From positions 7,810,501-7,874,500 of the forward strand of contig NZ_CP146101.1 of assembly GCF_037023745.1 (NCBI RefSeq): 64,000 bases of DNA. The letters run 5' to 3'. This document shows, in pieces, positions 1 to 64,000 of this stretch. A program made the position numbers and the translations under genes. How positions within the stretch are numbered: position 1 is the stretch's first letter; the number at the start of each line of letters is the position of its first letter. The stretch comes from Streptomyces sp. SCSIO 30461. GTDB taxonomy: Bacteria > Actinomycetota > Actinomycetes > Streptomycetales > Streptomycetaceae. Under the pieces are notes generated by a model. It was not told the DNA's origin and did not search any database. It saw only the letters and a program-made list of their open reading frames with translations.

Positions 1-1
1 C

Positions 2-841
2 GAGGCAAAGTTCGTCCACCACTACGACCACCGGTTGTCCTGCTACAGCAAGCGGCCCGAGGGCAGCCAGGACACGGAGCTGCCGCGGCTGACGCTGGAG
101 GAGAAGAACGACCCGGGGCGGGGGCCGATTCCGCGGTACTGGATGTCCGAGTGTGATGTGGACTATCGCTTGGGTGGGCGGTGGGACAAGGGCTGGCTAC
201 TGGGGTGGCGGGACGTGACTCGGTCCACGGACGAGCGGACACTCGTTGCTGACGTGGTGCCTCGTATTGCCACGAACAACAAGTTCCTCCTTGCCTTCAC
301 CCAACACGGAAGCCCGGCAGCGCTGCTTGCATGCATGTCATCGTTTGCTATGGACTTCCTCGTCAGACAGAAGATGAGTGGCGTCTCTCTCAACTACTTC
401 ATCCTCAAACAGATCGCGCTTCCCCGCCCTAGCGCTTTCGAGCAGCTCGCATGGGCACCAGAGCAAATGGATGTCGACTGGTTCGCCGATCGGGTCCTGG
501 AACTCACCTACACGGCGCACGACCTCGCCCCCTTCGCCCGCGACCTCAACGACGAAGGCCCTCCTTTCCGCTGGAACGAAGCCCGTCGGGCCCAGATCCG
601 CGCCGAGCTCGACGCCGCCGTGTTCCACCTCTACGACCTAACCGAGGCCCAGGTCGACCACGTGATGGAGACGTTCCCCATCGTGCGTGGCAAGGACATG
701 GCGGCCCACGGCGAGTACCGCACGAAGCGCCTGATCATCGAGGCTTACACGGCGATGGACAAGGCTGCCCAAGCAGGCGACGCCTACGTCTCACCGCTCA
801 ACCCCCCTCCGGGACAAGGGCCAAGGCATGTGCCGGAGTAG
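2..841 (+). CDS. C-terminal part of an N6-adenine DNA methyltransferase-type restriction protein (5' cut by window edge)
   Basis: The frame is open from base 2, so the gene starts outside the window. The visible 279 residues lack the SAM-binding and NPPY motifs and correspond to the target-recognition and C-terminal part of Eco57I-like methylases (type IIG enzymes or DISARM DrmMI). The support is a WLLGWRDVTRSTDERTLVA stretch and the later LNYFILKQIALPRP, both typical of that region. The family methylates adenine to mark self DNA, sometimes with a fused nuclease. It is followed 84 bp later by an AIPR gene in the same direction, so it heads or belongs to a defence operon. Its exact system cannot be decided without the missing 5' half. 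Confidence 0.7.
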   Translation, partial: EAKFVHHYDHRLSCYSKRPEGSQDTELPRLTLEEKNDPGRGPIPRYWMSECDVDYRLGGRWDKGWLLGWRDVTRSTDERTLVADVVPRIATNNKFLLAFTQHGSPAALLACMSSFAMDFLVRQKMSGVSLNYFILKQIALPRPSAFEQLAWAPEQMDVDWFADRVLELTYTAHDLAPFARDLNDEGPPFRWNEARRAQIRAELDAAVFHLYDLTEAQVDHVMETFPIVRGKDMAAHGEYRTKRLIIEAYTAMDKAAQAGDAYVSPLNPPPGQGPRHVPE

Positions 842-925
842 CCAGTTCTCCGTGCTACGAGAGCGCGGCAAGCCCGACACTTTAGGATCTGAAACGGCGT
901 GACTACGCATCAGCGAGGGGACAAG

Positions 926-2779
926 GTGAGCGGCGTGGGTGACGGGGTAACGGCGCACGAAGCGGCAGCCGTACTCAAGAAGGTGCTCGACGACCGCACC
1001 GACCTCGACCGTGATGAATACGGGGACAACAAGCGCCTGCTCTTCGCCCTCCAGCTGCACCAGGGAATCGACGACATCCATGCGGTGGCCGTCGATTCCC
1101 TGACCGATGGGGGCCAGGACCACGGCTGCGACCTGGTCTACATCGACCCCGACTCCGAGAAGCTCATCATCGCCCAGGGGTTCGAGTCTCCCAAGTCATC
1201 CCTGGCAGAGCCCAAAGTCTGGAAGGCCACCGCCCTCAACGAGAGCGTCGCCTGGCTGCTGAGCGGGAAACCGGAGGACCTGCCCGCACGGCTGAAGCCC
1301 GCCGGCGAGGCCGTCCGCCAGGCCCTCCAGGACGGACGCATCAAGGAGACGCAGTTCTGGTTCGTCCATAATCAGCTCGAGACCGCCAACGCACGGGCCG
1401 AGCTCGACGCGACCGTTCGCATGGCGACGCGGGTGCTTCAGCAAGCGTATCCGGACTCAGCTCCGGAGCGCGTCATCGGTCTCGAGGTAGGGGTGCCCAC
1501 CCTGTATCGCTGGTACAAGGGGTCGCGGAGTCCCATTCTGGTCACCAATGAGATCACTCTCACCGTGGATGACTGCTTCGAACTGTCAGGCAGTAAGTGG
1601 AGCGCTGTGTGCACCGCCGTGGACACCGCCTGGCTCCAGAACCTGTACTGGGAACACAACGGCACCGAGGAGAACCGTCTGTTCTCCGCCAACGTCCGTG
1701 GCTTCGTCGGAGTCAAGGGCAAGAAGGGCGCTATCAACAGCGCGATCCGTAAGACCGTACAAGATCGGCCGGAAGATCTCTTCGTCCTGAACAACGGCGT
1801 TACGGCCCTCACCCACGGAGTCGAGGTCGGTGAGCCCGGCCCCGACGGTCGGCGTGTCATCACGTTGCAGGGCCTGTCGATCGTCAATGGTGCCCAGACG
1901 ACCGGGGCCGTCAGCGACGAAACCCTCCGCAGACAGACCGAGGCCGGCCAGTTGTTGATCCGGTTCGTGGTGTGCGATGACCCTTCGCTCGTCAGCGAGG
2001 TGATCCGCACCACGAACCGTCAGCTCGCCACCCTGCCAGCGGACTTCCGCAGCAACGACCGTACCCAGCTGCGCCTCATCAAGGAGTTTCAGCAGCTCGG
2101 CGACATCGCCTACGACGGCGGGCGCCGTACCGACCCCAGCGACATCGCGGTAGCGCCACCCGCGAACCGCGTTGTGGCGACGACAGCAGCCAAAGCACTC
2201 GCAGCCTTCCACGGTGATCCCTACATCGCTTACAACGAGCCGGGCAAGATCTGGTCGGACGACGGGCTCTACGCCAGCCTCTTCGGCGACCACACCACGG
2301 CACGGCATGTGCTGTTCTGCTACGGGTTGCAGCGCGCGGTGGAGCAGACGAAGACCGAGTACGCCGTCAGATGCCGGAACGATCCGGACCTCAAAGGTAA
2401 CCCGCGCAAGGTGCACGACTTCCTCCAGCGCCGCGGCGCTGTCCCCGTGGTCGTCGATGCCGTCGCCGCTTGCATGGACACCCTGCTCGGCCGCGGCACG
2501 CGCGACCCGTTCACTCTCGGGTTCTCCCGGCAGCCCACGCTCCCCAAAGTGATCAAGCACTGGCATCAGGTACTCAAACCCATAGTTCCCTTCCTCCCAC
2601 ACCTCGCACCCGCTCTCCAACGCGGGGGTTCGAAAGTTGTCGGCGAGCACGACCGAGCGAAGGCGGTTGAGGTCGCCCGCACGAACTTTGCCGGGATGGT
2701 CGAATCCCTGAGCGATCAGGACCACACGAAAACGGTATTTGACGTCTTCCGACAGAACCTCGGCGAAAGGGCTGACTAA
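926..2779 (+). CDS. AIPR family abortive-infection/phage-resistance protein
   Basis: A 617-residue protein with the two hallmark AIPR motifs: LFVLNNGVTAL near residue 288 and LSIVNGAQTTGA near residue 318. AIPR proteins occur in restriction and abortive-infection loci and often carry an Mrr-like nuclease fold at the N-terminus. Here residues about 60-88 have the acidic DGGQDHGCDLVYI strand followed by IIAQGFES, where active relatives usually have Q-x-K, so the nuclease site may be degenerate. The GTG at 926 is chosen because GCGAGGGG lies 5 bp upstream; a GTG at 899 in the same frame is possible but lacks a ribosome site. It sits between the methylase and the McrB-like gene. Confidence 0.85.
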   Translation: MSGVGDGVTAHEAAAVLKKVLDDRTDLDRDEYGDNKRLLFALQLHQGIDDIHAVAVDSLTDGGQDHGCDLVYIDPDSEKLIIAQGFESPKSSLAEPKVWKATALNESVAWLLSGKPEDLPARLKPAGEAVRQALQDGRIKETQFWFVHNQLETANARAELDATVRMATRVLQQAYPDSAPERVIGLEVGVPTLYRWYKGSRSPILVTNEITLTVDDCFELSGSKWSAVCTAVDTAWLQNLYWEHNGTEENRLFSANVRGFVGVKGKKGAINSAIRKTVQDRPEDLFVLNNGVTALTHGVEVGEPGPDGRRVITLQGLSIVNGAQTTGAVSDETLRRQTEAGQLLIRFVVCDDPSLVSEVIRTTNRQLATLPADFRSNDRTQLRLIKEFQQLGDIAYDGGRRTDPSDIAVAPPANRVVATTAAKALAAFHGDPYIAYNEPGKIWSDDGLYASLFGDHTTARHVLFCYGLQRAVEQTKTEYAVRCRNDPDLKGNPRKVHDFLQRRGAVPVVVDAVAACMDTLLGRGTRDPFTLGFSRQPTLPKVIKHWHQVLKPIVPFLPHLAPALQRGGSKVVGEHDRAKAVEVARTNFAGMVESLSDQDHTKTVFDVFRQNLGERAD

Positions 2780-2843
2780 CCGCAGCCCCCGCCCCGTCTC
2801 CCTAACCAAGGCTCCGCCACTTAGAGGATCCAGAGACCCCTGC

Positions 2844-4664
2844 GTGCTCTCCCCCGACAACGCCATGTTCGGCACCCACGAACTCATCACCCGGGTCACA
2901 GAAGACACAGGTGACGCCGGTAATTTAGGCGTCGTACTCGCGCTGCTCACCGCCGGGACCTGGGCCACCCGGGACGACGTCGCCGACGTGCTGCGGGTCG
3001 ATCCCGCCACCGTCATGCGCTATGCGCGGCAGATCCAGTCCAGCGCCTCCGATCGCATCGTCAGCAACGCGGCTCAGCCCGATTCGCAGGCCCAGGCGCA
3101 CGCCATGCGCAGGGAAGGCACCCTCTTGCCACAGTCCGGGAGACCGGATCCAGCCCGGAGAGTTACCGTCGAAGCTATGCGCGAAGCTCTGGGCACCGCT
3201 GCACCATCCCCACCGCGCCGCGCCTGGCTGGTCCGGGCCTCCGACACGGGCCCCTCCGACCTGCTACAGGACTGGCTGAACGAGGGGTACTGCGGCGTCG
3301 AGGCGTCACGCTTGCGCGCGTTGGAGCCGGGCAGTGGCGAGGATGCCGTCCGTCTCGCCGTGGAAGCCGATTACGCCCATCTCGCCCAAGTCGCCCTGAG
3401 AGACAAAAGCGCGGAGATCCACCTCTTCCTAAATCGGATGCGTGAGGGTGACCTCGTGCTGGCCCCTGCCAGAGAAGGTGACCAGCTGTATCTGGGTGAG
3501 GTCACGTCGGGCCCGCACTTCACATCGGACCGGACGGTGGCCCTGACCCGGAGTGTGCGCTGGCTCAACACCGCGGCTCCCATCGATCCCTTCGAGGACG
3601 ACATACCGGACGGCCTCAACGGCAAGCTCGGCGTCCAACTCAGCGTCGTCGACCTCACGGACCTCGCCGATGACCTCGCCGCCATGCTACCGACCGAGGC
3701 CGGCGCTCCCCCACCTCCGCCCCGTCGCAGTCTGCACCTCCCCGGGCCGGACGTCCGGTTGGCCGAAGATCTGCATATCCGTCCGCAGGATCTCGACGAC
3801 TGGATCGAACTCCTCAAGGAACGGCCGCAGCTCGTCTTCTACGGCCCGCCGGGAACTGGCAAGACGTATCTCGCACGCAAGCTCGCTCTGCACCTCACAG
3901 CAGGACGACGTGAACGCGTCACCCTCGTACAGTTTCATCCGTCGTACGCCTACGAGGACTTCTTCGAAGGGTTCCGCCCGCGCCAGGCCAAGGACGGTCA
4001 GCCCGGATTCGAGCTCGTGCCCGGCCCATTTCGGCGCACCGTCGAGAACGCCCGAAAGGATCCATCCAGCCCTCATGTCCTGATCATCGACGAAATCAAC
4101 CGGGCCAATCTGGCTCGGGTCTTCGGAGAGCTGTACTTCCTGCTGGAGTACCGCGACGACATAGTGCATCTCCAGTACGGAACCGACGACGGCAACGGCT
4201 TCACGCTCCCGCGAAACGTCGTCATCATCGGGACGATGAACACGGTCGACCGGTCGGTGGCACGCGTCGACGCGGCCATGCGGCGACGCTTCTCCTTCGT
4301 TGAGCTGCACCCCTCAGCCGAACCCACCTCGTCCATGCTGCGCAGCTGGCTCCGCGGCGAAGGACTTCCGGACACCGCAGCCCTACTCCTTGAAGAGCTC
4401 AACAGCCGCATCGCCGAGCGAGACTTCCAGCTCGGGCCGTCCTACTTCATGCGCCGTTCGCTGTATGAGGAACCGGGCGCGCTCGCCCGCGCCTGGCGTA
4501 CCTCGATTCTGCCGCTGCTCGCCGACCAGGAACCCGGCGACACCGTCGATCGGTTCGTGCTAGACGAGATCCTCGACGAGCTGGGCATCGAGGAAGGGGC
4601 ACTGTTGCGTCAGGCCCCCTCAGCCGACGAAGCTCCTGGCGAGGATGTCAGCGGTCCGGCATGA
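2844..4664 (+). CDS. McrB-like AAA+ NTPase subunit of a type IV-like restriction system
   Basis: A 606-residue protein. The N-terminal 90 residues look helical/winged-helix. Residues about 125-260 resemble a PUA-like sensor (GDLVLAPAREGDQLYLGEV, then VRWL) found in restriction proteins that read modified DNA. The C-terminal half is a McrB AAA+ module with Walker A GPPGTGKT near 334-341, Walker B VLIIDEINRA near 412 and GTMNTVDRS near 463. McrB proteins translocate DNA using NTP and activate the McrC nuclease, whose gene overlaps this one by 4 bp. The start is uncertain: GTG 2844 has AGAGGA 15 bp upstream, and ATG 2865 is an alternative. A TTA codon at 2925-2927 suggests bldA dependence. Confidence 0.88.
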   Translation: MLSPDNAMFGTHELITRVTEDTGDAGNLGVVLALLTAGTWATRDDVADVLRVDPATVMRYARQIQSSASDRIVSNAAQPDSQAQAHAMRREGTLLPQSGRPDPARRVTVEAMREALGTAAPSPPRRAWLVRASDTGPSDLLQDWLNEGYCGVEASRLRALEPGSGEDAVRLAVEADYAHLAQVALRDKSAEIHLFLNRMREGDLVLAPAREGDQLYLGEVTSGPHFTSDRTVALTRSVRWLNTAAPIDPFEDDIPDGLNGKLGVQLSVVDLTDLADDLAAMLPTEAGAPPPPPRRSLHLPGPDVRLAEDLHIRPQDLDDWIELLKERPQLVFYGPPGTGKTYLARKLALHLTAGRRERVTLVQFHPSYAYEDFFEGFRPRQAKDGQPGFELVPGPFRRTVENARKDPSSPHVLIIDEINRANLARVFGELYFLLEYRDDIVHLQYGTDDGNGFTLPRNVVIIGTMNTVDRSVARVDAAMRRRFSFVELHPSAEPTSSMLRSWLRGEGLPDTAALLLEELNSRIAERDFQLGPSYFMRRSLYEEPGALARAWRTSILPLLADQEPGDTVDRFVLDEILDELGIEEGALLRQAPSADEAPGEDVSGPA

Positions 4665-5845
4665 CACGCCTCGACCTGTCCGAGAGCGGCAAAGCCATTC
4701 AAGCGGAACTCAGCCCGCGACAGGCAGCTGCCCTGACCTCGTCTCGCATCGTGCGAGTGGAGCCAGGTCGCCGCCCAGGTCTGTGGCGAATCAGCGGCAA
4801 CCGGCTCGTCGGCGCCGCGCGAATCGGGGGCATCGACGTCCGCATCGCACCAAAGACACCGGTCGCACGCTTGCTGTTTCTCCTGGCGTACACCGCAGCT
4901 CCGGACCGCTGGTACCCCGAGCCCATCGAAGCGTCGGAGCGCGACGGACTGCTCCCGGCGGTGGCGTACGCATTCGTCAGAGCCGCTGAGCGCGGCCTCC
5001 GCCACGGCGCCCTACAGGGGTACGTGAGTGTCGACGCGACGCTGCCCGTCGTGCGCGGTCGTATACGCCATGCTGATCAGCTACGTCGGCACTTCGGCAG
5101 AGCCTTCCCCGTGGAAGCAAGCTACGAGGAATTCACCGAGGATATCCCGGAGAATCGAATCCTACGCTCAGCGGCCCGGCGTCTCTTGGCGCTCCCCGGG
5201 GTGCCGGCAACCTGCCGTCCCGAGCTCAGGCGGGTGATCGCCGCACTCCCCGATGTGGAAGACGTGCCATCGACGCTGGCCTTGCCCGACTGGACTGCCA
5301 GTCCTGACAACGCGCGCTTGCGTACCGCAATCCGTCTCGGCGAGCTTGTCCTGCGAGGAGCTTCGTACGAACTCGACGACGGCGGAACCGTCCCCGTGGA
5401 CGGCCTGCTCATCAACATGGAAAAAGTCTTCGAGGACTTTGTCGCTGTATCGCTCCGGGAAGCACTCCGTCCGTACTCCGGATATGTGATCACCGATGGC
5501 GGCCGCCACTTCCTCGACGAGGCGCACCGGATCCGCCTGCTCCCCGATGTCGTTTGGTGTCGCGGCGACGGCACAGCTGCCGGGGTGGCCGACGCCAAGT
5601 ACAAGGCAGACTCCGTGCGCGGCTTCCCGAACGCCGATCTCTACCAGATGGCGTCGTACTGCCTCGGTCTGGGACTCGACCGCGGGCACCTCATCTACGC
5701 TGCTGGTGAGAGACCAGCCCTGCGTCACACCGTCCGGCACTCCGGCATTGAGCTCATCCAGCACACCGTGCCGCTGGCTGCTGAGCCACCCGCGGTGCTC
5801 ACCGCCATGTCACGAATCGCCGCCGCACTCGCTAACAAATCGTGA
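4661..5845 (+). CDS. McrC-like PD-(D/E)xK nuclease subunit
   Basis: A 394-residue McrC-family protein. The N-terminal two thirds is the McrC beta/helical domain that docks on McrB. The C-terminal nuclease shows LLPDVVW near residue 297 and GVADAKYK near 312, which give the Asp and D-x-K metal-binding residues, followed by DLYQMASYC, a typical McrC helix. Translation is coupled to the McrB-like gene through an ATGA overlap at 4661-4664. Together the two should form a complex cutting modified or foreign DNA. A gap of 156 bp separates it from the next defence gene. The catalytic residues look intact, so an active enzyme is expected. Confidence 0.88.
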   Translation: MTRLDLSESGKAIQAELSPRQAAALTSSRIVRVEPGRRPGLWRISGNRLVGAARIGGIDVRIAPKTPVARLLFLLAYTAAPDRWYPEPIEASERDGLLPAVAYAFVRAAERGLRHGALQGYVSVDATLPVVRGRIRHADQLRRHFGRAFPVEASYEEFTEDIPENRILRSAARRLLALPGVPATCRPELRRVIAALPDVEDVPSTLALPDWTASPDNARLRTAIRLGELVLRGASYELDDGGTVPVDGLLINMEKVFEDFVAVSLREALRPYSGYVITDGGRHFLDEAHRIRLLPDVVWCRGDGTAAGVADAKYKADSVRGFPNADLYQMASYCLGLGLDRGHLIYAAGERPALRHTVRHSGIELIQHTVPLAAEPPAVLTAMSRIAAALANKS

Positions 5846-6001
5846 TGGTCTGACCAGAACACCACAAGAAGGCTCAACAGCGTCCCACCACCCGACAGTA
5901 TTCCCCGCCGTCTTCCTGCCGAAGTTCACGGATCAGGCCGATCAGCTATAGCGAAGATCGCTACGGTAATAGCCTGGACGCGAGGGAGGGGAACCCAATC
6001 C

Positions 6002-7852
6002 ATGAGAGCGGATACGGTCGACCTGCGGCGGATCTTCGGCAGGGACGTGCGTTACACGGTGCCGCTGTTCCAGAGGCCGTACGTGTGGAACCGGGACGAC
6101 AACTGGTCGGCCCTGTGGGAGGACATCCGCCGCACCGTCGAGCGGGCCGAGCAGGCGGCAGTGACCGGGGAGACGGTGGCACCGCACTTTCTCGGAGCGG
6201 TTGTTTTCGATGAGACCCCGTACCTTTCGTCAAGCCTGGAGACGCGGCAGGTCATCGACGGCCAACAGCGTCTGACAACACTACAGTTGTTCCTATTCGC
6301 GGCCCGCCTGTCGGCGGCGGCTCTCAACCACGAGCGCTCCGTACGCCTGCTGAGTAAGTTCCTGGAGAACGACGAAGACCTGTTCGACCGCGCCCAGCAT
6401 CCCGACCATCTCTACAAGGTCTGGCCGACCAATGCGGACCGTGACGAGTTCCGCGCCGTCATGCTCGGCCAGGGAGAGGGAGGACGGCTCGCCGAAGCCG
6501 TCGCCTACTTTCAGCAGGAGATTGACACGTGGCTGGCGGAAGCAGCTGAGCCGCAGGAGCGGCTGGGGATGCTGGTGCAGGCGCTGCGGGAACAGCTGCG
6601 TTTGGTCATCATCGACTTGGAAGAGCATGACGACGCGCAGGTCGTCTTCGAGACGCTGAACAGCCGCGGTACGCCGCTGGAGCACGCGGATCTGATCAAG
6701 AACCTGCTGTTTCGCGACGCTGAACGTGTCGGTGCGGACGTCGACCGGCTCTACAAAACGTACTGGGCGCCCTTCGACCAAGACGAATGGCGCGTGGAAC
6801 AGACGACCGGCCGCATTACGCGAAGCCGCCTCGACGTGTTCCTGACGTACTGGCTCACGATGCGTACGCAGCGCGAGTTCACTGCCTCCGCCTTGTTCAA
6901 GGAGTTCGAGCGCTGGCTGCTCTCGTCTGCCGTCCCTACGGAAGACGTCTTTGCCGAGCTGACGCGATACGCCGAGATCTATGACCTCATCGACGACCAT
7001 CCGCTGCACGGCGTCGAGGGACGGTTCCTGTATCGGATGAAGGTCCTTCAGACCTCCACTCCGATGCCCCTACTCCTCTTCCTCTACGGCCTGGACGAGT
7101 CCGTGCTGCCAATGGAGCGCCGACGGCGGGCGATCCGGGCCATCGACAGCTATCTCGTTCGCCGGGCGGTGCTCAATCTCAGTACCCGCGACTACAACAA
7201 CGTCTTCCGTGACTTGGTCGCGGCCGTAGCCCGACAACCCGACCGCGCGGACGAAGCCGTCATCACGGCCCTCTCGGCAATGCAGGGCCACCACCGTCAT
7301 TGGCCGAGCGACTCCGAGTTCCGCGCCTCGTTGGAACAGGACCCCATCTACTCCCGCTTGGTCCGCCGCAGCGTACGCATCCTCCTGGAAGCGCTGGAGG
7401 ACGAGCTGCGCACCGACCACACCGAACAGCTCACTGTCCCCGTCGGCGAACAGGCTGGCGCAAAATTGACCATCGAGCACATCATGCCGCAGAGCTGGCG
7501 CGACAACTGGCCGCCCCTTGAGAACGATCTGTCCGAAGGAGCCGACCGCGACGAACTGGTCCACACACTCGGCAACCTGACCCTGGTCACCGCCCGCCTG
7601 AACCCCACCCTGGGCAACATGGCCTGGGAGGACAAGCGGCAGTGGCTCGGCAAGCACAGCCTGCTACGCCTCACCCACGGCACCCTGCTCAGTGCTCCAC
7701 CGAACACTGACATCAGCGACTGGGCTACGACCTGGGACGAGCATCGAATTCGTACGCGGGGCACGTACCTCGCCTCACTATCCTTGGACGTCTGGCCGCA
7801 TGCCGACGATCTACGCACTGACCCGTTGTCTTCCGAGCACAACAACAAGTGA
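6002..7852 (+). CDS. DUF262-DUF1524 protein (GmrSD/SspE-like restriction nuclease)
   Basis: A 616-residue single-chain enzyme. The N-terminal DUF262 ParB-like NTPase domain shows FQRPYVWN at 22-29 and VIDGQQRLTTLQLF near 84-97. The C-terminal DUF1524 HNH-type domain shows LTIEHIMPQSW near 490 and HTLGNLTLVTARLN near 521, then LGNMAWEDKR. This family includes GmrSD, which cuts glucosylated hydroxymethylcytosine DNA, and SspE, which acts with phosphorothioate marking. No dnd/ssp modification genes are visible, so a stand-alone type IV role is favoured. The start ATG is preceded by GAGGGAGGGG. It is the last gene of the defence run and is separated from McrC by 156 bp. Confidence 0.9.
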   Translation: MRADTVDLRRIFGRDVRYTVPLFQRPYVWNRDDNWSALWEDIRRTVERAEQAAVTGETVAPHFLGAVVFDETPYLSSSLETRQVIDGQQRLTTLQLFLFAARLSAAALNHERSVRLLSKFLENDEDLFDRAQHPDHLYKVWPTNADRDEFRAVMLGQGEGGRLAEAVAYFQQEIDTWLAEAAEPQERLGMLVQALREQLRLVIIDLEEHDDAQVVFETLNSRGTPLEHADLIKNLLFRDAERVGADVDRLYKTYWAPFDQDEWRVEQTTGRITRSRLDVFLTYWLTMRTQREFTASALFKEFERWLLSSAVPTEDVFAELTRYAEIYDLIDDHPLHGVEGRFLYRMKVLQTSTPMPLLLFLYGLDESVLPMERRRRAIRAIDSYLVRRAVLNLSTRDYNNVFRDLVAAVARQPDRADEAVITALSAMQGHHRHWPSDSEFRASLEQDPIYSRLVRRSVRILLEALEDELRTDHTEQLTVPVGEQAGAKLTIEHIMPQSWRDNWPPLENDLSEGADRDELVHTLGNLTLVTARLNPTLGNMAWEDKRQWLGKHSLLRLTHGTLLSAPPNTDISDWATTWDEHRIRTRGTYLASLSLDVWPHADDLRTDPLSSEHNNK

Positions 7853-7945
7853 CACTCGCGATCAGCATTCCCATACGAGTTTGCTGCTGCAATACAGACG
7901 CGTGAGTACGGCCGCCGCGCCGGCAGTCCACTGCCTGGGAGAAAT

Positions 7946-7967
7946 CTGGGAGAAGATCTTCTCCCAG
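7946..7967. repeat. Perfect 22-bp palindrome
   Basis: Half-site CTGGGAGAAGA followed directly by its exact reverse complement, in the 244 bp between the DUF262 gene and the transposase (7853-8096), where I see no gene. A further CTGGGAGAA lies 12 bp upstream, and TGGGAGA recurs twice at 9851-9868 beyond the tRNA fragment. It could be a short terminator for the DUF262 gene or a recombinase/regulator binding site. Confidence 0.6.
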
Positions 7968-8096
7968 AGCCCTCGCAACACCACCTGAGACCAATCACCA
8001 CCAACGTCCTGACCGGAAAACTCGGGGGTTCGACGGGCATGGCGATGTGGCCCCTGGGGCTGTGCCGACGGGGTTGAGGGGCGGTGCGGTGGTGTG

Positions 8097-9446
8097 TCAG
8101 GCGCCTGCCGGGGTGAGGGTGACGTCGTGGCCGAGGGCGGTGAGCTGGCGGACGAGGTCGCGGGTCTTGCGGGCGGGATCGAGGTTCTTGGTGTGCCAGT
8201 CGGGGCCGAGGTCGCGGTAGCGGGCGGTGGGGTCGTTCAGGAGGTGCCAGACCGTGACCAGGATGGAGCGGGCGACGGCGACCAGTGCTTTGAGGTGGCC
8301 TCGGCGTTTGACGATGCGGCGGTAGCGGGCGCCGAGGAAGGTGTCGGTGCGGGCGGCGGAGATGGCGGCTTCGCCGAGTGCTCCGCGCAGCCAGGGGTTG
8401 CCTTTGCCGGCGGGTCCGGAGGTGTTCTTCGGGCCGGACTGGAAGGTGCGTGGGGATAGGCGGGCCCAGGAGGCCAGGTGGTCGGCGGTGGGGAACACGC
8501 TCATGTCGGTGCCGATCTCGGCGAGGATGACCTGGGCGGTGGCCGGTCCCACCCCGGGGATCTCGTCCAGGCGCTCGACGTCGGTCAGCGGCATCAGCAT
8601 GCCCTGACCGGGCCGGTCGTCGTCCCTGTCACCGTCCCTGTCGTCGTGGGTCGTGGACAGCTCGGTGAGACGGGTGGTGATGCGGGCGGTGAGCTTGTCG
8701 ATCTGCATGGTGAGGTAGTCGACGGTGTCCAGCAGCATCCGCAGCATGAACGCGTGGTGTTCCTCGAACCCGCCCGCCAGTGCCTCTTGAAGGGCCTGGG
8801 GGCTGGCTTTGATGGTGCCGTGTGCCAGGTCGGCCAGGGCCCTGGGGCTGCGTTCGCCCGCGATCAGCGCCTCGAGCATCGCGCGGCCGGAGACGCCGAA
8901 GATGTCGGAGATCACCGAGGACAGCTTGATCTGCGCGTCCTCCAGGAGCTTCTCCGCGCGCTGCTTGTGCCGGGTGCGCTCGTGGGTGAGGACCGCGCGG
9001 GAACGGGTCAGGTCCCGCAGCTCCCGCACCGGCTTTGGCGGCACGAACGAGGCTCTGAGCATGCCGCGTTCGGCGAGCTTGGCCAGCCACACCGCATCGA
9101 GCCTGTCGGTCTTCGGGCGGCCAGGCACGTTCTTCACGTCACGCGCGTTGACCAGCCAGCATTCAAGCCCCCGCGCCTCCAGGAGAAAGAAGAACGGCTT
9201 CCAGTACGTCGAGGTCGCTTCCATGACCACCCGGGTGACGCCCTGGCATATCAGGTGGTCCGCGAGATCCAGGATGGCGCCGCTGGTCGCGGCCACGTGC
9301 CACACACGCTGTACTCTCCGGCCGGGCTTGTCCTCGTGCGGCACCCGGGTGCACACCATCCCGGATGCCTTGGCGATATCGATCGCCGCGACCCGCTCCA
9401 CCAGCTCCGGTCCCTGCTCGCTCTCCTCGGCATCCGTCTCCGCCAC
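8097..9446 (-). CDS. IS110-family transposase (DEDD plus Ser recombinase)
   Basis: A 449-residue IS110-type transposase. The N-terminal RuvC-like DEDD domain shows AAIDIAK (Asp), RVVMEAT (Glu) and KTDRLDAVWLAKL (two Asp). The C-terminal Transposase_20 domain has DEIPGVGPATAQVILAEIG, and then GPKNTSGPAGKGN, which contains the likely catalytic serine. The length fits full-length family members, so the enzyme looks intact. The GTG start lies after a G-rich stretch. IS110 members move through a circular form, leave no target duplication and have no conspicuous terminal inverted repeats, so the element ends cannot be fixed here. It lies between the defence genes and the tRNA-Pro scar, on the opposite strand to both. 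Confidence 0.92.
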   Translation of the reverse strand: MAETDAEESEQGPELVERVAAIDIAKASGMVCTRVPHEDKPGRRVQRVWHVAATSGAILDLADHLICQGVTRVVMEATSTYWKPFFFLLEARGLECWLVNARDVKNVPGRPKTDRLDAVWLAKLAERGMLRASFVPPKPVRELRDLTRSRAVLTHERTRHKQRAEKLLEDAQIKLSSVISDIFGVSGRAMLEALIAGERSPRALADLAHGTIKASPQALQEALAGGFEEHHAFMLRMLLDTVDYLTMQIDKLTARITTRLTELSTTHDDRDGDRDDDRPGQGMLMPLTDVERLDEIPGVGPATAQVILAEIGTDMSVFPTADHLASWARLSPRTFQSGPKNTSGPAGKGNPWLRGALGEAAISAARTDTFLGARYRRIVKRRGHLKALVAVARSILVTVWHLLNDPTARYRDLGPDWHTKNLDPARKTRDLVRQLTALGHDVTLTPAGA

Positions 9447-9735
9447 GGGCGCGTGCCCCTTCCCCCTCGTTCCGTTCGTACAGGCGGCGCCCGCCCCAAG
9501 GGGCCACGGGGAAGACGAAATCTGACCGGCGTGCTCTACGGCAACAAGGCAAGGCCCCGCAGCGGCCCCTGCACCAGACTGACCTACGGGCTTGGTGTCC
9601 CAACGAGCAACCGGAGTCGGCGAGCGGGCGCCGCGATCATGTTTTCACGCCGGCAAGGCGTTCCCCGACAGGGACCAGAAGGGCTGACCTGCATAAATAA
9701 CACCCATAGCAGGTGGGCAACATGATCGAACCTCA
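9447..9735 (-). ncRNA. Putative bridge-RNA-bearing non-coding end of the IS110 element
   Basis: This 289-bp stretch has no convincing gene. It lies upstream of the IS110 transposase start, which is where members related to IS621 encode the structured bridge RNA that pairs with donor and target DNA. Short inverted repeats are visible, for example ACGCC/GGCGT around 9648-9662, but I could not derive a full fold or the element boundary. The call rests on position and family knowledge. Confidence 0.35.
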
Positions 9736-9777
9736 TTCGGGACGAAGAGGTCGTGGGTTCAAATCCCGCCACCCCGA
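9736..9777 (+). tRNA. 3' fragment of tRNA-Pro(CGG): probable attR scar of an integrated element
   Basis: The 42 bp run from the anticodon loop (TTCGGGA, anticodon CGG) through the CGAAG half-stem, the variable loop, a T-arm with GGTTCAAATCC, and the acceptor strand CACCCCG plus discriminator A. The 5' half of the tRNA is absent: the bases before the loop (CCTCA) do not pair with CGAAG. A tRNA 3' end standing alone is the normal product of integration by a tyrosine-integrase element such as pSAM2, which uses a tRNA-Pro gene. The intact tRNA would lie off the left edge, making 1-9735 the island. Confidence 0.75.
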
Positions 9778-9793
9778 CAGCTGAAACACCAGA

Positions 9794-9831
9794 TCAGGGG
9801 CCTGATCCGCGAGAGCGGGGCGGGCCCCTGA
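9794..9831 (+). terminator. Hairpin terminator behind the tRNA-Pro fragment
   Basis: TCAGGGGCC at 9794-9802 pairs with GGCCCCTGA at 9823-9831 around a 20-nt loop, 17 bp after the tRNA end. It is consistent with the original terminator of the tRNA gene, without a U-tract, as is usual in Streptomyces. Confidence 0.55.
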
Positions 9832-9864
9832 GTGGTTTCGGAGATCGCTTGGGAGAATCCTGGG

Positions 9865-10460
9865 AGACTGTGCGGGACGACGGCGCTGGTCTCGGTGGCC
9901 GGGGTCACCGCCGCCGTTCTTGTCGTGGCGGTGATGCGGCGTCGCCGCACGGCAGAGCTGGTCGGCGTGCTCGATCGCCGAAGTGGCGCAGCCGGTTCCG
10001 CTCCGGCGTCAGCACACGGCTGGAGAGGGCCATGAACCGAGTGCTGTGCGGGGAGCGGTTCGTCACAGCGGTGATCGCCGAGATCCGGGAGGACCGGACC
10101 GTGGCCCTGCTCAACTACGGCCATCCGTCCCCGCCGATGATCCACTCCGACGGCACGGCACGCTTCCTTGCGCCCAAGACGCGAGCGATGCCACTCGGAC
10201 TCGGCATGCGTGGAGCGCAGTCACCCGAGACGCTGAGCACCGCGTTCCACCCCGGCGACCTGCTCCTGCTCGACACGGACGGCGTCAGCGAAGCCCGGGG
10301 CGGCCGGGGAGAGTTCCATCCGCCCGGCTCCCGGCTCCGCCTGCTGAACGCCGACAGCCCCGAACTCGCCCTCGACGCCCTGCACAGCGACATCGTCGCG
10401 TACGTCGGCGGGCCGCTCGGGGACGGCGCCGCCATGTTGCTGCTGCACTACCGCGCATGA
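9865..10460 (+). pseudogene. Decayed PP2C/SpoIIE-type phosphatase
   Basis: Two pieces of one gene are visible in different frames. The upstream piece (about 9868-9970) reads as a membrane helix plus RRRRTAELV, like the segment before the phosphatase domain in Streptomyces membrane PP2C proteins. The downstream piece (about 9995-10460) reads GERFVTAVIAEI, NYGHPSPPMI, FHPGDLLLLDTDGVSEARG and DGAAMLLLHY, the C-terminal half of the catalytic domain. The middle, including the first metal-binding Asp motifs, is missing. An ATG at 10032 could give a short product but not an active enzyme. The damage lies directly beside the att scar. Confidence 0.65.
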
Positions 10461-10495
10461 CTTCCCCCCTTCCCGCGCACGGTACAAAGGTTCGT

Positions 10496-11026
10496 ATGCG
10501 AGAGCACGAGGGGTCCGACCCGGTCCAGGACGACATCGAAGCCGTCACGCGTGCCGTGCTGACAGCCTCGCGGCTACTCGTCGCGGTCTCGGCCCGGTCG
10601 CTGGCGACGGTCGAGGAGAGCATCACGCTGCCGCAGTTCCGGATGCTCGTGGTGCTGTCCACCCGCGGGCCGTCGAAGCTGGTGGCCTTGGCCGACCACC
10701 TCGGCGTACAGCCGTCCACCGCCATGCGGATGGTGGACCGGCTGATCGCCTCTGGCCTGACGGCCCGTCGGACGAACCCGGCCAACCGCCGCGAGACCGT
10801 CCTGCGCCTCACCGAGGAGGGGAGCCGCGTCGTCCAGGACGTGACCTCCCGACGGCGTGAGGAGATCACGGCCGTTCTCCGTCGCCTCGACCCCGCTCAG
10901 CGCACCGCTCTCGTGGAGGCTCTCGGCGCCTTCAACTCTGCCGGTCAGGAACCGGCCTTCGGCGACGGGGACATGGGCCCGCACCCCCTCGGCTGGTCCG
11001 ACTGGGCAGACGACGGCACGCAGTAG
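10496..11026 (+). CDS. MarR-family transcriptional regulator
   Basis: A 176-residue winged-helix protein. The central DNA-binding part reads LPQFRMLVVLSTRGPSKLV, then ADHLGVQPSTAMRMVDRL (recognition helix) and a wing with RRTNPANRRETVLRLTEEG. The dimerisation helices flank it, and the acidic/Pro-rich C-terminal 30 residues are an extension. MarR proteins are usually repressors released by small phenolic or lipophilic ligands. The ATG at 10496 was chosen because the homology begins soon after; the open frame extends much further upstream without similarity. It converges on and overlaps the end of the membrane protein on the other strand, so its target is not obvious. Confidence 0.85.
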   Translation: MREHEGSDPVQDDIEAVTRAVLTASRLLVAVSARSLATVEESITLPQFRMLVVLSTRGPSKLVALADHLGVQPSTAMRMVDRLIASGLTARRTNPANRRETVLRLTEEGSRVVQDVTSRRREEITAVLRRLDPAQRTALVEALGAFNSAGQEPAFGDGDMGPHPLGWSDWADDGTQ

Positions 11027-11640
11027 GACCGCACGACGGCGACAAAGCAGACCACGGTGAACGCCAGCATCAGCATCACCGTCCTGCCGAGTCCCCACAA
11101 CAGTGCGCCGGGCCCTTCGATGCCGCGCGGAGCCACTCGCCCCGCCGGGTCGTAGACCATACCGATCAAGTCCCCCGGAGCCACGGAAGGGCCGCATCCC
11201 CTCCACAGCCTCGCCCCGACGGGAGAGCCGTCCTGGTGGCGGACGGAGCAGTAGTACGCGGGGCTGCCCGTCGGCTCGTGCGCGACCACCGTCACGACCA
11301 CGTCCTGGGTGCGCCCCGCCCCGGTCAACACGGCCTCCGTTGCCACCCCCGAGACGCCGGGGGAGAGCAGGATCCCGAGTAGCGCGGTCCCTGCCACCAG
11401 CAAATGCCCCGCCCGGGTGATCAGGAGGTAGAGCGTGACGGCGGCCACGGCCACCGCGACAGCGGCCACGGCTTGGGCCGGTGACATGCCGACGAGGACG
11501 GCCACTGTGCCGGAACCGGCGACCAGTGCGGTGCTCGTGGCAGCGACCACGAGGCCCTCGGTCACCAACCACAGCGGGGGACTGCCCTCGTACGCAGCGG
11601 AGCCGAGGAGCCTGTCGCTCAGTCGTGCCCACGCCCTCAC
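10945..11640 (-). CDS. Hypothetical membrane protein
   Basis: A protein of about 231 residues that I do not recognise. It has a short basic N-terminus, two or three hydrophobic stretches in the first 95 residues (VVAATSTALVAG, AVAVAVAAVTLYLLI, GTALLGILL), then an extracytoplasmic domain with the two Cys of YYCSVRHQDG and WRGCGPSVAPGD, and a final membrane helix (TVMLMLAFTVVCFVAVV). The start is taken at GTG 11640; a longer frame reaches 11679. Its last 82 bp overlap the 3' end of the MarR gene on the other strand. The alternating topology and Gly-rich beta-like domain suggest a sensor or protein-quality function, but none is assigned. Confidence 0.6.
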   Translation of the reverse strand: MRAWARLSDRLLGSAAYEGSPPLWLVTEGLVVAATSTALVAGSGTVAVLVGMSPAQAVAAVAVAVAAVTLYLLITRAGHLLVAGTALLGILLSPGVSGVATEAVLTGAGRTQDVVVTVVAHEPTGSPAYYCSVRHQDGSPVGARLWRGCGPSVAPGDLIGMVYDPAGRVAPRGIEGPGALLWGLGRTVMLMLAFTVVCFVAVVRSYCVPSSAQSDQPRGCGPMSPSPKAGS

Positions 11641-11759
11641 ATTTAGACTATGCAATGGTTCAGCCTCATCGAGTAACACTCACCCACCAGCTGTTATCGA
11701 ACCGAAGCTGCCCGGCATCCGCACCCGGGCCGGGAACCGCCGCATGCATTCCACACGCC

Positions 11760-12180
11760 GGCGCCCCCGTCATCCCTCCGGCTGGGAGACGCCGCCTCCT
11801 GCGGCTCCCGATCCATCTCTTCCGCGGCGGTTCCGGCCGACCGTTCCGAGGACGCCTGCTGCTCCTCATCCACACAGGCCGGACATCAGGCCGTTCGCAT
11901 GAGGTGGTCCTGGAAGTGGTCGCCCGCGACCGCGATCAGGACACATGGGCCGTCGCCTCCGGATTCGGTCCGGAGGCCCGGTGGTACCGGAACCTCCGCC
12001 ACACCCCCAGGTGACGATCCGGTTCGATCGTCATCGCAGGTGGCCACCGCGCGTTTCCCCGTCCCGGAGGAAGGAGGCCGGATCATGACCGAGTACGCCC
12101 GCCGGCGCCCACGGGCCGCACGCACCCTCTGCCACTGCGTGGGCTTCACGGTCGACGGCAGTGAGCCGCCTACCGCTCGG
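11760..12180 (+). pseudogene. F420/deazaflavin-dependent nitroreductase remnant with two frameshifts
   Basis: Successive frames read as one family: RLLLLIHTGRTSGRSHEVVL and GFGPEARWYRNLRHTP in one frame to about 12008, VTIRFDRHRRWPPRV in the next, and EEGGRIMTEYARRRPRAA in a third, ending near 12150. These are the consecutive blocks of DUF385/Rv3547-like F420H2-dependent reductases. One frameshift falls in the C-run near 12003-12008 and another near 12050. No credible start with a ribosome site was found. It overlaps the tail of the antiporter gene on the other strand. A sequencing error could explain one shift, but not easily both. Confidence 0.6.
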
Positions 12181-13450
12181 CGGGTGAGCGAATCCCGTTC
12201 GTCCGCTTGGAGGCATCGGCACGCACTTCCACGTCGGCGGCCTCCGAGCGGTCCTCGGTCCGCTCTCCTCCGGTCTCGACGAGGTCGTCGACGTGGAAGA
12301 GGCGGGCGATCGGGACGTCCGTGCTGCTGTGGGCGATGATCGAGAAGGCGATACAGACCGCGATGAGCGTGTACGCCTCCTGTCCCTGCGGGATGCCGGC
12401 CTGGAGGACCAACAGGCCGTACACGACCGAAGCGAACCCCTTCGGGCCGAACCAGGCCGCGACCAGCTTCTCCCTCCGGTCGATCCTCGTCCCCCACAGA
12501 GACAGCAGCAGCGACCCGGGCCGGATCAGTGCGATCGCGAGGATCACCGCCACGTACCCGCCGAAGGAGAGGTCGCCGAACAGCTGCGGAGTGAGCAGCG
12601 CGCCGAACACGAGGAGGGCGGCGAACTTGGCAAGCTCCGCAAGCGCCTCGCCCAGTGGCTCGAACGCCTTCTGGGACTCCGGCGAGACGGCCACGAGGAC
12701 CGCGCCCGCGGAGAAGGCGGCGAGGTAGGGGTTGGCGTGGGTGAGGTGGCAGGCGGCGTAGAGGATGACGCCGGTGGCCAACGGCAACAGCGGCTGGAGC
12801 TTGGGTTCGGCGCCGAGGAACCTCACCCGGGTGAGCAGGGTGACGAGCAGCGGCAGAGCCACGCCGAAGGCGAGACCGAGCCCCAGCTCCAGACCGATCT
12901 TCCCGAAGGACGCCTCGGCGTGGGGCGAGGTCGGGCCGGCAGCGGCGATGAGGATCAGGACGACGGGGAGGGCGAGCCCGTCGTTGATACCGCTTTCCAC
13001 GTTGAGGAGTTCACGCAGCCGGGAGGGAACCTCCTTGCGGCCCACGATCGCTGAGGCGAACACCGGGTCGGTCGGCGCGAGAACGGCTCCGACCAGGAAG
13101 GACGTCGTCCAGTCCAGACCCACCAGGTAGTGGGTGATCAGCGCCGTCCCCACGCAGGCGAGCGGCATACCCAAGCCCAGAGCCCGTACCGGATTGCGCC
13201 AGTTGGCACGCAATTTGGCGAACGAGACGTGCATCCCGTCCGTGAACAGCACCGCGAACAGAGCCAGATCTGCGGTGACCGACACGATCTCGCTCTCGGG
13301 CGTGATGTGGATCAGCCCGAGGAAACCGTCACTGACCAGTGCCCCGCCGACGAGGAAGAGCAGCGAGGTGGAGAGTACGGTGCGGGCGGCGAGCCCTGAC
13401 AGCAGGACCGCGACGAGCAGCGCGGCTCCAAAGACGGCAACGAGCACCAT
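12170..13450 (-). CDS. CPA1-family cation/proton antiporter (NhaP type)
   Basis: A 426-residue protein with about 12 hydrophobic segments. Signature pieces are LVGAVLAPTDPVFASAIVG and LNVESGINDGLALPVVL, the latter carrying the ND motif of electroneutral CPA1 Na+/H+ antiporters. The last 55 residues form a charged cytoplasmic tail rich in Glu, Asp and Arg. It should expel Na+ or K+ in exchange for protons at the cytoplasmic membrane. The ATG at 13450 lies at the end of a leader that shares a conserved element with the nhaA leader 1.9 kb away, so expression is probably controlled at the RNA level. It lies on the same strand as nhaA but behind an intergenic gap of nearly 400 bp, so it has its own promoter. 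Confidence 0.9.
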   Translation of the reverse strand: MVLVAVFGAALLVAVLLSGLAARTVLSTSLLFLVGGALVSDGFLGLIHITPESEIVSVTADLALFAVLFTDGMHVSFAKLRANWRNPVRALGLGMPLACVGTALITHYLVGLDWTTSFLVGAVLAPTDPVFASAIVGRKEVPSRLRELLNVESGINDGLALPVVLILIAAAGPTSPHAEASFGKIGLELGLGLAFGVALPLLVTLLTRVRFLGAEPKLQPLLPLATGVILYAACHLTHANPYLAAFSAGAVLVAVSPESQKAFEPLGEALAELAKFAALLVFGALLTPQLFGDLSFGGYVAVILAIALIRPGSLLLSLWGTRIDRREKLVAAWFGPKGFASVVYGLLVLQAGIPQGQEAYTLIAVCIAFSIIAHSSTDVPIARLFHVDDLVETGGERTEDRSEAADVEVRADASKRTNGIRSPAER

Positions 13451-13462
13451 GGCAGAAGTCCC

Positions 13463-13524
13463 CCTGTCGGCAGGTGAAAACAGAGACGTCTCCTCTGTTC
13501 GCCGACCAGGCTTCCCGGCACACC
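13463..13524 (-). promoter_or_regulatory. Conserved 5' leader element of the CPA1 antiporter (candidate cis-regulatory RNA)
   Basis: Read on the minus strand, this leader starts with GGTGTGCCGGGAAGCCTGG, then TCGGCG, a 7-bp hairpin (AACAGAG/CTCTGTT), and closes with GCCGACAGG about 13 bp before the ATG. GTCGGC can pair with GCCGAC. The same ordered elements occur before nhaA with a compensating G-U pair. Both genes export cations, so an ion- or pH-sensing RNA is a reasonable hypothesis. Confidence 0.5.
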
Positions 13525-13843
13525 GCTACCGACCTTATACGTTCCTTACCCATCATTGACAGACCCTTGACACACAACGAGAACGGAGCGGACTTGCCGG
13601 TGCTCGGCAAATGCGCACCCCACCCACCCGGCAGTCGGCGACGGAGCCGTACTCACCGCGGGCAGCCACGCCTTTCGGCCGAGGCGGCAGCGAAACGCAC
13701 CAGCCACTGCTGCGGGTCGCCGACAGCTCCCCGCCTCGCCGGCTCAGCGCCGCCCGACGCCCCGGACGGCCTGAAGCGGACGAGCTTGCAGGACGCCGTC
13801 TCCATGGCCCCACGGCATGTGTGCTGACGCATCAGCGCGCCCT

Positions 13844-14068
13844 TCACACTGCCCGGGTACCGGGGCCCAGATAGATCTCCTGCTTGGCCGACGCCCCGTA
13901 GTACGCGGTGGTGGCCTCCCCCAGCGGGCCCCCACCGAGCACGACTCGGTCGGCGCTCGCCCGGCCGGCTTCTCCGTTGCGCATCTCACGTACGGCGGTG
14001 CGAATGACCAGGACGGCGACCACGACAGCCGTGCCCAGGAGCACGTGACCCGCGTCGCCCGTGATCAC
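13844..14068 (-). CDS. Small single-pass membrane protein coupled to nhaA
   Basis: A 74-residue protein. Residues 8-24 ([17 protein letters not shown]) form one membrane helix, followed by a basic stretch and a soluble tail with VVLGGGPLGEATTAYYG and a final IYLGPGTRAV. Its GTG start overlaps the nhaA stop as GTGA at 14065-14068, so it is translationally coupled and probably made with NhaA. I do not recognise the family. A role as an accessory subunit or stabiliser of NhaA is only inference. The 393 bp that follow on this strand (13451-13843) contain the antiporter leader and no other gene I can support. Confidence 0.6.
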   Translation of the reverse strand: MITGDAGHVLLGTAVVVAVLVIRTAVREMRNGEAGRASADRVVLGGGPLGEATTAYYGASAKQEIYLGPGTRAV

Positions 14069-15363
14069 CGGCTGCCACCCGCCGGCCCCGTCCGGTAGAT
14101 GTCGGGGATGCCGTCCGCGTCCTCGTCACGCTCTTCGTCCTCGCACAAGCGCCGGTAGAGGCGGTTGCGGCGCCGTAGCAGCGCGGCGGCGAGGGCGGCG
14201 GCGGCAAGGGAACCGATCAGGACGGCGGCCTTGATGTGCTCGGCCTCGGCGGCGTCCGGGAAGGCGAGTTCACCGATGAGGAGGGCGACGGTGAAGCCGA
14301 TCCCGGCCAGCGCGGCGAGCCCGAACACATCGGCCCAGGCGAGATCGGGGTTGAGCTGGGCCCGGGTGAAGCGGGCAGCGAGGTAGGTGCCGAGGAAGAT
14401 GCCGAGGATCTTGCCCACGACCAGCCCCAGGAAGACCCCGAGGGGCTCCGGGTCGGTGAAGACGTGGGCGAGCGCGGCGCCGGAGATGCCGACTCCGGCT
14501 GCGAAGAGCGCGAAGAGAGGGACGGCCACGCCCGCGGAGAAAGGATGGACGAGGTGGGAGACCCGTGCACCCGGGGAAGCCTCCTCGCCCTTGTCGCGGG
14601 TGGTGCGCAGGATGAGGCCCATGGCGACACCGGCGACGGTGGCGTGGACACCCGAGTTGTACATCAGCGCCCAGGTCGCGATGCCGAGCGGCACGTACCA
14701 CCACCAACCACGCACGCGGAAGCGCTGGAGAGCGTAGAAGAGAAGCAGGCCGGCGAACGCCCCGCCGAGTGCCCAGAAGTTGAGGTCGCTGGTGAAGAAG
14801 ATCGCGATGATGAGGATGGCGCCGAGGTCGTCGACGACGGCGAGGGTGAGCAGGAACGCCCGCAGGGCGGAGGGCAGATGGGTGCTGATGACGGCGAGGA
14901 CGGCGAGGGCGAAGGCGATGTCGGTGGCCATGGGGACGGCCCAGCCGTCGAGGCTGCCGCCGCCCGATGCGGCGACGGCGGTGTAGACGCCCGCCGGTAC
15001 CACCATGCCGCACAGGGCCGCGATCACGGGCAGGGCCGCCGTGGCGGGGGTGCGCAGCTCGCCGACGACGAGTTCACGCTTCAGCTCGATGCCGGCGACC
15101 AGGAAGAAGATCGCGAGGAGGCCGTCGGCGGTCCAGTGGGCGACCGACAGGTCCAGGCCCAGGGCGGGGATGCCGAAGTGGAAGTCCCGTACGGACTCGT
15201 ACGCTTCGCTCCACGGGCTGTTCGCCCACACCAGCGCGACGACTGCCGCCGCCAGGAGGACCAGACCGCCGACCGTCTCCGTCCGCAGGGCCTCGCCGAT
15301 CGCCTGGCGCTCCGGCCAGGGCAGTAGTCCGAAGATGGTCTTGCGCGGGCGTGCCTGGGTCAT
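14065..15363 (-). CDS. nhaA: Na+/H+ antiporter NhaA
   Basis: A 432-residue NhaA with 11-12 membrane helices. The two catalytic aspartates lie in LAVVDDLGAILIIAIFF, and the other conserved acidic residue in MATDIAFALAVLAVI. FFLVAGIELKRELVVGEL is the typical early loop. The length exceeds the E. coli protein by about 40 residues because of an Arg/Asp/Glu-rich C-terminal tail (EDEERDEDADGIPDIYR). It exchanges two protons for one Na+ at the cytoplasmic membrane and supports salt and alkali tolerance. The ATG at 15363 follows a G-rich leader (AGGCTTCCCCCCC) that carries the element shared with the CPA1 gene. A small membrane protein gene overlaps its stop. Confidence 0.95.
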   Translation of the reverse strand: MTQARPRKTIFGLLPWPERQAIGEALRTETVGGLVLLAAAVVALVWANSPWSEAYESVRDFHFGIPALGLDLSVAHWTADGLLAIFFLVAGIELKRELVVGELRTPATAALPVIAALCGMVVPAGVYTAVAASGGGSLDGWAVPMATDIAFALAVLAVISTHLPSALRAFLLTLAVVDDLGAILIIAIFFTSDLNFWALGGAFAGLLLFYALQRFRVRGWWWYVPLGIATWALMYNSGVHATVAGVAMGLILRTTRDKGEEASPGARVSHLVHPFSAGVAVPLFALFAAGVGISGAALAHVFTDPEPLGVFLGLVVGKILGIFLGTYLAARFTRAQLNPDLAWADVFGLAALAGIGFTVALLIGELAFPDAAEAEHIKAAVLIGSLAAAALAAALLRRRNRLYRRLCEDEERDEDADGIPDIYRTGPAGGSR

Positions 15364-15384
15364 GGGGGGGAAGCCTCCGGGGCA

Positions 15385-15440
15385 TGTCGACAGATGGGCG
15401 CAGAGGCCCCTCGGACGCCGACCAGACTTCCCGGCACACC
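15385..15440 (-). promoter_or_regulatory. Conserved 5' leader element of nhaA (candidate cis-regulatory RNA)
   Basis: On the minus strand the leader reads GGTGTGCCGGGAAGTCTGG, TCGGCG, a G/C-rich middle, then TCTGTCGACA about 22 bp before the ATG. It differs from the CPA1 leader in only one base over the first 26 positions. GTCGGC can pair with GTCGAC through one G-U. The upstream stretches TAAGAACGCATCA and TAAGGAACGTATAA also correspond between the two leaders. Confidence 0.5.
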
Positions 15441-15523
15441 AGCATCATGTTGATGCGTTCTTAACACCCTATCGGGTGGCCGGGGGTCTCACCAGGCGTC
15501 TCTCACCTGCTGAAACAAGAGCG

Positions 15524-15568
15524 AAGGGCCCTGTCCCCACCAAGGCGCGAGGTGGGGTCAGGGCCCTT
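15524..15568 (-). terminator. Strong hairpin terminator after the AGCS symporter gene
   Basis: Two 18-bp arms, 15524-15541 and 15551-15568 (AAGGGCCCTG... and its complement with one mismatch), enclose a 9-nt loop 22 bp after the symporter stop. It also insulates the nhaA leader from readthrough in either direction. Confidence 0.85.
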
Positions 15569-15589
15569 GCGGAGGGCCGCCGGGGGCGG

Positions 15590-17128
15590 TCAGACGGTGG
15601 CCTTCACCGGCTCCTGGTCGGTGTCGTCGTCCGTGTCGAGGCCGGCGTCGCGCTTCTTCACGAAGGCGAGGAAGGAGTTCAGCTCGCGCTTGACGACGGG
15701 GGCGAGGAGGTACAGGCCGATGATGTTGATGACGGCGAGCATGAAGAGCACCGCGTCGGCCATGTCGATCAGGGTCTGCAGGGTCAGCAGGGAGCCGGCC
15801 ACCGCGAACAGGGTGTAGAAGACCTTGAAGGTCGCCTCGCTGGCGCGGGAACGGCCGAACAGGTGGGTCCACGCCTTCATGCAGTAGTAGCCCCAGGTCA
15901 GTACCGTGGAGATGGCGAACAGCATCACCGCGATGGTCAGGATGTAGGGGAACCACGGCATGACGGTGGCGAAGGCGTCCGAGGTGATGGTGACGCCGCC
16001 GATGGACTCGCCGCCCTGACGGACCTCGACATAGCTGGCGGGGTTGGCGATGACGATGGTCAGCGCGGTCATGGTGCAGATGACCACGGTGTCGATGAAC
16101 GGCTCCAGCAGGGCGACCAGGCCCTCGCTGGCGGGGTGCTTGGTCTTGACCGCGGAGTGGGCGATCGGGGCGGAGCCCAGACCGGCCTCGTTGGAGAAGG
16201 CAGCCCGCTTGAAGCCGACGATCAGGGCGCCGAGGACACCACCGGCGACACCCTGCGGGTTGAACGCGCCCTCGATGATCGTGGAGACCGCGGCGGGGAC
16301 GGCGGTGACGTGGACGGCGATGACGACGAGGCAGGCGGCGATGTAGATGCCGGCCATGGCCGGGATGAGCTTGCTGGTGACGGAGGCGATGGAGCGGATG
16401 CCGCCGAGCAGCACGATGCCGACGAGGGCCGCGATCAGGATGCCGAAGAACAGCGCGCCCGCGGACCCGCCCATCAGGCCGTCCTCGCCGCCGGTGACGG
16501 AGACCAGCTGAGCGTAGGACTGGTTGACCTGGAAGAGGTTGCCGCCGAACAGGCCGAAGAACAGCACGAAGAACGAGGCGAGGACGGCGAGGACCTTGCC
16601 GAGGGTCTTGCCGTTCTTGCCGAAACGCTCGGCGAGGCCCTTGGGCAGGTAGTGCATCGGTCCGCCGGAGACGGATCCGTCGGCGTGCACCTCGCGGTAC
16701 TTCACACCGAGCGTGACCTCGACGAACTTCGTGGCCATGCCGAGCAGACCGCAGAGGATCATCCAGAACGTGGCACCCGGGCCACCGATGGAGACGGCGA
16801 CGGCCACACCGGCGATGTTGCCGAGACCGACCGTGCCGGACACGGCGGCGGTCAGCGCCTGGAAGTGGTTGACCTCGCCGGTCGACCCCTTCTCGTCGTA
16901 CTTGCCCCGCACCACGTTCACGGCGAGGCGGAACTTGCGCAGTTGGACGAGACCGAACCATCCGGTGAAGACCAGACCGGCGACGACGAGCCAGGCCACG
17001 ATGAGGGGAAGCTCCGTACCCCCGACGGGGACGGAGTAGAAGACGACCTCGCCCAGCCACGTGGCAATGGGCTCGAAGAATCCGCTGACCGCCTTGTCGA
17101 CGGACTGGGTGAAGGAATCGAGTGACAC
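15590..17128 (-). CDS. AGCS-family sodium:alanine/glycine symporter
   Basis: A 512-residue transporter with about 11 membrane helices. The family signature is seen in ALTAAVSGTVGLGNIAGVAV, followed by GGPGATFWMI, and KRAAFSNEAGLGSAPIAHS is the second conserved block. It imports alanine or glycine together with Na+ (some members use H+) across the cytoplasmic membrane. The C-terminal 35 residues are charged. The GTG at 17128 has a GAGG 8-11 bp upstream. It follows two Na+/H+ antiporter genes on the same strand but has its own terminator, so it is functionally related through Na+ flux rather than co-transcribed with them. I saw no glycine riboswitch motif upstream. Confidence 0.92.
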   Translation of the reverse strand: MSLDSFTQSVDKAVSGFFEPIATWLGEVVFYSVPVGGTELPLIVAWLVVAGLVFTGWFGLVQLRKFRLAVNVVRGKYDEKGSTGEVNHFQALTAAVSGTVGLGNIAGVAVAVSIGGPGATFWMILCGLLGMATKFVEVTLGVKYREVHADGSVSGGPMHYLPKGLAERFGKNGKTLGKVLAVLASFFVLFFGLFGGNLFQVNQSYAQLVSVTGGEDGLMGGSAGALFFGILIAALVGIVLLGGIRSIASVTSKLIPAMAGIYIAACLVVIAVHVTAVPAAVSTIIEGAFNPQGVAGGVLGALIVGFKRAAFSNEAGLGSAPIAHSAVKTKHPASEGLVALLEPFIDTVVICTMTALTIVIANPASYVEVRQGGESIGGVTITSDAFATVMPWFPYILTIAVMLFAISTVLTWGYYCMKAWTHLFGRSRASEATFKVFYTLFAVAGSLLTLQTLIDMADAVLFMLAVINIIGLYLLAPVVKRELNSFLAFVKKRDAGLDTDDDTDQEPVKATV

Positions 17129-17366
17129 GGCGGGGACCTCAGTAACGCAGGACCGGCGAGCGGGAGGCTGCGCCAGTGGATGTGCGGGCTTTGAGCGAAC
17201 GCCGTTGTCCGATCAGCGACCCGAGGGTCGACGTCCACGGACTCGGAACGTGATCACCTTGGTCGTGCTGCCGGTGCATGCCGGCACTGCGCAGGGATGG
17301 TGAGGGGTGGTGCCACCTGCGCAGTTGCGTATTCCTACCACGACATCCACCGCACAACGGGTGGCG

Positions 17367-17417
17367 CACATCACACCACGCACGGTAATCCTCGAAAGCC
17401 CCAGCAAGCGTGATGTG
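17367..17417. repeat. Inverted repeat upstream of the symporter gene
   Basis: CACATCAC at 17367-17374 and GTGATGTG at 17410-17417 are perfect 8-bp inverted copies 35 bp apart, about 240 bp upstream of the symporter start. They could be an operator pair or a leader hairpin. The 724 bp between the symporter and the ATPase (17129-17852) holds no other clear element apart from one doubtful small frame. Confidence 0.3.
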
Positions 17418-17637
17418 ACCGTTATCCGGACACGGGTATCCGTTCACAGTGCACTTATCTCCGCAAGATCAGGAGCCACACCGCTCTACGCACATGTCGG
17501 CAGACGTATGCACCGGCTCGCGGCTCCCGGCCTGAGTCACCTCGGCCGTCGACCGCGCCAGACCGGTTCGTGAATGACGGCCGGCCTCTGTGCGAAGTCC
17601 GGATCCCCGCTCCGGCCGGTGAAAGCCCCGGGAGTCG

Positions 17638-17844
17638 TCAGCAGGCGTAGCCGCGGTTGATCACATAGAAGCAAGTGCCCCAGACCACTGACGCCACCGA
17701 CCCATCACGATCGGTTTGTCCCCGCGCAGTGAGGATCACGGCCACCGCCTCACTGGCGCAGACGGGCGTCAGGACACCGGTCCACCACCAGCGGTTCCGC
17801 CGGGCAGCGGCATTCAGACCGATCCCCACGTCGGAGACGGCCAC
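17638..17844 (-). CDS. Possible small membrane protein (uncertain)
   Basis: A frame of 68 codons with one hydrophobic segment (WWWTGVLTPVCASEAVAVIL) and a C-terminal WGTCFYVINRGYAC. It begins after an AGGAGG that overlaps the first GTG, so the true start would have to be a later codon. The amino-acid composition is protein-like and there is little else in this 724-bp gap. I do not recognise it, and it may be spurious. Confidence 0.3.
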   Translation of the reverse strand: MAVSDVGIGLNAAARRNRWWWTGVLTPVCASEAVAVILTARGQTDRDGSVASVVWGTCFYVINRGYAC

Positions 17845-17852
17845 CTCCTGTG

Positions 17853-20800
17853 TCAGTTCTGACGAGGCTCGGGATCACAGACATCAGCGCAACGTGCGGC
17901 GTGCCGTCCGGAGGGGCGGGCCACGAGGTGGCGCGGATCGGCAGCCCGGGTGATCGCGGCCTCGACGGCCGTGATGCGGTCGGCGAGCAGGCCGAGGGCG
18001 GCGACCGCACGGCTCAGAGGGTCCTCGGCGGCGCCGCCGAGCGACCGGGTGCGGACGAAGGCGGCGGTGACCTCCGACCAGCGTTCGCGCTGCGCCCCGG
18101 TGAGCGTGCCGCGCAGCGCGCCGAGCTTGAGCAGGTTGGCCTCGGCGTCGATGGTGAGGGTCTGGGCTTCGGCGGTGTAGTGGTCGCCGATGACGGCTGC
18201 CAGCTCGGCGTCGTTCATGGCAGGTGAGATACGGGCGGCGATCTTGTTCATGTTCCGGTACGAGCCCTGGAGCCGGAAGGGCGGCTCGGTGCGGGCGTCG
18301 TCGGACTGGGCCGCGGAGGCGATGTAAGCCGCGTTGACAGCGAGGACGGTCTCGCGGGCGGTCATCAGGCGGCGCAGTACGGCGAGGATCCGGTCGAGTT
18401 CGGCGGGGGCGTAAGGGTGGACGAGCCGGTCCCGGCGCGCGGTCGGATCGCCCGTCGCCAGCCGGGTCAGGAGCTCGAGGTCGGCCCTGTCGCGACCGGC
18501 GAGCGGGGCGAGGACGGGGTTGGAGATGAGGGCGTTCTCGACGAAGCTGAGCGCGAAGGCGTCCTCCTTGCCGGTCAGCACGTCACCGAGGTTCCAGACG
18601 TCGGCGCGGTTGGCGAGCATGTCCGGTACACGGAACCGCTGCCCGGACTCGGTGTAGGGGTTGCCGGCCATACAGACGGCGAAGCGCTTGCCGCGCAGGT
18701 CGCGGCCGTTCAGGGTGCGGGTGGCGTCGCAGAGGGGGATGAACTTCTGCAGGAACTCCGGCGAGGTGTGCTGGATGTCGTCGACGTACAGCAGGACGTT
18801 GCTGCCCGCCGTAAGCGCGAAGGCGATCTTCTCCAGCTCCCGGCGGGCTGCTGCGTCAGGCGCTTCGGCGGGGTCGAGGGAGGCCGTGTTCTGGCCGAGG
18901 GCGGGTCCGTCGACCTTGACGAGCAGCAGGCCGAGGCGCTCGGCGACGTACTCGATCAGCGTGGTCTTGCCGTAGCCGGGCGGGGACAGGAGCAGCAGCA
19001 GGCCGTGGGAGTCGGTCCGCTTGGCGTCTCCCGTCGCGCCGAGCTGCTTGGCGAGGTTGTCACCGATCAGGGGCAGGTAGACCTCGTCGACGAGCCGGTT
19101 GCGGACGAATGACGACATGACCCGGGGCCGGTACTCGTCCACGCGCAGCCGAGCGCGCTCGGCCGCGACGATTTCCGCCCGCCGCCGCTGGTAGGCGCGG
19201 AAGGCGGGCACGTCCCGCTCGGCGAAAGCCCGCGTCCTGGCCAGGTATTCCTCCAGGCGCAGTTCCATGGCGCTTCCCGCCACACGGGGGTGGGCGCCGA
19301 GGAGTCCGGTGACCGTCGTCGTGGTCGCAGCGGCCACCTCGTAGCGGTCGAGATCCGGACTGAGCTCGATGGCGACGGCCTCGGCCAGTACGCCCTCGTC
19401 GAGCTGCTCGCCGGAGGCGGACGCGTACGAGGTGAGCCACGCCTCGACGAACTGTCGCCGCGCGTGCGGCTCCGTGAGAGCAGCGAGGGTCTCGTCGTAC
19501 GCCGAGTCGCCGACGGCACGGCGGAACTTGTCCAGCAGTGTGTGCGCCTCGTGGGCGACGGCGAAGCCCGTCGGACCGGCGGCCAGTTCCTCGAGCAGAT
19601 ACTCGGCGGCGGTCGCGTCGCCGATCTCCTCGGCCAACTCCTGACGCAGTCCGTCCAAGGCCGCTGCCGAACCGAAGAGATCGCGGGCCTGGGTCAGTGA
19701 CACCGCACGGTGGGTCCACTGCTCGCGTGCCTCGGCATCGGTGGAGCAGGACCAGAAGGTCTGGGCGACCGCGCGCGTCTTCCCCGGGTACCTGAGGAGT
19801 CCGGCGCCCTCGTACAACCCGAGCACCGCCTCCAGGATCATCACCGCGTCGTCGTCGTGGACGCCGCGCTCGTACCCCTCGTCGTAGGCGGCCTCGGCCG
19901 TCCGTCGCGCGAGTTCGGCGATGTCCGCGTCGGCCAGGCCGTCCGGCCCGTGTTCGGTGAGCAGGCGGGCTGCCAGGTGCTCGGCGCGGTAGACGTCCGG
20001 CGACTCGGACGGCAGCGTCCGGGGCCAGTAGGGCCGGGTCGCGGCGAACTCCGGGTCGGTGACGGGGGCGCGGTAGTCGGTTCCGGTCAGCGCGAAGGCG
20101 AGAGTGTCCTCGTGCGGGACCAGCGTGAGCTCGGGGGCTTGCCGGTTGACGGCGAAGCGGTGCCGGCCGAGCCGGATCGTGTCGCCGCCGTCGGAGAACA
20201 GGTCGGTACGGTCCCGCAGGACACGACCGGCCTCCTGGCGGGCGGCTGCGATCCTGCCGTCCAGCTCCTCCGCCCTTACCCGGTCCCCGAGTTCGCGCAG
20301 TTCCGCCGCGATGCGCCGGACCTTGGCGACCATCGGGTCGGAGGCGAAGTACGTGTGCACCGCGTCGAGGTCGCCCAGGGTGGAGATGCGCCGCACGATC
20401 GCCTCGAGCACCCGGCCCGCCGACTCCGCAAGCCGCTCCGCGCGGCGGGCGCGGGTGTCCTGGAGGGACTGTTTGCGTGCCGTGAAGGCGTCGTAGATCT
20501 CGGTCCGCTTGTCGCCGATGTCGGCCAGGAAGCCGTCGTGCTCGGTGAAGCGGGACTCCAGGTTCTCCAGCTGGAGCAGCAGGCGGCCGAGCTGGTCGTC
20601 GCAGTGCTCCGGGGTGTCCGCCGCAGCCAGGGCACCGGTGACGGCCTGGCCCAGCAGGCCGAGCTCGGCGGCGAACTCCGCCCTGCCTTCCTTGTCGAGG
20701 AGTTCGGTACGTCGGGAGGCGAGGGCGGCACGGGCGCGGTTGAGCGAGCCGAGGACGTCGGCGATCCGCTCCAGGATCGAGGTGCGCACGGTCGCGTCGC

Positions 20801-22706
20801 CGATGTCGAAGCCGGCGATGATCTCGCTGAGCGTCCGGAGACCGAGGGTGTGCTCGTCGAGCCGGTCACCGAGCGGGAGAGCAGCGGCTACGGTGGTCAG
20901 CTCCCCAGCCTCCGTGGCGAGCCGCTCGGCGCTCCGGTGGTGGCCGGCGAAGGCGTCCTCGCGCTGGAGGAACGTGACGGCGCGCTGCGCGGCCGAGGCG
21001 ATGTCGGCCTCGACGTCCCCGGCGAGGCTGTCGATCCTCTCCGTGTCGGCGTACCGCAACTCCTTCAGGGTCACCAGGTGGCCCTGCGCCTGGCGGAGTT
21101 CGGTGATCCGTGCGATCCACTCCTCGGCCGTGGCGGGCGCCTCGCCCCGGATGCGCCGGACCAGCCGGGAGATCCGCTGGGCGGACTCGGCCAGCGCCTC
21201 GGCCGCCTGCCGGGTGAGTGTCGCCACGGTCTCGAACTCGTCGAGGACCTGTGCGGCAGTGCCCTTCAACTCGGCCAGCGGGCCGTGCAGGTCCCCGGTC
21301 TCCGGGTCGCCCAGCCAGTGGTGGAGGTCGGCCGCCCGTTCGCATGCGGCGACGAGCGACTCGTACACCGCACCGGCGGGCGCCGGTGCGGTCGCCTGCC
21401 GGGCGATGGCGAGGCAGTCGGAGATGCCCCGGACGAGGTCCGCGTTGCCGATGCGAGCCAGCGGTCCGTCGCCCGCGGGCGACACGTGGGTGTCCGCCAC
21501 GTACGGGGTATGCCAGATCTGGACCGGGTGCACGCGGCCGGGCTCCCCGTCCTCGGCACGCAGCACGACCATCGTTCCGTCGTCGAGAAGCGCGTATCCG
21601 CGACACGGGACCGGGGTGGCGATCTCCTTGCGGATCAGGTTGTACGCGAGAAGCAGGCCCCGTCCGGACTCCTGGGAGTGGAAGACGAAGAGGATGTCCT
21701 CACCGTTGGGCGAGCGGATCACCCGCTCGAAGGTCAGCCCCGCCGTGTCCGTGTCGAAGGTCTTCACCGTGCCGGAGGCGAGGCAGTAGCCGCCGGGGAA
21801 CACGAGACCCTCGTCCTCGGGCAGCCGCAGACACGCCTGTCCGATGCCGTCCAGTCTGACCACGGCCCCGGTCAGGGAGTCGAAGACGAGATACCGGCGG
21901 ATCTCCTCCTTGTACGGGCGGACACGCACGACGATCAGCGCACCCACCGTCGCGTACGCGACCTCCGCGTCGGCCAGGGACTGCAGCGGCTCGTCGACCG
22001 GCTCGCTGTGGACGCCTTCGCCGGTCTCGGTGTCGTTCTCCGTCTTCACCGTCAACGCCCCGCCGACCGTGGACACGAAGAGGCGGCCGGCGAGCGAGAT
22101 GTGCGGGTGCCGGCCCAGCACGTGGTCGTCGCGAGTCGTCTCCACCCAGTCGACGTCGTGGGCGGGCGGCAAGACGTGGTCGCGCTCACCCTGGGCGTCG
22201 AGAAAGCGCGTCTCGCCCGGCCCGACGGACCAGCGCAGCACCCGGAGGTCGTCGGCCTGCTCCCCCGTCTGGAAGACGGCGAGCAGTCGCCCCTCCAGGC
22301 GGCGCAGCCGCAGCAGGCGCGCGCCCCGGAAGTAGCGGTGCAGGGCGGTGAACTCCCGTACGAAGTCAGGGTCGTCGAGGAGTCCGGGCACCGCGCCCTC
22401 GGGCAGCGGGTTCAGCTCGCGGTCGTACAGCGTGAAGACATCGCAGACCGAGGTCTCGCCCCGCCGAGGGGTCGTCGTGTGGCGGCCGAGGAGCAGGACG
22501 TCCTCGCCGACGGCAACGAGGTCCCGGGCCAGGCCGTTGGGCTCGGCCCGGAGGCGATCGGTGCCCGCGAGGGTCAGCTCGCCCGAACCGAATGCCGCGA
22601 TCCGCTCCCGGTTGAGGGTCTCGGCGCGCCGGGCCAGCTCGCCGGCCCGCGCGATGAGGCGGTCGCGCAGCACCGCGTACGTGTCCTGGTCGATTCCGGC
22701 ACTCAT
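17853..22706 (-). CDS. Giant DUF3686-type 'DNA repair' ATPase (AAA), flotillin-associated
   Basis: A 1617-residue protein. The first 370 or so residues form a beta-rich DUF3686 region (MSAGIDQDTYAVLRDRL..., DVFTLYDRELNPLP). The middle, about 450-950, is helical/coiled coil with many Glu/Arg heptads. The AAA ATPase lies near 1240-1420: LLLLSPPGYGKTTLIEYVAE (Walker A GYGKTT), VLLYVDDIQHTSPEFLQKF (Walker B) and AVCMAGNPYTESGQRF. Proteins of this family are annotated as ATPases involved in DNA repair, but their biochemistry is poorly known, and their genes commonly adjoin a flotillin gene, as here. The ATG at 22706 has AAGGAG 9 bp upstream. A 16-bp hairpin separates it from flotillin. It is likely peripheral to the membrane through that partner. 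Confidence 0.75.
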   Translation of the reverse strand: MSAGIDQDTYAVLRDRLIARAGELARRAETLNRERIAAFGSGELTLAGTDRLRAEPNGLARDLVAVGEDVLLLGRHTTTPRRGETSVCDVFTLYDRELNPLPEGAVPGLLDDPDFVREFTALHRYFRGARLLRLRRLEGRLLAVFQTGEQADDLRVLRWSVGPGETRFLDAQGERDHVLPPAHDVDWVETTRDDHVLGRHPHISLAGRLFVSTVGGALTVKTENDTETGEGVHSEPVDEPLQSLADAEVAYATVGALIVVRVRPYKEEIRRYLVFDSLTGAVVRLDGIGQACLRLPEDEGLVFPGGYCLASGTVKTFDTDTAGLTFERVIRSPNGEDILFVFHSQESGRGLLLAYNLIRKEIATPVPCRGYALLDDGTMVVLRAEDGEPGRVHPVQIWHTPYVADTHVSPAGDGPLARIGNADLVRGISDCLAIARQATAPAPAGAVYESLVAACERAADLHHWLGDPETGDLHGPLAELKGTAAQVLDEFETVATLTRQAAEALAESAQRISRLVRRIRGEAPATAEEWIARITELRQAQGHLVTLKELRYADTERIDSLAGDVEADIASAAQRAVTFLQREDAFAGHHRSAERLATEAGELTTVAAALPLGDRLDEHTLGLRTLSEIIAGFDIGDATVRTSILERIADVLGSLNRARAALASRRTELLDKEGRAEFAAELGLLGQAVTGALAAADTPEHCDDQLGRLLLQLENLESRFTEHDGFLADIGDKRTEIYDAFTARKQSLQDTRARRAERLAESAGRVLEAIVRRISTLGDLDAVHTYFASDPMVAKVRRIAAELRELGDRVRAEELDGRIAAARQEAGRVLRDRTDLFSDGGDTIRLGRHRFAVNRQAPELTLVPHEDTLAFALTGTDYRAPVTDPEFAATRPYWPRTLPSESPDVYRAEHLAARLLTEHGPDGLADADIAELARRTAEAAYDEGYERGVHDDDAVMILEAVLGLYEGAGLLRYPGKTRAVAQTFWSCSTDAEAREQWTHRAVSLTQARDLFGSAAALDGLRQELAEEIGDATAAEYLLEELAAGPTGFAVAHEAHTLLDKFRRAVGDSAYDETLAALTEPHARRQFVEAWLTSYASASGEQLDEGVLAEAVAIELSPDLDRYEVAAATTTTVTGLLGAHPRVAGSAMELRLEEYLARTRAFAERDVPAFRAYQRRRAEIVAAERARLRVDEYRPRVMSSFVRNRLVDEVYLPLIGDNLAKQLGATGDAKRTDSHGLLLLLSPPGYGKTTLIEYVAERLGLLLVKVDGPALGQNTASLDPAEAPDAAARRELEKIAFALTAGSNVLLYVDDIQHTSPEFLQKFIPLCDATRTLNGRDLRGKRFAVCMAGNPYTESGQRFRVPDMLANRADVWNLGDVLTGKEDAFALSFVENALISNPVLAPLAGRDRADLELLTRLATGDPTARRDRLVHPYAPAELDRILAVLRRLMTARETVLAVNAAYIASAAQSDDARTEPPFRLQGSYRNMNKIAARISPAMNDAELAAVIGDHYTAEAQTLTIDAEANLLKLGALRGTLTGAQRERWSEVTAAFVRTRSLGGAAEDPLSRAVAALGLLADRITAVEAAITRAADPRHLVARPSGRHAARCADVCDPEPRQN

Positions 22707-22734
22707 CTCGTTCCGCTCCTTGTACCGTTGTTTC

Positions 22735-22781
22735 GCGGGTCCGGTGCCGGTGACTCCCCCGTTTGCCGGCACCGGACCCGC
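22735..22781 (-). terminator. 16-bp perfect hairpin between the flotillin and ATPase genes
   Basis: GCGGGTCCGGTGCCGG at 22735-22750 is exactly complementary to 22766-22781 around a 15-nt loop. It lies 24 bp after the flotillin stop and 29 bp before the ATPase start, so it probably acts as a partial terminator or mRNA-stability hairpin that lowers ATPase expression relative to flotillin. Confidence 0.75.
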
Positions 22782-22804
22782 CTTGACCGCTCCCCCGTGG
22801 GCGG

Positions 22805-24829
22805 TCAGCTCTTGACGGCGCCGTTCAGGACACCGGTGTCGACGGCGCTCTTCAGGACGCCCGTGTCGGCGCCCGCGTCGAGGACGCCCGACTTCATGAC
22901 CTTCGCCAGCAGCGCGGACACGCTCAGGTTCTGCACGTCGGCGGTGGACAGGGAGCCGAGCACCTTCGTCAGGTCCTCCGTGAAGGAGCCGTCGCCGTTC
23001 AGCCACGGGCCGGCGAGCGCCTGCGCGGTCCGGCTGTGGTCCATGAAGCCGTCGACGGACTTGCCGAGCGCGATCGACTGCACCAGCCGGTCGAGGAAGA
23101 CCGACTCGCCGCCGACGATGTTGATGTCGGCGTTCTCCAGGCCGGTCGCGAGAACCGTTGCCTGTGCCTCGGCGACCTGACGCTGGACGTCGAGCCCGGC
23201 GAGCCGGATGTCCTTCTCGGCCTCCAGGCGCAACCTGTACTCCTCGTGCGTGCGGGACGCCTCGTCGAGGGCGGCCATGGCCGCCGCCTTCTCGGTCAGC
23301 CCCGCGGCCTCGGCCTTGAGCTTCTCCCCGATCGCGGTCGCCTCGGCCAGTGCCTTTTCGCGGGTGCCGGTGGCTTCGGCGCGCAGGCGGGCCTCGGTGG
23401 CTTCCGCCTCGGCGCGGCCGGCCTTCTCGATGGCGTCGGCCTCCTTCTCCCGCACCTGCACGGCCGCGAGCCCTTCGGCGGCGGCCTCGGCCTGGATGCC
23501 CTCGGCGAGGCGGATCTTGGCGCGGGCGTCCATGTCGGCGGCCTTGTTCCGGGCCTCGGCGAGGGTGAGTTCCTCGGCGGCGCGGTGGACGGCGGCCTGC
23601 TCGGCGGCCTCGGCGGCCTTGATGTCCTTGACCAGCTTCTCCTGCGCCTCGGCCTCGGCCGCGATGATCACGGCCTGGCGCTCACGCTCGGCCTCCTCGA
23701 CCGCCCGCAGCCGCTTGATGGACTCCTCCTGCTCGGCGACCGTACGGTCCACGGCGACCCGCTCCCGGATGACTTCGGCGATCTCGCGGCGCTCGGACTC
23801 GACCTCCTTGTCGGCGGAAATACGGGTCAGCTCGGTCTCCCGGTCGCGGGCGATGACTTCGAGCAGCCGGTCCTTCTCGATCCGCTCGTTCTCGATCGCG
23901 ATGACCCGCTCGCGGTTCTTCTGCGCGACGGCGACCTCCCGGGCCTGGTTCTCCCGCTGGACGCCGAGCTGCTCCTCGGTGCGCAGGAAGGCGCTCTGCG
24001 CGCGCAGCCGCTCCTCCTCCACGACCCGCGCGGTCTCGGCCTCCTCCCGGGCGCGAACGGTGTCGATCTCGCGCTTCTGCTTGATCTCGGCGTCCGCCTG
24101 GCGCCGCTCCAGCTCCAGGATGGCCTCGCGTGCGTCGACGTTCTGCCGGGTGATCTCCTTCTGCTCGTTCTGGCGGTACTCGTTGGTCCGGACGTTCTCG
24201 ACGGCCGTCAGCTCGGTGATCTTGCGAATACCCTGCGCGTCAAGGATGTTGCCGGGGTCGAGCTGAGAGAGCGGAGTCTGCTCCAGGTAGTCGATCGCCG
24301 CGTCCTCCAGGCTGTAGCCGTTGAGGTCGATACCGATGAGCTCGATGATCTTGAAGCGCAGCTCCTCGCGCTTGGTGTAGAGGTCGGTGAAGTCCATCTG
24401 CTTGCCGACCGACTTCAACGCCTCGGAGAACTTGGCGTTGAACAGCTCCTGAAGCGTCTCCTTGTCACTGGCGCGAGCGGTGCCGATCGCCTGGGCGACC
24501 TTGATGACGTCCTCGACGGTCTTGTTGACCCGGACGAAGAACGAGATACGGATGTCCGCCCGGATGTTGTCCCGGCAGATCAGCCCGTCCCGGCCGGTCC
24601 GGCTGATCTCGATCGTCTTCACCGAGATGTCCATGAGCTCGGCCTTGTGCAGGACCGGCAGCACGACCTGTCCCGTGAAGGTGACGTCGACCTTCCGCAT
24701 CTTGGAGACGATCAGTGCCTTGCCCTGCTCCACCTTCCGGAACAGCCGGGTGACGGCGAAGAGCAGAGCGACGGCGATGAGCAGGACAACGGCGATGGAT
24801 ACGCCGATGCCCGGGGTGATGGCATTCAT
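22805..24829 (-). CDS. Flotillin/YqiK-like SPFH-domain protein
   Basis: A 674-residue flotillin. Residues 9-27 (GVSIAVVLLIAVALLFAVT) form a membrane anchor. The SPFH/Band 7 domain follows (KVEQGKALIVSK, then RDNIRADIRISFFVRVNK). Residues about 200-560 are an Ala/Glu/Arg-rich coiled coil with EARLRAEATGTREKALAEA-type repeats typical of flotillins. The C-terminal 110 residues contain GGESVFLDRLVQSIALGKSV. Flotillins oligomerise into cage-like scaffolds that organise membrane microdomains. The ATG at 24829 is the first clear start. It is the central gene of a three-gene set with a small membrane protein before it and the giant ATPase after it. Confidence 0.92.
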   Translation of the reverse strand: MNAITPGIGVSIAVVLLIAVALLFAVTRLFRKVEQGKALIVSKMRKVDVTFTGQVVLPVLHKAELMDISVKTIEISRTGRDGLICRDNIRADIRISFFVRVNKTVEDVIKVAQAIGTARASDKETLQELFNAKFSEALKSVGKQMDFTDLYTKREELRFKIIELIGIDLNGYSLEDAAIDYLEQTPLSQLDPGNILDAQGIRKITELTAVENVRTNEYRQNEQKEITRQNVDAREAILELERRQADAEIKQKREIDTVRAREEAETARVVEEERLRAQSAFLRTEEQLGVQRENQAREVAVAQKNRERVIAIENERIEKDRLLEVIARDRETELTRISADKEVESERREIAEVIRERVAVDRTVAEQEESIKRLRAVEEAERERQAVIIAAEAEAQEKLVKDIKAAEAAEQAAVHRAAEELTLAEARNKAADMDARAKIRLAEGIQAEAAAEGLAAVQVREKEADAIEKAGRAEAEATEARLRAEATGTREKALAEATAIGEKLKAEAAGLTEKAAAMAALDEASRTHEEYRLRLEAEKDIRLAGLDVQRQVAEAQATVLATGLENADINIVGGESVFLDRLVQSIALGKSVDGFMDHSRTAQALAGPWLNGDGSFTEDLTKVLGSLSTADVQNLSVSALLAKVMKSGVLDAGADTGVLKSAVDTGVLNGAVKS

Positions 24830-24926
24830 GAGAAACCCCGTGTCGATGGAAGAGATGGGGGAGCCGCGGGCTCAAGCGGCGGCGTTACGGGGGCGAGCGC
24901 CCTGAGGGTGGCCCGTCCCGGACGAA

Positions 24927-25175
24927 CTACCGGCCTCGGCGTACGGGCGCGGCGGCGCGACGTTTTCCGCGGGTAGCGGATCGGTCCCGTTCGAGCGGGC
25001 CTGACAGACCCGGGACGCCCGACTGGGACCGCCCGGATTCATCGGGCAACAGCCGTGCCAGCGGCCGTACGAGCCGTCGCGTGACCAGCCAGGAGAGGAG
25101 TGGGGCCACCAGCAGCAGAGCCATGGAAAGCAGATGCGAAGGAAAGCCGACGGCGGCGTCCAGGAACTCCCCCAT
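24927..25175 (-). CDS. Short membrane protein upstream of flotillin (possibly truncated YqiJ-like)
   Basis: An 82-residue protein starting MGEFLDAAVGFPSHLLSMAL, followed by one membrane helix (LLLVAPLLSWLVTRRLV) and a basic, disordered tail. In many bacteria the gene before this flotillin type encodes a larger OB-fold inner-membrane protein (YqiJ-like) whose N-terminus begins similarly. Here only the first helix is recognisable, so this may be a shortened or decayed version. GGGGGA lies just before ATG 25175. It is 97 bp from flotillin and probably in the same operon. Confidence in translation is moderate; the link to YqiJ is from memory of neighbourhood patterns. Confidence 0.5.
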   Translation of the reverse strand: MGEFLDAAVGFPSHLLSMALLLVAPLLSWLVTRRLVRPLARLLPDESGRSQSGVPGLSGPLERDRSATRGKRRAAAPVRRGR

Positions 25176-25740
25176 CGTTCCCCCTGCTGTCTCGACGTTT
25201 CCGGTTCCAGGCATGGGCCCGATGCCCGTGCCCTCTCGCGAGACCATTCTGGCGCAGCAGAGACCGCGTCGGCATTGCCGTGAACCGGCAGCCTTTGACG
25301 TCTTCTTGATGCCAGAGACACCCCCGAAGGGCGGCGCGCGAGTCCTGGTCCGCGCGCGTCGGGAACTCGTCAAAACGGCCCCGCCGCCCTCGGAGCGGCC
25401 CTTCCGTGGTTGCCGCGTCCGGCTGTTTCCCACGCTGAGCGACTCCTGCGGCGCAGGGTGGCGCCTGGCGGTCCGGCCGTGACACCGGATCCACGGCACG
25501 GCAAGCCGTACGACAGACGCGGCTTCGCATACGGGTCGAGATCATCGCGCTCTGGGACTGCGAGTCCGGGCAGCGAACCTACGCGTATCCGGAAGGTAAC
25601 GCGCAGGGCTTCGCAGGAGGAGGCATCATCCTCCTGCTGGACGGAGTTGGGGCGCTCACGCGTCGCAGTGGCACCTCTGGCACCATGAGGCCGCCGCATA
25701 CCGCCGGAGGCCGCATCAACTCGCCGGGAACGACTGGGCC

Positions 25741-25896
25741 GTGGCCGGCCTGAGCGCCTGGACGTTCCTGCTGATGCTCGTCCTCGGCAAGTGGGATCCG
25801 GCCCTCGGCACGTTCATCGCCGTGTGGACCCCCATCAGCCTGGCAGCCGTCGCAGTTCTGGTCCACGGTGGCAGGCGAGGTCGAGGGCGCCGGTGA
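25741..25896 (+). CDS. Possible small membrane peptide
   Basis: A short frame of 51 codons, too small for most gene callers. It shows one strong hydrophobic helix (AGLSAWTFLLMLVLGK) and a second weaker one (SLAAVAVLVH) ending in a run of Gly/Arg. The same frame is open further upstream to an AGGAGGAGG near 25614, but no usual start codon follows that site. Its TGA falls 49 bp before the RCK-channel gene, so it could be the leading cistron. The remaining gap 25176-25740 shows no gene. It is unrecognised. Confidence 0.35.
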   Translation: MAGLSAWTFLLMLVLGKWDPALGTFIAVWTPISLAAVAVLVHGGRRGRGRR

Positions 25897-25944
25897 CAGC
25901 CGTCCGCACCCAACCAACCGCGGATCACGCACATAGGGGGAGAC

Positions 25945-27861
25945 ATGACGGCGCTGCCGCACCAGGGAAACACGCATGCGCACGCCGTTGGACACATGGT
26001 GGTCTGCGGCGACGACGGTCTCGCCCAACGACTCGCCGACGAGTTGCGGGAGGTCTACCGGCAGCGTGTCGTCCTCGTCGTCACGGGTGCAGGGGCCGAG
26101 GAGCAAACCGCCGGGCCGGCCACGGAGCCGCCGGAGACGACGGGCAACGGCACGGTCGTCCCCGTACAGGTGACGCCCGCCCCGGCCCCCACCCGGGAGA
26201 CGCTGCTCCGGGCCGGAGTGGGCCGCGCGGAGGCACTGGCACTGCTGTACGAGGACGACGAGACCAACCTGCGGGCCGCGCTCACCGCCCGCCGTCTCAG
26301 CCCCGGGCTGCGGCTCGTCGTCCGCATGTACAACCGCAAGCTCGGACAGCACTTGGAGGAGCTGCTCGACCAGGCAGCGCTCGTGCACTCCCCCGGCATG
26401 GACCGGGCCGTCCTCGACGCCTCGACGACCGTCCTGTCCGACGCCGACACCGCGGCCCCGGCGCTCGCCGCCACCGCAGTCGCCGGCTCGAGCAAGGTCG
26501 TCCAGGCCGACGGCGTCCTTCTGCGTGCCGCCGAGCGCACTCCTCCCGGGCGCGGCGAGGTGCCGGACCCCGGCCTGTACACGCTGGCGCTGCTGTCGTC
26601 CACGACGGCCGACCCGGCAGGTGCCGAAGGCTCTGAGGCCAGCGGCCCTCAGGGCCCCGTCCTACTGCCCGACGACCGGGCCGTCGCCGGCAGCACCGGT
26701 CGTGGCAGCGTGGTCCTGGAAACGGTCCAGTACGCCGGTCCCGCCCTGCCTCCACGACGCCTGGCCCGCCGGGGGGCGCCTCTGCGTGAACTCTTCTCCA
26801 GCCGCCTGCGCTGGGCGCTCGCCGGCATCGTCGTCTCCGTACTCGCCCTGACACTGACCACCACCGCGCTCACCGACGCCGACCCGGTGCACGCCGCGTA
26901 CATCACTCTGCTCGACCTGTTCTCCATCAACGACCCCGCCGTCGACGCATCGGTCACGCACCAGGTCCTCCAGCTGATGTCCGGTCTCGTCGGCCTCGCC
27001 CTGCTCCCGCTCCTGGTCGCGGCAGCACTGGAAGCGCTGGGCACGTTCCGCGCCGCCGGCACGCTACGGCGACCGCCTCGGGGACTGTCCGACCACGTCG
27101 TCCTGCTCGGCCTCGGCAAGATCGGCACTCGGGTGCTGGCCCGACTCCGCGAACTGGACATCCCCGTCGTGTGCGTCGAGGAGGATCCCGACGCTCGCGG
27201 CATCCCTCTCGCCCGCGATCTGGGCGTACCCGTCGTCCTGGGAGACGTCACCGAGGAAGGCGTACTGGAAACAGCCAAGGTCCACCGGGCCCACGCCCTG
27301 CTCGCCCTCACCAGCTCCGACACCACCAACCTGGAAGCCGTCCTCCACGCCCGTACGGTGAAGGCCGATCTGCGTGTGGCGCTGCGCCTGTACGACGACG
27401 AGTTCGCCACGGCCGTCTACCGCACCCTGCGCACCACCCACCCCGAAGCCCTCACGCGCAGCCGCAGCGTCACGCACCTCGCGGCACCTGCGTTCGCCGG
27501 GGCCATGATGGGGCGCCAGATCCTCGGGGCGATCCCGGTCGAGCGCAAGGTCCTGCTCTTCGCCGCCCTCCTTGTCGCCGGGCACCCCCAGCTCGAGGGC
27601 CGCACCGTCGCCGAGTCCTTCCGCCCCGGCGCGTGGCGCGTCCTCGCCCTCGACACGGCGTCCCCCGGCTCACGCCGTCCCGATCTCGCCTCCGCCCACC
27701 AGGATGGCGAACAGCCACAACTCCTGTGGGACCTCCACCCCGGCTACCTGCTACGCCCCGAGGACCGCGTGGTCATCGCCGCCACCCGCCGCGGCCTCGC
27801 CGAACTGCTGGGAAGACACCACGCGACTGCCCGCGACGCGGAAACGCAGTCCCCCGACTGA
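25945..27861 (+). CDS. Two-RCK (TrkA-N) channel-like membrane protein
   Basis: A 638-residue protein. The N-terminal RCK-like nucleotide-binding domain (HMVVCGDDGLAQRLADEL, about 17-200) is followed by a Pro/Gly linker, two membrane helices (ALAGIVVSVLALTL near 290 and LMSGLVGLALLPLLVAAALEA near 340), and a second RCK domain beginning SDHVVLLGLGKIGTRVLARL near 381. This resembles RCK-gated potassium channels with a 2-TM pore. However, the segment between the helices reads AYITLLDLFSINDPAVD and has no TVGYGD selectivity filter. It may conduct a different ion or act as a sensor. ATG 25945 follows GGGGGAG. It is divergent from the flotillin operon. Confidence 0.8.
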   Translation: MTALPHQGNTHAHAVGHMVVCGDDGLAQRLADELREVYRQRVVLVVTGAGAEEQTAGPATEPPETTGNGTVVPVQVTPAPAPTRETLLRAGVGRAEALALLYEDDETNLRAALTARRLSPGLRLVVRMYNRKLGQHLEELLDQAALVHSPGMDRAVLDASTTVLSDADTAAPALAATAVAGSSKVVQADGVLLRAAERTPPGRGEVPDPGLYTLALLSSTTADPAGAEGSEASGPQGPVLLPDDRAVAGSTGRGSVVLETVQYAGPALPPRRLARRGAPLRELFSSRLRWALAGIVVSVLALTLTTTALTDADPVHAAYITLLDLFSINDPAVDASVTHQVLQLMSGLVGLALLPLLVAAALEALGTFRAAGTLRRPPRGLSDHVVLLGLGKIGTRVLARLRELDIPVVCVEEDPDARGIPLARDLGVPVVLGDVTEEGVLETAKVHRAHALLALTSSDTTNLEAVLHARTVKADLRVALRLYDDEFATAVYRTLRTTHPEALTRSRSVTHLAAPAFAGAMMGRQILGAIPVERKVLLFAALLVAGHPQLEGRTVAESFRPGAWRVLALDTASPGSRRPDLASAHQDGEQPQLLWDLHPGYLLRPEDRVVIAATRRGLAELLGRHHATARDAETQSPD

Positions 27862-28114
27862 TCGGTAGGCGTGGGTACTTCGGGGAAGGCGTCTCGTACG
27901 AACTGCGCCAAGCCCTGTCGAAGGTCGTGAACAGCGACGCGGTCGACACGCTGGACGTCACCTTCAACTGGTCCCGCGTGGCGGCAGCGCCCCCGGCACG
28001 CCCGTCATCGCCGGGTGCTTCGGAACGCCCGGGCGTGCGAACCTCCGTCGAGGCGCCGCCGCCTTGGCGTGGGCGGGCGGCCAGTCGGGATCGCAGGGTG
28101 TCTCTCCGTCGGCC

Positions 28115-29227
28115 TCAGTCGCCGGACATCTGCCCCCGACCCGGGACCTGGGGCGCCCTCGCGGCCTCAGCCTCGGCCTTCGCATCGCTCACCACGGCGG
28201 CGGCCTGCTTCGCGACCTCGTCAGCAGCCGCGGCAGCGTCGAGCGAAAGCGGCGAGCCTGCCACCAGTTCCGGCGCCTCGCTCTCGTCGCCCGCACCGTC
28301 GGCATGGGTATCGGTTGTTTCATCCGATTGCACGGATCCGGGAAGACCCATCGTCGATCGATCGCCGAATGCGCTGGCCACAGCACGGACCGCTTCCGTC
28401 AACTCACCCGGGATCACCCAGAACGTGTTGCTGTCGCTCTTCGCCAGGTGCGGGAGCGTCTCAAGGTACTTGTAGGCCAGGATCTTCGGGTCGGCGTTGT
28501 TGCGGTGAACGGCCTGGAAAACGCGCTCCACCGCCTTTGCCTCGCCGTCGGCCCGCAAGATCATGGCTTGCTGCGTGCCCTGCGCTTCCAGGATGTCCTT
28601 CTGTTTGGTGCCCTCCGCCGTGAGGATCTTGGCCTGCCGCTCCCCCTCGGCGTGCAGGATGGCCGCACGCTTGTCCCGCTCGGCGCGCATCTGCTTCTCC
28701 ATCGCCTCCTTGATGGTGGCCGGCGGATCGATGGCTTTGATCTCGACACGGTTGACCCGGATGCCCCACTTACCGGTGGCATCGTCCAGGACGGTGCGAA
28801 GCCGGGCGTTGATCTCTTCACGTGAGGTGAGGGTCTCCTCCAGGTCCATGGAGCCGATGACGTTCCGCAGGGTGGTCACGGTGAGCTGATCGATCGCCTG
28901 CAGATAGTCGGCGACCTCGTACGCCGCCGCCCGCGGGTCGGTGATCTGGTAGTAGAGCACCGTGTCGATGTTCACCACGAGGTTGTCCTCGGTGATCACC
29001 GGCCTGGGATCGGACGAGTACACCTGCTCACGCACGTCGAGTTTGGTGTTGACACGGTCCGCCACCGGCACGACGAAGTTCAGGCCGGGTTGCAAGGTCC
29101 GCCGGTACCGGCCGAACCGTTCGATGTTGTAGCGACGTGCCTGCGGGACGATCCGCACCGTGGCGGCCACGAGGAAGACGACAACGATCACCGCCACGAG
29201 AAACGGGATGACAACCGGATCCACCAT
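28115..29227 (-). CDS. SPFH/stomatin-like membrane protease-associated protein
   Basis: A 370-residue stomatin/HflK-type protein. Residues 7-24 (IPFLVAVIVVVFLVAATV) anchor the membrane. The Band 7 domain follows with RIVPQARRYNIERFGRYRRT, GLNFVVPVADRV, NLVVNIDTVLYYQITD and IEIKAIDPPATIKEAMEKQM-like segments (here NRVEIKAIDPPATIKEA). A coiled coil with ERQAKILTAEGTKQKDIL comes next, and the acidic C-terminal 90 residues look disordered. Stomatins form membrane scaffolds and pair with NfeD-type partners, whose gene lies 26 bp upstream in the same direction. The 253 bp between this gene and the RCK gene (27862-28114) hold no gene that I can support, only a short protein-like relic near 27890-27980. 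Confidence 0.93.
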   Translation of the reverse strand: MVDPVVIPFLVAVIVVVFLVAATVRIVPQARRYNIERFGRYRRTLQPGLNFVVPVADRVNTKLDVREQVYSSDPRPVITEDNLVVNIDTVLYYQITDPRAAAYEVADYLQAIDQLTVTTLRNVIGSMDLEETLTSREEINARLRTVLDDATGKWGIRVNRVEIKAIDPPATIKEAMEKQMRAERDKRAAILHAEGERQAKILTAEGTKQKDILEAQGTQQAMILRADGEAKAVERVFQAVHRNNADPKILAYKYLETLPHLAKSDSNTFWVIPGELTEAVRAVASAFGDRSTMGLPGSVQSDETTDTHADGAGDESEAPELVAGSPLSLDAAAAADEVAKQAAAVVSDAKAEAEAARAPQVPGRGQMSGD

Positions 29228-29253
29228 GCCTCCCTTGGGATGTGTTCAGCCGT

Positions 29254-29691
29254 TCACGGCAGGAGTTCGCGGGGGTAGACGACGGCCGTCGCGCCTTCGA
29301 TCTCCATGACGTCCACCAGCGCCCCCACCGGGATCACCAGGCTTTCGTCGAGAGCGCGAGCGGACCATTCCTCGCCGGAGACCTTGATCAGACCGTGGGT
29401 CGCGGTGACCTCCTCCGTGACCTCGGCCCGCCTGCCGATCAGCGCGTCACTGCCGTCGCGGGAGAGGGGTGCCTGCGCCATTTGCCGCAGCGCGACGGGA
29501 CGGACGAGGAGAAGACCCGCTGCCGCTGCCACTCCGAACGCCACGAGCTGGCCGAGGAGGCCGATGCCCACACCGGAGACCACTGCGGCAACCAGCGCAG
29601 CGGCGGCAAGCAGCCCGAGTACCAGCGTCAGGGTGAGGAACTCCGCGACACCAAGCGCTGCAGCGGCGAGCAGCCACACGAACCACGGCAT
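29254..29691 (-). CDS. NfeD-like membrane protein
   Basis: A 145-residue short NfeD. It has two or three hydrophobic helices in the first 75 residues (FVWLLAAAALGVAEFLTLTL, then AAALVAAVVSGVGIG, then VAFGVAAAAGLLLV). A soluble OB-fold domain follows (IGRRAEVTEEVTATHGLIKV, then ALVDVMEIEGATAVV). Short NfeD proteins lack the ClpP-like protease part and work with a stomatin partner in membrane quality control. The partner gene follows after 26 bp, so the two form an operon with NfeD first. ATG 29691 is preceded by GGGAGG. Confidence 0.92.
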   Translation of the reverse strand: MPWFVWLLAAAALGVAEFLTLTLVLGLLAAAALVAAVVSGVGIGLLGQLVAFGVAAAAGLLLVRPVALRQMAQAPLSRDGSDALIGRRAEVTEEVTATHGLIKVSGEEWSARALDESLVIPVGALVDVMEIEGATAVVYPRELLP

Positions 29692-29902
29692 GGAACCAGC
29701 CTCCCTCAGGGGGACCTATCCGTCACTTACCCATCCACACCGGAACCGAACGAACTCATTCCTCTCGACTCGCGGTCTGCGGTCTGCGGTCTGCGGGAGA
29801 GGCGGTTTCCGGACGGGCCGACCGGGCAGGCACCGATACCGTCGAGGGACGGCACCACGAGGCAGCCACGCGGCTGCGGCAGTCGTCGCGGGCTCGGCGG
29901 TG

Positions 29903-30193
29903 TCAGCCGAGCCAGTGGCGCCAGCGAGCCGCCGGCGGGTCGCAGCGTCCGGAGGCAACCATGTCCTGGTAGGCGCGTTCCGCCAATTCGTCCCACGTCA
30001 CTTTCTCCCCGTTCCCGGAGAGGGGCTGCCCGTCGGCATCGGTGAAAGCGGAGACGGCGACAGCGCAGTCGGGAGGGCGGACGGTCTGGGCGGCGTACCA
30101 CCCGAAGGCGATGATCGCGGCGACGCTGCATGCCGGCAGCATCAGGGCACGAGGACTGTGCTTCACCGGCTGCATCATAGGACAACCATTCAT
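29903..30193 (-). CDS. Hypothetical small secreted or anchored protein
   Basis: A protein of about 96 residues, with an N-terminal basic segment, one membrane helix (LMLPACSVAAIIAFGWYAA), then a soluble domain containing PPDCAVAVSAFTDADGQPL, VTWDELAERAYQDMVASG and a final RCDPPAARWRHWLG. The two outer cysteines could pair outside the membrane. I do not recognise the family. ATG 30193 (after GGTGGCGGGG) or the double ATG at 30178 could start it. It stands alone between the NfeD gene and a lipoprotein gene on the same strand. A short direct repeat (GCGGTCT, three copies, 29772-29792) lies in the gap before NfeD. Confidence 0.6.
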   Translation of the reverse strand: MNGCPMMQPVKHSPRALMLPACSVAAIIAFGWYAAQTVRPPDCAVAVSAFTDADGQPLSGNGEKVTWDELAERAYQDMVASGRCDPPAARWRHWLG

Positions 30194-30292
30194 CCCCGCC
30201 ACCTGCCCGGCCGGTTGCTCGGGCCCTGACCCCGAACGTGGTCGCCTCCGTAAGGGGACGCCCGTAGGGCTCCCGCCAACCCGCGGGGCCCG

Positions 30293-30991
30293 TCAGCCGA
30301 CGGTGGACTGAGCCAGAGAGGTGGAGTCCACGGGGGCGTCCACGTCCGTGTCGATCAGACCGATCAGGATCGGGTTGGGGCCCGGCGGGGCGCCACTCTC
30401 GGCGCGGAGCCGGTAGCGGTGGGTAGCCACGGCGCTTCTGGCCAGCGGGGTGCCACCCTTGAGGAGTGCGTGCGGAAGGGCGTCGTTGGCGATGCGAAGC
30501 GTCACCGAACGCCACGTCCCGGTCGTGGGGTCCCAGCTTTCCAAGATGTACGCGGGGTTGGCCGAAGCACCCGGCATGGCCTCCATCTGGAAGGCGAGCA
30601 GGAGGTGCCGATAGGAGCGGCTGTTGCCGTTTCGGAGGGTGACGGTGAACTCCCGTGCGGGGCCACCGGGTTCCAGGGTGAGCCGGCCACCCGGCGCGAC
30701 CACGCTCATAGCGAGGTACGTCGGCACAGGAGGCCTGACCGCGGCGGGTGTCGACGGCGGTGCCGCGGTGCGCGACGCGGAGCGGGTGGTAGCGCTCGCC
30801 GTCGGCGTGAGCGTGGGGCCTGCCGAGGGTGAGCGGAGGGCGGCGGGGGCGGACGGCAGGGAAGCCGGCGTCGGAGCCGATGGGGCCGTCGTCTTGCCCT
30901 GGGTACTGGAACCGGGGCCGCAGCCAGTGGCTGCAGCGATCAGCAGGCAGGTACCCACCGTGCCGATGATGAGCGCTCGGGAACGGCGCAT
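30293..30991 (-). CDS. Secreted lipoprotein of unknown function
   Basis: A 232-residue protein with a classic lipoprotein signal: MRRSRALIIG, a hydrophobic core, then AAATGC with the modified Cys at 24. A long Ser/Thr/Pro/Ala linker (residues 30-90) is followed by a beta-rich domain (APGGRLTLEPGGPAREFTV, TLRNGNSRSYRHLLLAFQ, YILESWDPTTGTWRSVTLR) that looks like an immunoglobulin- or DUF4232-like fold. It would be anchored on the outer face of the membrane. ATG 30991 has GAAGGG 7 bp upstream. It is not in an operon with either neighbour. The 489 bp before it (30992-31480) contain no gene that I can support. Confidence 0.8.
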   Translation of the reverse strand: MRRSRALIIGTVGTCLLIAAATGCGPGSSTQGKTTAPSAPTPASLPSAPAALRSPSAGPTLTPTASATTRSASRTAAPPSTPAAVRPPVPTYLAMSVVAPGGRLTLEPGGPAREFTVTLRNGNSRSYRHLLLAFQMEAMPGASANPAYILESWDPTTGTWRSVTLRIANDALPHALLKGGTPLARSAVATHRYRLRAESGAPPGPNPILIGLIDTDVDAPVDSTSLAQSTVG

Positions 30992-31480
30992 GAGGTGCCC
31001 TTCGGTGGTGGTCGTCTCGTCGCCGGCGAGCGTAACGAAGGGAGGACACGGGGAAGCCGAAGGGGCGTAACGCTTTGCGGACGATGCCCCGAAACATGCC
31101 GACCGGACGCCGTGCCGACTGACGCGCACGCTCCGGCTGATGTCCTGGCAGGCGAAGGTGTCCGATTCGACGGTGGAGTTGCCCGCGCCGGAGGCCGGCT
31201 TGCCGCTGGAAGTACTCCGGAGTTCGCTCGACGGCTGATCACGGGGCCGCGGACCCGTTCGAACCGCCCAGGGTGGAAGAGCAGCGCCGCGAAGCCCACA
31301 TCGGCCTGTCAAGGGATCTCCGCCCGGCGGCTTGGCCCCCGCCGGTCAGGGGCAGGAGCCGCTCGCGGTGACGGAGCCAGGCCGGGCGACCGGAGCACCC
31401 GAACGACCGGAGCGACCCGAGCGACCCGAGCGACGGCATCGTCGACAGCGACGCGTCCGTGCCGGGCGAGAGTGGTCACC

Positions 31481-32719
31481 TCATCGTGCGGCGCCGGAGT
31501 CGAAAGGCAGCTCCAGCATCCGGATGGCGTTGCCGCGCAGGATCTTGTACGCGACGTCGGTCGAGAGGCCCGCCACATGCTCGGCCGCCACCTGCTTGGT
31601 GTGGGGCCATGTCGAGTCGACGTGGGGGTAGTCGGTCTCGAAGGTGGCGTTGTTCACGCCCACCGTCTCGATCGCCTCGATGCCGTGCTTGTCCCGGAAG
31701 AAGCAGCAGAAGATCTGCCGGTAGTAGTACATGGACGGGGGTTCCGGGATCAGGTCCTTGACGCCGCCCCAGGCGCGGTGCTCCTCCCACACGTCGTCGG
31801 CCCGCTCCAGGGCATACGGAATCCAACCCATCTGGCCCTCGCTGTAAGCGAGCTTCAGGCGTGGGTACTTCACGAGGACGCCCGAGAAAAGGAAGTCCAT
31901 CATCGATGCCATGGCGTTGTTGAAGCTCAGTGACGCCTGCACCGCAGGAGGTGCGTCCGGGGATGCCGCCGGCATCTGGGAGGAGGAGCCGATGTGCATG
32001 TTGACCACCGTGCCGGTCTCCTCGCAGACGGCGAAGAACGGGTCCCAGTAACCGGAGTGGATCGAGGGCAGCCCGAGATGGGTGGGGATCTCGCTGAAGG
32101 TGACCGCGCGCACCCCGCGGGCGGCGTTGCGCCTGATCTCGGCGACGGCGAGCCCGATGTCCCACAGGGGGATGAGGCAGAGCGGGATCAGTCTGCCGCC
32201 GCTGTCGCCGCACCACTCCTCGACCATCCAGTCGTTGTAGGCCCTGACACAGGCGAGGCCGATCTCCTTGTCCTTGGCCTCGGCGAAGGTCTGCCCGCAA
32301 AAGCGCGGGAAGGTGGGGAAGCAGAGCGATGCCTCGACGTGGTTGAGATCCATGTCCTCCAGCCGCGCCTTCGGATCCCAGCAGCCGCGGCGCATCTGCT
32401 CCCGTGTGATGCCGTCGAGGGTCATCTCGTCGCGCGAGAAGCCGACCGCGGCGATGATGCGCTTGTAAGGGAAGAGTTCGCCCTCGTACTCCCACCAGTC
32501 GGTGAGCTGCCCCTCGGGGTCCGTGGTGAACCGGTACTTGCCGCCGACGTACTCCAGTTCTCCGATGCCGGCGGTGAAGGGCTTCGGGCCGCGGTCGCGG
32601 TACTTCGCCGGGAGCCAGGACTCGAAGAGGTGCGCGGGCTCGATGACGTGGTCATCCACACTGATGACCTTGGGCACGTCCGCGGACACGTCCGCAGTGG
32701 CGTTCTCATCGGTGGTCAC
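31481..32719 (-). CDS. Amidohydrolase-family protein (Amidohydro_2)
   Basis: A 412-residue TIM-barrel metal hydrolase. The N-terminal VISVDDHVIEPAHLFESWLP is the usual start of this group (the D-H stands for the metal motif), with FPTFPRFCG, VRAVTFSEIPTHLGLPSIHS, NMHIGSSS (metal His), and NATFETDYPHVDSTWPHT (catalytic Asp region) later. Relatives include gamma-resorcylate- and ACMS-decarboxylase-like enzymes and polyketide or xenobiotic hydrolases, so the substrate is open. GTG 32719 is chosen because a run of five G lies 8-9 bp before it. It faces no obvious partner; the DoxX-like gene is divergent. Confidence 0.88.
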   Translation of the reverse strand: MTTDENATADVSADVPKVISVDDHVIEPAHLFESWLPAKYRDRGPKPFTAGIGELEYVGGKYRFTTDPEGQLTDWWEYEGELFPYKRIIAAVGFSRDEMTLDGITREQMRRGCWDPKARLEDMDLNHVEASLCFPTFPRFCGQTFAEAKDKEIGLACVRAYNDWMVEEWCGDSGGRLIPLCLIPLWDIGLAVAEIRRNAARGVRAVTFSEIPTHLGLPSIHSGYWDPFFAVCEETGTVVNMHIGSSSQMPAASPDAPPAVQASLSFNNAMASMMDFLFSGVLVKYPRLKLAYSEGQMGWIPYALERADDVWEEHRAWGGVKDLIPEPPSMYYYRQIFCCFFRDKHGIEAIETVGVNNATFETDYPHVDSTWPHTKQVAAEHVAGLSTDVAYKILRGNAIRMLELPFDSGAAR

Positions 32720-32897
32720 GTCGCCTACCCCCTGCCGGTGAAGCAATCTGACGGTCCATCAGATTTAGGGTATGAGGGCGCCCCGAGCATCGCAAGGGCG
32801 CTGTGGAGCACGCCGGAACCCTTGCGCGATCCGCCGCGCTGGGCTGAACTGACGAAGTGTCAGATGAGATGGGGAGCACGAGCGGAGGAGGCTGCGG

Positions 32898-33347
32898 ATG
32901 CAGACGATCTGGCTCACCGGGGCGGAGTGGGGCGCGGTCCTCCGGATCGGTCTCGGCCTGTGGTGGCTGGAGAGCTGGCGCCACAAGGACAAGAAGACGT
33001 GGTTCGACGGCGGCGGGATCGCCTGGGCGGCGGGGGTCGCGGACAAGCATCGCTGGGGCTTCGTCGGCAAAGGGTTCGACACGGTGGTCAAGCCGCGGCC
33101 CCGACTCATGGCCTATGTGGTCGCGTACGCCGAGCTGGCCCTCGGGCTCGGGCTCGTCTTCGGGCTGCTGACACCCATCGCCCTCGTGGCCGGCCTGCTG
33201 CTCAATCTGATCTATCTCGTACTCATGATCCACGACTGGGCGGAGCAGGGTCAGAACCTGATGATGGCGCTCATCTCGGCGGTCGCGCTGTTCGGTATGA
33301 GCTGGCAGGCCTGGTCCCTCGACCAAGCGCTGGGGCTGTTCCACTGA
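32898..33347 (+). CDS. DoxX-like membrane protein
   Basis: A 149-residue protein with four membrane helices (VLRIGLGLWWLESW; LMAYVVAYAELALGLGLVFGLL; ALVAGLLLNLIYLVLMI; LMMALISAVALFGMSW). RIGLGLWWLESWRHKDKKTW and the ELALGLGLVFGLLTP block match DoxX/TQO-small-subunit proteins, which are linked to membrane redox enzymes and thiol or sulfur metabolism in several bacteria. ATG 32898 has GGAGGAGG 6 bp upstream. It is divergent from the amidohydrolase, and an S9 peptidase follows 44 bp later, so these two may be co-transcribed, although no functional link is evident. Confidence 0.85.
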   Translation: MQTIWLTGAEWGAVLRIGLGLWWLESWRHKDKKTWFDGGGIAWAAGVADKHRWGFVGKGFDTVVKPRPRLMAYVVAYAELALGLGLVFGLLTPIALVAGLLLNLIYLVLMIHDWAEQGQNLMMALISAVALFGMSWQAWSLDQALGLFH

Positions 33348-33391
33348 GGTTGTCCACAGGCTGAGTACGCCCGGTGGCGGTGCGGCGCAAA

Positions 33392-35269
33392 ATGGAGGGC
33401 ATGACTGAGATCACCGAGTCCACGTCGCCTTCCGGCCAAGCCTCCGACCACCAGTACGCAGCTCAGCACACCGTTCCACACGGAGGCCGGCCTGATTCGG
33501 CCATGCCTGCGTGGGAGCAGCGATTCCGCGCCCCCCGGGTCTCGCTGCCCGACTGGGCGGAGGACGCGCCGGACCGCTCACTCTTCGTGTCCAATGCCAC
33601 GGGGACGTACGAGCTGTACGCATGGGACCGTTCGACCGGTGAGCAGCGCCAGGTCACGGACCGGCCGAACGGGACCACCGAGGGCGAGCTCACCCCGGAC
33701 GGCGCGTGGATCTGGTGGTTCGCGGACCGGGACGGGGACGAGTTCGGGGTGTGGATGCGGCAGCCCTTCCACGGCGGGGACGACGAGCCTGCGGCGCCCG
33801 GGCTCGATGCCTCATACGGGGCCGGGCTGGCGCTCGGGCGCGACGGCACGGCGGTGGTGGGACGCTCGACGGACGAGGACGGCACGACGATCCATGTCGT
33901 GAGGCCCGGGACCGAGCCCCTCGAGATCTACCGGCACCGGGAGTCGGCGGGCGTCGGTGATCTCTCCCGGGACGGGACGCTGCTCGCGATAGAGCACACG
34001 GAGCACGGCGACGCCATGCACGCGGCGCTGCGCGTGGTCACCCTGGACGGGGTGACGGTGGCGGAGCTGGACGACACCAGGGGCGGCACCGAGGAGCTGG
34101 GCCTTGAGGTTCTCGGTTTCGCACCGGTGGACGGTGACACCCGGCTGCTGGTCGGCCACCAGCGGCGCGGTCGCTGGGAGCCGATGCTGTGGGACGTCTC
34201 ATCGGGCGAGGAGACGGAGCTTGCGATCGACCTGCCCGGTGACATGAGCGCCGAGTGGTACCCGGACGGGTCGGCCTTGCTGATCGGGCACAGCTTCGAG
34301 GCACGCAGCGAGCTCTGGCGCTATGAGCCGGTCGCGAGGGAGCTGGAGAGGGTGGAGACCCCGGCGGGCTCGGTCTCTGGCGCCACGGCCCGGCCGGACG
34401 GGACGGTGGAGTACGTGTGGTCGTCCGCGGCGCACCCGCCGAAGGTGCGGTCGACGGCGGGACGGGAGGTGCTGGACCCGCCGGGGATGAAGGCACCGGG
34501 GTCCGTGGACGTGCTGGACGCCTGGGTGGACGGTCCGGGCGGGCGGATCCACGCGTTGGTGCAGCGGCCGGCCGGAGAAGGGCCCTTCCCCACGGTCTTC
34601 GAGATCCACGGCGGCCCGACCTGGCACGACAGCGACGCCTTCGCGGCGGGTCCCGCCGCCTGGGTGGACCACGGCTACGCGGTGGTCCGGGTGAACTATC
34701 GGGGCTCCACGGGGTACGGGCGGGAGTGGACGGACGCCCTCAAGCACCGGGTCGGACTGATCGAGCTGGAGGACATCGCGGCGGTCCGCGAATGGGCCGT
34801 GGCATCGGGCCTGGCGGACCCGGCCAAGCTGGTGCTGGCGGGCGGTTCCTGGGGCGGGTACCTCACCCTGCTCGGCCTCGGTACCCAGCCCGATGTCTGG
34901 GCTCTGGGGCTGGCCGCGGTGCCGGTCGCGGACTATGTGACGGCGTACCACGACGAGATGGAGGCCCTGAAGGCGATGGACCGCACCCTGATGGGCGGGA
35001 CACCTGAGGAGGTGCCCGAGCGCTTCGGGGCCTCGTCGCCGCTGACGTACGTGGACGCCGTGCGGGCACCGGTCTATATCTCCGCCGGGGTCAACGACCC
35101 GCGCTGTCCGATCCGCCAGGTCGAGAACTACGTGGACCGGCTATCGGCCCGTGGGGCGGTGCACGAGGTGTACCGGTATGACGCGGGGCACGGATCGCTG
35201 GTGGTGGAGGAGCGGATCAAGCAGGTCCGGCTTGAGCTGGACTTCGCCGCCAGGCATCTGGACGCGTGA
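33392..35269 (+). CDS. S9-family prolyl oligopeptidase-like serine peptidase
   Basis: A protein of about 625 residues. An N-terminal beta-propeller (repeats such as LFVSNATGTYELYAWDRSTG, DGAWIWWFADRDGDEFGVW) precedes an alpha/beta hydrolase domain. The oxyanion-hole strand is PTVFEIHGGPTWHD. The nucleophile is in LVLAGGSWGGYLTLLG, the acid in SAGVNDPRCPIRQ, and the His in YRYDAGHGSLVVEE, giving a complete Ser-Asp-His triad. No signal peptide is present, so it acts in the cytoplasm on short peptides or acyl-peptides. The start is uncertain among ATG 33392, ATG 33401 and GTG 33374, none with good Shine-Dalgarno spacing. Confidence 0.92.
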   Translation: MEGMTEITESTSPSGQASDHQYAAQHTVPHGGRPDSAMPAWEQRFRAPRVSLPDWAEDAPDRSLFVSNATGTYELYAWDRSTGEQRQVTDRPNGTTEGELTPDGAWIWWFADRDGDEFGVWMRQPFHGGDDEPAAPGLDASYGAGLALGRDGTAVVGRSTDEDGTTIHVVRPGTEPLEIYRHRESAGVGDLSRDGTLLAIEHTEHGDAMHAALRVVTLDGVTVAELDDTRGGTEELGLEVLGFAPVDGDTRLLVGHQRRGRWEPMLWDVSSGEETELAIDLPGDMSAEWYPDGSALLIGHSFEARSELWRYEPVARELERVETPAGSVSGATARPDGTVEYVWSSAAHPPKVRSTAGREVLDPPGMKAPGSVDVLDAWVDGPGGRIHALVQRPAGEGPFPTVFEIHGGPTWHDSDAFAAGPAAWVDHGYAVVRVNYRGSTGYGREWTDALKHRVGLIELEDIAAVREWAVASGLADPAKLVLAGGSWGGYLTLLGLGTQPDVWALGLAAVPVADYVTAYHDEMEALKAMDRTLMGGTPEEVPERFGASSPLTYVDAVRAPVYISAGVNDPRCPIRQVENYVDRLSARGAVHEVYRYDAGHGSLVVEERIKQVRLELDFAARHLDA

Positions 35270-35435
35270 ACCACCCGGGGACGACGCCCCGCCCTCGGCT
35301 CCCGTCCCGAGGGCCGGTCCTTGAGAACCGGTCCTTGAACTGGTTGATGACGCCATCCGCCTACCGCTCTACAAGCTTGATCAGTCGAACAAGGTTCCTG
35401 TTCGGGTGATCTCTCGGTGGTCGGGGCATAGCGGC

Positions 35436-35491
35436 AGGGCCTCTTGGTAGCTCGGGGTTGCGATCTCAACCGAGCAGTACCAGGAGGCCCT
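35436..35491. repeat. Imperfect long inverted repeat in the S9 peptidase-SURF1 gap
   Basis: Arms of about 25 bp, beginning AGGGCCTC and ending GGAGGCCCT, pair with a few mismatches around a CGAT centre. It could be a terminator for the peptidase gene or the end of a vanished insertion sequence. The rest of 35270-35717 holds no gene that I can support. Confidence 0.5.
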
Positions 35492-35717
35492 GTTGCCGCG
35501 GTCTGTCCCGTTCGCTTCCGTGGAGTCCAACGCCTTCGTCTCCTGTGTGACTGTCTCGCCCACAGGTTCGGCAACACGGCGGACGGGCCCGTCCGCGTCC
35601 GGTGTTACGGCTCCGACCTGTCCGCACCGTCCCCGTCCCCACCGTCCCCACCGAGATCGGCGGGCTCGTGTGGGGGGCGGGGGCAGGGGCAAGCCCGGCG
35701 TTCCGTACCTTGTAGGG

Positions 35718-36467
35718 GTGTACCGGTTCCTGCTGACCCCCCGCTGGTGGGGGATCAACCTCTTCGTCGTGCTGAGCATCCCCTTCTGCGTGTTCATGGG
35801 GACCTGGCAGCTCGGCCGGTTCGAGGACCGGGTGGCCACCCATCAGGCTGCCGAGCAGCGGCCCGACCCCGGCACGCAGGCGCCCGCGGCGCTCGATGAG
35901 CTGCTGCCGGTGGACGCGGAGACCTCTGGTCGGCAGGCGACGGCGACCGGGCGTTGGGGCAGGCAGTTCCTCGTGCCTGACCGGGAGCTGGACGGCAAGC
36001 GGGGCTCCTACGTGCTGACGCTGCTCAGTACCGGCAACGGCAAGGCGCTGCCGGTCGTGCGAGGCTGGCTGCCCACCGGGGGTGCGGTGCCCGCTGCGCC
36101 TGCCGGGGAGGTGACGGTGACCGGGGCGCTCCAGGCGTCGGAGACCGTCGGCACCGACGGAGCGCACACCGCCGGCGGTCTGCCGAGCGGGCAGGTGGGC
36201 ATGATCAGCGCCGCATCGCTGGTCAACCTGGTGCCGGACACGGTGTACGACGCCTGGATCACGCTGCCCAGCGCATCGGACGGGCTCAAGCCGGTGCCCC
36301 CGGCGGCGGCGGGGGGTAGCACGCTCGACCTGAAGGCGTTCCAGAATCTGGGCTACACGCTGGAGTGGTTCGCCTTCGCCGGATTCGTGGTGTTCATGTG
36401 GTTCCGCTTCGTCCGGCGTGAGGCGGAGGCGGCCCGGGACGCGGCGCTGGGCCTCGAACCCGCCTGA
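35718..36467 (+). CDS. SURF1-family cytochrome oxidase assembly protein
   Basis: A 249-residue protein with SURF1 architecture: an N-terminal membrane helix (GINLFVVLSIPFCVFMGTWQL followed by GRFEDR), a periplasmic domain with RQATATGRW, LPVVRGWLPTGG and VTGALQASE, and a C-terminal helix (LEWFAFAGFVVFMWF) ending in a basic tail. GTWQLGR and the PVVRGW strand are family hallmarks. It assists assembly of heme-copper cytochrome c oxidase at the cytoplasmic membrane. GTG 35718 is chosen because the homology begins immediately after it; the open frame extends upstream without similarity. It stands alone. Confidence 0.9.
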   Translation: MYRFLLTPRWWGINLFVVLSIPFCVFMGTWQLGRFEDRVATHQAAEQRPDPGTQAPAALDELLPVDAETSGRQATATGRWGRQFLVPDRELDGKRGSYVLTLLSTGNGKALPVVRGWLPTGGAVPAAPAGEVTVTGALQASETVGTDGAHTAGGLPSGQVGMISAASLVNLVPDTVYDAWITLPSASDGLKPVPPAAAGGSTLDLKAFQNLGYTLEWFAFAGFVVFMWFRFVRREAEAARDAALGLEPA

Positions 36468-36608
36468 CCGTCTGAGCCCGGCACGGCACCCTGAGCCGCG
36501 CGTGCCAGGTGCTTCAGACTGCCCTGGGCGGACAAGCCGCCCGGATCTTGCCCGGCGTGGAGCCTCGGCGTGGCTCGGGCCTGGGACACGAGCCTCAAGC
36601 CGTCAGAG

Positions 36609-36661
36609 CCTCGGCCGCGTCACCCTCGGCCGCGTCGCACCCTCGGCCGCGTCACCCTCGG
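36609..36661. repeat. Short tandem repeat CCTCGGCCGCGTCA
   Basis: Three full copies of a CCTCGGCCGCGT(CA/CGCA) unit plus a partial fourth lie between the SURF1 gene and the convergent membrane protein. They are probably slippage repeats without function. The rest of the gap 36468-36696 shows nothing else. Confidence 0.6.
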
Positions 36662-36696
36662 CATCGCTGTCGACGGCTCGACTGCGCGCCGGTTCC

Positions 36697-37797
36697 TCAG
36701 GTGCTCAACACGCCTGTGCGGTAGATGGTGCCCGCGCAGGCCTCCGGGATGGTCACCTCGGCCGTGGGGCCCCCCGCGGCGGCGACGTGGGAGACGGTGA
36801 TGCTGCCGTCAGCCGGGCCATCGTCCGCGGCACCGAGCTGGGGCTCGGCCCCGGATCCGTCGGCCTCGGTCGCGACACCGGAGGAACCACCGTCGGCGGG
36901 AGGCGTCGAGTCGGGCGATGCGGTCGTGGTGGGGCAGGTCTCGGAGGGGACGAAGGCGAACTTCACCTCGTAGGAAGCGGCCGGCACCAGGAGCAGCGCG
37001 GTGGGCTCGGGTGCCGGATCGGGCAGACCTGTCGCCGCGTCGCCGGCCACGTGGTCCACCACGCTGATCTTCGCGGCGTCCGCGGCGCCCGCGGTGTGGA
37101 AGGCGACCGTACCCGCCTCGGTGACCGCGCAGCTCGTGCCGGACGTGTTGGCGATGCGGAAGGCTCCGTAGACCTTGCCTTCGGCATCCGGCGCGCCGAC
37201 CTCCGTACCGTCCACGACGAGTTGTTCGGAGCCGCAGGCGGGCGTGGTCGGCGGGATGCTCGCCTCGGGCACCACCTGAGCGACCGGCGACTCGGAGGCG
37301 GTCGTGCTCGCTTGGGCGTCCGGTGATGTCGTCGGGCCGGGTTCGCCGGACCGTGAGCGCTCCTGCCCGGGGCGGTCACCACCCGACTCCATGTCACCCG
37401 TGCCGTTCCCGGCCTCGTCTCCGGTGCCGCCCTGGGCCTGTTCGCCGTGACCCGCATTGACCGGCTTGGCCGGGTCGAGCGCCCCGGACTCGGCGACCTT
37501 GACGAAGGCGGGGACGGCCAAGCCCAGCAGGACGACGGAGGCTGCCGCACCGACCAGCGCCTGGCGCTTGCGGGCACGCCGCGCGGGGACCGCCTTGTGC
37601 AGCCGCTCCAGAGTCCCGTCCGACGGGGCGAGGTCATCCACAGCCTCGTGCAGCATCCGCCGCAGGCCGAGCTCATCGAAGTCGGGTGCGGTCGGCGCGC
37701 TGTGGTCGTCAGGCCCGTGGTGCTCGCGGTGCAGTGGCCCGTGGTTCACAATTCCGTTCCCAGTCCGGTCGTCCTGATCGTGCTCGCGCCCGCTCAT
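36697..37797 (-). CDS. Single-pass membrane protein coupled to the ECF sigma factor (candidate regulator)
   Basis: A 366-residue protein. The cytoplasmic N-terminus has DFDELGLRRMLHEAVDDLAPSD, then RLHKAVPARRARKR just before one membrane helix (ALVGAAASVVLLGLAVPAFV, about 82-101). A long Gly/Ser/Thr/Glu-rich linker leads to an external domain with paired cysteines (TPACGSEQLVV, NTSGTSCAVTEAG, PSETCPTT) and DUF4232-like beta strands (VYGAFRIANTSG), ending near CAGTIYRT. Its ATG overlaps the sigma-factor stop as ATGA, so the two are translationally coupled. This is the usual position of an anti-sigma factor, but there is no zinc-binding HxxxCxxC anti-sigma motif. A membrane-sensor role is inferred. 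Confidence 0.7.
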   Translation of the reverse strand: MSGREHDQDDRTGNGIVNHGPLHREHHGPDDHSAPTAPDFDELGLRRMLHEAVDDLAPSDGTLERLHKAVPARRARKRQALVGAAASVVLLGLAVPAFVKVAESGALDPAKPVNAGHGEQAQGGTGDEAGNGTGDMESGGDRPGQERSRSGEPGPTTSPDAQASTTASESPVAQVVPEASIPPTTPACGSEQLVVDGTEVGAPDAEGKVYGAFRIANTSGTSCAVTEAGTVAFHTAGAADAAKISVVDHVAGDAATGLPDPAPEPTALLLVPAASYEVKFAFVPSETCPTTTASPDSTPPADGGSSGVATEADGSGAEPQLGAADDGPADGSITVSHVAAAGGPTAEVTIPEACAGTIYRTGVLST

Positions 37798-38555
37798 GCC
37801 GGGGCTCCCATGGCGACGCGCAGCGCCGCGATGCCACGCGAGCCGTACGCCTTCACCGAGCCCAGGGATATCCCCAGGGTCTCGGCGACCTGAGCCTCTG
37901 TCATGTCCGCGAAATACCGCAGAACGAGCACCTCGCGCTGGCGGCGCTGCAGTCCGCGCATCGCCTTGATCAGTGCGTCCCGCTCCAGCTGGTCGTAGGC
38001 GCCTTCCTCGGCACTCGCCATGTCGGGCATCGGCTTGCTGAGCAGCTTCAGCCCGAGGATCCTGCGGCGCAGCGCGGAGCGCGAGAGGTTCACCACGGTC
38101 TGGCGGAGGTACGCCAGGGTCTTCTCGGGGTCCCGGACGCGGCTGCGCGCCGAGTGGACGCGGATGAACGCCTCCTGGACCACGTCCTCGCACGACGCGG
38201 TGTCGTCGAGGAGCAGGGCCGCGAGACCGAGCAGCGAACGGTAGTGGGCGCGGTAGGTCTCGGTGAGATGGTCGACAGTGGTGCCTGCGGTCATCGTCTC
38301 GTCAGTGCCCCCGTGCGGGGACGGCGGCGAGGACTGCTGCGATGACGGCTGGAACGGTATGCGGGTGGGACGCGGGGCGGGCATCGGCGCGATCACCGGC
38401 ATGCCGCCGGCGGCACGTGGCCGCCGGAGCGGTCGCAGGGCGCTGCCTGCGCCGTCGCCGGGCGACGGCACGAGACCGGTGGCGCGGGGGGACGGAAGCA
38501 ATGCCGTGCCGCCGCGGACCGGGACCGCCGCTGTGATGTCGAGTACCTCTGCCAC
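37794..38555 (-). CDS. ECF RNA polymerase sigma factor (SigE-like group)
   Basis: A 253-residue frame. The first 85 residues are a Pro/Arg/Ser-rich extension; sigma region 2 begins near 95 (TYRAHYRSLLGLAALLLDD, then EDVVQEAFIRVH), and region 4 reads GLQRRQREVLVLRYFADMTE followed by AQVAETLGISLGSVKAYGSRG (recognition helix). It would direct transcription of a small regulon, probably including its own operon. The GTG at 38555 is the upstream start, and an ATG at residue 88 (MTAGTTVDHL) is an equally plausible start that removes the extension. A membrane protein gene overlaps its stop. The 359-bp upstream gap (38556-38914) shows no further gene. Confidence 0.88.
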   Translation of the reverse strand: MAEVLDITAAVPVRGGTALLPSPRATGLVPSPGDGAGSALRPLRRPRAAGGMPVIAPMPAPRPTRIPFQPSSQQSSPPSPHGGTDETMTAGTTVDHLTETYRAHYRSLLGLAALLLDDTASCEDVVQEAFIRVHSARSRVRDPEKTLAYLRQTVVNLSRSALRRRILGLKLLSKPMPDMASAEEGAYDQLERDALIKAMRGLQRRQREVLVLRYFADMTEAQVAETLGISLGSVKAYGSRGIAALRVAMGAPA

Positions 38556-38914
38556 GCTTGTTGGACACGCTTCCCCCCGTCAGGGTTGTACGCGCAAGCC
38601 ACCACTCTTGCCGGTGCACCTTCTGCCCTGTACACCCTGTATGCCCTCATGCGTATTTGCTCTTCCCCAATGCCCCATGTGACGCGGCACAGTAGAAGGG
38701 GCGACCGCAAAGACGCTGCCCCACCGACCGCCGGTTGCAGATGACGGGAAAGCGTCGTCGAACATGCCATCACCCCAGTTCAAGTGGTGCATGCAAGTGA
38801 CGCGACCGGGCGACACAGCTCGACTTGACCACGGGGTGTTCACAGATCCTACAAAAGTTCGGCGACAAGGCTGTCAGGACCGCTCCGCAACCTTGATCAC
38901 ACTTTGGCGCGCGA

Positions 38915-39961
38915 CTACCCGCGAGCGATGGCCTCGGCGATCTGGACGGTGTTCAGAGCGGCACCCTTGCGCAGATTGTCCCCGCACACGAAGAGTTCGA
39001 GTGCCCGGTCGTCGTCCATCGAGCGCCGCACCCGCCCCACCCAGGTCGGATCGGTGCCCACCACATCCGCAGGCGTGGGGAACTCGCCCGCCGCGGGATC
39101 GTCGAAGAGCACCACTCCGGGGGCGGTGGCGAGTATCTCGTGGGCCCGGCCGACATCCACCCGATGCTCGAAGCGGGCGTGCACGGAGATCGAATGCACG
39201 GTGACCACCGGCACCCGCACACAGGTCGCGGAGACCCTCAACTCGGGCAGTCCCAAGACCTTGCGGGTCTCGGCACGGATGGCCAGTTCCTCGGATGACC
39301 AGCCGCCCTCGGCGAGTTCCCCCGCCCAGGGCACCACGTTGAGGGCCATCGGGCCGGGGAAGGGGCCCGTGCCGTCACCGACCGCGCGGCGCACGTCCCC
39401 GGGATGGGTGCCCAGCTCCGTGCCGGCGACCAGCGCCAGCTGGGTGCGCAGTGCGTCGACGCCGTTCAGCCCGGCACCGCTTACGGCCTGGAAGGTCGTC
39501 ACCGCCAGTTCGTCCACGCAGAATTCGGCGTGCAGCGCACCGACCGCGACGATCATCGCCAGCGTGCCGCAGCCGGGGCTCGCGACGATGCCGCGGGGAC
39601 GCGTCCGCAGGGCGTGCGGGTTGATCTCGGGCACCACGAGCGGTACGTCCGGGTCCTGCCGGAAGACCGCCGAATTGTCCACGACCACCGCGCCCTTGGC
39701 GACGGCGACCGGCGCCCAGCGGGCGGCCACATCGGCCGGCACCAGGAACAGCGCCACGTCGATCCCCGTCAGCGCCTCATCGGAGAGCGCGACGACCTCG
39801 GACTCCGCACCCCGCACGGCCAGCTTGCGGCCGGCCGAGCGGGGGGAGGCCACCAGCCGTATCTCGCCCCAGACATCCGCGTGCTGCGACAGGATCTGGA
39901 GCATCACCGCGCCGACGGCCCCGGTCGCACCGATGACCGCCAGCGACGGCTTGTGGTTCAC
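38915..39961 (-). CDS. asd: Aspartate-semialdehyde dehydrogenase
   Basis: A 348-residue enzyme that reduces aspartyl phosphate to aspartate semialdehyde with NADPH, the second step towards lysine, threonine, methionine and diaminopimelate. The nucleotide-binding start is LAVIGATGAVGAVMLQIL. VVDNSAVFRQDPDVPLVVPE is a family block, the active-site Cys lies in IVASPGCGTLAM, and DNLRKGAALNTVQIAEAI closes the protein. The residue before the catalytic Cys is Gly where most family members have Asn, a variation worth noting. GTG 39961 fits the homology. It follows the aspartokinase gene by 25 bp in an operon, as is usual in actinobacteria. Confidence 0.93.
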   Translation of the reverse strand: MNHKPSLAVIGATGAVGAVMLQILSQHADVWGEIRLVASPRSAGRKLAVRGAESEVVALSDEALTGIDVALFLVPADVAARWAPVAVAKGAVVVDNSAVFRQDPDVPLVVPEINPHALRTRPRGIVASPGCGTLAMIVAVGALHAEFCVDELAVTTFQAVSGAGLNGVDALRTQLALVAGTELGTHPGDVRRAVGDGTGPFPGPMALNVVPWAGELAEGGWSSEELAIRAETRKVLGLPELRVSATCVRVPVVTVHSISVHARFEHRVDVGRAHEILATAPGVVLFDDPAAGEFPTPADVVGTDPTWVGRVRRSMDDDRALELFVCGDNLRKGAALNTVQIAEAIARG

Positions 39962-39986
39962 GGGCGGTTCGCCCGGCCCGCCGGGA

Positions 39987-40508
39987 TCAACGCCCGGTGC
40001 CACCGTAGACGACCGCCTCGTCGGAGTCGCTGTCGAGACCGAAGGCGGTGTGCACCGCACGGACGGCCTCGTTGACATCGTCGGCCCGGGTCACGACCGA
40101 AATGCGGATCTCGGAGGTCGAGATCAGCTCGATGTTCACACCGGCGTCCGAGAGCGCCTCGAAGAACGACGCCGTGACGCCCGGGTTGGTCTTCATCCCG
40201 GCGCCGACCAGCGAGATCTTGGCGATCTGGTCGTCATAGCGCAGCGACTCGAAGCCGATGGCCGCCTTGGTGCGCTCCAGGGCGTCGATCGCCTTGCGCC
40301 CCTCGGTCTTCGGGAGGGTGAAGGAGATGTCGGTCAGACCGGTGGACGCGGCGGAGACGTTCTGCACCACCATGTCGATGTTGATCTCGCTGTCCGCGAT
40401 GGCGCGGAAGATCGCGGCGGCCTCACCCGGCTTGTCCGGCACACCGACGACGGTGATCTTCGCCTCGGAGGTGTCATGGGCGACACCGGAGATGATGGCC
40501 TGCTCCAC
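39987..40508 (-). CDS. Aspartokinase beta subunit from an in-frame internal start
   Basis: A 173-residue ACT-domain polypeptide nested in lysC. The GTG at 40508 ([20 protein letters not shown]) has AAGGAG at 40517-40522, with 8-nt spacing, a better ribosome site than chance would give at a position where Corynebacterium and Bacillus lysC genes start their beta subunit. In those organisms the alpha2-beta2 complex is the feedback-regulated form. The homology is to that known arrangement; expression here is inferred from the sequence. Confidence 0.65.
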
Positions 40509-41267
40509 CTTGCGGGCTCCTTGCTCGGCGTGTGGTTCGTTGCTGACCCAGGTGCCCCTCAACCCCGAGAAGGACGAGCGGACGTGGATCGGGATGTTGT
40601 AGCGGCGTGCGTACTCGACGCAGCGGTGCAGCAGCACCTTGGAGCCGGAGCTGGCGAGCTCCAGCATGTCCTCGAAGGAGATCCAGTCGATCTTGCGGGC
40701 CTTCTTCACCACCCGCGGGTCGGCGGTGAAGACACCGTCGACATCGGTGTAGATCTCGCACACCTCAGCGTCCAGCGCGGCGGCCAGCGCGACGGCGGTC
40801 GTGTCGGACCCGCCGCGGCCCAGCGTGGTGATGTCCTTCTTGTCCTGGGACACACCCTGGAAGCCGGCGACGATGGCGATGTTGCCCTCGTCCAGCGCGG
40901 TGCGGATCCGGCCCGGCGTGACATCGATGATGCGCGCCTTGTTGTGGACCGAGTCGGTGATGACGCCGGCTTGGCTGCCTGTGAACGACTGGGCCTCGTG
41001 GCCCAGGTTTTTGATCGCCATCGCCAGCAGGGCCATGGAGATCCGCTCTCCGGCGGTCAGCAGCATGTCGAACTCACGCCCGGCAGGAATCGGGGATACC
41101 TGCTCGGCGAGATCGATCAACTCGTCCGTCGTGTCGCCCATCGCCGAGACCACGACGACCACCTGGTGGCCGTTCTTCTTGGCATCGACGATCCGCTTGG
41201 CGACGCGCTTGATGCCTTCGGCATCGGCAACGGAGGAGCCTCCGTACTTCTGCACGACAAGGCCCAC
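39987..41267 (-). CDS. lysC: Aspartokinase, alpha subunit
   Basis: A 426-residue enzyme that phosphorylates aspartate, the entry step of the aspartate family pathway. The N-terminal kinase signature is [16 protein letters not shown], with [33 protein letters not shown] and [15 protein letters not shown] further on. The C-terminal third has paired ACT domains ([18 protein letters not shown], then [14 protein letters not shown]), where lysine plus threonine bind for feedback control. GTG 41267 has GAGGAG 6 bp upstream. It is first in the lysC-asd operon. A second start inside the frame (40508) should make the beta subunit. Confidence 0.96.
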
Positions 41268-41567
41268 GTGCGCTCCTCGCTCAGTCTGTGCCGCAGTCTT
41301 CACTGCGGTCGGCTCAGTCTAACGAGCGGCCCGGGAACGCCCCCTGTGTATCGCATCGTGAGATGTCCCGCTCACGGGGCGATATCCGGGCGATAGCCCG
41401 GCCTATCCCGGCGACAACCCACGGATGTCCCACGATCCCGCGGGCGGGGCGCTCCAGGCCGCTCAGAGCGTTTCTTCCCGAGGTCGGGCAGAGCACGCCC
41501 GAATGTGGCGCCCCTCACGCCAGGGAGGCGGTGGAGACCCACGGGAGCCGAGTGAGCACTGAGTGAT

Positions 41568-41720
41568 TGAGGAGACGCGCGGAGACGCGCGGAGGAATGC
41601 GGAGACGCGCGGAGGAATGCGGAGGACCACGGAGGAGGACCCGACCGGGCGCAGTGGTCAGGGGGCGGTGGTCAGGGGGCAGTGGCCAGGGGACGGTGGC
41701 GGACGGTGGTCAGGGGGCGG
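41568..41720. repeat. Low-complexity purine-rich tandem repeats
   Basis: Two copies of a 20-bp unit (GCGGAGACGCGCGGAGGAAT) with a partial one before and after are followed by repeated GTGGTCAGGGGGCG units. The run reaches the stop of the DUF5063 gene. It lies in the 442-bp gap upstream of lysC (41268-41709), where I see no other gene. One GGGGGC motif run could fold, but no function is evident. Confidence 0.6.
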
Positions 41721-42369
41721 TGCGCAGGCCCAGCGGACCGGCGATCTCCTGGGCCATCACGCGGCCCGCCTCCTCCGCGAGGTCGTCCTCCGCCAGGTCC
41801 TCGTCCGTGTCGAGCCCGTCCAGCTCCTGCAGCGGCTGATCGAGACGGACATGGGAGACCAGGGACTGGAGGGCACGCAGAGTCGCCGAAGCGGTCGGAC
41901 CCCAGTTTGAGAAGTACGAGAACTGCCACCACCACAGCGCCTCGGTGGTCCGTCCCGCGCGGTAGTGGGCAAGGCCGTGGCCGAGGTCGGTGACGATGTC
42001 GGCGAGGTTGTCCGAGATACGGCAGGGCACCGGTGCCTTGCGCGGCTCGTACGGGTCGAAGACCTCCGAGAACACGTCGACCGGGTCCAGCAGCACCGCG
42101 AACCGCTCCCGCAGCTCGTCGACCTCGAGATCCGGTCCGGTGTCCGCCTCGTAGCGCTCCTCGGGGAGGATGTCCTCGTGCGCACCGAGCCTGCCCCCGG
42201 CGAGCAGCAACTGGGACACCTCCAGCAGCAGGAAGGGCACCGCGCTGTCGGGCTCGTCGCCCTTCGCCACTTCCGTGACGGCCACGATGAAGCTCTCGAT
42301 CGAGTCGGCGATCTGGACCGCGAAGTCCGCCGGGTCCTGCGTGGTGGAGTGGAGCGTTGCGTCAGACAT
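41710..42369 (-). CDS. DUF5063-domain protein linked to recR
   Basis: A 219-residue acidic, helical protein: [27 protein letters not shown]-like [34 protein letters not shown] and [24 protein letters not shown]. This is DUF5063, which follows recR in Streptomyces. Its function is unknown; the fixed neighbourhood suggests a role near DNA repair or nucleoid processes. Its ATG overlaps the 3' end of recR by 8 bp, so the two genes are translationally coupled. The last residues ([14 protein letters not shown]) run into the repeat tract beyond the stop. Confidence 0.8.
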
Positions 42370-42961
42370 CGAGAAGTCGTCTCCCCTCGAAGGCACGCCC
42401 CAGCGTGACCTCGTCGGCGTATTCCAGATCGCCGCCAACGGGCAGTCCGCTGGCGAGACGCGTCACCTTCAGCCCCATGGGCTTGATCATGCGCGCCAGA
42501 TAGGTGGCGGTGGCCTCGCCCTCGAGATTGGGGTCGGTCGCCAGGATCAGCTCGGTGACCGTGCCGTCCGCGAGCCGCGCCAGCAGCTCGCGGATCCGCA
42601 GGTCGTCCGGGCCGACGCCTTCGATCGGGCTGATCGCGCCGCCCAGCACGTGGTAGCGGCCGCGGAACTCGCGCGTACGCTCGACCGCCACCACGTCCTT
42701 GGGCTCCTCGACCACGCAGATGACAGCCGGGTCGCGACGCGCGTCCCGGCAGATGCTGCACTGCTCCTGCTGCGCGACATTGCCGCACACGGCGCAGAAC
42801 CTGACCTTGTCCTTGACTTCGAGGAGTGCCTGCGCGAGGCGCCGGACATCGGTCGGTTCCGCCTGGAGGATGTGGAAGGCGATCCGCTGCGCGCTCTTGG
42901 GACCGACGCCGGGCAGCCTGCCCAGTTCGTCGATGAGGTCCTGAACAACGCCTTCGTACAA
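42362..42961 (-). CDS. recR: Recombination mediator protein RecR
   Basis: A 199-residue RecR. It has the N-terminal helix-hairpin-helix ([20 protein letters not shown]), a C4 zinc finger ([17 protein letters not shown]), and a Toprim domain with [13 protein letters not shown], then [18 protein letters not shown], ending at [16 protein letters not shown]. It works with RecF/RecO to load RecA on gapped DNA. TTG 42961 (LYEGVVQDL) is taken as start because GGAGAGG lies 9 bp upstream and the homology begins there. It sits between ybaB upstream and the DUF5063 gene, the conserved ybaB-recR arrangement. Confidence 0.96.
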
Positions 42962-43058
42962 CGGAACGCCTCTCCTGACTGAATCGCTTCGATGGTTACG
43001 GTAGTTGGTCCGCGTCCGGCTTAGAAGGCTCGTGAGAGCCTCGCGAGAACCTGGAGCG

Positions 43059-43403
43059 CTAGAACGGCAGACCCGGGATGCCGCCGCCACCGCCGAGGCC
43101 CTGGGCGAGCGGGCCGAGCTTCTGCTGCTGGAGCAGCTGCGCGTTCTCGTTCGCCGCCTGGACCGCCGCCACGACGAGGTCGGCGAGGGTCTCGGTGTCC
43201 TCCGGGTCGACGGCCTTGGGGTCGATCACCAGGGCGCGCAACTCTCCCGAGCCGGTGACGGTGGCCTTGACCAGCCCGCCGCCCGCCTGCCCGTCGACCT
43301 CGGTCTGCGCGAGCTCCTCCTGAGCCCGCGCGAGGTCCTGCTGCATCTTCTGGGCCTGCTGGAGCAGCTGCTGCATGTTGGGCTGACCACCACCGGGAAT
43401 CAC
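43059..43403 (-). CDS. ybaB: YbaB/EbfC nucleoid-associated protein
   Basis: A 114-residue protein with the tweezer-shaped YbaB fold: a Gln-rich N-terminal helix ([20 protein letters not shown]), the conserved [20 protein letters not shown] strand-turn, and a C-terminal helix ([16 protein letters not shown]) ending in a Gly-rich tail. YbaB dimers bind DNA non-specifically and are almost always encoded just before recR, as here (97 bp). GTG 43403 has a plausible G-rich ribosome site. The 373 bp upstream (43404-43776) hold the divergent promoter region of ybaB and the SLATT gene; no gene is seen in it. Confidence 0.94.
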
Positions 43404-43776
43404 GGGTCACTCCTGGCTTCTCGACGACGAATGTTTCGGATGTTTCGGTAAACCGAGCCTACGTGGTCACGGGTCGGCTCGCCCCACCCAGTGGGCACCC
43501 GTTCGGCTCCGCCGTCCGCGCCAACTCTTTCGAGTGAGTTCGTGCCGGAACGAGCGTCCCCGCTCCACCGGGGCGGCCCCCTCGTGTGAGCGGAATTACC
43601 GGCGTCCCGGCCCCACAACCCGTCATTCGGCGATAGGAAGGCTCTGGGCACTACACCCCGCGGCACCCCACAGCGTCCTCGTACGACTTGCGTCACGCAC
43701 GGTTAGCTGGGTCACGTCCCGTCCCGTAGTGACGCGTAGTCACCTGTAGTCACGCAGAGCGCAGAGGAGTGCCCCG

Positions 43777-44481
43777 GTGAGCCAGCCGGAGATGCAGCCC
43801 GACCTGACGGCCCGGCCCTTCCCGCTCGGGGACTGGGGGGAGCCCGCGGAGCGTCTGGACGAGCTGTACCGCTGGGTCGAGGCGAACGCCCTGCGCACCG
43901 CCGACTGGTATCTGCGCGACCGTACGCGCAAGCGCCGCTGGGCACGCGTTTTGCGCATCGGCACGGCACTCGGGGGGTTCGCGGGCGCCGCGCTCCCCCT
44001 GCTCCACCTCACCGATGTGCTCACCGGGGCGGCGACCTGGGGCTGTCTGTCGCTGCTGCTGGCCGCGACCTGTCTGGCCTGCGACCGCTACTTCGGGCTG
44101 ACCTCCGGCTGGATGCGCTCCATGGCCACCGCCCATGCCGTGCAGCGCAGGCTCCAGGCCCTGCAGTTCGACTGGGCGGCGGAGAGCGTCCGCGAGGTGC
44201 TCGGCCCCACCGAGGGGACGGCGAGCGAGGCGGCCGAGCGGTGCCTCGGAGTGCTGCGGCGCTTCTCCGAGGACATCACCGAGTTGGTGCGGGCCGAGAC
44301 GGCGGACTGGATGATCGCGTTCCGCTCGGGCCCCGCCCCGCTGATGATGCAGGCCGTCGCGGCGTCCCCGGCGTCCCGCCAGGACACGGGCACGGGCGCC
44401 GGACAGACCGCGGGCCGTTACCCGCTCTCACCGTCGACCCGGCCGAACATGCCGCGGCAGCGCCCGCCCGAGCCCCGGTGA
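43777..44481 (+). CDS. SLATT-domain membrane protein
   Basis: A 234-residue protein with two membrane helices in the middle (IGTALGGFAGAALPLLHL and ATWGCLSLLLAATCLACD), flanked by helical regions (LDELYRWVEANALRTADWYL, then ALQFDWAAES). SLATT proteins are two-helix membrane proteins, some of them pore-forming effectors of nucleotide-signalling defence; others, like this one beside ybaB-recR in Streptomyces, are stand-alone and of unknown role. No nucleotide-cyclase partner is adjacent. GTG 43777 has GAGGAG 8 bp upstream. A strong hairpin follows the stop. Confidence 0.78.
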   Translation: MSQPEMQPDLTARPFPLGDWGEPAERLDELYRWVEANALRTADWYLRDRTRKRRWARVLRIGTALGGFAGAALPLLHLTDVLTGAATWGCLSLLLAATCLACDRYFGLTSGWMRSMATAHAVQRRLQALQFDWAAESVREVLGPTEGTASEAAERCLGVLRRFSEDITELVRAETADWMIAFRSGPAPLMMQAVAASPASRQDTGTGAGQTAGRYPLSPSTRPNMPRQRPPEPR

Positions 44482-44482
44482 C

Positions 44483-44526
44483 GCCTCCGGCCGGTCACCC
44501 TGGAAAGCGGGTGACCGGCCGGAGGC
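44483..44526 (+). terminator. 18-bp perfect hairpin terminator after the SLATT gene
   Basis: GCCTCCGGCCGGTCACCC at 44483-44500 and its exact complement at 44509-44526 enclose an 8-nt loop, starting 2 bp after the stop codon. Confidence 0.88.
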
Positions 44527-44569
44527 TCACGATGGGGAAGGAGAAGGAACAGGGCCTGGGGTCGGCGCG

Positions 44570-44765
44570 CGACGGCTCCGGTGGGCTTGCTGACCGCGTA
44601 GCCGTTGCTGTGCCCGGTGCGGACCGCCTTCACCTTGACCGTGATCTTCTTGCCGCGCTGCGCGGTCCTCAGGACCAGCGGCGACTCGGTCCCCCCGGTG
44701 ATCGCCGTACTCTGGGCACGGGCGGTGCCCCAGCCGTTGTTGACGACCTTCGGCGTGTGGCTGCC
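44570..44765 (-). pseudogene. Relic of a secreted protein's Ig-like/A1K-type repeat
   Basis: The minus strand reads LRTAQRGKKITVKVKAVRTGHSNGYAVSKPTGAV, split by no stop but lacking a start, signal peptide or upstream domains. This resembles the repeated 'GKTLTVKVTAKRTGY-ATSKATAAV' module in streptomycete secreted proteins. Only one module survives between the SLATT terminator and the next gene's stop, so it is a fragment. Confidence 0.45.
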
Positions 44766-44802
44766 CGCGCGGGGCAGTTCACGTCGCACACCCGTCCGGG
44801 GT

Positions 44803-45471
44803 TCAGCTGAAGATAATCATGGAGCCCTGGCCGAGGCTGCGGGTCGCCGCCGCGTGCAGGCCGAGCCAGACGTGCCGCTCGCGGGCGAAGGGGCTCTCGT
44901 CGTACGGGATCGGGCCCGCGGGCTCCTCCAGTGAGGTGGGGCGGGTCGGCGGGGCGGGAGCGGACGGGGGGTTGGCGGGGTCGATGCCGATGGAGGGGGC
45001 CACCAGCTCGAGTTCCCGCAGCAGGCCCTGAGACGAGCCGAGCGGGCCGCCTGCGGCGAGGAGTTCCTCGTTGGAGAGCGGCGCGTCGAAGTCGACGGGG
45101 ACGTACGCGCCCGCGTGGTCGTAGTGCCAGACGAGGTGGGACTGCTGTGCCGTTCCCTCGAACATCTCCAGTAGTTGCTCGTAGTCTCCACCGAGCTCGT
45201 CGACCGGGGTCACCGCGAGTCCGCACAGCTGGAGCAGATAGGCGCGGCGCAGGAAGTGCAGGGCGTCGTAGTCGAAGCCCGCGACGGGCGCGACATCGCC
45301 TGAGAGTCCTGGCATGTAGGCGAAGACGGGAATCGTGGGCAGACCCGCGGCGGTGAGGGCCTTGTCGTAGGACGCGATCTCTTCGGCGAAGGGGTTGTCG
45401 GGGCTGTGGCACAGCACATCGACAAGGGGGACCAGCCAGAGGTCACAGGCCAAGACGAGCTCGCTCTCCAT
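44803..45471 (-). CDS. Hypothetical cytoplasmic protein
   Basis: A 222-residue acidic protein with no signal peptide or clear membrane helix. Segments include ELVLACDLWLVPLVDVLCHS, GFDYDALHFLRRAYLLQLCG, EQLLEMFEGTAQQSHLVWHY and ERHVWLGLHAAATRSLGQGS. I do not recognise a domain. It looks like a conserved actinobacterial hypothetical. ATG 45471 gives the shortest frame consistent with coding bias; the frame is open to 45567. It stands downstream of a GntR regulator gene on the same strand, with 126 bp between. Confidence 0.65.
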   Translation of the reverse strand: MESELVLACDLWLVPLVDVLCHSPDNPFAEEIASYDKALTAAGLPTIPVFAYMPGLSGDVAPVAGFDYDALHFLRRAYLLQLCGLAVTPVDELGGDYEQLLEMFEGTAQQSHLVWHYDHAGAYVPVDFDAPLSNEELLAAGGPLGSSQGLLRELELVAPSIGIDPANPPSAPAPPTRPTSLEEPAGPIPYDESPFARERHVWLGLHAAATRSLGQGSMIIFS

Positions 45472-45597
45472 CGGATCGTTCGGTGTGCGGTTTGTGCGAT
45501 GGTCTTTATGCGCTGGTCGGGACAGCGTAGTGCCACGGGGCCGACCCGCACAGTCAGCGCGCACCACTGGCCAGCGGCGTTGGCCGAAGGTGCGCGG

Positions 45598-46416
45598 TCA
45601 CTGGGGAGTCAGGGGCCGACCGGAGGCACTGCGTTCCCCGGGACGGCCGGGGTCCCTGCGCTGCCCGGGCACCCCGTGTACACCGGGGTATCCGCCGTGT
45701 CCCTGGCCGCCGTCGCCGGGGGGCGTCCGCAGGCCGTGCCCCGCGCGGCGTTCCAGGCGGTCGGCCCAGGCCTGGGCGTGTGCGTTGTGAGCCATGATCA
45801 GGTCGCGGGCCCTCCGTGCGTCGCCGCTGCCGACGGCGTCCGCGAGCTCGTCGTGCCCGCTCCACAGCCAGGTCCTCAGGTCGCTCTCGGCACGCAGGTG
45901 CGGCACGGCGAACACCCAGGCCTGTACGCGCAGCCTGTGCAGGAAGTCGGCGATGTAGACATTGCTCACGAGGGCGCCGAGCTCGCGCCAGAAGCGCACG
46001 TCGTAGCCGATGAGGATGTCCACGTCGGCGGCGCGGGCGGCCCGCGCGGCCTCCTCGGCCCGGCGCCTCACGGAGCCGAGGGCCGGTCCCGGCCCCAGAT
46101 CGACGCGGGGGGCCCCGTCCCGGCGGAAGATGCCGTCCACGATGAGCGAGCGCGCCTCGACCATGCCGCGGAAGTCCTCGACCGAGAAGCGGTGCACCTG
46201 GAAACCGCGGTGCTGGATGGAGTCGAGCAGCCCCTGCGCGGTGAGGTCGACGAGCGCCTCTCTGACCGGCGTCGCCGACACCTCGTAGGTGGCGGCGATC
46301 TCCTTGACCGTGAACTCCTGCCCGGGCCGGAGGCGCCCCGCGAGCACCTCGTCACGGAGCGCATCCGCGATCTGCTGGCGCAGGGTGCTGCGCGTCACAG
46401 CTGCGCTCGCGGGCAT
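45598..46416 (-). CDS. GntR-family transcriptional regulator (FadR subgroup)
   Basis: A 272-residue regulator. The winged helix spans about 8-75 (LRQQIADALRDEVLAGRLRP, then VKEIAATYEVSATPVREALV with the recognition helix, and LLDSIQHRGFQV). The FCD/C-terminal helical ligand domain follows (FRGMVEARSLIVDGIFRR, HDELADAVGSGDARRARDL). The last 45 residues are a Gly/Pro/Arg-rich tail not seen in most members. ATG 46416 with GAGGGG upstream is preferred over GTG 46443. The aminotransferase gene upstream on the same strand is the likeliest target. Confidence 0.88.
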   Translation of the reverse strand: MPASAAVTRSTLRQQIADALRDEVLAGRLRPGQEFTVKEIAATYEVSATPVREALVDLTAQGLLDSIQHRGFQVHRFSVEDFRGMVEARSLIVDGIFRRDGAPRVDLGPGPALGSVRRRAEEAARAARAADVDILIGYDVRFWRELGALVSNVYIADFLHRLRVQAWVFAVPHLRAESDLRTWLWSGHDELADAVGSGDARRARDLIMAHNAHAQAWADRLERRAGHGLRTPPGDGGQGHGGYPGVHGVPGQRRDPGRPGERSASGRPLTPQ

Positions 46417-46722
46417 GTCCTGGGTCCCCTCGGGTTGGTTCACGACACCTTAAGCCAGCCGGAGGGAACCCATCCGGTGTGCTTCGCCACGTGTGCGGCA
46501 CGCGTGGCGAAGCGCGCACCGGTGCCGGGCGGGGCCGTCGGGTGCCGGGCCGTGCGGGCCGTGCGGCACGCGTGCCGGGCCGTGCGCCGCGCGTCCCTGG
46601 GTGTGTCCACCGTCGTCCCTCACGCGTACGAAGGACAGGGGCTCGGCAGCCCGGCCCGCCTCGCCCCGAGAAGCCCCGATGCCCACGGGGTGCGGGGCAC
46701 TCCGCGGGCACCGGGGCGGGGG
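46417..46722. repeat. GC-rich low-complexity gap with a 12-bp palindrome
   Basis: Repeated GTGCCGGGC and CGTGCGG units occur between the aminotransferase stop and the GntR start. Within them, GTGCGGCACGCGTG occurs twice and GGCACGCGTGCC is a perfect palindrome near 46564. It could be a GntR operator, but composition bias alone may explain it. No gene is seen. Confidence 0.35.
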
Positions 46723-48078
46723 CTACACCGTGTGCTCGTCCGCCACCGAGAGGGCCGCGTCGAGGGCGGCGAGGCCCTCCTTGGCCTCGGCGTCGCTGAT
46801 GTTGCAGGCGGGGACGGCGTGGGTGCGGTTCATGTTGATGAAGGGCCACAGGCCGTTCTTCTTGCAGGCCGCGCCGAAGGCCGCCATCGGCGCGTTCGCC
46901 TCGCCCGCCGCGTTGTACGGCACCAGCGGCTCGTGCGCCTCCTGGTCGCGTACGAGGTCCAGGGCCCAGAAGGCGCCCACACCGCGCACCTCGCCCACCG
47001 ATGGGTGGCGGGCAGCCAGATCCCGCAGGCCGGGGCCGAGTACGGTCTCGCCCAGTTCGGCGGCGCGCTGCACGACCCGCTCGTCCTCCATCACCTGGAT
47101 GGTCGCGACGGCGGCGGCGCAGGCCAGCGGGTGGCCCGAGTAGGTGAGCCCACCCGGGTACGGGCGCTTGTCGAAGGTCTCGGCGATCTCGGCGGAGATC
47201 GCGACGCCGCCCAGCGGCACATAGCCCGAGTTCACGCCCTTGGCGAAGGTCATCAGGTCGGGTACGACGTCGAAATGCTCGGCGGCGAACCATTTGCCGG
47301 TGCGCCCGAAGCCCGCCATCACCTCGTCAAGGATGAAGACGATGCCGTAGCGGTCGCAGATCTCCCGTACGCCCGCCAGGTAGCCCGTCGGCGGGATCAT
47401 GATCCCGGCCGTGCCGGGGATGGTCTCCAGGATGATCGCGGCGATGGTCCCGGGACCCTCGAACGCGATCGTGTCCTCCAGGTGCTGGAGGGCCCGCGCG
47501 CACTCCTCCTCCTCCGTGCCGGCGTAGAAGGGCGAGCGGTAGAGGAACGGCGCCCAGAAGTGGACGACACCGGCGGAGGCGGTGTCGGAGGCCCAGCGGC
47601 GCGGGTCACCGGTCAGGTTGATCGCGGTGGACGTGGCGCCGTGGTAGGAGCGGTAGGCGGAGAGCACCTTGGCGCGGCCGGTGTGCAGCCGGGCCATGCG
47701 GACGGCGTTCTCGACGGCCTCGGCGCCGCCGTTGGTGAAGAAGATCTTGTCCAGGTCGCCCGGTGTGCGCTCGGCGATCAGGCGCGCGGCCTCGGAACGC
47801 ACGTCGACGGCGAAGGCGGGCGCGAAGGTCGCCAGCTTCCCGGCCTGCTCCTGGATCGCGGCGACCACCTTCGGGTGCTGGTACCCGATGTTGGTGTAGA
47901 CGAGGCCGCTGGTGAAGTCGAGGTAGCGGTTCCCGTCGTAGTCCCAGAAGTACGAACCCTCGGCGCCGGCGACGGCGAGCGGGTCGATCAGGCCCTGTGC
48001 GGACCAGGAGTGGAACACGTGGGCACGGTCGGCGGCCTTCACGGCCGCGCCTGCCTGCGGATCGGCATGAGGGGTCAT
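46723..48078 (-). CDS. Class III (omega) PLP-dependent aminotransferase
   Basis: A 451-residue enzyme. YLDFTSGLVYTNIGYQHPKV, FFTNGGAEAVENAVRMAR, AYRSYHGATSTAINLTGD, ILDEVMAGFGRTGKWFA (cofactor-ring Asp) and LMTFAKGVNSGYVPLGGV (PLP-binding Lys) are the family blocks in the right order. Substrates of related enzymes include beta-alanine, taurine, GABA and diverse amines, so specificity is open. ATG 48078 was chosen by the homology start and length. A GntR regulator gene follows on the same strand, 306 bp after its stop, and a DJ-1/MarR operon is divergent. It is cytoplasmic. Confidence 0.93.
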   Translation of the reverse strand: MTPHADPQAGAAVKAADRAHVFHSWSAQGLIDPLAVAGAEGSYFWDYDGNRYLDFTSGLVYTNIGYQHPKVVAAIQEQAGKLATFAPAFAVDVRSEAARLIAERTPGDLDKIFFTNGGAEAVENAVRMARLHTGRAKVLSAYRSYHGATSTAINLTGDPRRWASDTASAGVVHFWAPFLYRSPFYAGTEEEECARALQHLEDTIAFEGPGTIAAIILETIPGTAGIMIPPTGYLAGVREICDRYGIVFILDEVMAGFGRTGKWFAAEHFDVVPDLMTFAKGVNSGYVPLGGVAISAEIAETFDKRPYPGGLTYSGHPLACAAAVATIQVMEDERVVQRAAELGETVLGPGLRDLAARHPSVGEVRGVGAFWALDLVRDQEAHEPLVPYNAAGEANAPMAAFGAACKKNGLWPFINMNRTHAVPACNISDAEAKEGLAALDAALSVADEHTV

Positions 48079-48193
48079 AGCGGACAGCGTATGGAGCGGT
48101 TCAGGCCCGCGGACATGGCCACCCTGTATGGCCTCGGCCACTTTCATCGGCAGGGTGTCGTGTTCCCCGGGGCGGCACCCCTCGACCGTAATT

Positions 48194-48207
48194 GACAGCA
48201 CGCTGTC
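48194..48207. promoter_or_regulatory. Palindromic candidate operator before the DJ-1/MarR operon
   Basis: GACAGCACGCTGTC (6-bp arms, 2-bp centre) lies 19 bp before the DJ-1 ATG and overlaps a TTGACA-like -35 on the + strand; a further TGACAGG follows. The position suits autorepression by the MarR protein encoded in the same operon. This is inference from position. Confidence 0.4.
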
Positions 48208-48226
48208 GAAATGACAGGCTGCTGCC

Positions 48227-48835
48227 ATGGAGACCAAGACCGTCCATCTCGCCGTGTACGACACCTTCGCCGACTGGGAGACGGGGCACGCCACCGCCTG
48301 GCTGGCCCGCACGGGCTTCACCGTCCGCACCGTGGGCCCTGCCACCGGACAGCCGGTGAACAGCATCGGAGGGCTACGCGTCCTGCCCGACCTGGCACTC
48401 GCGGACCTGCGGCCCGAGGACAGCGCGCTGCTGATACTGCCCGGGGCCGACCTGTGGGACGCTGACGACGCCTCAGGCGGCGGGCTCGCGCCGTTCGCCC
48501 GGAAGGCGAGGGAGTTCCTGGAAGCCGGGACACCCGTCGCCGCCATCTGCGGGGCGACTGCGGGACTCGCCCGCGAGGGGCTGCTCGACGACCGCCGGCA
48601 CACGAGCGCGGTCTCGTTCTATCTCGCGGCCACCGGGTACGGGGGCGGCGAGAGGTACGCCGAGATCGACGCCGTGACCGACGGAGACCTGATCACCGCA
48701 GGCCCCACCGAGCCGGTCGCCTTCGCCCGCGAGATCCTCGGCAGGCTGGGCGCTTTCGACGCGGCCAGGCTGGACGCCTGGTTCCGGCTGTTCCACGACT
48801 CCGATCCCGCCGCGTTCGCCGAGCTCAACGCATGA
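48227..48835 (+). CDS. DJ-1/PfpI-family glutamine amidotransferase-like protein
   Basis: A 202-residue DJ-1/PfpI protein: VHLAVYDTFADWETGHATAW at the start, ALLILPGADLWDADD, then VAAICGATAGLAREGLLDDR with the nucleophile Cys in the AAICGAT elbow, and TSAVSFYLAATGYGG. The family includes chaperones, glyoxalase III-like deglycases and isonitrile hydratases; type cannot be decided. There is no signal peptide, so it is cytoplasmic. ATG 48227 begins the homology. It is translationally coupled (ATGA at 48832-48835) to a MarR gene, a common pairing in actinobacteria. Confidence 0.93.
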   Translation: METKTVHLAVYDTFADWETGHATAWLARTGFTVRTVGPATGQPVNSIGGLRVLPDLALADLRPEDSALLILPGADLWDADDASGGGLAPFARKAREFLEAGTPVAAICGATAGLAREGLLDDRRHTSAVSFYLAATGYGGGERYAEIDAVTDGDLITAGPTEPVAFAREILGRLGAFDAARLDAWFRLFHDSDPAAFAELNA

Positions 48836-49308
48836 GCGGCGAGCACAGGCGCCAGCAGTTGCTCAGCGCCACCGCGCTGAGCGTCTTCCGGCTGAACGGG
48901 CAGTTCCTCGCCGTCGCCGACGAACTGGCCCGCCCCGTCGGACTGACCGCCGCCTGGTGGCAGGTACTCGGCGCCGTACTGGACGAGCCTCTGCCCGTGT
49001 CCGGCATCGCCCGCACCATGGGCATCACTCGCCAGAGCGTGCAGCGGATCGCGGACCTCCTGGTCACCAACGGGCTCGCCGAGTACCTGCCCAACCCCGC
49101 ACACCGGCGCGCCAAGCTGCTCCTCCCGACCGCCGAGGGCCGGGCCGCCATCGAGCGGATCGACCCCGGACACGCGGACCTCGCGACCCGCCTCGCCGCC
49201 GAGCTCGGTGATGCGACCTTCACGGAGACCGTGCGCGTACTGGAGCGACTGAGCGAGGCCATGGACACGCTGACACGCCACCCCACTGACCCGTCCGAGG
49301 GAATCTGA
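48832..49308 (+). CDS. MarR-family regulator coupled to the DJ-1 gene
   Basis: A 158-residue winged-helix regulator: LSVFRLNGQFLAVADELARP (dimer helix), then TAAWWQVLGAVLDEPLPVSG, and IARTMGITRQSVQRIADLLV is the recognition helix, with NPAHRRAKLLLPTAEG as the wing. It probably represses its own operon through the palindrome upstream of the DJ-1 gene, relieved by an unknown ligand, as is usual in such pairs. ATGA overlap with the preceding stop shows translational coupling. It is followed by the AT-rich promoter box of beta-helix gene A. Confidence 0.92.
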   Translation: MSGEHRRQQLLSATALSVFRLNGQFLAVADELARPVGLTAAWWQVLGAVLDEPLPVSGIARTMGITRQSVQRIADLLVTNGLAEYLPNPAHRRAKLLLPTAEGRAAIERIDPGHADLATRLAAELGDATFTETVRVLERLSEAMDTLTRHPTDPSEGI

Positions 49309-49332
49309 CTCTCGACACCACGACACGCTCCT

Positions 49333-49366
49333 ATTGTCCTATTTATGGCTTTTCTTGTGATTTGAT
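49333..49366 (+). promoter_or_regulatory. AT-rich 34-bp box upstream of beta-helix gene A
   Basis: The box reads ATTGTCCTATTTATGGC then TTTTCTTGTGATTTGAT. It is an AT-rich block in GC-rich surroundings and lies 70 bp before ATG 49437. The same box, with few changes, precedes four other paralogues at 64-71 bp, so it is probably their promoter or an operator within it. GTGACG/CGTCAC arms between the box and the start are also shared in part. Confidence 0.65.
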
Positions 49367-49436
49367 GTGTCGCACTTCCGCCCCTTCCGGACTAGGGGCG
49401 TGACGGCCCGTCACACAAGAAGGAGAGCTACGTCGG

Positions 49437-51491
49437 ATGTCTGAATCAGTGGGCACGGGTGCGGGTGCCGGTAAGAGCACCTCGCACCGTCCGAAGACGG
49501 CGGCGCTGAGCCGTCACTGGAAGGTTGCCGTTCTCGCCGCGGCCGGGTTCGCCACCATGGCGGCCACCACCACCATCGTCGGAATCCAGGACGCCGGAGC
49601 AGCCACGCAGGCCACGCCCGTCAAGGCCAGGACGGCGCCCGACGCCGCCCCGGCCGACGGCATGCCGAACGACGGCGAGCAAGGCGACTACTGGGCCAAC
49701 GCCGGCAATCCCGACCACTCCGGCGAGGGCGGGGGAGGCAAGGGCGACGACTACTCCCACTCCTGGGGCAACAACGACTCGGGAGACAAGGGCGGCTACG
49801 GCGGCAAGGGAGACAAGGGGGGCTACGGCGACAAGGGAGACAAGGGCGGCTACGGCGACAAGGGGGGCTACGGCGACAAGGACTACGGAGGCAACGACCA
49901 GGACAAGGGCGGCGCCTCCAAGGGCAACGAAGGCAAGGGGAACGAAGGCAAGGGCAACGAAGGCAAGGAGAACGGCGGCCAGTCCAAGGGCAACGAAGGC
50001 AAGGACGACTACTCCGACAAGGGAGACAAGGGGGGCTACGACAAGGGGGGCTACGGCGACAAGGGCGGCTACGACAAGGGCGGCTACGACAAGGGGGGCT
50101 ACGGCGACAAGGACTACGGAGGCAACGACCACGACAAGGGCGGCGACTGGGGCGGCAAGTCCGACAAGGACGACGACTACGGCGGCTACGGCGACAAGGG
50201 CGAAGGCCGCAGCGCCTCCAAGGGCAACGAAGGCAAGGAGAAGGGAGGCAAGGGCGACAGCTACGGCGACAAGGGCGGCAAGGGCGGTTATGACAAGGGC
50301 GACAAGGCCGGCCACGGCAAGAAGCAGGACAAGCGCGGTTGGTACGAGCGCAAGGTGGACTGCGACCCGAACGCCCTGATCGCGGCACTCGTCGACCTCA
50401 ACAACAACACCGGTGGTTCGCTGCGCCTCGCCCCGAACTGCACCTACACCCTGACCGCCAGCACGGACGGCAGCGGCCTGCCGCAGATCATCCAGCCGAT
50501 CAGCATTCACGGCAACGGATCCACCATCCAGCGCGCCGCCAATGCCGACCCGTTCCGCCTCTTCGACATCGGGTCCGGCGGCGAGCTCAAACTCAGCCAC
50601 CTCATCCTCACCCGCGGCAAGACCGTCGAGGGAGAGGGCGGCGGCGCCGTCTGGGTCCGGTCGGGAGGGCTCCTCGAAACGGAGATGGTCGCCTTCGTCA
50701 ACAACACCGTCGACAACATCGGCAGCGACAACGGTGGCGCCATCCTCAACGAGGGCATCACCAGGGTCAAGAAGACCACCTTCGAGGGCAACTCCGCCGA
50801 AGAAGGCTCAGCCATCTTCACCGATGACGCCGAGCTCGTGATGGACGACAGCAAGACCTACCGCAATATCGGCACGGACGGCTCCATCGAAACCGAGGGC
50901 GGTACCGCGACGATCACCAAGTCCGACATCAGCCACAACATCGGCGGTGGTGTCGAGTCCGACGGCGGCGTGACGGAGATCGAGAAGTCCCGGATCGCCT
51001 ACAACACCGAGGACGACGGAAGCGGCGCCGGCATCGACCACGAGGACGGCGGACTCCTCGTACGCGGTTCCTACATCCACGACAACACAGCGACCGGCGA
51101 GGGCGGCGGCGCCCAGCTGTCGGACGAGGCGGTCTTCGAGGACAGCAAGATCACCGACAACGTCTCCACCGGGGACGGCACCCTCGTCAACGTCGGTGGT
51201 GGAGGCGGTCTCGCCATCGCGGAAAATGTCGACAAGGTCGCCCTGCGGCGTGTGAAGGTCGACGGCAACCAGGCACCGGCCAACGACGCCCAGGGCGGCG
51301 GCATCCTCGTAAACGAACTCAGCGTCCTCGACCTCACCGACGTCAAGGTGACCCGGAACATCTCCGACGAGGAAGCCGGCGGCATCCAGAACGACGGCGA
51401 GGTCACGACCCAGGGCAAGATCCGGATCATCGACAACGTCCCGACCAACTGCGAAGACAGCGGCAACCCGGTGCCGAACTGCTTCGGCTGA
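49437..51491 (+). CDS. Secreted right-handed beta-helix protein A with a long Gly/Lys/Asp repeat linker
   Basis: A 684-residue protein. Residues 26-55 look like a Sec signal (SRHWKVAVLAAAGFATMAAT, cleavage probably after DAGA), preceded by a 25-residue basic n-region. Residues about 97-300 are a low-complexity stretch of GDKGGYGDKGGY and SKGNEGK units. From about 305 (DCDPNALIAALVDLNN) a parallel beta-helix follows with GGAILNEG, SAIFTDDAE and FEGNS motifs that resemble the GGA(I/L/V) and FxxN repeats of chlamydial Pmp proteins. The C-terminal tail is KIRIIDNVPTNC, then PVPNCFG. There is no LPXTG, so it is not sortase-anchored. It is the most divergent of six paralogues. GAAGGAG lies 11 bp before the ATG. 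Confidence 0.85.
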   Translation: MSESVGTGAGAGKSTSHRPKTAALSRHWKVAVLAAAGFATMAATTTIVGIQDAGAATQATPVKARTAPDAAPADGMPNDGEQGDYWANAGNPDHSGEGGGGKGDDYSHSWGNNDSGDKGGYGGKGDKGGYGDKGDKGGYGDKGGYGDKDYGGNDQDKGGASKGNEGKGNEGKGNEGKENGGQSKGNEGKDDYSDKGDKGGYDKGGYGDKGGYDKGGYDKGGYGDKDYGGNDHDKGGDWGGKSDKDDDYGGYGDKGEGRSASKGNEGKEKGGKGDSYGDKGGKGGYDKGDKAGHGKKQDKRGWYERKVDCDPNALIAALVDLNNNTGGSLRLAPNCTYTLTASTDGSGLPQIIQPISIHGNGSTIQRAANADPFRLFDIGSGGELKLSHLILTRGKTVEGEGGGAVWVRSGGLLETEMVAFVNNTVDNIGSDNGGAILNEGITRVKKTTFEGNSAEEGSAIFTDDAELVMDDSKTYRNIGTDGSIETEGGTATITKSDISHNIGGGVESDGGVTEIEKSRIAYNTEDDGSGAGIDHEDGGLLVRGSYIHDNTATGEGGGAQLSDEAVFEDSKITDNVSTGDGTLVNVGGGGGLAIAENVDKVALRRVKVDGNQAPANDAQGGGILVNELSVLDLTDVKVTRNISDEEAGGIQNDGEVTTQGKIRIIDNVPTNCEDSGNPVPNCFG
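49780..50335 (+). repeat. Degenerate tandem repeats encoding KGGYGDKG
   Basis: Units of 15 to 18 bp such as GGCGGCTACGGCGACAAG repeat across the gene's 5' third. They are in frame and code for the flexible linker, so copy number can change by slippage without frameshift. Paralogues C and E keep only short versions (GKGGHDKGGKGD), and B and D keep shorter Gly/Lys/Asp linkers. Confidence 0.75.
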
Positions 51492-51556
51492 TCCACCGTC
51501 ACGACACCCACAACCGGACCGGGTGACCCGAGCGGCCACCCGCGATCCCCTCTCTC

Positions 51557-51586
51557 CCCGCCCCCGGCATCCGCGCCGGGGGCGGG
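51557..51586 (+). terminator. Hairpin after beta-helix gene A
   Basis: CCCGCCCCCGGC at 51557-51568 pairs perfectly with 51575-51586 around a 6-nt loop. Confidence 0.8.
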
Positions 51587-51611
51587 CGCATACCCGTGAA
51601 ACGCCGTATTA

Positions 51612-51645
51612 ATTATCCTATTTATCTCTTTTCGCATGATCTACT
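51612..51645 (+). promoter_or_regulatory. AT-rich box upstream of beta-helix gene B (divergent copy)
   Basis: ATTATCCTATTTATCTCTTT, then TCGCATGATCTACT. It keeps the ATT-TCCTATTTAT and CTTTTC core of the shared box but differs at the 3' end. It lies 66 bp before the ATG at 51712. Confidence 0.5.
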
Positions 51646-51711
51646 GCACTTAGCTCCACTTCTTCCATACAGGGATACGACCGCACATCACACAGAAAGC
51701 GAGCACGCCGA

Positions 51712-53172
51712 ATGCCTGCACCACAGGGCGCCCGAACCCGCCTCAAGACGGCGCCGCCGAGCCGTCACCGGAAGCTGACCGCCCTCATCGCGGCCGGACT
51801 CACCACCATCGTCGGCACCGCGACGACCGCCGGAGCCACCGAGGCCGGAAACCTCAAGTCCGAGGGCTCACCCGGGACTCCCGCCGCCACGACCGAGGGG
51901 CACACCGGCAAGGCAGACGAGGGCGGACACGGCAAGGGCAACCGCAAGGCAGACCACGATGGCACGGGAAGCAGGAGCGGCGAGGGCGACAAGGGCCGCC
52001 TTGACGAGTACGGCGGCCGCCATGGTGACCGCGATGGAACCCACGTGGAGTGTGATCCGAATGCCCTGGTCGCGGCGCTGGTCGGCCTGAATGCGAAGCG
52101 GGGTGGGGAGCTGGTCCTGGCGAAGGACTGCCTCTACACGCTGACCGCGAACCAGGACGACAACGGTCTGCCGGAGATCACCCAGCCGATCACGATCCAC
52201 GGCAACGGTGCCACCATCCAGCGCGCCGCCAACGGGGACGACTTCCGGATCTTCGAGGTCGGAGTCGGTGGCGATCTGAAGCTCAGCCACCTCACCATCA
52301 CCCGCGGCAAACTCGGCGACGGCAGCGAGGGCGGCGGTATCAGGGTGGCCGCGGCGGGCCGTCTCGACCTCGACCACGTCACCCTCGACCGCAACTCCAC
52401 CGACCTCGAGAACTCGGACGGCGGTGCCGTCTACAACGAGGGCATCACCACCATCCGCCACAGCACCCTCAACAAGAACACGAGCGAGGACGGCGCCGCC
52501 GTCTACAACCAAGAGGGCAAGCTGGAGATCACCGACTCCAAGATCACCGGCAACATCAACGACCCCGACGACGGCTACGCCGCCCTCTTCAACGAAGGCG
52601 GAACGATCAAGGTCAAGAAGAGCCTGCTCTCCTACAACTACGGCAACTCGGGAGGCGCCCTCTACAACAGCTCCGGCGTCTCCGAGGTCGAGAAGAGCGC
52701 CCTCACGTACAACTTCGGCTACTACTACGGCGCCATCCACAGTGACGACTCGCTGTACGTCCGCGACAGCACGATCGCGTACAACACCGCGACCGACGGC
52801 GGCGGCGGCTCCGGTCTCCACTGGGCCGCGGCCTTCGACCGCACCAAGATCTACGGCAACGCCGTCACCAACGGCAGCGGCGGCGGCGCCAACGTGTCCA
52901 CCGACGACGACAACCCCGTCGTGTTCCGGAACAGCAAGATCCACGACAACCAGGCACCCGGCAACGGCCAAAGCGGAGGCGGCATCTACATCAGCGACGG
53001 CACGGTCAACCTGACCGACACCAAGGTGACCGGCAACATCTCCGACGAGGAGGCCGGCGGCGTCCACAACGAGGGCACCGTCACCACCAACGGCAAGGTC
53101 AGGATCATCGACAACGTCCCCACCAACTGCCAGGCCACCGGGACCAACCCCGTCCCCAACTGCTTCGGCTGA
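51712..53172 (+). CDS. Secreted right-handed beta-helix protein B
   Basis: A 486-residue paralogue. Its N-terminus (MPAPQGARTRLKTAPPSRHR, then KLTALIAAGLTTIVGTATTA) differs from the MSES-type start of A, C and D but keeps the SRH-K-hydrophobic layout. A short Gly/Lys/Asp linker (about 60-105) joins the conserved core at VECDPNALVAALVGLNAK near 111. The core has the repeats GGAVYNEGITTIRHSTL, DGAAVYNQEGKLEITDSK and GGALYNSSGVSEVEKS, and ends with KVRIIDNVPTNCQATG and PVPNCFG. The core is almost identical to C and D at DNA level, so the genes have exchanged sequence recently. It is probably expressed from its own box and ends at its own hairpin. Confidence 0.85.
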   Translation: MPAPQGARTRLKTAPPSRHRKLTALIAAGLTTIVGTATTAGATEAGNLKSEGSPGTPAATTEGHTGKADEGGHGKGNRKADHDGTGSRSGEGDKGRLDEYGGRHGDRDGTHVECDPNALVAALVGLNAKRGGELVLAKDCLYTLTANQDDNGLPEITQPITIHGNGATIQRAANGDDFRIFEVGVGGDLKLSHLTITRGKLGDGSEGGGIRVAAAGRLDLDHVTLDRNSTDLENSDGGAVYNEGITTIRHSTLNKNTSEDGAAVYNQEGKLEITDSKITGNINDPDDGYAALFNEGGTIKVKKSLLSYNYGNSGGALYNSSGVSEVEKSALTYNFGYYYGAIHSDDSLYVRDSTIAYNTATDGGGGSGLHWAAAFDRTKIYGNAVTNGSGGGANVSTDDDNPVVFRNSKIHDNQAPGNGQSGGGIYISDGTVNLTDTKVTGNISDEEAGGVHNEGTVTTNGKVRIIDNVPTNCQATGTNPVPNCFG

Positions 53173-53185
53173 CCCCACCCGATCA

Positions 53186-53217
53186 CCCTGCCCCCGGCGT
53201 CCACGCCGGGGGCAGGG
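53186..53217 (+). terminator. Hairpin after beta-helix gene B
   Basis: CCCTGCCCCCGGCGT pairs with ACGCCGGGGGCAGGG at 53203-53217 over 15 bp. The same hairpin follows gene C at an exact distance. Confidence 0.82.
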
Positions 53218-53262
53218 CCATGTCCGGGTACGGAGCGCGACACTTCGAAACACCCAGATCCG

Positions 53263-53296
53263 ATTGTCCGATTTTTGGCTTTTCATGTGTTTTGAT
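53263..53296 (+). promoter_or_regulatory. AT-rich 34-bp box upstream of beta-helix gene C
   Basis: ATTGTCCGATTTTTGGC then TTTTCATGTGTTTTGAT, 71 bp before ATG 53368. It is identical to the box of gene D, 1677 bp downstream, as part of an exactly duplicated intergenic region. Confidence 0.65.
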
Positions 53297-53367
53297 TTGA
53301 TCAGCTATCACCCTCTTTGCGATGTGGGGGTGTGACGGTCTGCCACACAGAAGGAGAGCCGGGTCGG

Positions 53368-54849
53368 ATGTCTGAATCACAGAGCACGGGCGCGGACGAG
53401 TCGCGCCGGTCAGTGACGGCGGTGCTGAGCCGTCACTGGAAGTTGGCGGTACTCGCGGCGGCCGGTTTCGCGACGGTCGCGGCCACCACCACGTTCGCCG
53501 CTGTCAGCCACCGTGAGACGGCGGCCGGGGCGCGGCAGGCCACCGCGCCCGTGGACGGCAAGGGACTGCCGGCCGGCGGGGGCGACAGCGGAGGCAAGGG
53601 AGGCGAGGGCAAGGGCGACCACGGCAAGGGCGGAAAGGGTGGCCACGACAAGGGTGGCAAGGGCGATGACAAGAAACACGGACACAAGTACGGCCGCCAT
53701 GGTGACCGCGATGGAACCCACGTGGAGTGTGATCCGAATGCCCTGGTCGCGGCGCTGGTCGGCCTGAATGCGAAGCGGGGTGGGGAGCTGGTCCTGGCGA
53801 AGGACTGCCTCTACACGCTGACCGCGAACCAGGACGACAACGGTCTGCCGGAGATCACCCAGCCGATCACCATCCACGGCAACGGTGCCACCATCCAGCG
53901 CGCCGCCAACGGGGACGACTTCCGGATCTTCGACGTCGGAGTCGGTGGCGATCTGAAGCTCAGCCACCTCACCATCACCCGCGGCAAACTCGGCAACGGC
54001 GAGGGCGGCGGTATCAGGGTGGCCGCGGCGGGTCGTCTCGACCTCGACCACGTCACCCTCGACCGCAACTCCACCGACCTCGGGAACTCGGACGGCGGTG
54101 CCGTCTACAACGAGGGCATCACCACCATCCGCCACAGCACCCTCAACAAGAACACGAGCGAAGACGGCGCTGCCGTCTACAACCAAGAGGGCAAGCTGGA
54201 GATCACCGACTCCAAGATCACCGGCAACATCAACGACCCCAACGACGGCTACGCAGCCCTCTTCAACGACGGCGGCACGATCAAGGTCAAGAAGAGCCTG
54301 CTCTCCTACAACTACGGCTACTTCGGAGGCGCCCTCTACAACGCCTCCGGCGTCTCCGAGGTCGAGAAGAGCGCCCTCACGTACAACTTCGCCTACTACG
54401 GCGGCGGCATCTACACCGATGACCCGCTGTACGTCCGCGACAGCACGATCGCGTACAACACCGCGAGCACCGACGGCGGTGGCGGCCTCAACCTGAATGA
54501 CGCGGCGGTGATCGACAACACCAAGATCTACGGCAACGCCGTCACCGACTTCTACGGCGGCGGTGTCTACGTGGCGACCAACGACGCCAACCCCGTCGTG
54601 TTCCGGAACAGCAAGATCCATGACAACCAGGCACCCGGCAACGGCTACAGCGGAGGCGGCATCTACATCGGCAATGGCACGGTCAATCTGACCGACACCA
54701 AGGTGACCGGCAACATCTCCGACGATGAAGCCGGCGGCGTCCACAACGAGGGCACCGTCACCACCAACGGCAAGGTCAGAATCATCGACAACGTCCCCAC
54801 CAACTGCCAGGCCACCGGGACCAACCCCGTCCCCAACTGCTTCGGCTGA
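53368..54849 (+). CDS. Secreted right-handed beta-helix protein C
   Basis: A 493-residue paralogue: MSESQSTGADESRRSVTAVL, then SRHWKLAVLAAAGFATVAAT (signal region), a short linker with GKGGKGGHDKGGKGDDKK, and the core from VECDPNALVAALVGLNAK near residue 118. GGAVYNEG, AAVYNQEG, GGALYNASG and GGGIYTDDP mark the helix turns, and the protein ends KVRIIDNVPTNCQATG, PVPNCFG. Its signal region matches E almost exactly, although E lies 8 kb away on the other strand. ATG 53368 has GAAGGAG upstream. The frame is open further upstream only because the duplicated promoter region lacks stops. Confidence 0.85.
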   Translation: MSESQSTGADESRRSVTAVLSRHWKLAVLAAAGFATVAATTTFAAVSHRETAAGARQATAPVDGKGLPAGGGDSGGKGGEGKGDHGKGGKGGHDKGGKGDDKKHGHKYGRHGDRDGTHVECDPNALVAALVGLNAKRGGELVLAKDCLYTLTANQDDNGLPEITQPITIHGNGATIQRAANGDDFRIFDVGVGGDLKLSHLTITRGKLGNGEGGGIRVAAAGRLDLDHVTLDRNSTDLGNSDGGAVYNEGITTIRHSTLNKNTSEDGAAVYNQEGKLEITDSKITGNINDPNDGYAALFNDGGTIKVKKSLLSYNYGYFGGALYNASGVSEVEKSALTYNFAYYGGGIYTDDPLYVRDSTIAYNTASTDGGGGLNLNDAAVIDNTKIYGNAVTDFYGGGVYVATNDANPVVFRNSKIHDNQAPGNGYSGGGIYIGNGTVNLTDTKVTGNISDDEAGGVHNEGTVTTNGKVRIIDNVPTNCQATGTNPVPNCFG

Positions 54850-54862
54850 CCCCACCCGATCA

Positions 54863-54894
54863 CCCTGCCCCCGGCGTCCACGCCGGGGGCAGGG
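54863..54894 (+). terminator. Hairpin after beta-helix gene C
   Basis: Same 15-bp stem as behind gene B, CCCTGCCCCCGGCGT and its complement, at the same offset from the stop. Confidence 0.82.
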
Positions 54895-54939
54895 CCATGT
54901 CCGGGTACGGAGCGCGACACTTCGAAACACCCAGATCCG

Positions 54940-54973
54940 ATTGTCCGATTTTTGGCTTTTCATGTGTTTTGAT
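54940..54973 (+). promoter_or_regulatory. AT-rich 34-bp box upstream of beta-helix gene D
   Basis: Identical to the box of gene C; 71 bp before ATG 55045. Confidence 0.65.
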
Positions 54974-55044
54974 TTGATCAGCTATCACCCTCTTTGCGAT
55001 GTGGGGGTGTGACGGTCTGCCACACAGAAGGAGAGCCGGGTCGG

Positions 55045-56511
55045 ATGTCTGAATCACAGAGCACGGGCGCGGACGGCGGCGCGGGCGAGCCGCGCCAGTC
55101 GTTGACGGCGGCGCTGAGCCGTCACTGGAAGGTGACGGTTCTGGCGGCGGGCTTCGCCACGGTGGCGGCCACCACGACGATGGCGGTCGTCCATGACGCA
55201 CGGTCGACGTCCGCTGCCGCAGACGCCAAAGGTGCCGCGGTGAGCGGTGAGGGCGGGCGGACCGGGGACAAGGGCGACCGAGGCGGCAAGGACGGCCACG
55301 GGAAAGGCCGCACGAGTGGCCGTGACAGGGATGGTCACGGCAGCGGCAAGCACAGTCGCCCCTCCCATGACGCCACTTATGTGGAGTGTGATCCGAATGC
55401 CCTGGTCGCGGCGCTGGTCGGCCTGAATGCGAAGCGGGGTGGGGAGCTGGTCCTGGCGAAGGACTGCCTCTACACGCTGACCGCGAACCAGGACGACAAC
55501 GGTCTGCCGGAGATCACCCAGCCGATCACCATCCACGGCAACGGTGCCACCATCCAGCGCGCCGCCAACGGGGACGACTTCCGGATCTTCGACGTCGGAG
55601 TCGGTGGCGATCTGAAGCTCAGCCACCTCACGATCACCCGCGGCAAACTCGGCCAGTTCGGCGAGGGCGGCGGTATCAGGGTGGCCGCGGCGGGCCGTCT
55701 CGACCTCGACCACGTCACCCTCGACCGCAACTCCACCAACCTCGAGCTCTCGAACGGCGGTGCCATCTACAACGAGGGCATCACCACCATCCGCCACAGC
55801 ACCCTCAGCAAGAACACGGGCGAGGACGGCGCCGCCGTCTACAACGAAGCAGGCAAGCTGGAGATCACCGACTCCAAGATCACCGGCAACATCAGCGACC
55901 CCAACGACGGCTACACCGCCCTCTTCAACGACGGCGGCACGATCAAGGTCAAGAAGAGCCTGCTCTCCTACAACTACGGCTACGTGGGAGGCGCCCTCTA
56001 CAACAGCTCCGGCGTCTCCGAGGTCGAGAAGAGCGCCGTCGTGCACAACTTCGCCTACTACGGCGGTGGCATCCACAGCTATGACCCGCTGTACGTCCGC
56101 GACAGCACGATCGCGTACAACACCGCGAGCAGCGGCGGCGGTGGCGGCCTCGGCCTGAACAACGCGGCGGTGATCGACAACACCAAGATCTACGGCAATG
56201 TCGCGACCGATAACGACGGCGGTGGTGTCTACGTGTTCACCGACGACGACAACCCCGTCGTGTTCCGGAACAGCAAGATCCACGACAACCAGGCACCCGG
56301 CAACGGCCAAAGCGGAGGCGGCATCTACATCAGCGACGGCACGGTCAACCTGACCGACACCAAGGTGACCGGCAACATCTCCGACGAGGAGGCCGGCGGC
56401 GTCCACAACGAGGGCACCGTCACCACCAACGGCAAGGTCAGAATCATCGACAACGTCCCCACCAACTGCCAGGCCACCGGGACCAACCCCGTCCCCAACT
56501 GCTTCGGCTGA
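55045..56511 (+). CDS. Secreted right-handed beta-helix protein D
   Basis: A 488-residue paralogue. It starts MSESQSTGADGGAGEPRQSL and has SRHWKVTVLAAGFATVAATT as signal core. The linker (GDKGDRGGKDGHGKGRTSGR) differs from C, and the beta-helix core begins at VECDPNALVAALVGLNAK near 112. A stretch with GGAIYNEGITTIRHSTLSKN, AAVYNEAGKLEITDSK and GGGIHSYDPLYVRD has closer matches in E than in C. It ends in the same KVRIIDNVPTNCQATG, PVPNCFG tail. Its 3' flank (to about 56610) is repeated inverted behind gene E. Confidence 0.85.
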   Translation: MSESQSTGADGGAGEPRQSLTAALSRHWKVTVLAAGFATVAATTTMAVVHDARSTSAAADAKGAAVSGEGGRTGDKGDRGGKDGHGKGRTSGRDRDGHGSGKHSRPSHDATYVECDPNALVAALVGLNAKRGGELVLAKDCLYTLTANQDDNGLPEITQPITIHGNGATIQRAANGDDFRIFDVGVGGDLKLSHLTITRGKLGQFGEGGGIRVAAAGRLDLDHVTLDRNSTNLELSNGGAIYNEGITTIRHSTLSKNTGEDGAAVYNEAGKLEITDSKITGNISDPNDGYTALFNDGGTIKVKKSLLSYNYGYVGGALYNSSGVSEVEKSAVVHNFAYYGGGIHSYDPLYVRDSTIAYNTASSGGGGGLGLNNAAVIDNTKIYGNVATDNDGGGVYVFTDDDNPVVFRNSKIHDNQAPGNGQSGGGIYISDGTVNLTDTKVTGNISDEEAGGVHNEGTVTTNGKVRIIDNVPTNCQATGTNPVPNCFG

Positions 56512-56559
56512 CCCCATCCACCGGCAGGGGCGGCCCACCGGCCGCCCCGGCCCCCGAAC

Positions 56560-56594
56560 CGCCCGCCCCCGGCTCCCCTCACCGGGGGCGGGCG
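56560..56594 (+). terminator. Hairpin after beta-helix gene D
   Basis: CGCCCGCCCCCGG at 56560-56572 pairs with CCGGGGGCGGGCG at 56582-56594. It belongs to a 3' flank shared, in inverted orientation, with gene E. Confidence 0.82.
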
Positions 56595-56605
56595 CATGTC
56601 CGGGC

Positions 56606-56971
56606 CTATGCGCCGGCCGTGTCCGCCCGGAGCCTCGGCCCGGCCTCCACCAGCGACCCCATGGCGTACTCCAGCGCCTGCGTGAACCGCGTTTCGCGCA
56701 GCCGGCGTTCCGCCTCGGACCCGTCCACTGCCACGTAGAGCTGCAGGAAGGCGGGCGTCGCCGGCCGGCCCTTCGGGCTGTCGAAGCCCATCACCTTGGC
56801 CTCGCCGATACGCAGTTCGACATGGCCGATCGCACCGTCCGGCGTCTCGAAGCGCCCCGGCTCCTCAGCGCCGAAAGCGGGCTGGACGTAGTCGGTGAGG
56901 CCTGCCGTGTCCTTGCAGATGATCCACGGTGTGACGGTGCTGTATCCCTCGGGAACCGGTTGGACGGCCAT
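56606..56971 (-). CDS. VOC/PhnB-like protein with an internal deletion
   Basis: A 121-residue protein. It begins MAVQPVPEGYSTVTPWIICK and has GLTDYVQPAFGAEEPGRFET and HVELRIGEAKVMGFDS, the first half of a glyoxalase/VOC protein (PhnB type). It continues through FLQLYVAVDGSEAERRLRET and FTQALEYAMGSLVEAG, the C-terminal helix usual in these proteins. The segment normally lying between (about 40 residues with the second metal-binding half, GDRVGRVRDPLGN-like) is missing, so the fold is probably incomplete. It lies just inside the D/E inverted pair and starts at ATG 56971. Confidence 0.7.
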   Translation of the reverse strand: MAVQPVPEGYSTVTPWIICKDTAGLTDYVQPAFGAEEPGRFETPDGAIGHVELRIGEAKVMGFDSPKGRPATPAFLQLYVAVDGSEAERRLRETRFTQALEYAMGSLVEAGPRLRADTAGA

Positions 56972-57075
56972 GATCGTCTCCTTGTGTCAGGGGAAGGCAG
57001 CGAGAACGACAGCAGGCCGGATACGGGTCAACTCCTGTCCTCGTTTCCCGCGTTCGCAGAAGAGGGGGACCACGT

Positions 57076-57738
57076 ATGAACGTCACGCTCGCCGAGGAGA
57101 TAGCACTGCTCTCGCTGGACGACGAGTCCGGCGAGGCGAGAAGCCGCCAGTCCGCGGGCTGGGCGGTGGCCGGTGCGCTGCTGCTGGAGCTGGTCATGGC
57201 GGGACGCATCGCGGTCGCGGACGGGCGGCTCAGTGTCACCGACACGACCCCGACCGGTGTCCCGCTGCTCGACGGGCGGTTGGAGCTGCTCGCCACCTGG
57301 GCGAACCGGGGTGGCAGGCGCCGGGTCGCCGACTGGCTGACCAAGGACCAGTCGAAGGCCGTGTCCGCCACGATCGAGAGCCTGTGCGCCCGGGGTCTGG
57401 TGGTCGAGGAGCGACGCAAGGCGCTCGGGATCTTCCCGGTGCGCCGCTATCCGGAGGCGGACGGCACGGTCGAGCGGGAGCTGCGGGCGCGACTGGCGGA
57501 CGTGGTGCTCCAGGGAGCCGTGCCCGATGCCCGCACCTCGGGTCTGATCGCATTGCTCCAGGGCGCCGAACTGCACGGGATCTCCTTCCCCGGAGTGCCG
57601 AAGAAGCAGGTCGGGCCGCGGATGACGGAGATCGCGTCCGGCCAGTGGGCGGGGGACAGCCTGCGCGAGGCCATCCGCAACATGCAGGCGGCGATGGTGG
57701 CGATCACGACGACGGTCGTGGTGACCGCGCTGACCTGA
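57076..57738 (+). CDS. GPP34-family protein (GOLPH3/Vps74-like)
   Basis: A 220-residue protein matching the GPP34 fold: LAEEIALLSLDDESGEA at the start, GWAVAGALLLELVMAGRIAV, then RKALGIFPVRRYPEADGTVE, ADVVLQGAVPDARTSGLIAL and EAIRNMQAAMVAITTTVVV. In eukaryotes GOLPH3/Vps74 binds phosphoinositide and retains Golgi enzymes; the streptomycete proteins are widespread with little known function, probably lipid-binding. No signal peptide is seen. ATG 57076 begins the homology, and CapA is convergent with 10 bp between them. Confidence 0.9.
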   Translation: MNVTLAEEIALLSLDDESGEARSRQSAGWAVAGALLLELVMAGRIAVADGRLSVTDTTPTGVPLLDGRLELLATWANRGGRRRVADWLTKDQSKAVSATIESLCARGLVVEERRKALGIFPVRRYPEADGTVERELRARLADVVLQGAVPDARTSGLIALLQGAELHGISFPGVPKKQVGPRMTEIASGQWAGDSLREAIRNMQAAMVAITTTVVVTALT

Positions 57739-57748
57739 CGCCGCCGGG

Positions 57749-58879
57749 TCAGCGACGCCACCAGCGCAGGGTCAGATACCCGGCCTGCCTCGGATCCGGC
57801 TCCACCTGTGTCCCGTAGGCGCGCCCGGCCCGGCTGAGCACCTCGCACAGCCAGGCGCGGTCGGCGGCGGAGGCGTGCTCCAGCCGCATCCGCCGGGCGC
57901 GCAGGGGCGCGATGCGCAGCTCGGTCAGCTCGCCGGTGTCCGGGGCGAGCACGGGGAAGTACATCAGCCGAAGGTCGGCGCGGTAGCGCTCGTAGCCGGG
58001 GATGCCCTCGTAGTCGTCGACCAGGTCGCCGCAGCCGTAGAGGATCAGCTTGCCCCGGTACACCTGGATGGGCCTGGGATGGTGGGACGAGTGGCCGTGG
58101 ACGAGGTCCACGCCGCCGTCCACCAGTCGGCGGGCGAACGCGGCCTGGCTCCCCGAGACCCCGAAGCCCCAGTTCGATCCCCAGTGGATCGAGACCACGG
58201 TCAGATCGCCGTCCTCGCGCACGGCCTCAAGGCGCCGCGCGAGGGCGTCGGCGCTGCGGGCGGAGAGGTCGGGCACGAAGTCGACTCCCGGTCTGTCCTC
58301 CCCCGCCGCCCAGCGGGACGGGACCCCGGCCGACGCCATCGCGCAGGACAGTACGAGCACCCGGCCGCGGCCGTCACCCGTGTCGGCGGCGGCGGGGCGG
58401 CGTGCCGCCGCCGCGTCCCGTCCGGCTCCCGCCGGGCCGAGACCGGCGCGGCTGAGCACGTCCACGGTCTCCTCCAGGCCGCGGCGCCCGAAGTCGAGGA
58501 CGTGGTTGTTCGCCAGGGCGCAGACATCCGGCCGGACGGTGGCGAGCAGCGGGAGGTTGTCGGGGTGCATGCGGTAGGCGACGGCCTTGCCGGGCGCGAA
58601 GTCGTCGCTGGTGGTGACGCTGCTCTCCAGGTCGATGACGCGTACGTCGGGGCGCACGGCATCGAGGATCTCCAGGGCGTCTCCCCAGGGCCAGGAGTAG
58701 TCCACGGGCTGGGGAATTCCGCCGTTGACGGCCTCCGCGAGGGCCACGTAGTCGCGGGCGTCGCGTATGCGTTCCTCGCGCAGGGCGGGATCTCCGGGGT
58801 GCGGCAGTATCTGGTCGACGCCCCGGCCCGACATGACGTCGCCGCTGAGGAACAGCGTGACGGGGGCAGCCAGGGCCAT
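57749..58879 (-). CDS. CapA/PgsA-family metallophosphoesterase-like protein
   Basis: A 376-residue protein: LFLSGDVMSGRGVDQILP at the start (metal-binding D), VRVIDLESSVTTSDD, VCALANNHVLDFGRRGLEET (NNH motif), VVSIHWGSNWGFGVS and VHGHSSHHPRPIQVYRGKLI. These are the CapA blocks in order. CapA proteins participate in poly-gamma-glutamate capsule synthesis or act on cell-wall or lipid phosphates, but many stand-alone versions in Streptomyces are unexplained. No pgsB/pgsC neighbours are present. ATG 58879. The first hydrophobic stretch may be a weak anchor. It lies between two regulatory clusters. Confidence 0.88.
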   Translation of the reverse strand: MALAAPVTLFLSGDVMSGRGVDQILPHPGDPALREERIRDARDYVALAEAVNGGIPQPVDYSWPWGDALEILDAVRPDVRVIDLESSVTTSDDFAPGKAVAYRMHPDNLPLLATVRPDVCALANNHVLDFGRRGLEETVDVLSRAGLGPAGAGRDAAAARRPAAADTGDGRGRVLVLSCAMASAGVPSRWAAGEDRPGVDFVPDLSARSADALARRLEAVREDGDLTVVSIHWGSNWGFGVSGSQAAFARRLVDGGVDLVHGHSSHHPRPIQVYRGKLILYGCGDLVDDYEGIPGYERYRADLRLMYFPVLAPDTGELTELRIAPLRARRMRLEHASAADRAWLCEVLSRAGRAYGTQVEPDPRQAGYLTLRWWRR

Positions 58880-58939
58880 GGTGCATATTTTCGCACCATC
58901 ATCATTTTCCCGCCGGATGGGAAATACGGCTCGATCGAT

Positions 58940-59356
58940 TCAGGAAAGCGGTCTCAGCACTTCGGACGCCGCCGACCGCAGCAGCAGCGGATGCACGAAC
59001 CGGTGCGCTTCGGCCGGGGGAAAGCGCCATGACAGCGGCCAGGTGTGGCCTTTGAGAGCCGGCACCGGCACGAAACTGATGCAGCCGGGCGCCGAGTTGA
59101 AGCGGGTCACCCCGCGCGGCCAGACCCGGTGCGACGTGCTGCCCACGGGGAGCAGGAAGTAGACGCCCTGCCGCCCGTTGGCCTCCATGACCACCGGGCC
59201 AGGGTCGCCGCCCGTCAGCTCCCCGACGAGGTCGGCGAGATCGCGGCCCTGGTCCCCGTCGACGCGCACCGCGTCGAATTGGACGCCTGCTTTTCGCAGC
59301 TGGAATCCGCGTTCGGGGACCCAGCCGATCCGGATGTGGCGAGTTTCTGCAATCAC
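58940..59356 (-). CDS. Hypothetical protein paired with a WhiJ-type regulator
   Basis: A 138-residue protein with VIAETRHIRIGWVPERGFQL, QFDAVRVDGDQGRDLADLVG, VVMEANGRQGVYFLLPVGST and HPLLLRSAASEVL. It resembles the streptomycete proteins commonly divergent from WhiJ-like XRE genes. They have unknown function, although similar loci control sporulation and antibiotic production. GTG 59356 starts the homology. The XRE gene begins 145 bp away in the other direction, sharing a regulatory gap. Confidence 0.65.
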   Translation of the reverse strand: MIAETRHIRIGWVPERGFQLRKAGVQFDAVRVDGDQGRDLADLVGELTGGDPGPVVMEANGRQGVYFLLPVGSTSHRVWPRGVTRFNSAPGCISFVPVPALKGHTWPLSWRFPPAEAHRFVHPLLLRSAASEVLRPLS

Positions 59357-59501
59357 GTATCCAGTCTGACGCTTCCCCGTTAGCGTTTTCCGTGACACGG
59401 CCGAGGTGTGGTGAGTTGGTTGAACAGCGCAAACACGCCTTGATTCGGGTCGAATTCGGCGTGGCCCGGTAGTGACCGGTTGAGTCCGGTCGAGGCGAAC
59501 G

Positions 59502-60347
59502 GTGATCGGTATGGCACGCGCGGAGAACAAGGAAACGGCGGGTTCGGCGACACGTCTGGTCGCCGAGATGATGCGCAAGCTGCGGCTGCGGGCCAAGCTC
59601 ACCCAGCCGCAGCTCGGCGAGCGGATCGGGTATTCGGGGGCAGCGATCAGCGCGGCGGAGACCTGCGCTCAGGCCCCGAGCGACGAGATGCTGGTGGGGC
59701 TGGAGCGCGAGATCGGGGACGGCCTCGGCTTCTTCGAGGAGGCGCGGGAGCATGTCCGGCGGGAGAAGTATCCGAAGCAGTTCCAGGACTATTCGGGTCT
59801 TGAGCAGAAGGCGGTCGGGCTGCATCTGTACTCGACTCTGGTCGTGCACGGGTTGTTCCAGACCCCGGAGTACGCTCGGGCGCTGATCGGCGGGGGTTTT
59901 CCACCGCTGCCGGAGCAGCGGGTGGAGGAGCTGGTCGAGGCGCGGACGGCACGGCAGGTGCTGTTCGACCGGCAGCCGGTGCCCCTGATCGAGCTGGTCC
60001 TTGAGGAGTCGGTGTTACGGCGCACCATCGGCGGCGCGGGGATCATGCGCGACCAGCTGCTGTTCCTGGCGAAGTGCGCCCGGCGGCGCAATGTGACCCT
60101 GCAGGTGCTGCCGCTGGACGCGGGGATCGGCGGCGAGCACGCGGGCGACAACGGCGATCTGAACCTGCTGGAGACCCCGGAGCATGACCACCTGGTCTAT
60201 CTGGAGATCCAGTTCGAGAGCCTGCTGATCAACGACCCCGCAAAGGTCAGTACGTTCGCCCAGCGATATGCGAAGATCCGGGCACAGGCCCTGGGCCCTC
60301 GTGAATCGCTGGGCCTTATCGAGCAGTTGGCAGGAGAGCAGAGATGA
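59502..60347 (+). CDS. XRE-type regulator with DUF5753 (WhiJ-like)
   Basis: A 281-residue protein. The N-terminal helix-turn-helix (LTQPQLGERIGYSGAAISAA, about 31-50) is followed by a DUF5753 ligand-like domain (YSGLEQKAVGLHLYSTLVVH, FQTPEYARALIGGG, QPVPLIELVLEESVLRRTIG, ITLQVLPLD-like VTLQVLPLDAGIG). WhiJ-like regulators form switchable complexes with the small DUF397 protein encoded next to them and influence development. The DUF397 gene follows with an ATGA overlap. A TTA codon at 60015-60017 (residue 172) makes translation dependent on the bldA tRNA. Confidence 0.92.
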   Translation: MIGMARAENKETAGSATRLVAEMMRKLRLRAKLTQPQLGERIGYSGAAISAAETCAQAPSDEMLVGLEREIGDGLGFFEEAREHVRREKYPKQFQDYSGLEQKAVGLHLYSTLVVHGLFQTPEYARALIGGGFPPLPEQRVEELVEARTARQVLFDRQPVPLIELVLEESVLRRTIGGAGIMRDQLLFLAKCARRRNVTLQVLPLDAGIGGEHAGDNGDLNLLETPEHDHLVYLEIQFESLLINDPAKVSTFAQRYAKIRAQALGPRESLGLIEQLAGEQR

Positions 60348-60580
60348 ACGACAGCCTGCACTGGTTCAAGTCCAGCTACAGCGGCAGCGGCGGCGGCGAA
60401 TGCGTCGAGGTGGCCTTCGACTGGCGCACGTCCTCCTACAGCGACTCCAGCGGCGGTAACTGCGTCGAGGTCGCCGCCTGCCCCCACTCCGTGCGTGTCC
60501 GCGACTCCAAGGTCAGCGACGGCCCCGTCTTCTCCGTGGACACCTCGGCCTGGTCGGCCTTCCTCTCCTGGCAGAGCTGA
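60344..60580 (+). CDS. DUF397 protein with a duplicated motif
   Basis: A 78-residue DUF397 protein, the small partner of WhiJ-like regulators. Usual members have one W-x-KSSYS-GG-CVEVA half. Here two appear in tandem: LHWFKSSYSGSGGGECVEVA at 5-24 and WRTSSYSDSSGGNCVEVA at 27-44. VRVRDSKVSDGPVFSVDTSA follows as the standard second half. It overlaps the XRE gene stop by ATGA. Confidence 0.92.
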   Translation: MNDSLHWFKSSYSGSGGGECVEVAFDWRTSSYSDSSGGNCVEVAACPHSVRVRDSKVSDGPVFSVDTSAWSAFLSWQS

Positions 60581-60647
60581 GCCGAGAGCTGAGCCGACCG
60601 CCCGGGCTCGTCACAGCCGCCTCGTCCGTTCCGTCAGAGGAGTACCA

Positions 60648-61571
60648 GTGGAACGGACGGGGAGAGTGTGCGCGATGAACGACGGCGAGTACCTGGCGGA
60701 GCGCTTCGAGGCCCATCGGAGCCAGCTGCGGGCGGTGGCCTACCGGATGCTCGGCTCGCTCAGCGAGGCCGAGGACGCCGTCCAGGAGGCCTGGCTGAAG
60801 CTCAGCCGCTCGGACACCAGCGAGGTCGCGAACCTCGGCGGCTGGCTGACCACCGTGGTCGGCCGGGTGTGCCTGGACATGCTGCGCTCCCGCACCTCCC
60901 GGCGGGAAGACCCGCTCGACGTGTATCTGCCCGACCCCGTGGTCAGCAGCATCGAGGGCACCGACCCCGAGCAGCAGGCCCTGGTCGCCGACTCGGTCGG
61001 GCTGGCCCTGCTCGTCGTGCTGGAGGCGCTGCCACCCGCCGAGCGGCTGGCGTTCGTGCTGCACGACATGTTCGCCGTGCCCTTCGACGAGATCGCGCCG
61101 ATGGTGGGCCGCACCCCCGCCGCAGCGCGCCAGCTCGCCAGCCGCGCCCGGCGGCGCGTCCAGGGTGCGGCCCCGGCCCCTGACGCCGACCTCACCCGTC
61201 AGCGTGAAGTCGTGGACGCCTTCCTCACCGCCTCACGCGGTGGTGACTTCGACGCCCTGCTGTCCCTGCTCGACCCGGACATCGAGCTGCGCGTGGACGG
61301 CGGTGCGATGCCGGCCCCCGAGGGCACCTCGAAGCTGGTGCGCGGGGCGCACGCGGTGGCCAGCCAGGCGTTCATGTACCGCAGCTTCTCGCCGTTCGCC
61401 CGGCTCGCGCTCGTCAACGGCGCCCCGGGGCTGGTCACGGTGCCCGAGGGCGGCACCGCGGCCGCCGTGATGGCCTTCACCGTCGGTCCGCACGGCAAGG
61501 TGGTCCGGCTGGACATCCTTGCCGACCCCGACCGGCTGACGGGCATCGATGTGACACTGCTGGACACCTGA
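60648..61571 (+). CDS. ECF41-type RNA polymerase sigma factor with SnoaL-like tail
   Basis: A 307-residue sigma factor. Region 2 lies near 30-75 (LRAVAYRMLGSLSEAEDAVQ, EAWLKLSR), followed by LGGWLTTVVGRVCLDMLRS and region 4 (EALPPAERLAFVLHDMFAVP, FDEIAPMVGRTPAAARQLAS). The last 100 residues form a SnoaL/NTF2-like domain (VVDAFLTASRGGDFDALLSL, LDPDIELRVDGG). This is the ECF41 layout, in which the tail regulates sigma activity in place of a separate anti-sigma. GTG 60648 has GAGGAG 5 bp upstream; ATG 60675 is a weaker alternative. It is convergent with beta-helix gene E. Confidence 0.92.
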   Translation: MERTGRVCAMNDGEYLAERFEAHRSQLRAVAYRMLGSLSEAEDAVQEAWLKLSRSDTSEVANLGGWLTTVVGRVCLDMLRSRTSRREDPLDVYLPDPVVSSIEGTDPEQQALVADSVGLALLVVLEALPPAERLAFVLHDMFAVPFDEIAPMVGRTPAAARQLASRARRRVQGAAPAPDADLTRQREVVDAFLTASRGGDFDALLSLLDPDIELRVDGGAMPAPEGTSKLVRGAHAVASQAFMYRSFSPFARLALVNGAPGLVTVPEGGTAAAVMAFTVGPHGKVVRLDILADPDRLTGIDVTLLDT

Positions 61572-61587
61572 GCTGCACTCGGACATG

Positions 61588-61622
61588 CGCCCGCCCCCGG
61601 TGAGGGGAGCCGGGGGCGGGCG
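61588..61622 (-). terminator. Hairpin after beta-helix gene E
   Basis: CGCCCGCCCCCGG at 61588-61600 pairs with CCGGGGGCGGGCG at 61610-61622. It is the mirror copy of the hairpin behind gene D and may also end the sigma-factor transcript. Confidence 0.82.
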
Positions 61623-61670
61623 GTTCGGGGGCCGGGGCGGCCGGTGGGCAGCCCCTGCCGGTGGGTGGGA

Positions 61671-63170
61671 TCAGCCGAAGCAGTTGGGGACGGGGTTGGT
61701 CCCGGTGGCCTGGCAGTTGGTGGGGACGTTGTCGATGATCCTGACCTTGCCGTTGGTGGTGACGGTGCCCTCGTTGTGGACGCCGCCGGCCTCCTCGTCG
61801 GAGATGTTGCCGGTCACCTTGGTGTCGGTCAGGTTGACCGTGCCGTTGTCGATGTAGATGCCGCCTCCGCTTTGGCCGTTGCCGGGTGCCTGGTTGTCGT
61901 GGATCTTGCTGTTCCGGAACACGACGGGGTTGTCGTCGCTGGTGAACACGTAGACACCGCCGCCGTCGCTATCGGTCGCGACATTGCCGTAGATCTTGGT
62001 GTTGTCGATCACCGCCGCGTTGTTCAGGCCGAGGCCGCCACCGCCGCCGCTGCTCGCGGTGTTGTACGCGATCGTGCTGTCGCGGACGTACAGCGAGTCA
62101 TCGGTGTAGATACCACCGCCGCCGTAGGCGAAGTTGTGCACGACGGCGCTCTTCTCGACCTCGGAGACGCCGGAGGCGTTGTAGAGGGCGCCTCCCGCGT
62201 TGCCGTAGTTGTAGGAGAGCAGGCTCTTCTTGACCTTGATCGTGCCGCCGTCGTTGAAGAGGGCGGCGTAGCCGTCGTTGGGGTCGCTGATGTTGCCGGT
62301 GATCTTGGAGTCGGTGATCTCCAGCTTGCCCTCTTCGTTGTAGACGGCGGCGCCGTCCTCGCCCGTGTTCTTGCTGAGGGTGCTGTGGCGGATGGTGGTG
62401 ATGCCCTGGTTGTAGATGGCACCGCCGTCCGAGTTCTCGAGGTTGGTGGAGTTGCGGTCGAGGGTGACGTGGTCGAGGTCGAGACGGCCCGCCGCGGCCA
62501 CCCTGATACCGCCGCCCTCGCTCCCTTGAGAGCTGAGTTTGCCGCGGGTGATCGTGAGGTGGCTGAGCTTCAGATCGCCACCGACTCCGACCTCGAAGAT
62601 CCGGAAGTCGTCCCCGTTGGCGGCGCGCTGGATGGTGGCACCGTTGCCGTGGATCGTGATCGGCTGGGTGATCTCCGGCAGACCGTTGTCGTCCTGGTTC
62701 GCCGTCAGCGTGTAGAGGCAGTCCTTCGCCAGGACCAGCTCCCCACCCCGCTCCGCATTCAGATCCACCAGGTTGGCGATCAGGTCGTTCGGGTCGCATT
62801 CCACATGCGTGGCGTCGGCATCGCCGTGGTGGCCGTACTTCTGTCCGTGTTTCTTGCCATCGCCCTTGCCACCCTTGTCGTGGCCGCCCTTTCCGCCCTT
62901 GCCGTGGTCGCCCTTGCCCTCGCCTCCCTTGCCTCCGCTGTCGCCCCCGCCGGCCGGCAGTCCCTTGCCGTCCACGGGCGCGGTGGCCTGCCGCGCCCCG
63001 GCCGCCGTCTCACGGTGGCTGACAGCGGCGAACGTGGTGGTGGCCGCGACCGTCGCGAAACCGGCCGCCGCGAGTACGGCCAACTTCCAGTGACGGCTCA
63101 GCACCGCCGTCACTGACCGGCGCGACTCGTCCGCGCTCGCGTCGGCGCCTGTGTCCTGTGCTTCAGACAT
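61671..63170 (-). CDS. Secreted right-handed beta-helix protein E (inverted copy)
   Basis: A 499-residue paralogue on the minus strand. Its start (MSEAQDTGADASADESRRSV, then TAVLSRHWKLAVLAAAGFAT) and linker (PVDGKGLPAGGGDSGGKGGE) match gene C, but THVECDPNDLIANLVDLNAE is unique, and the 3' half (AAVYNEEGKLEITDSKITGN, GGGGLGLNNAAVIDNTKIYG) is closest to D. It is therefore a mosaic. It ends KVRIIDNVPTNCQATG, PVPNCFG like the others. ATG 63170 has GAAGGAG upstream and the AT-rich box 64 bp before it. Confidence 0.85.
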   Translation of the reverse strand: MSEAQDTGADASADESRRSVTAVLSRHWKLAVLAAAGFATVAATTTFAAVSHRETAAGARQATAPVDGKGLPAGGGDSGGKGGEGKGDHGKGGKGGHDKGGKGDGKKHGQKYGHHGDADATHVECDPNDLIANLVDLNAERGGELVLAKDCLYTLTANQDDNGLPEITQPITIHGNGATIQRAANGDDFRIFEVGVGGDLKLSHLTITRGKLSSQGSEGGGIRVAAAGRLDLDHVTLDRNSTNLENSDGGAIYNQGITTIRHSTLSKNTGEDGAAVYNEEGKLEITDSKITGNISDPNDGYAALFNDGGTIKVKKSLLSYNYGNAGGALYNASGVSEVEKSAVVHNFAYGGGGIYTDDSLYVRDSTIAYNTASSGGGGGLGLNNAAVIDNTKIYGNVATDSDGGGVYVFTSDDNPVVFRNSKIHDNQAPGNGQSGGGIYIDNGTVNLTDTKVTGNISDEEAGGVHNEGTVTTNGKVRIIDNVPTNCQATGTNPVPNCFG

Positions 63171-63234
63171 ACGACGTAGCTCTCCTTCTGTGTGACAAGC
63201 CGTCAGTTGCTTCTGAATAGGGGAAGTAAGCCAG

Positions 63235-63268
63235 ATCAAATCACACGAAAAGCCAAAAATAGGACAAT
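63235..63268 (-). promoter_or_regulatory. AT-rich 34-bp box upstream of beta-helix gene E
   Basis: On the minus strand, ATTGTCCTATTTTTGGC then TTTTCGTGTGATTTGAT, 64 bp before ATG 63170. Confidence 0.65.
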
Positions 63269-63321
63269 CAGCTGTCGGCGTTTCGCCGTGTCACCTCTTC
63301 GGAGTCAGCGCATCCGAACAT

Positions 63322-63358
63322 GCGTCCGCCCCCGGCGTGGGGAGCCGGGGGCGGACGC
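63322..63358 (-). terminator. Hairpin after beta-helix gene F
   Basis: GCGTCCGCCCCCGGC at 63322-63336 pairs with GCCGGGGGCGGACGC at 63344-63358 around a 7-nt loop. Confidence 0.82.
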
Positions 63359-63386
63359 AGTCCGAGGCCGTGCGTGGTGGCTGCGG

Positions 63387-64000
63387 TCAGCCGAAGCAGT
63401 CGGGGACGGGGTTGGTCCCGGTGGCCTGGCAGTTGGTGGGGACGTTGTCGATGATTCTGACCTTGCCGTTGGTGGTGACGGTGCCGTTGTTCTGGACGCC
63501 GCCGGCCTCCCGGTCGGAGATGTTGCCGGTCACCTTGGTGTCGGTCAGATTGACCCTGCCACCGCTACTGATGGAGATACCGCCACCCGACAACCCGTTG
63601 CCGGGTGCCTGGTTGTCGTGGATCTCGCTGTTCCGGAACACCACGGTGTTGCCGGCGTTGGCGACGTGGGCACCACCGCCCTCGCTGTCGATCGCGACAT
63701 TGCCGTAGATCCTGGTGTTCTCGATCACCGCGGCATCGTTCAGGATGAGGCCGCCGCCATCGGCAGCCACGGTGTTGTGGGCCACGGTGCTGTCGCGCAC
63801 GTATACCGGGTCGTCGACATAGATGCCACCGCCGTAGTAGCCGAAGTTGTACGTGAAGGCGCTCTTCTCGACCTCGGCCACGCCCTCTCTGTTGTAGAGG
63901 CCGCCGCCGTAGTAGCCGTAGTTGTAGGAGAGCAGGCTCTTCTTGACCTTGGTCGTTCCGTTCTCGTTGTAGAGGGCGGGGTAGCCGAGGTCGGGGTCGT
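63387..64000 (-). CDS. Secreted right-handed beta-helix protein F (5' end beyond window)
   Basis: The C-terminal 203 residues of a sixth paralogue; the frame is open through the window edge. It reads GYPALYNENGTTKVKKSLLS, GGGLYNREGVAEVEKSAFTY, GGGIYVDDPVYVRDSTVAHN, and closes with KVRIIDNVPTNCQATG, PVPDCFG. It diverges more from B-E than they do from one another (NREGVAEV, SGGRVNLTD). The signal and linker lie off the edge. Confidence 0.85.
   Translation of the reverse strand, partial: DPDLGYPALYNENGTTKVKKSLLSYNYGYYGGGLYNREGVAEVEKSAFTYNFGYYGGGIYVDDPVYVRDSTVAHNTVAADGGGLILNDAAVIENTRIYGNVAIDSEGGGAHVANAGNTVVFRNSEIHDNQAPGNGLSGGGISISSGGRVNLTDTKVTGNISDREAGGVQNNGTVTTNGKVRIIDNVPTNCQATGTNPVPDCFG

Follow-up and report, generated by a model that had tools for sequence, protein, structure and literature searches.

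What may be the function of six similar genes, each apparently encoding an exported protein, that lie close to each other in the genome of Streptomyces sp. SCSIO 30461? The genes occupy the right end of the window, that is, of the whole stretch of 64,000 nucleotides considered here (genome positions 7,810,501–7,874,500), and the distance from the array to the end of the single 8,047,498-bp contig is about 0.17 Mb. We propose, with a probability of about 0.62, that these genes form a co-regulated, recombining repertoire of exported structural or adhesive beta-helix surface proteins.

Organization of the array

Six paralogous genes, denoted A to F, had been listed in a sequence-only reading of the window, and all six are confirmed as open frames at their positions. 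Gene A (49437..51491, plus strand) encodes a protein of 684 amino acids that consists of a hydrophobic N-terminal segment, a repeat linker of about 250 residues rich in Gly, Lys, Asp and Tyr, a predicted beta-helix core and a CFG end. It is followed on the same strand by B (51712..53172, 486 aa), C (53368..54849, 493 aa) and D (55045..56511, 488 aa). Gene E (61671..63170, 499 aa) is on the minus strand, as is F (63387..64000), of which the window contains the C-terminal part only; the start of F, with its own copy of the upstream module described below, is at genome position 7875314, outside the window.

The interval 49437..64000 had been taken as one locus block, but the array is split by about 5 kb of unrelated genes, with GPP34, PGA_cap, XRE/DUF5753 and sigma-70 genes among them. 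A–D are directed rightward, and E, F and a broken copy are directed leftward, so that the two groups flank the unrelated segment. The broken copy, which has internal stops, is just beyond the window (genome 7875442–7876066). As every gene of the family is preceded by a module of its own, an operon including the genes between D and E is unlikely. On reading the gene lists around the loci of three other genomes (G254, G296 and G034), no partner genes common to the window array were seen. A BLAST search in a plasmid collection yielded 20 records, all with identity below 60% and with coverage of the query short of 80%.

The genome search revealed an intact seventh gene, H, at 2.34 Mb, that is, 5.5 Mb away from the array. 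The cores of B–F are 80–93% identical in pairwise comparisons, and the identity between A and D is about 50%, all far above chance. The earlier suggestion of a multigene repertoire is borne out.

Architecture of the proteins

All the proteins begin with a hydrophobic segment, and they further contain a Gly/Lys/Asp linker and a predicted right-handed beta-helix with four fixed cysteines. The motifs by which the family was initially described are present in most, but not all, copies. The SRHWK start is seen in five of the six proteins (SRHRK in B), and the CDPNAL start of the core in four (CDPNDL in E and F). In the tail, PTNC is common to all six, and PNCFG to five, F ending with PDCFG. There are just 0–2 GGA-x-YN turns per protein, with none in A. 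The cysteine pair in the tail does exist, but it is not the sole one, as four core cysteines are conserved.

Conservation was assessed in an alignment of 80 sequences (A1), formed by 79 listed relatives and gene A, hand-picked with the partial and the most distant ones omitted. All four cysteine columns are invariant (80/80), and the C-x-G C-terminus is present in 77 of the 80 sequences. A pair of cysteines at each end of the core probably forms a disulfide, two in total; in the numbering of D, these would be C115–C141 and C475–C486. Y143, R172, R180 and R408 are conserved at 91–100%, Y143 and R180 being invariant, and D116 and D189 at 86–88%; judging by conservation, these six residues could in principle be catalytic. 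No column of D, E, H or K at 90% is found in the 80 sequences.

No clear signal-peptidase site is seen by eye in the Streptomyces N-termini, and hence the proteins may be either secreted or anchored. LPXTG had been reported as absent, and this holds for the family: none of the 80 members has an LPXTG-like motif within its last 60 positions. PfbA of Streptococcus pneumoniae is a Gram-positive beta-helix adhesin with a wall-sorting anchor; unlike PfbA, none of the 80 members of the window family has a counterpart of this anchor.

Predicted fold

Structures were modelled for one member per genus, D from Streptomyces and P0080 from Salinispora tropica. Both models are beta-helices without a barrel, and in P0080 pLDDT is at least 90 at 356 of 432 residues. 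The top-ranked Foldseek matches of P0080 are alginate epimerases, Rhombotarget A, tailspikes and pectin enzymes, which we take to be mostly known beta-helix folds. Thus the earlier claim of exported beta-helix proteins is upheld by prediction, including the structure model of D. The beta-helix fold by itself reveals no function.

Domain profiles were applied to the same proteins. B–F exceed the 25.9-bit cut-off of the Pfam Beta_helix family (PF13229), and A has no match. The PMP repeat scores 16.8–19.9 bits in A, B, C and E, compared to the Pfam gathering score of 20.6, with D and F unmatched, and it matches 31 of the 80 family members at E ≤ 0.001. Only four Pfam families match any of the 80 members, and no barrel, lyase (PL), GH or anchor family is among them. 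The sequence-only reading had named enzyme homologues as one possible refutation, and as no lyase family is found in the 80 members, the reading is not refuted on this point.

Two named systems are relevant here. The chlamydial Pmp proteins have a beta-helix with GGA-type turns and an FxxN partner motif. These adhesins are type V autotransporters (PMC2997323, in excerpt); the window family is similar to them in being a multigene family and in having such a helix, but it has no C-terminal barrel, and FxxN is nearly absent. The claim of Pmp-like GGA/FxxN adhesion motifs is not supported: the seven own proteins have 1–2 GGA[ILV] and 0–2 FxxN motifs each. Rhombotarget A of Acinetobacter (NCBIfam TIGR04212; structures 9cdu/9cdv) is also different, as B–E score 16–17 bits against the cut-off of 295, being far below it, and A and F are unmatched; further, the window proteins end with C-x-G, and no GlyGly-CTERM is visible.

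Relatives in other genomes

The system had been considered undescribed. However, its Salinispora relatives have already been published as a large paralogous family: the available part of Penn and Jensen 2012 (PMC3314556) reports 30 'Pmp' genes in S. tropica and 28 in S. arenicola as likely beta-barrel pores, these being 28–30 of the 58–60 proposed Salinispora 'marine adaptation genes'. The Salinispora proteins P0068–P0072 and P0080 show core homology to the window family, with identity of 35–40%, query coverage of 77–95% and E-values from 4.8e-49 to 1.6e-35. By these similarities, the window proteins would be a Streptomyces branch of the actinobacterial family that was named 'Pmp' in Salinispora, the Salinispora proteins found here presumably corresponding to the published set. 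Among the open-licence papers listed, one deals with the Salinispora family and, as far as titles and the first parts of abstracts tell, none with Streptomyces members.

The two branches have much in common, that is, the homologous core, the four cysteines, the NC...C-x-G end, the N-terminal hydrophobic segment, the many copies in each genome and, for one member (P0080), the same predicted fold. On the other hand, it is the Streptomyces members that have the Gly/Lys/Asp linker, very long in some of them (A); the upstream module of the Streptomyces genes gave no match at those Salinispora loci that were tested; and Streptomyces has fewer copies. The Salinispora proteins were published as a barrel or pore (PMC3314556, same excerpt), whereas the models here are beta-helices. 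Since these models lack a barrel and the Foldseek matches are mostly beta-helices as well, the pore reading of the Salinispora relatives seems unlikely.

The protein search found 317 proteins. Among the 120 matches listed, there are several Streptomyces strains, often with many copies per strain, one strain having consecutive locus tags ACWCXB_23030 to 23050; the more distant matches listed come from Salinispora and Micromonospora, and a source gives some of them the name 'Polymorphic outer membrane protein'. The scan of named genomes, considered for the best 80 of 191 confirmed stretches (71 loci), yielded mostly Salinispora, plus Actinopolymorpha, Rugosimonospora and Micromonospora. At E ≤ 1e-20, the matches in three Salinispora genomes number 28, 34 and 22, both clustered and dispersed, with a few genes spanning two matches. 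In Streptomyces the family is rare: at E ≤ 1e-60, with five candidates scored per genome, 4 out of 295 genomes carry it.

The upstream module

Each of the seven intact genes is preceded by a stretch of about 130 bp, and these stretches align as one module. It is formed, in this order, by a CGACAC box, a ATTRTCCGATTT box, CTTTTC, TTTGATnTG, the dyad GTGACGGnCCRTCAC, AGAAGGAGAGC and the start codon. In the window, the module is seen on the plus strand before A (49311..49439, R1 match 92.9 bits), B (51582..51714, 62.8 bits, the lowest of the own copies), C (53234..53370, 89.2 bits) and D (54911..55047, 89.2 bits), the latter two being identical, and on the minus strand before E (63168..63296, 80.0 bits); the copies of A, B, D and E are noted as training copies.

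The module model uses sequence only and was built from seven own copies and five copies from a second Streptomyces, G254. In the own genome, the model finds exactly seven places at E ≤ 10, one in front of each of the seven family genes; as these places are the training copies, the informative part is the absence of further ones. In G254, the module precedes nine of ten strong family genes, the remaining one having no match; four places are additional to the five training copies, and all four precede family genes. The module is thus linked to the genes of this family. In 15 pairs, covering six of the twelve copies, the module identity is 0.46–0.71, compared to 0.40–0.53 for the next 150 bp upstream and 0.37–0.48 for shuffled modules. 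The module is more similar than the upstream stretch in 14 of the 15 pairs, the exception being E/W1, and is far less GC-rich.

At E ≤ 0.001, just two of 382 Streptomyces genomes have the module (eight candidates scored per genome). At E ≤ 0.01, the other matches in 295 genomes (eleven candidates per genome) are two short marginal ones, in G114 and G068 (46–54 nt, E 0.004–0.008), and the sequence immediately after them showed no family-like frame. The module was not found in the two stretches of G034 or in the 19 tested loci, out of 71, of Salinispora and other genera. In G296, a partial match of 67 nt (E 0.01) is situated 53 nt before one family gene. Since the module is present in two genomes and missing at the other tested family loci, it marks one branch and not the whole family.

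The consensus scan of 49200–56700 yielded no sigma-70-type promoter. An RNA leader was considered and rejected, with a consensus energy of −0.24 kcal/mol and a double change in one of nine pairs, and, as RNA structure is unsupported, the module is treated as DNA. The palindrome of the BldM group I regulon is TCACcCgnncGgGTGA (PMC4125116, in excerpt); the module dyad, when compared by eye, has the other orientation. The module is best read as a putative dedicated promoter. As the same module precedes every intact gene, it is most likely that the copies are switched on together.

Mosaic structure and selection

In the 40-row tree of cores, B–F group with full support together with P0006, a protein from another strain, which is placed beside B (100/98). 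We had considered the B–F core clade to be pure to one genome, and since P0006 pairs with B, this claim was dropped. Residues 1–75 of B are closest to P0006, similar to the B core; among other strains, P0006 is the closest protein for both the signal region and the core. Hence B looks like the ortholog of P0006 throughout.

The other copies are composite. Residues 1–75 of F are closest to P0012, a different gene of another strain, whose core belongs to another clade, and the core of F is B-like, as are those of C, D and E. Thus F, and likely others too, joins parts of different origin. Cross-strain orthology of the N-termini is seen for B and F (and H) and not for C, D and E as a whole; the N-termini of C and E are closest to each other, and that of D is closest to E. 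C and D have identical upstream DNA; by fourfold sites, counted with omission of codons differing in the first two bases, their N-termini differ at 18/42 positions, and the cores at 0/76 and 2/61. E has its N-terminus in common with C, the core start with F and the core centre with D. The PHI test of B–F yields 0/5000. Such patterns of sharing, together with PHI, indicate that segments moved between copies. B–F are mosaics.

In both the own and the G254 arrays, the core ends are relatively constant and the middle is variable. One G254 pair has 0/65 silent differences at the ends and 17/61 in the middle (p 1.2e-06), this being the sole pair of 36 past the Bonferroni correction. PHI in G254 is not significant, with 1685/2000 for the four array genes and 390/2000 for nine genes, that is, all but one of the ten strong family genes.

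The Nei–Gojobori dN/dS ratios in the B–F cores are 0.46–0.97. The GY+F1X4 codon model gives 0.445–0.458 for the whole core, and GY+F3X4 gives 0.161, 0.160 and 0.046 for its three parts. Positive selection was considered since some Nei–Gojobori ratios look high, but the codon models yield lower values and do not support it. The values depend on the model, while the ratio is below 1 in every estimate.

Alternative explanations

These Gram-positive bacteria have no conventional outer membrane. This argues against type V autotransporters or the beta-barrel pores that were suggested for the relatives in Salinispora (PMC3314556, excerpt), although the PMP repeat in 31/80 members agrees with such a description. 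The same excerpt relates osmotic lysis to the loss of mscL, and mscL rescue is cited in a later paper (PMC4018334, also in excerpt). Given also the absence of barrel families from the 80 members, the barrel-free models of D and P0080, and the beta-helix folds at the top of the P0080 Foldseek matches, we consider pores very improbable. Secreted polysaccharide lyases, epimerases or hydrolases would be a common enzymatic use of the fold. AlgE epimerases and tailspikes are among the closest solved folds, and the invariant Tyr and Arg and the two largely conserved Asp fit this explanation. It is nonetheless improbable, as no D/E/H/K column reaches 90% and no PL or GH family from Pfam is seen in the 80 sequences.

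The mosaic paralogues, the constant ends and variable middle of cores in both arrays, and the one G254 pair with the significant contrast would also be expected of recombining surface variation, or self-marking, where variable cores are swapped behind fixed promoters and N-termini, diversifying the colony surface. This is doubtful, though conceivable: neutral gene conversion (concerted evolution) accounts for the pattern too, positive selection is unsupported, and PHI is not significant in G254. Moreover, as all seven intact copies have the promoter-like module, nothing points to silent cassettes served by a single expression site. Finally, the genes might be duplicates that lie close to the chromosome end and serve no role at present, given the decayed copy, the position of the array about 0.17 Mb from the contig end and the rarity of the family in Streptomyces. 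Seven intact frames, the conservation of the module both at dispersed loci and in two genomes, the four cysteines and tail retained down to Salinispora, and core dN/dS below 1 make this quite improbable.

Proposed role of the family

We return to the repertoire of structural or adhesive surface proteins. The family proteins are homologous, with conserved cysteines and tail and without recognised catalytic or anchor domains, and their cores are predicted to fold as beta-helices. We infer that they are co-expressed, reside at the surface, form disulfides and serve in adhesion, as filaments or in the matrix. A single regulator or sigma factor would most likely activate all copies, both arrayed and dispersed, at the same time. 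The proteins would be exported by the N-terminal hydrophobic segment, acting as a cleaved signal peptide or as a retained anchor, and the flexible Gly/Lys/Asp linker, about 40–250 residues, would span the wall. The beta-helix of about 370 residues, probably capped by disulfides at both ends, would then be exposed on the outside or released into the matrix, where a structural or adhesive function is more likely than that of an enzyme or a pore. Recombination or gene conversion may have spread one B-like core over C–F, keeping the cores alike, with some N-terminal segments retaining their separate origins.

A more specific form of this model, which we regard as unlikely, is surface diversification of a mycelial Gram-positive bacterium: each copy would have the same private promoter, and display cores would recombine while the export and linker segments stay apart. 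If so, related colonies would wear different beta-helix coats for self-recognition, phage evasion or selective adhesion.

The family is now seen as arrays in Streptomyces too, and the private module makes expression and the regulator of the repertoire directly testable. For Salinispora, the models would recast the 'marine adaptation' Pmp genes as encoding beta-helix surface proteins and not pores.

The two arms of the array, genes A–D and the inverted genes E–F, are separated by genes unrelated to the family (window 57076–61571), which encode GPP34, PGA_cap (CapA-like), an XRE/DUF5753 regulator and a sigma-70 factor with a SnoaL-like domain. Gene F, which runs past the window end, is adjoined there by a decayed eighth family copy containing stops (genome 7875442–7876066; about 1443–2067 of the stretch L034). 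The search of this genome with the model of the promoter-like upstream module yielded no match at the decayed copy. The same type of search in G254, a second Streptomyces genome with a family array, left a sole strong family gene without a module match (G254:C1:4278257–4279600). At 3112–4521 of the stretch L035, the dispersed intact copy H has close to it a gene whose product carries a putative T7SS signal domain (PF21725).

Positions 255–431 of the family profile match chain U2 of PDB 7w5z (E 3.5e-10), annotated as "Transmembrane protein, putative"; the entry is a Tetrahymena mitochondrial complex.

The genome of Actinopolymorpha pittospori (G322) has six family matches within about 15 kb (contig 1, 10476385–10491023), and this cluster is situated near the end of the 10.56-Mb contig.
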